Virus record (IMG/VR): IMGVR_UViG_3300009093_000134
Coordinates: 1-21,558 of that record
Direction: 5' to 3' (one strand)
DNA from: a virus
Length of the DNA: 21,558 nucleotides
Numbering within the stretch: position 1 is the first letter of the stretch; the number at the start of each line of letters is the position of its first letter. The position numbers and the translations under genes are program-made. Below the pieces are notes generated by a model. It made no database searches. It was not told where the DNA came from and saw nothing but the letters and a program-made list of their open reading frames with translations. Positions 1 to 21,558 of the stretch are shown one piece after another.

Positions 1-48
1 TATCTTCGCACCCCATTTACGGAAAACCAAACTCCATAAATGCTCCCC

Positions 49-125
49 GGCGAGATAGCTCAGATGGTTAGAGCGTCGGATTCATAACCCGGAGGTCTCG
101 GGTTCAACTCCCGATCTCGCTACCA
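49..125 (+). tRNA. tRNA-Met (anticodon CAT)
   Basis: A full cloverleaf can be folded. The acceptor arm GGCGAGA pairs with TCTCGCT (with a G-T closing pair), the D stem is GCTC/GAGC, the anticodon loop is TTCATAA with anticodon CAT, the T arm is TCGGG-TTCAACT-CCCGA, the discriminator is A, and CCA is encoded at 123-125. The A-C at the base of the anticodon loop is the only irregular pair. CAT could also be a tRNA-Ile2 read after lysidine modification or an initiator; a paired acceptor end and general similarity favour elongator Met. The integrase directly downstream makes its 3' end the likely integration target. Confidence 0.95.
100..125 (+). other. putative attL core (3' end of tRNA-Met)
   Basis: Tyrosine integrases of prophages and islands often use the T arm and 3' end of a tRNA as attB, with the integrase gene next to that end. 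Here the integrase starts 131 bases past the CCA and reads inward. No second copy of the tRNA 3' end was found in this window, so attR should lie past the right edge. The exact crossover segment cannot be fixed from one junction. Confidence 0.4.
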
Positions 126-133
126 GTTCAAAT

Positions 134-180
134 AGCAGTGCAAAAGATTGAAATTCAGTTAATTGCACTGCTCTTTTTTT
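134..180 (+). terminator. Rho-independent terminator after tRNA-Met
   Basis: A perfect 10-bp stem AGCAGTGCAA (134-143) / TTGCACTGCT (163-172) with a 19-base loop is followed by a run of seven T (174-180). It sits 9 bases after the tRNA and would end its transcript. The loop is longer than usual. Confidence 0.8.
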
Positions 181-214
181 GAAGCTCTTGTTTTACAGTC
201 ATACAAATCGGCAC

Positions 215-239
215 AAGTGCTAGCAAAAGTGCTAGCAAA
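215..239 (+). repeat. two tandem 12-base repeats upstream of integrase
   Basis: AAGTGCTAGCAA occurs twice with a period of 12 bases (215-226 and 227-238). Each copy holds the 6-bp palindrome GCTAGC. The pair ends 18 bases before the integrase start. Short direct repeats between attachment site and integrase gene are typical arm-type integrase or excisionase binding sites, but that role is inferred. Confidence 0.6.
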
Positions 240-256
240 TCAAAAACCCATTTTGT

Positions 257-1666
257 ATGTCTAAAGCACCCAAAGAAAAGATCAAACTGCCCAACGGTTG
301 CAGTTATTCCCCCTTCGTTGTTGTCCCTCACGACTGGAAGACAGTCAAAAAAATTACACGTCCCTGGTACATCTTCTACCGCTTCTTTGACCCCATCCAC
401 AGCCCCAAAGGTCATCCGGTCATGGTCCGGGGGATGAACGGCAAAAAAGACGTTGCCGCACGCCGGGAGGCTACCCAATTACTTTATGAGCATGAGGTGA
501 AGGAACTTTTTGAAGGCAAGAACCCGGCAACCGGGGCCGAAAGTTCCACGGACCCCCTCGCAGCGGGCGCGCTCGATGAAAACGCCCCTCTCCTGGCTGC
601 CCTCCAGTGGGCCTACGAAAACTGCGGGGTCGATCCGGTCAACACCCTCCCGGACATACGGTCCATGATGAACTATATCCCCATCGCCGTCAACGCCCTG
701 GGCTATGGGTCCTTACCCATTGGCATGGTCAAAAAGAGGCAGGTGCGCCACATACTGGACCAGTGCGCCCGGATTAAATTTAGAATCGACCCCAGGAGCG
801 GCAAGAAAATTAACGTCTCCTGGTCCAACGACAAGTTTAATAAGTACCGCTCGTATTTAATGATCCTCTTTGGTGAGCTGATTGAAATTGAGGCAATGGA
901 CATGAACCCCTGCCTTAATCTCAAAAAAAGAAAGACGGTAAAAAAAATCCGCGAGACGCCGACCCAGGAGCAACTACAGATAATCGATAAATTCCTGCAC
1001 GACTACTACTATACGTTCTGGCGGTTCATGCACCTGTTTTTCCACTCCGGGGCGCGCGTTTCTGAGTTCATGCAGCTTAAAGTAAAGGATATACGGCTGG
1101 ACCCGAACGTACAAAAATTCAAACGGCTGATAAAAAAAGAGAGGACATACGTAGAGAAGCTGACCACCATAAAAGATATAGCCCGTGATTTATGGGCAGA
1201 ACAAATTGAAGGCGCCAAACCGGAGGACTACGTTTTTTCCCGCGGCCTTGTACCCGGAGCCGATCCCATCCGCGACGACCAGATTAACAAACGCTGGCTT
1301 AGACTGGTAAAAAAACGATTTGGCGTAACAGCGGATTTTTACAGCCTAAAGCACCTTAATTCTACTCAAACCAAAAAGAGGGCAGGATCTGCAGCCGCCG
1401 CAGAACAGAACGGACACCGGACCACGGACATGGTGGATACGCGCTACGACGTCGACCGGGAAGTGAACATGCATGAAACACTAAAAGGCATTAACAATCC
1501 ACTAGTCGGCAGCAACGCCCACGGATTGCGGGCCGGGTCAAATTGCACCACTATAACCCTCAATGGCCCGTTACTTCCGCCCCCACCTCCGCGAATATGT
1601 TGCAAACCTTGTCTTATTGGCAGCTTAGAACCCCTGCAATACTTCACGAGGTCAGTCGCGGCCTGA
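257..1666 (+). CDS. int: tyrosine recombinase / phage integrase
   Basis: A 469-residue integrase for site-specific integration and excision at the adjacent tRNA. Residues 1-110 look like an arm-binding region, about 110-225 a SAM-like core-binding domain, and about 230-410 the catalytic domain. Box I is HSGARVSE with catalytic R267. Box II reads YSLKH (362-366), so the usual H-x-x-R appears as Y-x-x-K, a variant known from Bacteroidota phage-type integrases. QNGH gives H387 and DTRYDV gives the nucleophile Y397. The final 55 residues, after about residue 415, are proline- and cysteine-rich, unlike the rest, and run past the point where such enzymes usually end; they may be readthrough after loss of an earlier stop. 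The gene is transcribed away from the tRNA and followed by its own terminator. Confidence 0.93.
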   Translation: MSKAPKEKIKLPNGCSYSPFVVVPHDWKTVKKITRPWYIFYRFFDPIHSPKGHPVMVRGMNGKKDVAARREATQLLYEHEVKELFEGKNPATGAESSTDPLAAGALDENAPLLAALQWAYENCGVDPVNTLPDIRSMMNYIPIAVNALGYGSLPIGMVKKRQVRHILDQCARIKFRIDPRSGKKINVSWSNDKFNKYRSYLMILFGELIEIEAMDMNPCLNLKKRKTVKKIRETPTQEQLQIIDKFLHDYYYTFWRFMHLFFHSGARVSEFMQLKVKDIRLDPNVQKFKRLIKKERTYVEKLTTIKDIARDLWAEQIEGAKPEDYVFSRGLVPGADPIRDDQINKRWLRLVKKRFGVTADFYSLKHLNSTQTKKRAGSAAAAEQNGHRTTDMVDTRYDVDREVNMHETLKGINNPLVGSNAHGLRAGSNCTTITLNGPLLPPPPPRICCKPCLIGSLEPLQYFTRSVAA

Positions 1667-1690
1667 CCCGATACAGACGCCAATGTCCTA

Positions 1691-1718
1691 AACGTGCTTC
1701 CCCAGCACGTTTTTTTTT
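1691..1718 (+). terminator. Rho-independent terminator after integrase
   Basis: A perfect 8-bp stem AACGTGCT (1691-1698) / AGCACGTT (1704-1711) with a 5-base loop runs straight into nine T. It lies 24 bases after the integrase stop and reads in the same direction. On the other strand the hairpin is not followed by T, so it should not stop leftward transcription. Confidence 0.9.
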
Positions 1719-1744
1719 GCACCTGCCTGGCCGGGCGGGGGAGC

Positions 1745-2023
1745 CTATTTTAGTGGGGAATGGTCGCGGATGTAGGCTACAGGATCTCTGAAATAAACCA
1801 CCAATTCGTTGAGTGCGTCTAATAGGTTGAGGTGCTCGCCAATGCCATACCCCCGGTCTCGCTCCGGAGAAAATGCAGCCCATTTACCTGTCTTGTTTAG
1901 CTTTATCAAAACTGATACTACAATACCGTTTTGTTCAGTCACCTCAGCCCAATAGTAGCCCCTTTTGGCGATTTGAAGATTGCCGCTTTTTAGCGGATTT
2001 TTTAAAAGTCGAAGTTTGGGCAA
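1745..2023 (-). CDS. small protein of unknown function
   Basis: A 92-residue protein, not recognised. It has no signal peptide or membrane segment. The composition looks like a real folded protein: a beta-rich middle (YYWAEV, IVVSVLIKLN, KWAAFSP) and a helical C-terminal part (LLDALNELVVYF). It starts with TTG if the full reading frame is used; there is no good ATG near the N terminus. A TAATTTTG promoter-like box lies just upstream at 2043-2050, supporting separate transcription. It is convergent with the integrase. An inverted repeat CCGCT/AGCGG followed by T's on the plus strand lies inside the coding region at about 1982-2003, probably by chance. The start is uncertain. Confidence 0.5.
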   Translation of the reverse strand: MPKLRLLKNPLKSGNLQIAKRGYYWAEVTEQNGIVVSVLIKLNKTGKWAAFSPERDRGYGIGEHLNLLDALNELVVYFRDPVAYIRDHSPLK

Positions 2024-2042
2024 GCTGAGGTAAATATTTACC

Positions 2043-2050
2043 CAAAATTA
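2043..2050 (-). promoter_or_regulatory. Bacteroidota-type -7 promoter box
   Basis: Read on the minus strand this is TAATTTTG, an exact match to the TAnnTTTG -7 consensus of Bacteroidota sigma factor. It lies 20 bases before the start of the 92-residue gene ending at 1745. No clear -33 TTG partner is seen, so it is only a candidate. Confidence 0.35.
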
Positions 2051-2091
2051 AGCACTTTTTCAGTTTCTAGCTGCGTGAGTGATATTGCCAA

Positions 2092-2700
2092 TTAGGAAAT
2101 ATCATAGCTGAGGGCCAATTGGAATAGCTCTATCTCATTGTCCGTCCCAGTCTTCTCAAATATTCTCCTTTTCAATGTCGATACGCTCCCTTGTGCCTCG
2201 TCTCTCCTTACCGCGATTTCTTTTGTGCCCTTTCCCTCAAGCATGTAATTTAACACCGCGTGCTCTGCTTCCGTTAGTTTAGAAAACGGATTTGAAAAGT
2301 CTCTTGATATCTTATGTCTAGGATAGGGCTCATTGTTTAAAAATCTTCTTATAAAATCTCGCATTTCGTCATCTGTTGCCGTTTTAGTTAGATAATACTC
2401 AATTCCAAATTTCATCAAAGGTTTTTGATAAATATCCGGACGGTTCATTGAAATTATAGCGATACTAATTTCCGGATTTATTTTTTTTATGAATGAAAGT
2501 TTCTCCAAAATAATTCCATCTGTCAATTTAAGATCAAATAAACCATGCGTAATTTCGCCGCGGTGTACCGTCAGTACTTTCAATATGCTTGAAAGCGATT
2601 CCGCCTCCATGACGTCGGAGTATCCAAGAGATTCTATTATGCCGATGATCCCATTTCTAATTAATGCATGGTCATCGGCTACAAGGATTTTTCTTTCCAT
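2092..2700 (-). CDS. LuxR/NarL-family response regulator
   Basis: A 202-residue two-component response regulator. The receiver domain covers about residues 1-120: acidic pair D9-D10 in VADDHAL, phospho-acceptor D56 in FDLKLTDG, a conserved hydroxyl position at S83 (IISMN) and the conserved K105 (YYLTKTA). A LuxR/NarL-type winged four-helix HTH follows at about 140-195 (KLTEAEHAVLNYMLEGKGTK...GSVSTLKRRIFEKTG). The ATG at 2700 is chosen because the protein then begins MERKILVADDH, as the family usually does; a TTG at 2709 would add three residues and overlap the terpene synthase stop. It is the last gene of the unit, five bases after the terpene synthase, and is the obvious partner of the kinase two genes upstream. 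Its DNA targets are unknown; this operon is a natural candidate. Confidence 0.9.
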   Translation of the reverse strand: MERKILVADDHALIRNGIIGIIESLGYSDVMEAESLSSILKVLTVHRGEITHGLFDLKLTDGIILEKLSFIKKINPEISIAIISMNRPDIYQKPLMKFGIEYYLTKTATDDEMRDFIRRFLNNEPYPRHKISRDFSNPFSKLTEAEHAVLNYMLEGKGTKEIAVRRDEAQGSVSTLKRRIFEKTGTDNEIELFQLALSYDIS

Positions 2701-2705
2701 AATGC

Positions 2706-3680
2706 TCAATTTTCGTATATATGCGGGTATCGAGAAGTTATTTTAGTAGACCATACAATGTTTCCCTTCATAAAGTGACGAAGGCAATCAATGAATCTGC
2801 CCACCATAATGTTCGTGTTTCTATCGAATTGCGTCGCCGTTTCAGCAATGCTAATAAATTCCTTTACCTGAGTGTCATGGATTGCGGCAACTTCCATTAT
2901 TGCATCTTCAATTGAAAGATTATGCTTTCTTTTAATTATTGAAACGAGGTTAAACTCTGAAGCAATTCCCGCTCCCTGCGCCATTTCCTTTCCAAGAGAA
3001 AACAAATCATTTGCGAAACAAACAGTATTCCTGGCGATCTCAGTTAGTTTCCGAACACTTGGAGAGTTATATACGACCTCTTCAAGCTGTACCTTGCCTG
3101 TCACTTCCAAGGATTCAGTAGCTAAGTTGGCCGCACCAAGATACTGACGAATGGAAATATATTCTTGCATATCAGGTAATTGGTTGTTCACGACGTGCCG
3201 AAATTGCCACATGCCGCCTTCAAATGTATCCTTTATGCCTTGAATAAATTTTTCCTTCCAAACTGCGCTGCTTCGTAGTTGCATTCGCTGCCAAAAGTCA
3301 TCTAGTGCCGCCAATACTGGGCCATCTTTTTTGATTGTACAACGCCGTCCTCTTTCAACTACATCCAATAGCCCATCTACAAAGTTTGAAAAGGCCTTTT
3401 TGTCTGTAATGATCTCCTTTTCGTCGAGATTGTCATCTACTATAAATAAGAGGGTGTTGAGATCGCACCATGCCGCAAGGTCAACGTATTCACCATATGG
3501 ATAACTCATCGCTATCATTGATCCAAATTTCTGTTTCTTATACTTATCGAGCATTTCGACGGAATCGATCAATCCAAAGTCCATGATCCATTGATCCGTG
3601 TGTTCTTGTATAGCTTCGCTATCTGGATGACTTATAGATTCAAATGGGCAGTAAAGCCGAGGAATGCTGTACAGCTTCAT
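2706..3680 (-). CDS. class I terpene synthase (terpene cyclase)
   Basis: A 324-residue soluble all-alpha terpene synthase that would ionise and cyclise a linear prenyl diphosphate (FPP most likely from its size, GPP or GGPP possible) in the cytoplasm. All diagnostic motifs are visible: the aspartate-rich motif VDDNLDE with D82, D83, D86 and E87; the NSE triad NDLFSLGKE with N224, S228, K231 and E232; the pyrophosphate-sensor arginine R178, exactly 46 residues before N224; and the C-terminal RY pair R317-Y318. The length fits bacterial sesquiterpene synthases, which run about 310-350 residues. No prenyl diphosphate synthase or tailoring P450 is nearby, so substrate must come from host isoprenoid metabolism. 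It lies 22 bases after the histidine kinase and is followed within 5 bases by the response regulator, so all three are probably co-transcribed. The product cannot be read from the sequence. Confidence 0.93.
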   Translation of the reverse strand: MKLYSIPRLYCPFESISHPDSEAIQEHTDQWIMDFGLIDSVEMLDKYKKQKFGSMIAMSYPYGEYVDLAAWCDLNTLLFIVDDNLDEKEIITDKKAFSNFVDGLLDVVERGRRCTIKKDGPVLAALDDFWQRMQLRSSAVWKEKFIQGIKDTFEGGMWQFRHVVNNQLPDMQEYISIRQYLGAANLATESLEVTGKVQLEEVVYNSPSVRKLTEIARNTVCFANDLFSLGKEMAQGAGIASEFNLVSIIKRKHNLSIEDAIMEVAAIHDTQVKEFISIAETATQFDRNTNIMVGRFIDCLRHFMKGNIVWSTKITSRYPHIYEN

Positions 3681-3702
3681 AATAGGAAAGGTTTATTAGA
3701 CG

Positions 3703-5112
3703 TTAATTTACAACGTCTGGATGCACTTTAACTGCACTATTGTTATTTCCCCTGTCTTTAGCATTGCTCGAAGTCAGATTTTGAACTATGGGAATATAGA
3801 CTGAAAAAGTACTTCCTACTCCCACTGTGCTTTGCAATTCAATTTTCCCGTTTAGGGCTTTTATAAGCGTTTTTGCCGTGGGTAGACCCAATCCAGACCC
3901 CTCAATATTGTCGCTATTTCTTGCTGTCACAAATTGCTCAAATATTGACTCTTGATTCTCTGGCGCGATGCCCTCACCTTCATCTTTAATTGACACCTTC
4001 CAGTAGGTATTATTATATTTCTCAATCTTAAGTATGACTTGAGTACTTTCTCGTGTGAATTTGATTGCGTTATGCAAAATGTTGCCAACAATCTGATTTA
4101 TTTTAAAACGATCACCGTGTATATATTCGGGTATATCATTTGAAGGCATAAAGACGATGTTTACTTTCTTTCGGCTAGCCTCAAACTGATTTGATGTTAC
4201 CAGTCCGCCGAGAACTTTATTCAGATTAAACGGTTCGTATAATGGCGTTTCTATTACGCCTGCCTCTCCTTTCGCAAAATTCAGAACATTAATCATTACC
4301 ATATCAACGACCTCGATTGCCCGGACTATGCTGCCCAATTTCTCAGCAATGACAGGTATGTTTTGTATTCTGCTATCATTAGCAAGAACAGAAAGCCCCA
4401 ATTTAACGCCCCTAAATTGATTTTTAACCTCATGCGATGCAATTCGAATAATCTTACTCTTATTAATACTTATTTGCGTTTCTTCTTCTAAACTTCTCTG
4501 TACTTTCCGAGTATGAGCGTTTTGTTTTGCAAGCAACCTATTATAATTAATATCAAATAAATGGAATAGCTTCGCTTCCAAGAAAATTATTATACTGATA
4601 GCCGCCCAACGCATAGCGTATGTTACAATAGAAAAACTTCGAGAAGTTCGGAGCACATTCAGTACAAAATAGATTTCCAATATTACTACCAAAAGGATTG
4701 TGGTAGTAATGAAAAAGATTCTCCGCTTCCTTGATCGAAATAAGAAGAAAGCAAGACCCACCATCAATACGATCATCATTTCCGCTTCTACGGTTGGGCC
4801 TAAGCTGAAGCCGAAATAGAATGTTGCTATCTGTAAAACTATGTAAAATGAGAGTTTGGCAAGTTCTCTTTTATTCCTGGAGTTTAGCCATATAATGCCG
4901 AAAACTAAAAAGGCCTCGACTAAACTACCCCACAAAACGGGCGTCTTCTTGCTGGCGAAGTAAAACCCAGGTCCAGCAAATATGTTTATTAAGCCTATCG
5001 CAGCGCAGAGAATGTTTATTCCTTTTGTAACGCCCAAGGCTAAGTCGTCGTCCTTTATTTCATCGGTACCGGCATACGTAATCTTCAGCCACAAGTCTCT
5101 AAGTATCTGCAT
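3703..5112 (-). CDS. membrane sensor histidine kinase
   Basis: A 469-residue two-component sensor kinase. The N-terminal half (about residues 30-190) holds roughly six hydrophobic helices and no recognisable extracellular sensor domain, so the signal is probably sensed in or at the membrane. A coiled linker leads to a HisKA-like domain with the phospho-acceptor H227 in IASHEVKNQFRG. The HATPase_c domain follows: N box with N344 and N348 (GNILHNAIKFT), G1 box DEGEGIAPE (377-385), F box around FEQFVTA, and G2 box GSGLGLPTAK (405-414). No receiver domain is attached, so phosphate would pass to the separate regulator encoded after the terpene synthase. The start is an ATG; a promoter-like box lies 38 bases upstream. 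Confidence 0.93.
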   Translation of the reverse strand: MQILRDLWLKITYAGTDEIKDDDLALGVTKGINILCAAIGLINIFAGPGFYFASKKTPVLWGSLVEAFLVFGIIWLNSRNKRELAKLSFYIVLQIATFYFGFSLGPTVEAEMMIVLMVGLAFFLFRSRKRRIFFITTTILLVVILEIYFVLNVLRTSRSFSIVTYAMRWAAISIIIFLEAKLFHLFDINYNRLLAKQNAHTRKVQRSLEEETQISINKSKIIRIASHEVKNQFRGVKLGLSVLANDSRIQNIPVIAEKLGSIVRAIEVVDMVMINVLNFAKGEAGVIETPLYEPFNLNKVLGGLVTSNQFEASRKKVNIVFMPSNDIPEYIHGDRFKINQIVGNILHNAIKFTRESTQVILKIEKYNNTYWKVSIKDEGEGIAPENQESIFEQFVTARNSDNIEGSGLGLPTAKTLIKALNGKIELQSTVGVGSTFSVYIPIVQNLTSSNAKDRGNNNSAVKVHPDVVN

Positions 5113-5149
5113 ATGGTAAGGTTTCTTACTCTTATTACGCAGAATACCC

Positions 5150-5157
5150 CAAACCTA
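5150..5157 (-). promoter_or_regulatory. candidate promoter of kinase-terpene synthase-regulator operon
   Basis: On the minus strand the sequence is TAGGTTTG, an exact TAnnTTTG -7 match, inside the 81-base gap between the HTH gene and the kinase. It would give a leader of about 30 bases before the kinase ATG. A TTG lies 11 bases upstream, closer than the usual -33 spacing, so the promoter may be weak or activator-dependent. Confidence 0.45.
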
Positions 5158-5193
5158 ACTAATACAGCCAATTATGATAAAAATCTGAATTGT

Positions 5194-5484
5194 TTACTTA
5201 CCGTATTTCTTACGATCTGGCTTTTTCGTATCAATTTGATTGTGAATCAATTGAGATATGCTAATAGGCGGTACGTCAATAATTTTCGCAAGAGATTGAG
5301 TAAATTCGTACCTCAATTTTTTAGGATTTCCCGTATTCCTTACGAAAGTCTTATAATTAATGCCCATTCTTTTAGACGCCTCAGTTTTCGGAATATAGAG
5401 GAAAATATCCTTGAAATTTGTCAAGAATTTAGATTCTATCAGATTCTTAAGAATGTTTATCCGTTCTTCCTGGTCCTTAGGCAT
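5194..5484 (-). CDS. small HTH-like DNA-binding protein
   Basis: A 96-residue protein beginning MPKDQEERINILKNLI. Its centre (FKDIFLYIPKTEASKRMGINYKTFVRNTGNPKKL) has the look of a helix-turn-helix in which an AxxxGINYxTF stretch forms the recognition region, a pattern common in small Bacteroidota regulators of unnamed family. The ATG at 5484 is preferred over a TTG at 5517, which would add 11 residues that look unlike the family start. It reads the same way as the kinase operon 81 bases downstream. Two direct repeats and a 22-bp palindrome lie just upstream and could be its operators. Function is unproven. Confidence 0.7.
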   Translation of the reverse strand: MPKDQEERINILKNLIESKFLTNFKDIFLYIPKTEASKRMGINYKTFVRNTGNPKKLRYEFTQSLAKIIDVPPISISQLIHNQIDTKKPDRKKYGK

Positions 5485-5536
5485 TCCCAAATTTGCGGGG
5501 AAGATGTTAAAAATCAATGACCTACCCCATTTAACT

Positions 5537-5570
5537 ACCTAATATGGGCATAAATATGACCCAACATGGG
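5537..5570. promoter_or_regulatory. paired 12-bp direct repeats, operator-like
   Basis: ACCTAATATGGG (5537-5548) and ACCCAACATGGG (5559-5570) match at 10 of 12 bases and lie exactly 22 bases apart, about two helical turns, on the same face of DNA. They sit upstream of the HTH gene that ends at 5194. Such spacing is typical of binding sites for a dimeric activator or repressor; the protein is unknown. Confidence 0.45.
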
Positions 5571-5597
5571 ACATTTTCTGGGATATACAACCCGATT

Positions 5598-5619
5598 TTT
5601 GTATAATTAATTATACAAA
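5598..5619. promoter_or_regulatory. 22-bp perfect palindrome
   Basis: The half-site TTTGTATAATT is followed at once by its exact reverse complement, giving a 22-bp palindrome with no spacer. It lies in the 340-base gap between the leftward HTH gene and the rightward exported-protein genes, so it could be an operator controlling one or both directions. It is AT-rich, so some symmetry is expected by chance, but 11 matched pairs is long. Confidence 0.5.
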
Positions 5620-5638
5620 TCCGTACCGAAGAACTCTT

Positions 5639-5646
5639 TATTTTTG
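5639..5646 (+). promoter_or_regulatory. -7 promoter box before 67-bp repeat copy 1
   Basis: TATTTTTG matches TAnnTTTG exactly and ends 3 bases before the first copy of the 67-bp repeat. At the same offset before the second copy (8315-8322) the sequence is TAACTTAA, keeping the TAnnTT part. This suggests that transcription starts at or near the left end of each repeat. Confidence 0.4.
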
Positions 5647-5649
5647 GAT

Positions 5650-5716
5650 TCTAATAGGATAAGGTTTAATGGTTATGGTATTTGATTAGTGCATCCCCGC
5701 CTCAAGCGGGGATTTT
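5650..5716 (+). repeat. 67-bp direct repeat, copy 1 (possible small RNA with terminator)
   Basis: This segment matches 8326-8392 at 66 of 67 positions; the only difference is T5681 versus C8357. The right end is a Rho-independent terminator: stem ATCCCCGC (5693-5700) / GCGGGGAT (5706-5713), loop CTCAA, then T's. The left part can form a CTAAT (5651-5655) / ATTAG (5685-5689) stem. With the -7-like box just upstream, the unit looks like a short RNA of about 65 bases, though it could also be a leader/attenuator or a recombination repeat. The remainder of the 5485-5825 gap (5717-5825) shows only a small TCTAC/GTAGA hairpin near 5773. Confidence 0.65.
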
Positions 5717-5825
5717 ACCTAGAAAGTTCCCATTTATTATAATTACGCCGCTTTGGAAATTAGCAGCCCTTCTACTATGGTAGAGGCCCCGCCGCTGAGA
5801 TCCGTGAAGCGAAATCCATGACAAA

Positions 5826-6275
5826 ATGAAACTCTTATTTCTTCTGCCTCTTTGCGGGGCGCTATTTTCTCAATGTCAAGCGCAAACAAGCCTTTTGGAA
5901 CAAATACGAACTGAACTGACGAAGTTGCCGGTAGAACTCCATGCCAAATGCGATGTCAATTTTTCGGATTCCTGGGAACCCGGTAAAAAAGTCGTCGAAA
6001 TAACGATGGAGTTGGACTCGACTAAAATGAGTATGAACCCCAAAAACGTGTCACATGCTAAAGAGATTGAAAAAATAATTGCAGGACGCATTCATGCTCA
6101 ATTCCTAAAGAAAAACGACATTTTTAACGGTATTGCAATAGCCATAGAGTGCGGCAAGTATGAAGTGAGAAATTTAATATTAATTAAACCGGACGGACTC
6201 TACTATATGAATGACGATCACACTACTGAATATTTTACCATCAAGGCCGACGACATACCCGCCACAGTGAACTAA
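5826..6275 (+). CDS. exported protein of unknown function
   Basis: A 149-residue protein, not recognised. It begins with a signal peptide: MKLLFLLPLCGALFSQ gives a hydrophobic core, with likely cleavage near CQAQ. FSQC has glutamine before the cysteine, so it is a poor lipobox, but a lipoprotein cannot be excluded. The mature part is mixed alpha/beta with two further cysteines (AKCDV, IECGK) that could pair in the periplasm. It ends with an acidic, beta-rich tail (DGLYYMNDDHTTEYFTI). The next gene, also membrane-anchored and outward-facing, follows closely, so the two may act together. Nothing shows what they do; surface modification or superinfection exclusion would fit a lysogen cargo but is speculation. 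Confidence 0.7.
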   Translation: MKLLFLLPLCGALFSQCQAQTSLLEQIRTELTKLPVELHAKCDVNFSDSWEPGKKVVEITMELDSTKMSMNPKNVSHAKEIEKIIAGRIHAQFLKKNDIFNGIAIAIECGKYEVRNLILIKPDGLYYMNDDHTTEYFTIKADDIPATVN

Positions 6276-6318
6276 ATTCACAAGAACTTTAATGTTATTT
6301 GACCTTATCCAAATTTGT

Positions 6319-6942
6319 ATGCGCCCGAAAACTATTCTAATTGCCATCTTGGCAATCTTAGCGATCACACCCTCTGCAATCATTTATATGGCTTCAATGT
6401 TTTTCTCTGCCCAGTCAAAAGACAAAAGGTTACATTATGTTTCCGGCGCCAACATACACCTGGCGAATGGTACTCTAGTAGTAAATGCCTGTAGGGAAGA
6501 CGTGCAAATAATAAAGAAAGATACGGTTTGGGCCGCTACTGTCTATTACATAAACGGGCGCAGCCACAACCCGCTGGACACGACAAACTATTCACCCGCG
6601 GTCGATACAATATATCATTCATATATGAATTTCCTAATCGATAACAACCAGGTTAAGCCAAGGTTAAATACCGACGAGAAAAGAATAGCCTACGCGGAAA
6701 GAAAACACTTCAGGACATTTTGTTTTAAGGTCGATTCCGCTTTTGAATACTGCATCAGTCTTAAAACAAATCAAAATTTTATAATCCACAACCCAATTAG
6801 TAACGCGTATATTTCTCCGATGCCGCCTAACCACAAGAATGGTTGGGTTAGAATATTTGCACCGGGCGGCTTTTGGCGAGGTGATACCCTTGAGTTGGAA
6901 AACAATTTCTTTCAAATGTCTCCTACGATTATTAAAAAATGA
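6319..6942 (+). CDS. membrane-anchored protein of unknown function
   Basis: A 207-residue protein from the ATG at 6319; an upstream ATG at 6292 would add nine residues (MLFDLIQIC). The later start puts the charged MRPK directly before the single hydrophobic helix (about residues 5-27, ILIAILAILAITPSAIIYMASMFF), as usual for a signal anchor. The remaining 175 residues would be periplasmic, with beta-rich segments and three cysteines. No family is recognised. It follows the exported protein with 43 bases between and is probably co-transcribed with it. A terminator-like hairpin follows. Confidence 0.65.
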   Translation: MRPKTILIAILAILAITPSAIIYMASMFFSAQSKDKRLHYVSGANIHLANGTLVVNACREDVQIIKKDTVWAATVYYINGRSHNPLDTTNYSPAVDTIYHSYMNFLIDNNQVKPRLNTDEKRIAYAERKHFRTFCFKVDSAFEYCISLKTNQNFIIHNPISNAYISPMPPNHKNGWVRIFAPGGFWRGDTLELENNFFQMSPTIIKK

Positions 6943-7003
6943 CATACTAAAATATGTTACGTCGGTCTTTTATGGCCGACAGGTCTAAAAAAACAGGATA
7001 AAA

Positions 7004-7031
7004 AAACCCTAGCTATTCATAGCCAGGGTTT
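7004..7031. terminator. hairpin terminator after exported-protein genes
   Basis: AAACCCT (7004-7010) pairs with AGGGTTT (7025-7031) and an inner GCTAT/ATAGC stem extends it, with one A-C mismatch and a 2-base loop. A's precede and a T-rich stretch follows, so it could work in both directions. A second small hairpin GTCGGTC/GGCCGAC lies just before it at 6961-6980. Confidence 0.6.
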
Positions 7032-7071
7032 CATTTTAGAACCGAATCATCTAACTAACATTAAACCATAC

Positions 7072-7299
7072 ATGAAAATAAATTCCCCCTCAATTATCGA
7101 CGTCCTTTACCGCAGGATCATAGGTTTGCCGAAATGGAGAGACAAAAAAATACTAAGGAGGTGGCTAGCTTACTCGCAAGACAACAAGGAACTTTTGCAC
7201 GAGCTCGAGGATAATGAAACTTTTAATTCGGATTGGAAAAGATTCAATGAAATAGATATTGAAGTTCGTTGGCAAGCTCTTAAAGATCGGTGCGCCTAA
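7072..7299 (+). CDS. FecR N-terminal-domain-like small protein
   Basis: A 75-residue protein. The stretch LRRWLAYSQDNKELLHELED and the later NEIDIEVRWQALKDR resemble the N-terminal cytoplasmic helical domain of Bacteroidota FecR anti-sigma factors (W-L...S..N..L...L.D...  then D...AW..LK.R). The membrane helix and periplasmic FecR domain that normally follow are missing; the stop comes where the helix would begin. It may be a decayed remnant or a free-standing anti-sigma-like domain that binds an ECF sigma factor. No sigma factor gene is in the window. The similarity is from pattern recognition only. Confidence 0.5.
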   Translation: MKINSPSIIDVLYRRIIGLPKWRDKKILRRWLAYSQDNKELLHELEDNETFNSDWKRFNEIDIEVRWQALKDRCA

Positions 7300-7352
7300 A
7301 AATGGTCCTCCGCCGCCGTTCAAGCATACGGAAACAAAACATGACATAAAAA

Positions 7353-7685
7353 ATGAGTTCCCAGGTAGATCCGCGACTAATAGCTAAGTTCAAAAAAGAT
7401 AGAGCCCGTCTCTTATACAACGACATAGCAATATGCAAGAGAATGGGGGTTGATAGATCCAATTACAGTAAAGCGGTAAATCAGGGCCCTATAACGAATA
7501 ACTTTCTAAAAAAGTTCTATGATGCCTTTGGCGAAGAACTAAGGCAAATAAAAACAAATGCAAAATTACCGACCAACAAACGGATCGAGGAGTTGGAGAG
7601 CAGGGTTGCAAACCTTGAGCAATTTTTCCGAACAACGCAGGCGATCTTTACCTTAGTACCTGGCGAAAATCGACAACAGAGCTAA
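7353..7685 (+). CDS. small HTH protein with coiled-coil tail (paralogue 1)
   Basis: A 110-residue protein. Residues 8-60 (LIAKFKKDRARLLYNDIA, then CKRMGVDRSNYSKAVNQG) look like an XRE/Cro-type helix-turn-helix, with MGVDRSNYSK as the recognition region. Residues about 70-92 (NKRIEELESRVANLEQFF) form a heptad coiled coil for oligomerisation. The next gene encodes a clear paralogue: KFKKDR/RFHNDR, MGVDRSNYS/MGMDRSNYS, PITNNFLKKFYDAF/PITKGFLHRFYKIF. The pair looks like a tandem duplication of a phage-type regulator. Targets are unknown. Confidence 0.75.
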   Translation: MSSQVDPRLIAKFKKDRARLLYNDIAICKRMGVDRSNYSKAVNQGPITNNFLKKFYDAFGEELRQIKTNAKLPTNKRIEELESRVANLEQFFRTTQAIFTLVPGENRQQS

Positions 7686-7729
7686 GAAAAAAAGGCGTAA
7701 AAACAATATTCTATATCGCATTATCTCCC

Positions 7730-7981
7730 ATGAGCAATAGAGCCGATATTGACAGCGTTACCCGATTTCACAATGACAGGCAGTTCTTGCAGTATAACAA
7801 TACTTATATCGCAAGCGCAATGGGTATGGATAGGTCAAACTACAGTAGCTATGTCAATGGTCATCTACCAATTACAAAGGGATTCTTACATCGATTTTAC
7901 AAAATCTTTGACCCTGAAATTCAATCGGTTAAAAGAGAGAGAGAGCGATGCAGAGACATTCGGAAGAATATATCGAATTAA
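7730..7981 (+). CDS. small HTH protein (paralogue 2), tail out of frame
   Basis: An 83-residue protein whose first 68 residues are clearly paralogous to the preceding 110-residue HTH protein (DRSNYS, PIT.. FLHRFYKIF). After a GA dinucleotide run (7935-7945) the frame gives RERERCRDIRKNISN, with no coiled coil. The expected coiled-coil tail is present in the -1 frame at 7948-8058. Removing one GA unit would join them into a 108-residue protein, nearly the length of the paralogue. The gene is therefore either frameshifted, phase-variable at the GA run, or expressed as two products. Confidence 0.7.
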   Translation: MSNRADIDSVTRFHNDRQFLQYNNTYIASAMGMDRSNYSSYVNGHLPITKGFLHRFYKIFDPEIQSVKRERERCRDIRKNISN

Positions 7982-8058
7982 ATGACAGGTTGATTGCGTT
8001 GGAAAAAAGACTAGCGCAAATCGAAAAAAGAGCCCCACGTAGACAACGCGGGGCGTAA
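7948..8058 (+). other. out-of-frame coiled-coil tail of the second HTH protein
   Basis: Reading from ATG 7948 gives 36 residues, containing YIELNDRLIALEKRLAQIEK, a heptad pattern that lines up with NKRIEELESRVANLEQFF of the first paralogue. It is shifted by -1 relative to the 83-residue frame and overlaps it by 34 bases. Its position and similarity make it the lost tail rather than an independent gene, though translation from its own ATG is possible. Confidence 0.6.
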
Positions 8059-8170
8059 TTATTACAATTAAAAAAAATAATAGCTTACCGACTAGCTGTG
8101 TCAGGTAAAATATTGTTGTGTAAAACCGGGTGAAAATTACAGATATTATCCAATTTCCCCAAATAAATGG

Positions 8171-8241
8171 ACTAACGCCGTATTTGCCTACACCAATCCA
8201 AATACAGAATAAACGTTTATCCGTTGCAATACGGCGTTAGT
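8171..8241. repeat. 14-bp inverted repeat with 43-base loop
   Basis: ACTAACGCCGTATT (8171-8184) is repeated as its exact reverse complement AATACGGCGTTAGT (8228-8241). The loop contains a 12-bp palindrome ATAAACGTTTAT (8209-8220). No T run follows either arm, so it is not a typical terminator. It lies in the non-coding stretch 8059-8450, which otherwise holds only the second 67-bp repeat. It may be a protein-binding site, an RNA hairpin, or a replication or recombination signal. Confidence 0.6.
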
Positions 8242-8325
8242 ATAGTGTTTCCTGCACTTAATCAGCAGTGAGAAATATTCTGTATAAATATTTCCTTGTA
8301 TAAAGCAAAACTGGTAACTTAAAAG

Positions 8326-8392
8326 TCTAATAGGATAAGGTTTAATGGTTATGGTACTTGATTAGTGCATCCCCGCCTCAAGCGGGGATTTT
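8326..8392 (+). repeat. 67-bp direct repeat, copy 2 (possible small RNA with terminator)
   Basis: This is the second copy of the 5650-5716 repeat, 2,676 bases away, with one mismatch (C8357). It carries the same terminator (ATCCCCGC 8369-8376 / GCGGGGAT 8382-8389, then T's to 8393). Upstream are a TTG at 8296-8298 and TAACTT at 8315-8320, separated by 16 bases, a possible Bacteroidota promoter. A plus-strand gene begins 58 bases after it, as one does 109 bases after copy 1. Confidence 0.65.
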
Positions 8393-8450
8393 TCTTTGGT
8401 TACCTCAAAGGTAATTACGTAGTTTTTATTTCTTCCTTAAACTCTAAAAT

Positions 8451-8813
8451 ATGATGAAACGAGACCAGCCAATACCTTTCGAAGAGTGCATTCTGCGCAG
8501 TGAAGTAAATGAGGCATTTACCATAACTACGGAACTTCACCCTACCGATTTTACCCTTATCATAACTCAGGCCCACAACATGGAAATTTTCAGCCCCATG
8601 CATCTAACGGCGAGCCAAAAATCTAACTGCTTTCTGGTTATTACCATTTCCGATATTCGCATTTCGGATATTGATACCAATACTGATTTTGATGAGGATG
8701 AGGACGAGGATGAAATACTCTGTTTCTCCCTTTCGAAACCAAACCTTAAACACTTTATAGACTTTTTGCAAGAAAGATATGAGACCATGAAAGAACACTG
8801 CCCTCCCTATTGA
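8451..8813 (+). CDS. small acidic protein of unknown function
   Basis: A 120-residue soluble protein, not recognised. The middle carries a run of alternating Asp and Glu at about residues 79-88, encoded by a GATGAG-type repeat near 8690-8715. Before it is a beta-rich region (FTLIITQ, CFLVITISDIRIS) and after it a helical end (LKHFIDFLQERYETMKEH). It follows the second 67-bp repeat and is convergent with the endolysin gene, 19 bases away, with no clear terminator between. The acidity could suggest a DNA mimic or inhibitor, but nothing direct supports this. Confidence 0.6.
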   Translation: MMKRDQPIPFEECILRSEVNEAFTITTELHPTDFTLIITQAHNMEIFSPMHLTASQKSNCFLVITISDIRISDIDTNTDFDEDEDEDEILCFSLSKPNLKHFIDFLQERYETMKEHCPPY

Positions 8814-8832
8814 CCCAAAACGGACCGAAACA

Positions 8833-9462
8833 CTAAAGTTGAACCAGGCAATACGTAATATGGTCCTGCCTGTACTTGTCAATTGCCCCATATCCCGCCG
8901 CGCGTTCACCCTCCCACACGTCGGATAACCAGGTTTGGCAACCTTCCGAACTGGTAGTATAGTGGCCGCCCTTGTGCAGGTCGATGAACGGCCATTTCCC
9001 TGGGTTCTTCTCTGTCTCCGTTGTTGCCGCGCCGTGGCGCTGGATCGTGACAGGCCCGGCCTGTCTGAATGCCCAGTAGGGCAAAATTCGGGGTCTCTCG
9101 CCCGCTCCCATTACCGGAGGGTGGTCTTTCATCGGGTTGGCCAAGAGCCAACTGTAAATATTTCTATCCTCGGGACAAACATAAGTCCCGTCTTTCCTTT
9201 GGGTGAGGTTTAAGTGATGGACGCCATGTAGTCCCTTCTTATACCGGTATACTCCGGGCATCAGCTTTGCAATACCGCCTTCCCACTTGCTCGGCAGGGT
9301 ATTGAATTTGTGGCTGCTCTCGGTATAGCCGTCCGGGGTATAAAGTCCTATACTATCGTCATACTCTCCGTATTTGCTATTTGCGGATCTACAGGCAATC
9401 CAGGCTATCGGGTCTTTTACCCCGTGGTCGGCGAGTATCTTCGCCGCTTGTTCTTTCGTCAT
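8833..9462 (-). CDS. probable phage endolysin (L,D-transpeptidase-like SxGC protein)
   Basis: A 209-residue protein from ATG 9462 (MTKEQAAKIL). The upstream in-frame extension is rejected because it would run deep into the previous gene; the chosen start gives an ATGA overlap of four bases. Its C-terminal half has FIDLHKGGHYTTSSEGCQTW, with H163, the SSEGC turn at 171-175 and C175, resembling the H...SxGC active site of YkuD-type L,D-transpeptidase folds found in phage lysis proteins. There is no signal peptide, so it would need a holin. It is the last gene of the late operon, next to holin-like and spanin-like genes, which supports peptidoglycan cleavage at lysis. The exact bond cut is not known. 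Confidence 0.65.
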   Translation of the reverse strand: MTKEQAAKILADHGVKDPIAWIACRSANSKYGEYDDSIGLYTPDGYTESSHKFNTLPSKWEGGIAKLMPGVYRYKKGLHGVHHLNLTQRKDGTYVCPEDRNIYSWLLANPMKDHPPVMGAGERPRILPYWAFRQAGPVTIQRHGAATTETEKNPGKWPFIDLHKGGHYTTSSEGCQTWLSDVWEGERAAGYGAIDKYRQDHITYCLVQL

Positions 9463-9866
9463 AGTGAAAAATTGAGAACGTTTAGAGCAATAAGTAGCGC
9501 CAGAAAAACGGAACTTTTTAATACTGCCCCGTTGATCCCAAAAATCCGGGCCGCGATTTTGTCGAATCTCGCGGTACCGCCGAGGTAGTGAATTGAAAGC
9601 CCGGCCCACTTATTAAATGCCAGGTCGAACAATGACAGCCGAACCAGCGCGGCGGATACCAGCACTTTCCACCATAAGGCCGGATGCCATGCCGCTAACG
9701 GCAGGAGGTAGAGAATGAACAACGTTACCCCGTCCCGATGCCACCGCTTAACCCTCCCTGCAGAAAGGTTATTATCCTGCCGGTCCTTTAGCTGATATGA
9801 ATCCGCGTCCTTACCGGCAAGGAAAAGGACACAGATAATCAGGTAGACTTCAAAAATGTAAATCAT
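9459..9866 (-). CDS. phage membrane protein of unknown function
   Basis: A 135-residue protein with hydrophobic segments at about residues 3-17, 48-75 (LFILYLLPLAAWHP, WWKVLVSAALVRLSLF) and 115-133 (VFLALLIALNVLNF). The basic stretch between the first two would be cytoplasmic or periplasmic. It lies between a three-helix membrane protein and the endolysin, which it overlaps by four bases. Location suggests a lysis-associated or late membrane role; no family is recognised. Confidence 0.7.
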   Translation of the reverse strand: MIYIFEVYLIICVLFLAGKDADSYQLKDRQDNNLSAGRVKRWHRDGVTLFILYLLPLAAWHPALWWKVLVSAALVRLSLFDLAFNKWAGLSIHYLGGTARFDKIAARIFGINGAVLKSSVFLALLIALNVLNFSL

Positions 9867-9870
9867 TGGC

Positions 9871-10185
9871 TTAATTAATTTGACGCTGATAAACTAAAGA
9901 CCCCCATACGCATACCCAAAGCACAATAGCGACCGCCGATAACACCACTCCCGCGGTCTTTGAATCTTCGTAGTCTTCAAAAGTCGCCACCCAAAGAATT
10001 TGAGCCCGGTAGACATAAAGAGCCAGCAAAAAGACGTTCACCGCGATAAAAACCCAATTGGTGTAACTCGCATGATAGGCCGGAAAAATGAAGCCTACAC
10101 ATTGAATTGCGATAATCGCCAGTGCTGACAATACTACCGTCCAGTGGTCGCCTTTGCGCTGGACCGTTCCGAAATCGTTTGACAT
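9871..10185 (-). CDS. small three-helix membrane protein
   Basis: A 104-residue protein with three predicted membrane helices (about residues 15-35, 43-61 and 80-98) and an acidic loop FEDYEDSK. It sits in the lysis cluster between the spanin candidate and another membrane protein. Size and topology would allow a class I holin, but two other holin-like genes are upstream, so the assignment stays open. Confidence 0.65.
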   Translation of the reverse strand: MSNDFGTVQRKGDHWTVVLSALAIIAIQCVGFIFPAYHASYTNWVFIAVNVFLLALYVYRAQILWVATFEDYEDSKTAGVVLSAVAIVLWVCVWGSLVYQRQIN

Positions 10186-10191
10186 GATTTA

Positions 10192-10752
10192 TTACAGTTT
10201 GATGATTTGAAATTTCCTATTTACTCGATAGGCGAGAAAAACCATAGCCGCCACGACTACCAGCCACGCCCACCACGGAAAGACAACACGTTTCGTTTCC
10301 TTGTCCTTCACGCTTTCCGTTGTGGCTACCTCGGCCGCGGTCTTGCTCCGGGCGCTCCCTGTATCCGTGCTTACGGAATGCCCCGAGCTATCCGAGACAC
10401 TACCGATGTGTATTTGCAATTTCGCCGGAGTCCCGGCCGCCGTGATTGCGTTTTGGATAAGTAAGGCATACTGACCAATTTTGCTACTTGGCGGCTTTCC
10501 AGGGCCGACCGGCGCGTTAAGAATCGCCGCCGTTCCCGGATCTACCCGGCAACGCGCAGAATCATACCAGACGGTAATATCTACGTCCTTCGCGCTAAAA
10601 TCATCGGATAGCTCGGAGCGTGTGGATTTATAGGACGAATCCCGATAGACTGAGTAGGAGCTATCCGTTGTCTTTGTTGCCGTGTGTGTCGTTTTCTGAA
10701 CCGTACCGCAGGAGGTCACCAGAACCCACGCAGCAATTATTAATTTCTTCAT
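10192..10752 (-). CDS. probable unimolecular spanin (lipoprotein plus C-terminal membrane helix)
   Basis: A 186-residue protein. The start MKKLIIAAWVLVTSC is a lipoprotein signal with lipobox VTSC and lipidated C15. A Ser/Thr-rich periplasmic part of about 140 residues follows, then one strong membrane helix at about 157-176 (FPWWAWLVVVAAMVFLAY) and a short basic cytoplasmic tail. A lipid anchor at one end and an inner-membrane helix at the other is the architecture of u-spanins such as phage T1 gp11, which fuse inner and outer membranes in the last step of lysis. It lies between holin-like genes and the endolysin. No sequence family is recognised, so the call rests on topology and position. 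Confidence 0.65.
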   Translation of the reverse strand: MKKLIIAAWVLVTSCGTVQKTTHTATKTTDSSYSVYRDSSYKSTRSELSDDFSAKDVDITVWYDSARCRVDPGTAAILNAPVGPGKPPSSKIGQYALLIQNAITAAGTPAKLQIHIGSVSDSSGHSVSTDTGSARSKTAAEVATTESVKDKETKRVVFPWWAWLVVVAAMVFLAYRVNRKFQIIKL

Positions 10753-10778
10753 TTCACTTATTAAAGAGTTTTGGGGAT

Positions 10779-11027
10779 TTACTTTTGTTCGGGTGCCTGG
10801 TCCGCGGGCGTCGTTACCCCTTTTGAGGAGCCGAAGTAATACCCGTACACGCCAGTAAATCCGGAGCCGAATACGAAACCAACCGCCACGTTTAAAACGT
10901 CCTTATTGCCCGCCGGAATCTCTTTAATGAGCATCAGGTAAAGGAGAATGAAACCGCCAAGAGTAGTGACTATAGCCAAGGCGTTACGGATCTCAGCCGC
11001 GCCAATATGATCGAACAGTTTTTTCAA
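10779..11027 (-). CDS. holin-like small membrane protein
   Basis: An 82-residue protein with two membrane helices: about residues 16-35 (LAIVTTLGGFILLYLMLI) and 44-67 (VLNVAVGFVFGSGFTGVYGYYFG). It ends in a charged tail (ADQAPEQK). The GxxxG-rich second helix with the GYYFGSS end is familiar from small holin-like proteins of prophages. It overlaps the preceding 71-residue membrane protein by four bases and precedes the spanin candidate, as expected in a lysis cassette. Confidence 0.65.
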   Translation of the reverse strand: MKKLFDHIGAAEIRNALAIVTTLGGFILLYLMLIKEIPAGNKDVLNVAVGFVFGSGFTGVYGYYFGSSKGVTTPADQAPEQK

Positions 11028-11239
11028 TTTTTCTTATTTAAGGTTGACTTGATCTTTTTAATACACCAGGCCCCTGTCAGCTTGCCGAAATAGCCGAGCA
11101 ATCCGCCCATAAACGCCAGAGACAAGGAGGCGACAATCTTGATGATAATATCGCCCCACGAAATATTTATCCATCCAAACCCAACCCCGGCAATTCCCAA
11201 CGCCCAGGAAAACAGGTCGCCAATAATTCTATGGTTCAT
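11024..11239 (-). CDS. small membrane protein, possible holin partner
   Basis: A 71-residue protein with two hydrophobic segments (about residues 9-25 and 33-57, the latter glycine-rich: SLAFMGGLLGYFGKLTGAW) and a lysine-rich C terminus. It is translationally coupled to the following holin-like gene (four-base overlap), so the two may form a holin/antiholin or two-component holin pair. No family is certain. Confidence 0.6.
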   Translation of the reverse strand: MNHRIIGDLFSWALGIAGVGFGWINISWGDIIIKIVASLSLAFMGGLLGYFGKLTGAWCIKKIKSTLNKKN

Positions 11240-11253
11240 TTCCGCAAATGTCT

Positions 11254-12024
11254 TTATTGGAAGATATAATCAAGCGTTACGATCAAATCGGATTGCGTGG
11301 TATTTTGCGGGGTCCACCGCAAAACCGCCGTTGATGGTGAAGCTAATTCAGCCAATACGTGGACCTCACCCGACCCCAAGGGGTTGTACACTCCTGTACC
11401 AAGTTTGACGGACGGGATTGTTACGGTATACGGTAATCCTACAGTTAATTCACACAACGTATTTGCTGCCGTCGGCGTAACACGCAACACCAATTTTTGG
11501 TGAACGATGTTAAAATTTCGGGTATAGATTTGCGGTTCTCCCGGAGTGAGCGAACTAGCCGAAATATTGGTAGTATTAGTAAGCGTAGGTATGTATGTTT
11601 CTCCGGCAAAACTTTGAGCCAGCATTATTGGCCCGGCTTGCTTCCAAGACATTCTGGCTATTGAACTATCCGCCTTGTATACTTCTACACCTATCGCCTG
11701 CGTAGTATCGTGACTGAGACCGTCTAATTTTATTAATCCTGCTCCTGTGCTGGTTATTGTTAAAACCTTTGTCCCGTTATTGATCGTATTGTTGCCAGTC
11801 AGGGTAGTCCCTGAGCTAAAGACTTGCTGTAGAGTTGGAGTTGTTCCGAATACATTCAGTATGCCGTTTAGTGACGTATTCAATTGCTGCGCGGTAATAC
11901 TGCGCGTACCATTGGGTACGATATGCGCGTTGATGTAAGCCCGCACGGCGCCCGTGTCGGTTAAGGGCTGTGCCGCTGCGGATAGGGAGGTAACCAGAAG
12001 TAAGCCGAGAATAATTTTCTTCAT
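11254..12024 (-). CDS. secreted tail-associated protein of unknown function
   Basis: A 256-residue protein from ATG 12024, which begins with a clear signal peptide, KKIILGLLLVTSLSAAAQ, likely cut near AAAQ. An upstream in-frame start at 12066 would add 14 residues and bury the signal, and is rejected. The mature part has VRAYINAHIVPNGTRSITAQQLNTSLN, a stretch also seen in Bacteroidota tail-fibre-like proteins, and then Thr/Asn/Gly-rich beta repeats typical of fibres. It starts just past the tail fibre stop. A Sec signal is odd for a virion protein assembled in the cytoplasm; it could be a surface-exposed lysogen protein or a fibre accessory. Confidence 0.65.
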   Translation of the reverse strand: MKKIILGLLLVTSLSAAAQPLTDTGAVRAYINAHIVPNGTRSITAQQLNTSLNGILNVFGTTPTLQQVFSSGTTLTGNNTINNGTKVLTITSTGAGLIKLDGLSHDTTQAIGVEVYKADSSIARMSWKQAGPIMLAQSFAGETYIPTLTNTTNISASSLTPGEPQIYTRNFNIVHQKLVLRVTPTAANTLCELTVGLPYTVTIPSVKLGTGVYNPLGSGEVHVLAELASPSTAVLRWTPQNTTQSDLIVTLDYIFQ

Positions 12025-12025
12025 A

Positions 12026-13057
12026 TCAGTATTTGAGTAATGGAAGTTTGCCGATATTTTCGACAATGTTTTTAGTGCCGTCGTTGTCGCTGGTCCTCAT
12101 ACTCAAGTCGGGGGAGCCTTGTTTGCCCCCGAAGCCATCCGAGCCCCCGCCAGCCGCGTACCGGTTCCCAAACAACACGGATAGAAACCATTGAAACCCT
12201 GCGCCGAGAATAGGCCCCTTGCCGTGGGTAGCGTGGTCGTGCTTTCCTACCATTTCATCTTCAAAACTGCCAACACGGCTAGAAAAGCGGAACAAATCGC
12301 GGCCCCTTCCGAGGTCCATATATTTATCCATCATCCCGCGCTCGTCCGGTATCCGTAGATTTGTTGTACCGTTGCCGGTACTGAAGAGACCGCGCCAAAC
12401 CGGTTTACCACCGGGGTCACTCAACCACGACCCGTCATCAACGACCGCGGGGCCTCCTGCAACAACGATCAAGGCAATCCGGGGCACGTCGGCACGATTG
12501 ATAAGCGAACCATCCATAACTAGCGTATTGCCGCGCTGTATCCGTGCGCCGTAGCTATCCCCATAGGTGTAGAAATTGCCGTCTGCCCGCTCGACGATAA
12601 AGTGATCCCCGGCCGCTACAAGTACTAGTTTTTCGGCGTCATGCATATACATACCGGGCTGGCTCGTATCCCACGTCAACCAGGACGTAATGCCGTCTAC
12701 AATGGGCTGCCCGTGTTGTGACAGCACCGTCAACGCTTTTACCCCAGTTATGGACGTTGCAATAGGTATGCGTGTGCCTACCGCCAAATTCCCGGCATCA
12801 GGTAGAACGAGCGTTGTATTTGCCGCAACCTGCGCGACTGTGAATTGCCCAAGGTCTCCAACCGGATCCAGCGTATAATTACCGGTAATCACCTTTATCC
12901 CTTCCCATCGGCGCAGCCGATTGCGTAGGTAGTTCGTTTGGTCCGCCAGGGCTTTGAGGGGTGTATTGGCGTCGCCAGTAGCTCCACCCTGTACAAGATC
13001 GGACAGGTCGTATAGCTCCGGAGTAGTGAATATGTCAAGAGGTGCGTACGCCGTCAC
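12026..13057 (-). CDS. phage tail fibre / collar-domain protein
   Basis: A 343-residue receptor-binding fibre candidate. The N-terminal part (LSDLVQGGATGDANTPLKAL then DQTNYLRNRL) is an attachment region common in Bacteroidota tail proteins. The middle is beta-rich. The C-terminal part carries a tail-collar-like domain: PVWRGLFSTGNGTTNLRIPDERGM, with HDHATHG after it, typical of metal-binding loops near fibre tips. GTG is the start and overlaps the upstream gene's stop as GTGA. It is preceded by tail genes I and the DUF3751-like gene, the position of fibres in P2-like phages. Confidence 0.85.
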   Translation of the reverse strand: MTAYAPLDIFTTPELYDLSDLVQGGATGDANTPLKALADQTNYLRNRLRRWEGIKVITGNYTLDPVGDLGQFTVAQVAANTTLVLPDAGNLAVGTRIPIATSITGVKALTVLSQHGQPIVDGITSWLTWDTSQPGMYMHDAEKLVLVAAGDHFIVERADGNFYTYGDSYGARIQRGNTLVMDGSLINRADVPRIALIVVAGGPAVVDDGSWLSDPGGKPVWRGLFSTGNGTTNLRIPDERGMMDKYMDLGRGRDLFRFSSRVGSFEDEMVGKHDHATHGKGPILGAGFQWFLSVLFGNRYAAGGGSDGFGGKQGSPDLSMRTSDNDGTKNIVENIGKLPLLKY

Positions 13058-13383
13058 GATAATTTAATTTTATAACCAAGAGAATAAACTACACCAGAAA
13101 CCGTAGTTACCGGCGTAATAACCTGGCGGTAGCATAGGACGCCCGCGGCGTTCACCAGGCCCATTTCCCGGACAGTAATTGCCGGATCGCTGGCGGCTAT
13201 CTGCGCATTAAATTGGATATAGCCTCCGGCCAAAATGTTTGTGCTTATAACGGCCTTTGAGACCTGACCGGTTAAAGCCGTTTCTGCGCCTGTCACCGGA
13301 CTGCCATCCGTGCCTAAGACAATGGCCGTAAAGTAGGTAGCTAATACCCCCTCTATGCCTGTAATCCCATTATTAGTTACCAT
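13054..13383 (-). CDS. tail-collar fibre N-terminal-like protein (DUF3751-type)
   Basis: A 109-residue protein. The pattern YIQFNAQIAASDPAITVREM then GLVNAAGVLCYRQ matches the core of the DUF3751 tail-collar fibre domain (Q.....TIREIGL.D..G.L). In P2-type phages this domain is the N-terminal, baseplate-attached part of fibre protein H. Here it is a separate protein, with the fibre encoded by the next gene in a GTGA overlap, so the two may form one fibre complex. Confidence 0.75.
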   Translation of the reverse strand: MVTNNGITGIEGVLATYFTAIVLGTDGSPVTGAETALTGQVSKAVISTNILAGGYIQFNAQIAASDPAITVREMGLVNAAGVLCYRQVITPVTTVSGVVYSLGYKIKLS

Positions 13384-13384
13384 T

Positions 13385-14020
13385 TTATTGTATTGTGGCT
13401 ACATCGCCTTCCCCACTGAAATTATGTGCCCCGTCAAACGTCTCCGCGCCATCGTAGTGCAGTATCTCAGACAGGACGAGCCGGTCGGTAGCGAGTATCT
13501 GCTGCTCGACATATCCCGTGTCCGTAGTTGTCAGGCTGTCCGTAGTTAGAATTATTATTGTGATCGCATCGAGGACACAAACGGCGCGTTTATATTCCTT
13601 TATCATCGCCGTTATGTCATTGAACGACTCCGGCGTAATGGTGAGGTTTTCCGTGGTGAGCAACACGCCGAACTTCGCCCAGTGGTCGAACCCAGTATTA
13701 ATTAACTGTACGTCAGAAAATCCGATACTTTTTAATGCTTCCAGTATCGCCCACTCTGTACCCTTGTATCGGTGAAGTTCGACCGCCCGCTTAATAATCT
13801 CACGTTGCCCCGCTTCATCCTGGGCGATTTTAAAACCTTTGTAGCCGAGGCAATCAAATTGCGCGCCGAGATAGGGTAGCGCCGAGGCGTCAACGTCGTC
13901 AACCAAATACACCAACAATTTAGAAAGGTCTATCTGCCTTAGTTCGGCCACCAGCGTATTGAACCACGCTTGCGCTTCCGGCAAATAGGCGATACCATCC
14001 GCCATCGGAATACTAGCCAT
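13385..14020 (-). CDS. I: phage tail protein I (P2 gpI family)
   Basis: A 211-residue baseplate component. The N-terminal half has the family pattern: LPYLGAQFDCLGYKGFKIAQ, REIIKRAVELHRYKGTEWAI, and LEALKSIGFSDVQL. P2 gpI is about 176 residues, so this one has about 35 extra C-terminal residues including repeated ETFDGAHNFSG-type motifs. It overlaps the end of J by eight bases, as in other P2-like operons, and probably joins J in forming the baseplate periphery. Confidence 0.88.
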   Translation of the reverse strand: MASIPMADGIAYLPEAQAWFNTLVAELRQIDLSKLLVYLVDDVDASALPYLGAQFDCLGYKGFKIAQDEAGQREIIKRAVELHRYKGTEWAILEALKSIGFSDVQLINTGFDHWAKFGVLLTTENLTITPESFNDITAMIKEYKRAVCVLDAITIIILTTDSLTTTDTGYVEQQILATDRLVLSEILHYDGAETFDGAHNFSGEGDVATIQ

Positions 14021-15116
14021 CTACTGCCCCTCCTATATTCACGGCCACTCCGGTACATTGTGTGTAGGTTGCGTCGTCGGCGATTATATTGGCGATTGGA
14101 GAATTGACAACCACGTTATATACACCCGGCACCACGCACCGCCCGACAATCTGAGCTATCACAACGTCCAGCCCCAGTGTATTAATTCCTGCCTGCTGGA
14201 AGGCAGACAAGTTCGCATTTACAGTGGTAAGCACTTCCGAGGGGACCGCTGAATTAAAAAGCGTGAGAGTTACGTCTATGGTGTACGAGACAACCGTAGG
14301 ATCTGCCACTAAAACCGTATCGTTCTGCGGCCGTCGCTTGCTATCCGAGCAAACCGCTAGAATCTTGTCTTTTAGCGCCGTCGAGGCGAGAGCACCACCG
14401 GAACAAAGCGGGTAAAGAGTTACCACACCCGGAGCCGTTGTTACACAATTGACGTCTACAATGGACGGATCTGTAGTTTTCGCCCAAAACTCGTACGCCT
14501 CGGTGGGTCCGGCGACGCTGAAAGCTGATGGCGCTATTTTGACCCGGTCGCGCAGCTGGTCGTCTGTCTCGGCATCGTTCCCCCCGGCGGTCGCCGCCAG
14601 ATTTGCCGCCGTCGTAATAAACGGTTGCGGGTCCAGGATTATAGAAACGTTTCCAGCCGCGTACCCGTTTCCGACCGTGCCAGTAGCCTGACAAATAGCG
14701 TCTATATCAACATAGGAAGTATTTGCGGCTACGTTCACCGCGGCTACCGTGACGAAAATCGCCTGCCCGTCTGTGGACTGTACGCGTATTCCCGCAGGTA
14801 ACAGGACGGCGTTAGCCCCTGAGACGAAATTGAACCGTATTGTACACTCCGCACCCGTCGCCGTCTCCCTGGTAACGCCCACAAGGGCGGCGAGATAGTC
14901 CAGCATCGGGACCGAAGCAAAGTCTACAAGGTTTTGCCGGAACACATTGTTAGCTGTCATGCGCAACAACTGCAATTCGTACGCGAATGGATTAAGTATT
15001 AATACCTCCACATCGGCCGGAGCAAGAGAGCGCCCCAGGGCCGTCTCCAATCCTGATTGCAGCCTGGCTAAAATTGGGGCCACATCTTCGGAAAATATGG
15101 TAGGTAATGCGCTCAC
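14013..15116 (-). CDS. J: baseplate assembly protein J
   Basis: A 367-residue Baseplate_J family protein. Diagnostic stretches are LPAGIRVQSTDGQAIFVTVA, VGNGYAAGNV, AGGNDAETDDQLRDRVKIA and PTEAYEFWAKTTDPSIVDV. Length is close to P2 gpJ (about 300) and Mu gp47 (about 360). It forms the wedge linking the central hub to the fibres. GTG is the start, one base into the previous stop (TAGTG). Confidence 0.93.
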   Translation of the reverse strand: MSALPTIFSEDVAPILARLQSGLETALGRSLAPADVEVLILNPFAYELQLLRMTANNVFRQNLVDFASVPMLDYLAALVGVTRETATGAECTIRFNFVSGANAVLLPAGIRVQSTDGQAIFVTVAAVNVAANTSYVDIDAICQATGTVGNGYAAGNVSIILDPQPFITTAANLAATAGGNDAETDDQLRDRVKIAPSAFSVAGPTEAYEFWAKTTDPSIVDVNCVTTAPGVVTLYPLCSGGALASTALKDKILAVCSDSKRRPQNDTVLVADPTVVSYTIDVTLTLFNSAVPSEVLTTVNANLSAFQQAGINTLGLDVVIAQIVGRCVVPGVYNVVVNSPIANIIADDATYTQCTGVAVNIGGAVDG

Positions 15117-16066
15117 TAATTCACCACTATTGAAATTGTTATTGTATCCGCGCTGGTAGTTATCAATTGTAGCTCCTGGCCCATTGTGTTAAAATCAGTC
15201 CCGAACTCGTCGGTAAAGTCTCCGGGGACGGAAACAACTTGCCAATCCCCCACCGCCCCTAATAGCGGATCATTCACCAGGTACCCTAGTATACCCCCTA
15301 TCGTAGAAATAGGCTCCGGGTTGCTGTAGCTCACACCGGCGACCGATACCGTAACCGTATAGCCTATCCCGGCGGGTACAACGGCGGCAATTTGCCGGAC
15401 TGAAAGGAGCGAGATACCCAAACTTGCAGATGAAAACTGAGGATTTAAATAGCCTACAAGCGCATCCGCAGTTAAATACCATTGGCCATAATTCAACCAA
15501 TTATTTTGCACCCAGGTATAAAGACTGTCCACCGTAGCGAACCCGCCAGCGGGTGGCGCAGGTAGAATATCAGTCCCGCCTATTTGTCCCGATACCTGGT
15601 ATTGCAAGCCGCTGCCGGATGGGGGTAAAAGTGCCCGGAGTATAAGACGTTGTTTCGCGGTACCGGTGCTGACTCCTCCACCCCCGACCGATACAGTCAA
15701 TGAGTCCGACAAAGTACCACCCTGTAATGTGTATCCCACGTTAAAAACCACCTGCCCGGTATCGCCAAGAGTGTGCGTTATCTTCGTCACTTTCACGCGG
15801 GTTTCCCACCGTGCGATACTGTCAAGCATCGCCTTTTTTATATTGGGTATGGCAACGTTTAACGGCTGGTCTATAAATCTGTGAAGCCCGCAGCCAAACG
15901 TCGGCCGGAAAGGATCTGTACCGGGCGTCGTCCGCAGGATAACCGTAAGACATTGCTTTATTGCCTCTATCCCTTCTGCAATAGCGCCCCCGCCTTCAAC
16001 ACTGAGCGTCCACACCGGGGAAAGAATGTCTGATAATGTCGCCATCGATAGTGTAAAGTTCTTCAT
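15116..16066 (-). CDS. W: baseplate wedge protein W (GPW/gp25 family) with long C-terminal extension
   Basis: Residues about 8-130 match the GPW/gp25 lysozyme-like wedge family: LTVILRTTPGTDPFRPTFGC then GLHRFIDQPLN, with the usual ILRT...R.....G motif. P2 gpW and T4 gp25 are about 115-135 residues, but this protein is 316. The extra 180 residues begin after a glycine-rich linker (SVGGGGVSTG) and are beta-rich, perhaps an additional carbohydrate- or baseplate-binding domain. ATG 16066 is used; ATG 16045 (MATLSDIL) is an alternative start. Confidence 0.85.
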   Translation of the reverse strand: MKNFTLSMATLSDILSPVWTLSVEGGGAIAEGIEAIKQCLTVILRTTPGTDPFRPTFGCGLHRFIDQPLNVAIPNIKKAMLDSIARWETRVKVTKITHTLGDTGQVVFNVGYTLQGGTLSDSLTVSVGGGGVSTGTAKQRLILRALLPPSGSGLQYQVSGQIGGTDILPAPPAGGFATVDSLYTWVQNNWLNYGQWYLTADALVGYLNPQFSSASLGISLLSVRQIAAVVPAGIGYTVTVSVAGVSYSNPEPISTIGGILGYLVNDPLLGAVGDWQVVSVPGDFTDEFGTDFNTMGQELQLITTSADTITISIVVN

Positions 16067-16113
16067 CCGGAGGCGTAGTCTTTGGGCAAAGTATGGGGCA
16101 AGTTTGTGATTTG

Positions 16114-16686
16114 CTATATCGCTGGTCCCGTTGAACCGGCACCTGGTTGAACGCCTCCGTGGGTGTGCGTCCTTAGCGAAACAGCGCCCGCCATTACGTC
16201 CGGGGCTGTAAGTGTTGTGCCGTCAAAGGTCAATTTCGGCGAACCCCCGCCAGAACCACCGCCGCCAGAGAAAGATCCGGAAAACGCGAGATTGCCCGCT
16301 ACGGTGAGATTGCCGATTATCGTTATCTCAGTGGCCGTAATTTCAGCGGTGCCGTTTATGCTGCCGGTGAATTTATGCGCTGTTTTATCGTACTCCAGGA
16401 CCGTACCATCCTCAAATACTTTCCGGAACTTGCCGGGGGCAGCGCCTGTGTCGGGGGTGTCCAGGTCGTTGTGTATGGCTCCAAGTACTACGCCCTCTTC
16501 CAAATTGTAGGCCGCTACGCAAGCGACATGCTCATTTACATTTAGCGGATAGCTTGTTTTATCCTTTAAGGACGTGGCGCGAATCACCGGCCACCAATCC
16601 GTTACTATATCATCCTCGGCAAAATACACCTTAGCGTACCCTGCCTTAGATGCGTCGCTCACTATGCCGAATTTTAAAGTAGTCAT
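16114..16686 (-). CDS. V: baseplate spike protein V
   Basis: A 190-residue membrane-piercing spike. The N-terminal OB-fold domain (about 1-75) has GYAKVYFAEDDIVTDWWPVI and EGVVLGAIHN; a beta-helical stalk follows (VFEDGTVLEYDKTAHKF to ITIIGNLTVAG). The tip ends in HTHGGVQPGAGSTGP, with H174 and H176 forming the iron-binding HxH site known from P2 gpV. A Gly/Ser-rich insert (FSGGGGSGGGS) interrupts the stalk. It overlaps D by four bases. Confidence 0.9.
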   Translation of the reverse strand: MTTLKFGIVSDASKAGYAKVYFAEDDIVTDWWPVIRATSLKDKTSYPLNVNEHVACVAAYNLEEGVVLGAIHNDLDTPDTGAAPGKFRKVFEDGTVLEYDKTAHKFTGSINGTAEITATEITIIGNLTVAGNLAFSGSFSGGGGSGGGSPKLTFDGTTLTAPDVMAGAVSLRTHTHGGVQPGAGSTGPAI

Positions 16687-17690
16687 TTTTTTACCCGATA
16701 GATATTGCCGCTTGTTTTATACGCCCCATCTCGACTAATAGTATGGTGTGCAGCCTCGATCATATACGTTCCCGAAAACTTTCCAATTCCCTGCACTTGC
16801 ACAGTATTGCCGCTCAGGAAAAGCAAATTACCCATAGTCTCAATTTCACCTGTCACCATGCGGGAGTTCCCACTATGTAAAGCATAGTCGCCAATCGCCT
16901 GCGCCTGCTGTTCGTTTTCGCACCTGCTACGTAATTCGAGGGAATCGGTTGACCCTATCGCGCCGTCGCCAGCGTCGCCGTCCGCCGACGTCGAATATTC
17001 TACGATCTTCTTCGCCTTGAAATGGTGGTGCCGTATCCGCGCGCTCGCATATGTTTGCAAACTAATATCCTTTATCCGCCAGCTTACAAGATCGGTACGG
17101 GCCAACGTCACGGACGGTATCCGGCCTTCTATGTCCTTGTATTTTTGAAAGACCATTAAATTACCCCGAATGGAAAAGAAGTACCCGTAACTTGTTGCAA
17201 GTCGGTTCAGGAACGTCAGCGAGTTCTCCCGGTATTGATGCACCCGAGAGGGTCGAATATCGGCAATTTCGCCCTGGACCTTCAAACCGAGTGCGGCCGC
17301 GACGGTATTCGCAATTTCTTTTAAACTCTTATTTTCATGTGCGCGGGTCGATTTTGTCCGCATGGCCTTTCCGAAGGTTGCTCCTATTGCACGTATCTGC
17401 ATCGTATCGCCACCGGAGGACGAACCGTTGCCCTCGATCTCGTCTATAGTAAAAGCGCCGCAATTCAATTGCTGCCCGTTGAGCTGGATAAATAATTGAA
17501 GCGTCGCGCCCTTTTCCGGATACCAGCCGTTTTGCCAAAGTTGCGCGGAGTCTTCAACGCTTACCGTGATCTCGTCCGCCTCAGTATGCAGCTTGTCCGT
17601 ATAGTCAATACTAATGACAGTGGGGGAAATGTCTGTACTAATATCCCTTCCGTTGTACTGGAGTTCAAATGTGGCTTTTGGTAAATTCAT
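16683..17690 (-). CDS. D: tail hub protein D (late control protein D family)
   Basis: A 335-residue baseplate hub, homologous to P2 gpD and T4 gp27. Recognisable segments are IDYTDKLHTEADEITVSVED, RVHQYRENSLTFLNRLATSYGYFFSIRGNLMVF, and LRSRCENEQQAQAIGDYALHSGN. The C-terminal AAHHTISRDGAYKTSG is typical of the family end. It connects the tail tube to the spike V encoded next. P2 gpD is about 387 residues, so this is a compact version. Confidence 0.9.
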   Translation of the reverse strand: MNLPKATFELQYNGRDISTDISPTVISIDYTDKLHTEADEITVSVEDSAQLWQNGWYPEKGATLQLFIQLNGQQLNCGAFTIDEIEGNGSSSGGDTMQIRAIGATFGKAMRTKSTRAHENKSLKEIANTVAAALGLKVQGEIADIRPSRVHQYRENSLTFLNRLATSYGYFFSIRGNLMVFQKYKDIEGRIPSVTLARTDLVSWRIKDISLQTYASARIRHHHFKAKKIVEYSTSADGDAGDGAIGSTDSLELRSRCENEQQAQAIGDYALHSGNSRMVTGEIETMGNLLFLSGNTVQVQGIGKFSGTYMIEAAHHTISRDGAYKTSGNIYRVKK

Positions 17691-17693
17691 GTG

Positions 17694-17942
17694 TTATTGT
17701 TTCCAGGGCGGCAGACTGTTAGCCGCAATTGGCAAAACGGTGGACGGAATGATGGGAATTTGCAGGAGGATACCGGCGTCCAATATGTCGGCCCGCGCGA
17801 CGTCCGGATTATTTTGCATTATATGGGCCATCGCGTTTACCTGCGTCCCGTCCCCTAAGACAATATTATCAAAAGTGCCGTACGCCTTTCCCGCTATCAG
17901 GTCCCACCTGTCCCCCGGTCGGGTGATATATTCGCTTGTCAT
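17694..17942 (-). CDS. X: tail protein X (LysM-like)
   Basis: An 82-residue protein of the P2 gpX type: YITRPGDRWDLIAGKAYG at the start and NPDVARADILDAGILLQIP in the middle form the small LysM-like tail fold. P2 gpX is about 67 residues. It is encoded between U and D, exactly as in P2. Confidence 0.85.
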   Translation of the reverse strand: MTSEYITRPGDRWDLIAGKAYGTFDNIVLGDGTQVNAMAHIMQNNPDVARADILDAGILLQIPIIPSTVLPIAANSLPPWKQ

Positions 17943-18829
17943 TGGATAATTGCATCTTTAATTACAGGTTGTGCCACCGCCGCCAGGTACTTAATAAGGG
18001 TTTGTAAATAACTGTTCTCTGCGGTGATGTTCGTCCCGGACGGTACAGGCCCGGTAATTTCGCCGCCGTTTACCACCCTGGCGTTTTCCCTAATGTCCGT
18101 TCCGAGTAGATCCGCCTGAGTACTTACCTGCTGCGCCCTGCCTTGTAAATCGGTGTTGCCGAAGACACAGGAAGACGGATTAGTGGTCATGCGCATGATT
18201 TGTTTACTGTCGTCGATTATCGCGCCACACGCGCGGGCAACCTGCGCCGCCTGCTTTTGATCTCCGGTATATACGGACACAATTTGGTTAATCGCCTCGC
18301 CAAATTGTTGCACCTCCTGAACCAACTGCGCCAAAGTCCGCGGGCACGAAAGCGCGTTTTTACGTTTGGATTTTGTCGCCGGTCTTATATTACCTGCCGC
18401 GAAGGCATTGGCAGCCGCTGCCTGCTGTTCTTGTTGTGCCTTATTGTCTTCTACTGATTCCAGGAGTGACAAATTTACCCGTGCTTCGTAAACGTTCCCC
18501 TGCGCGTCGAGGTTCGTATATTCGACCTCCATCGATTGGATAACCCAATCTCCATACGAATCCCCATTCCCCCACACCAGGGGCAGGATCTCAAAACTGT
18601 CTTTCGAGGTACGCAACTTGCCGATCTCGTCTTCCACAGAACCGGGTGTAAATTCGACGTGCAGAAATATCGACAAATCCAATTTTATAAGCCCAAGGGC
18701 GGCGGCCATTAACTTTGGCTTTCGGTTGATTAGAACAAACTGGGCAAGTGCTATTTCTTCGGACGTGTTATACGTCACGAATGTTTGTAGACCTTTAAAT
18801 ACTATATTTCCAAGTTGTGCAAAAAACAT
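17939..18829 (-). CDS. U: tail protein U-like with C-terminal extension
   Basis: Residues 1-150 resemble P2 gpU: an N-terminal beta domain, FLHVEFTPGSVEDEIGKLRT, and a turn near GNGDSYGDWVIQSMEVEYTN that matches the gpU pattern (G...G.W.I..I). P2 gpU is about 159 residues; here another 145 residues follow, helical and Ala/Gln-rich (EDNKAQQEQQAAAANAFAAG, then ALSCPRTLAQLVQEVQQFGE) and ending in KYLAAVAQPVIKDAIIQ. The extension may form a coiled terminator element of the tail. It overlaps X by four bases. Confidence 0.75.
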   Translation of the reverse strand: MFFAQLGNIVFKGLQTFVTYNTSEEIALAQFVLINRKPKLMAAALGLIKLDLSIFLHVEFTPGSVEDEIGKLRTSKDSFEILPLVWGNGDSYGDWVIQSMEVEYTNLDAQGNVYEARVNLSLLESVEDNKAQQEQQAAAANAFAAGNIRPATKSKRKNALSCPRTLAQLVQEVQQFGEAINQIVSVYTGDQKQAAQVARACGAIIDDSKQIMRMTTNPSSCVFGNTDLQGRAQQVSTQADLLGTDIRENARVVNGGEITGPVPSGTNITAENSYLQTLIKYLAAVAQPVIKDAIIQ

Positions 18830-19485
18830 TACTTAATAATTCCGTCTTTAAATTTCTGCAAATACTCCTGAGCGCGGATTGCCAAATCCGCCCCTGCCTC
18901 TTTTTCTATTTCCGGGCGCCGTTTGTCGCTGAATGCCGCGCCGAAGGCAGACGCCGACGACAAGGCCGTAATTGGTTTTCTTGGCGTATCTCTTACGAAT
19001 CCTTTACCTTTCGCGTATGCGCCCCGCGCGAAGACAATAGGCACTGTAAATTTTCCGACCATGAACGCAAAGGGGATATTTGAATCAACCCCCTTTTTGA
19101 CCTGGAAAGTAACCCCGCCCGGTGTATTTTTACGCCCCTTCCCCATCTTAGCCGCGAAACCCTTTTTCTTTGAATAGCTTCCCCGGACGGAGAAAACCGA
19201 GCCGACAAATACAGGTTTGAAGTAGGCAAGCTGAATAGGCTTGTAGCTTGCTCCCATCCTCGCCTCGATATTGTAATCAGTCGCGGGGCTAAAATCTATG
19301 GTCTTGATCTTATCGGCGGGGATATTATAATCAGCCCGCACAAATTGACGGATCTTTGTACGCTGCCGCCGCATGGTGTCGTTAATAGCCATTCGAGCCG
19401 CGCGGCTTAAAGACCCGTGCCCGAGCTTGCCCTGTAGCTCAGACATTGCGTTTTCGGCTTCGGTTATGTCGGCGAATAGTTTCAA
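18829..19485 (-). CDS. minor tail protein Z-like
   Basis: A 218-residue basic protein. The opening MSELQGKLGHGSLSRAARMA and INDTMRRQRTKIRQFVRADY resemble phage minor tail protein Z (a helical N domain with ALNRAA..-type sequence and arginine-rich segment). The remainder is lysine/glycine-rich. TTG is the start, overlapping the tape measure stop as TTGA. P2 itself has no Z at this place, but many P2/lambda mosaics do. Family call is from pattern only. Confidence 0.65.
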   Translation of the reverse strand: MKLFADITEAENAMSELQGKLGHGSLSRAARMAINDTMRRQRTKIRQFVRADYNIPADKIKTIDFSPATDYNIEARMGASYKPIQLAYFKPVFVGSVFSVRGSYSKKKGFAAKMGKGRKNTPGGVTFQVKKGVDSNIPFAFMVGKFTVPIVFARGAYAKGKGFVRDTPRKPITALSSASAFGAAFSDKRRPEIEKEAGADLAIRAQEYLQKFKDGIIK

Positions 19486-21335
19486 AAGGCCCTCCGTGCT
19501 TTTCGCTGCTCGTGATCCCGCATTAGCTTATCGAAAGTTGTTTGTATGCTGTCGCTGATAGTTTTCCCATCCGCCGGAGTTGCCCCGCCGGAGAGATTTA
19601 CGGTAACGTGGTTATTGACTGTAGAGCGGTCAGTATTGGCGGCCAGCCCGGATACTGCATCTTTGCCCTTCGGTGGCGTAAATAAGCCAACCTTAGCGGC
19701 TGCCGCGCTACCAGGTTTCACGCTTGTCATGCTCTCGTAATTCATTGTAGCCTTGCCGACAAAATCAGCAGCCCAATTTCCCGCTCTTTCCAGCCATGAA
19801 ATGCCAAGAGCTTTCCCAACCAGTCCCAGCAGTTTTAAAACGCCTTGCAGCGGGTAGAACATCATATTCCATATAAACCGATTGATATTCCTAAACACCG
19901 CGCCCCATTCGATAGTAGTGTTTTTGAAAAACCCTGTAATATCATCCCAGTAAGCGTATAGCAAAGCAAGGGCGCTAATTACAAGTGCAATCCAGCCAAT
20001 TACCGGCGTCGCGTAAAAGGTGATCCCGAAAATCCGTAATACGGTCGTAAACGCAGTTACTACTTTTATGGCTCCCCATAACATCATAGCTCCGGAGGCG
20101 ATGGCAATAAAAGCGGCAGCCATTTTGAATAAATGGGGGTTGTTTTGCGCAAACGCGCGGACCTTGCTGACAATCGAGTTCAAGGTCTCATAAACTGCCG
20201 TCAATGTAGGCGCAAATGACTCTCCGATAGTGGCCTTTAAATTCTCGGTGCTTGTTCTGAAAACCTCCTGATTATATTCCAGACCTTTCATTTTCACATT
20301 CAGTTTGTCGCCTAACTCGGCCTGACTGTTCATCTTATCGAGAAATTCCTGATAGCCTGTAAGGCCGTTTTTTGTCAGGTACTCAATAAAGTCTGTACTT
20401 AAACCCTGCTTTCCGCCGAAGGCTTTCAGTATTGCAGCAATTTGCGTACTAGTCAAATCCCCCATCTTTCCAAGCTCCTGTACAAAATTGTCCATCCCTT
20501 TAAACTTTCCGGCCGAGTCGAAAAAACTCAGGTGTTTCCCAAATTGCGCCGCTACTTCGTTCGCCTTCGCCAATTTTTCCCCATCCCGCAGGCCGTCGAA
20601 TATGCGCCTAAAATTGGTACCCACCGTTGCCCCGGAAAGTCCGCGCGACATGAACAACGCCCCGAGCGCACCCATTTGTTTGGACGCCTCGATACCCTGT
20701 ACGCCAAGATTGGCAGCACCGAGTGAAGCCTTGCTGAAAAATTCGTTCATTTCCGTAACGGCTTCGCTGCCGGTCTTTCCTACGCCGCTGCCATGCACCC
20801 GAGAAACCAGGTCCATTACTTTCCCCATATCATCCACCGCGACACCCATGTCATTCCGCATATGGGCCGAAAACTCAGCAATCTGCGCCGGGGCCATGTC
20901 GAATAGGTCGGAAAGCCTTGCCGTATCCTCGCCAATACCGCCAAGTATATCCCCCTCATTTATTCTATTCTCTTTTAGAACGCGGATCATATCAAGGTAG
21001 TCCGTGGCGCTGCCCTTATACTTGTCTGACAGGTCCATAGACAGGGTAGCTATTTTCTTATATGTAGATTCATCTAAGACGCCGCCGGGCCCCATCAACG
21101 CGCCTTTAAGATCATTCCCCGCAGCTTCCATCTTTCCAAACGCCTCGACCGGTCCGTTCAATAGCCTCAATCCCGCCCCCCCCATCTTCCATAAGGCGAC
21201 ACCCTGGCCAAGATCCACCGCCGCGCTCTTCAGTTCGGCCATATTTTTTTTCGATTTGCCGAAAATCTTATCCATGACCTCAGACGCACGGTCATAGGCG
21301 GACAAAATCAAACCTATCTTTACCTCTTTATCCAT
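19482..21335 (-). CDS. T: tail tape measure protein
   Basis: A 617-residue tape measure protein of the TP901 type. The N-terminal third is helical with Ala/Gly/Met repeats (AGNDLKGALMGPGGVLDEST, LGALFMSRGLSGATVGTNFR), matching the conserved TP901 core. Residues about 405-470 carry two to three hydrophobic helices (FKMAAAFIAIASGAMMLWGA, PVIGWIALVISALALLYAYW) used in genome delivery through the membrane. It governs tail length; at roughly 1.5 angstrom per residue the tail would be near 90 nm. P2 gpT is 815 residues, so the tail should be shorter than P2. Confidence 0.9.
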   Translation of the reverse strand: MDKEVKIGLILSAYDRASEVMDKIFGKSKKNMAELKSAAVDLGQGVALWKMGGAGLRLLNGPVEAFGKMEAAGNDLKGALMGPGGVLDESTYKKIATLSMDLSDKYKGSATDYLDMIRVLKENRINEGDILGGIGEDTARLSDLFDMAPAQIAEFSAHMRNDMGVAVDDMGKVMDLVSRVHGSGVGKTGSEAVTEMNEFFSKASLGAANLGVQGIEASKQMGALGALFMSRGLSGATVGTNFRRIFDGLRDGEKLAKANEVAAQFGKHLSFFDSAGKFKGMDNFVQELGKMGDLTSTQIAAILKAFGGKQGLSTDFIEYLTKNGLTGYQEFLDKMNSQAELGDKLNVKMKGLEYNQEVFRTSTENLKATIGESFAPTLTAVYETLNSIVSKVRAFAQNNPHLFKMAAAFIAIASGAMMLWGAIKVVTAFTTVLRIFGITFYATPVIGWIALVISALALLYAYWDDITGFFKNTTIEWGAVFRNINRFIWNMMFYPLQGVLKLLGLVGKALGISWLERAGNWAADFVGKATMNYESMTSVKPGSAAAAKVGLFTPPKGKDAVSGLAANTDRSTVNNHVTVNLSGGATPADGKTISDSIQTTFDKLMRDHEQRKARRAF

Positions 21336-21480
21336 TGGTGTCCGGAGCTTTATGCATTTCGTTGTAAAGAGAAACGGCCTGCTTTACGCGATACTGTATA
21401 TCACGGGTCGGCCATGACAGAATTATATCGTATGGCGTGTGAGACAAGTGTGCGAGAAAAAGCATATCCCGCACACTCAC
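21328..21480 (-). CDS. tail assembly chaperone E' frame
   Basis: A 50-residue reading frame (RDMLFLAHLSHTPYDIILSW and then RDIQYRVKQAVSLYNEMHK) just upstream of the tape measure gene and overlapping its start by eight bases. In P2 this position is taken by E', reached by a -1 frameshift from E, and the fused protein chaperones the tape measure. Here the frame is -1 relative to the upstream ORF, and a slippery heptamer lies at the junction. A GTG at 21480 overlapping the upstream stop would allow separate translation too. Internal W and helices look like a real tail chaperone. Confidence 0.7.
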   Translation of the reverse strand: MSVRDMLFLAHLSHTPYDIILSWPTRDIQYRVKQAVSLYNEMHKAPDTNG

Positions 21481-21557
21481 GAAAAATTTATGTCAGCAAA
21501 TTCACCCTGAATCTTCAGGTAGTCTTTTAACGGCAGGTCGCCCAGTGCCTCGGGAAC
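21477..21557 (-). CDS. tail assembly chaperone E, C-terminal part (cut by window edge)
   Basis: The last 26 codons of an ORF entering from the right: VPEALGDLPLKDYLKIQGEF then ADINFS and a TGA. By position before E' and the tape measure gene it should be the P2 gpE equivalent, which normally has about 90 residues. The rest lies outside the window. It ends on the slippery sequence that could give the longer E-E' product. Confidence 0.65.
   Translation of the reverse strand, partial: VPEALGDLPLKDYLKIQGEFADINFS
21483..21489 (-). other. slippery heptamer for programmed -1 frameshift
   Basis: On the minus strand the E reading frame reads ATA AAT TTT TCG TGA. The heptamer A AAT TTT fits X XXY YYZ exactly and lies four bases before the E stop. 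Slipping back one base gives ...NF-FVSVRDM and joins the E' frame. This is the standard way phages make the tail chaperone fusion. Confidence 0.6.
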
Positions 21558-21558
21558 A

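Follow-up and report, generated by a model that had tools for sequence, protein, structure and literature searches.

A terpene synthase within a two-component operon as apparent cargo of temperate contractile-tail phages

We describe an operon in which the gene of a class I terpene synthase (TS) lies between the genes of a histidine kinase (HK) and a response regulator (RR), and which is a real, conserved, and apparently undescribed cargo of phages. The analyzed stretch of DNA (the window) is an entire IMG/VR virus record of 21,558 bp and not a slice of a chromosome. The components of the operon are ordinary, whereas their combination and their carrier are not. The operon occupies a prophage position, its motifs are intact, and its gene order is conserved, under purifying selection, in a second prophage. 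We consider it fairly probable that a temperate contractile-tail phage uses these genes for lysogenic conversion, as a moron operon; terpene synthesis would then be under the control of a two-component system encoded by the phage.

Phage context of the operon

A flank of 48 bp at the left end of the window is followed by tRNA-Met, a tyrosine integrase, the HK–TS–RR operon, and then lysis and contractile-tail genes. A tRNA and, behind it, an integrase gene pointing in the direction away from the tRNA are what the left end of a tRNA-inserted prophage usually shows. The features of the window are as follows.

49–125, plus strand: tRNA-Met (cat), probable attachment site, attL side (ARAGORN; Rfam tRNA, 65 bits)
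257–1666, plus: tyrosine integrase (Pfam PF00589, 2.6e-8; PHROG 1 integrase, 1.8e-21)
1690–1712, plus: intrinsic terminator behind the integrase, 9-bp stem and T-run
1745–2023, minus: small ORF 3' of RR, not homologous to the ORF at the same place in the second prophage
2092–2700, minus: LuxR/NarL-type RR, receiver and GerE HTH (Response_reg, 2.9e-11; GerE, 2.7e-7)
2706–3680, minus: class I TS, 324 aa, all catalytic motifs kept (PF19086)
3703–5112, minus: HK, six membrane helices, no sizeable extracytoplasmic domain (HATPase_c, 7e-24)
5194–5484, minus: small HTH-like gene (Cro/C1-type) heading the conserved block of four genes, with its ORF open to 5517
12026–21335, minus: contractile-tail module (PHROG matches; J homologous to phage baseplate J; relatives)
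12026–13057, minus: tail-fiber-like protein
13385–14020, minus: tail protein I
14013–15116, minus: baseplate J
15116–16066, minus: baseplate W
16114–16686, minus: spike V
16683–17690, minus: tail protein D
17694–17942, minus: LysM-type protein
17939–18829 and 18829–19485, minus: tail-module ORFs without a name
19482–21335, minus: tape measure, at the right end of the window

The HK, TS, and RR genes are arranged head-to-tail on the minus strand, and the gaps of 22 nt (HK–TS) and 5 nt (TS–RR) that the earlier note had read as one transcript are confirmed, the latter assuming that RR starts at the ATG at 2700; if the TTG at 2709 served as the start instead, RR would overlap with the stop codon of TS. 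Such spacing supports one tight operon, from which the genes would be co-transcribed. The earlier note overlooked the phage context, namely, that the operon is temperate-phage cargo adjoining an integrase and a tRNA.

A chromosomal operon was ruled out, as the window comes from a virus and integrase–tail synteny encloses the operon. A chimeric assembly was ruled out by the identical gene order in an independent record. All compared records are metagenomic fragments; the window stops at the tape measure, and the complete set of capsid and packaging genes was seen only in a relative without the synthase (IMGVR_UViG_3300047472_000431; 48,879 bp), a full-length myophage. The host phylum is probably Bacteroidota, judging from TAnnTTTG-like promoter boxes and the general character of the genes. 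A PADLOC search gave no defense match. Two adjacent paralogous small ORFs on the plus strand (7353–7682 and 7730–7981) look HTH-like by eye and share the motif FKKDR/FHNDR...MGxDRSNYS.

Conservation of the block in a second prophage

A scan with tail protein D identified a second prophage (IMGVR_UViG_3300010375_000059, with coordinates in the numbering of the stretch read). Its tail proteins I, J, V, and W share 60–74% identity with their counterparts in the window. The PF19086 profile matches a synthase in this record as well (E 1.4e-39), and the order of transcription is HTH-like gene, HK, TS, and RR, and then a small ORF. Its features are as follows.

5057–5371: HTH-like gene
ending at 6805: HK
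6891–7886: TS
7879–8496: RR
9387–10880, on the strand opposite to the operon: integrase
10993–11064, on the strand opposite to the operon: tRNA-Gln

Conservation of the three-gene order had been set beforehand as a check, and the order holds in this one diverged relative. Since it recurs in a second, diverged record, the arrangement is not a matter of chance. The conserved unit is a four-gene block (HTH-like, HK, TS, RR), of which the upstream gene at 5194–5484 had previously been overlooked, and its known carriers are these two prophages only. The HTH-like proteins are 31% identical over 86 aa (E 1e-11), and the one from the second prophage has a weak HTH_26 match (E 0.0015), under the cut-off. 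The two carriers use different attachment tRNAs (tRNA-Met vs. tRNA-Gln) and different integrases.

The identity between the two prophages is 48% for TS, 37–38% for RR, and 31% for HK. At codon positions 1, 2, and 3, respectively, identical nucleotides constitute 57, 69, and 36% in TS, 45, 58, and 33% in HK, and 51, 61, and 39% in RR. The third positions are near saturation and the catalytic residues are all kept; hence, this comparison of coding sequences indicates that purifying selection has maintained the module and a working enzyme.

The GC content of HK, TS, and RR is 38–41%, compared to 50–55% in most tail and structural genes, as expected for cargo. The relative without the synthase encodes terminase, portal, head protease/capsid, sheath, baseplate, and ParB proteins, as well as an orthologous integrase (47% identical to that of the window, compared to 32% for the integrase of the second prophage). 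A DNA methyltransferase gene adjoins this orthologous integrase, and no synthase was found in the relative with PF19086. This relative shows the backbone to be that of real temperate myophages, in which the operon is a variable piece of cargo. PF19086 is absent from all 27 other phage records examined, including this relative, and 14 of these 27 records gave no match to the HK alignment, a negative that counts as weak without a positive control. The operon is situated between integrase and tail module and is absent from these other phage records, as is characteristic of temperate-phage cargo.

Secreted or lipoprotein-like ORFs adjoin the operon in both prophages (5826–6942 in the window and 157–4741 in the second prophage), one of them, at 2005–2814 in the second prophage, having FecR domains. 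The cargo region of the relative without the synthase encodes a protein (4976–5839, stretch numbering) that is patatin-like by eye and has no PHROG match. Directly upstream of the HTH-like gene of the second prophage (4975–5055) are two direct repeats of 38 nt (79%). They contain a palindrome, AAGCCTATTATAGGCTT, and look like an autoregulatory operator. An inverted repeat of the window (5598–5619) differs from these repeats and occupies the same place.

The terpene synthase

The TS is assigned to PF19086 with E 4.7e-35. In type I bacterial cyclases, the consensus comprises DDxx(x)D/E, the NSE triad, an Arg 46 residues upstream of it, and a C-terminal RY pair (PMC5082573). All class I motifs claimed in the earlier note are present and match this consensus: DDNLDEKE at 82 (D82-D83), R178, NDLFSLGKE at 224 (N224-E232), and RY at 317 (R317-Y318), with R178 exactly 46 residues ahead of the triad. 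The synthase of the second prophage has DDFFD for DDNLD and retains both the R-46-NSE spacing and RY.

An AlphaFold2 model, built from two sequences, was too poor to use (pLDDT 38); the sequence match to solved class I folds is strong. The closest solved or named enzymes, all of them distant, are synthases of the sesquiterpenes (+)-T-muurolol, 10-epi-cubebol, and isoafricanol, and hence the product is probably a sesquiterpene. Against the NCBIfam equivalogs for isoafricanol, selinadiene, 4-epi-cubebol, and delta-cadinene, the TS stays far below every trusted cut-off, scoring at best 142.9 bits where 500 are required. As the similarity to characterized enzymes is low, substrate and product are not fixed by sequence; some enzymes of this class from Chitinophagaceae are diterpene synthases (PMC12723471).

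The kinase and the response regulator

The HK has six hydrophobic helices within residues 24–178, in agreement with the six-helix kinase proposed from the initial reading. Residues 206–442 align with solved HK catalytic cores, and the H-box (ASHEVKNQF), N-box (NILHNAIKF), and G-boxes are recognizable by eye; H227 is retained in both prophages. The AlphaFold2 model of the HK was again too poor to use (pLDDT 51). In the RR, D56 and K106 are invariant between the two prophages. By their predicted domains, the proteins qualify as a two-component system, with an H-box and ATPase core in the HK and a phospho-acceptor Asp and output domain in the RR. The description of the pair as dedicated stands insofar as HK and RR are co-conserved neighbors in two prophages only; they appear dedicated, and would be cognate partners.

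A candidate small RNA and the TS leader

Both prophages contain two copies each of a 42-nt block, CTAATAGGATAAGGTTTAATGGTTATGGTATTTGATTAGTGC, on the strand opposite to the operon, and each of these copies is followed by its own, different terminator hairpin and T-run. A TAnnTTT-like box is found at a fixed distance ahead of the block. A fifth copy was observed in a Mu-like phage, and within the block one base varies among the five. The elements and the TS leader are as follows.

5651–5714, plus, window: sRNA-like element, copy A, 42-nt near-invariant block with terminator hairpin and T-run
8327–8391, plus, window: sRNA-like element, copy B, one substitution in 42 nt
4926 and 9228, minus, second prophage: sRNA-like element
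8523 (stretch numbering), plus, Mu-like phage: sRNA-like element, fifth copy
3682–3694, minus, window: 13-nt TS leader AAACCTTTCCTAT, directly ahead of the ATG, identical in the second prophage (6878–6890)

No Rfam family matches the element. Its 19-nt core, ATAGGATAAGGTTTAATGG, occurs in 21 IMG/VR stretches, in many of them with its own terminator. The conservation of the block with its terminators makes an unlisted sRNA family of (probably Bacteroidota) phages likely. In three stretches, the core lies directly beside tRNA genes in phage tRNA arrays, with a hairpin behind it.

The TS leader is complementary to the core of the element with one bulge. By duplex energy, the TS start regions rank second and third of 44 gene starts, and approximately 1% of shuffles do equally well. 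In four element-bearing loci, AAACCTT was found within 25 nt of the ATG of 3 of 68 ORFs (0.3 expected). These observations are suggestive of pairing between the putative sRNA and the TS leader, which we treat as a lead and not as a result. In a further 17 loci with the element, the data did not support AAACCTT leaders as general targets of the sRNA (2 observed vs. 0.7 expected), and the TS leader alone stays suggestive.

Rarity and comparison with known systems

A single-sequence search of IMG/VR viral contigs with the TS gave no close relatives, and INPHARED tblastn gave no match; PLSDB matches were limited to 23–27% identity. A scan of 2.9 million viral contigs with the motif FAND-x-[FY]-S-xx-KE yielded the second prophage as the sole match. 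Such scans would miss phage synthases with other motifs, and chromosomal relatives are outside their reach. Bacterial genome contigs scanned with TS or baseplate J patterns gave nothing, the scans being insensitive and the patterns few. By titles and abstracts, the literature combining "terpene synthase" and "prophage" concerns other subjects, and no publication describing a phage TS was found. To our knowledge, and within the reach of our search, a terpene synthase is not on record for any bacteriophage.

The TS shares its fold family, by sequence, and its catalytic motifs with bacterial sesquiterpene synthases, including (+)-T-muurolol synthase (PDB 9hqd), 9m25, 10-epi-cubebol synthase (7zrn), and isoafricanol synthase (NF041624). 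Unlike these known class I enzymes, it is phage-borne and flanked by HK and RR rather than by P450 or prenyltransferase genes. In Nostoc punctiforme, a TS is reportedly clustered with a P450 and a hybrid two-component protein (work by Agger from 2008); there, too, a TS lies next to a two-component protein, but the cluster is chromosomal, with a hybrid kinase and a P450. The best PDB match of the RR is DesR (4ldz). The DesK/DesR system resembles the present one in its LuxR/NarL-type RR and in a kinase that is embedded in the membrane and has no outer domain of any size; however, the HK core of the window aligns with HisKA-type kinases, and DesK/DesR have no terpene synthase.

The prophage biosynthetic genes reported by Dragos and coworkers are reportedly mostly bacteriocin-type clusters. 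Specialized-metabolite genes are known as prophage cargo (Dragos et al., 2021, cited in PMC10023795); both they and the TS are prophage cargo, but here the gene is part of a two-component operon. A survey of actinobacterial prophages has no mention of terpenes. A terpene synthase is encoded in the genome of a giant virus (Jung et al., 2023, cited in PMC12797696), and it is the sole viral one encountered in the literature. The likeness consists in a TS in a viral genome, whereas the host of the giant virus is eukaryotic and a two-component context is not known there.

Proposed function and alternative explanations

Under the favored lysogenic-conversion reading, the prophage would express the four genes between the integrase and the tail module as a single unit. 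Its six-helix HK would sense a membrane or envelope cue and phosphorylate the co-transcribed LuxR-type RR, which most likely would control its own operon, so that TS would be produced solely in response to the cue. The enzyme would cyclize host farnesyl diphosphate (or GGPP) into a terpene, a kind of compound that is often scent-like. This product may change the chemistry of the lysogen as a volatile, as a membrane compound, or as a signal. Promoters elsewhere could be the targets of HK and RR, and expression of TS could be constitutive.

The block may instead be a passing bacterial cassette, i.e., an HK–TS–RR cluster from chromosomes of the host phylum acquired independently by two phages. 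Its low GC content is consistent with this, as is the greater divergence of the cargo (31–48% identity) compared to the tail genes (60–74%); moreover, the integrase of the relative without the synthase is closer to that of the window than is the integrase of the TS-bearing prophage, and hence the distribution of the block does not simply follow that of the integrase. Yet in both carriers the block has the same place and orientation relative to the integrase, with the HTH-like gene included, and no chromosomal copy was seen in the weak genome scans; we give independent acquisition a modest chance. An output directed at phage biology itself, e.g., envelope-stress sensing for induction with the terpene incidental or acting on the host membrane, would fit a block that adjoins the integrase and is headed by an HTH-like regulator, with operator-like repeats upstream in the second prophage. 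However, no protein of the block is better conserved than TS (48%), which keeps all motifs and is therefore not incidental; we regard such an output as unlikely.

Sensing of the product by the kinase itself was already considered speculative when first proposed. The membrane-embedded HK would detect the terpene made by its own or a neighbor's TS, providing an arbitrium-like population or kin signal. Six membrane helices without a sizeable outer domain suit a lipophilic ligand, and both prophages have the synthase gene placed between those of sensor and regulator. On the other hand, conservation among the three proteins is lowest in HK (31%, vs. 48% for TS), and many intramembrane HKs sense the state of the membrane and not a small molecule; we regard self-sensing as quite improbable. 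A complete phage terpene circuit, in which lysogens would make and sense a diffusible terpene or membrane effect and the sRNA may tune TS translation, is a long shot.

Should the lysogenic-conversion operon encode an active enzyme, TS would add terpenes to the repertoire of lysogenic conversion and would give terpene synthases a horizontal path from one bacterium to another. Both the role of two-component systems in prophages and phage manipulation of volatile communication in soil communities would then become testable. Phages may thus alter the products or signaling of their hosts in a way not described before.
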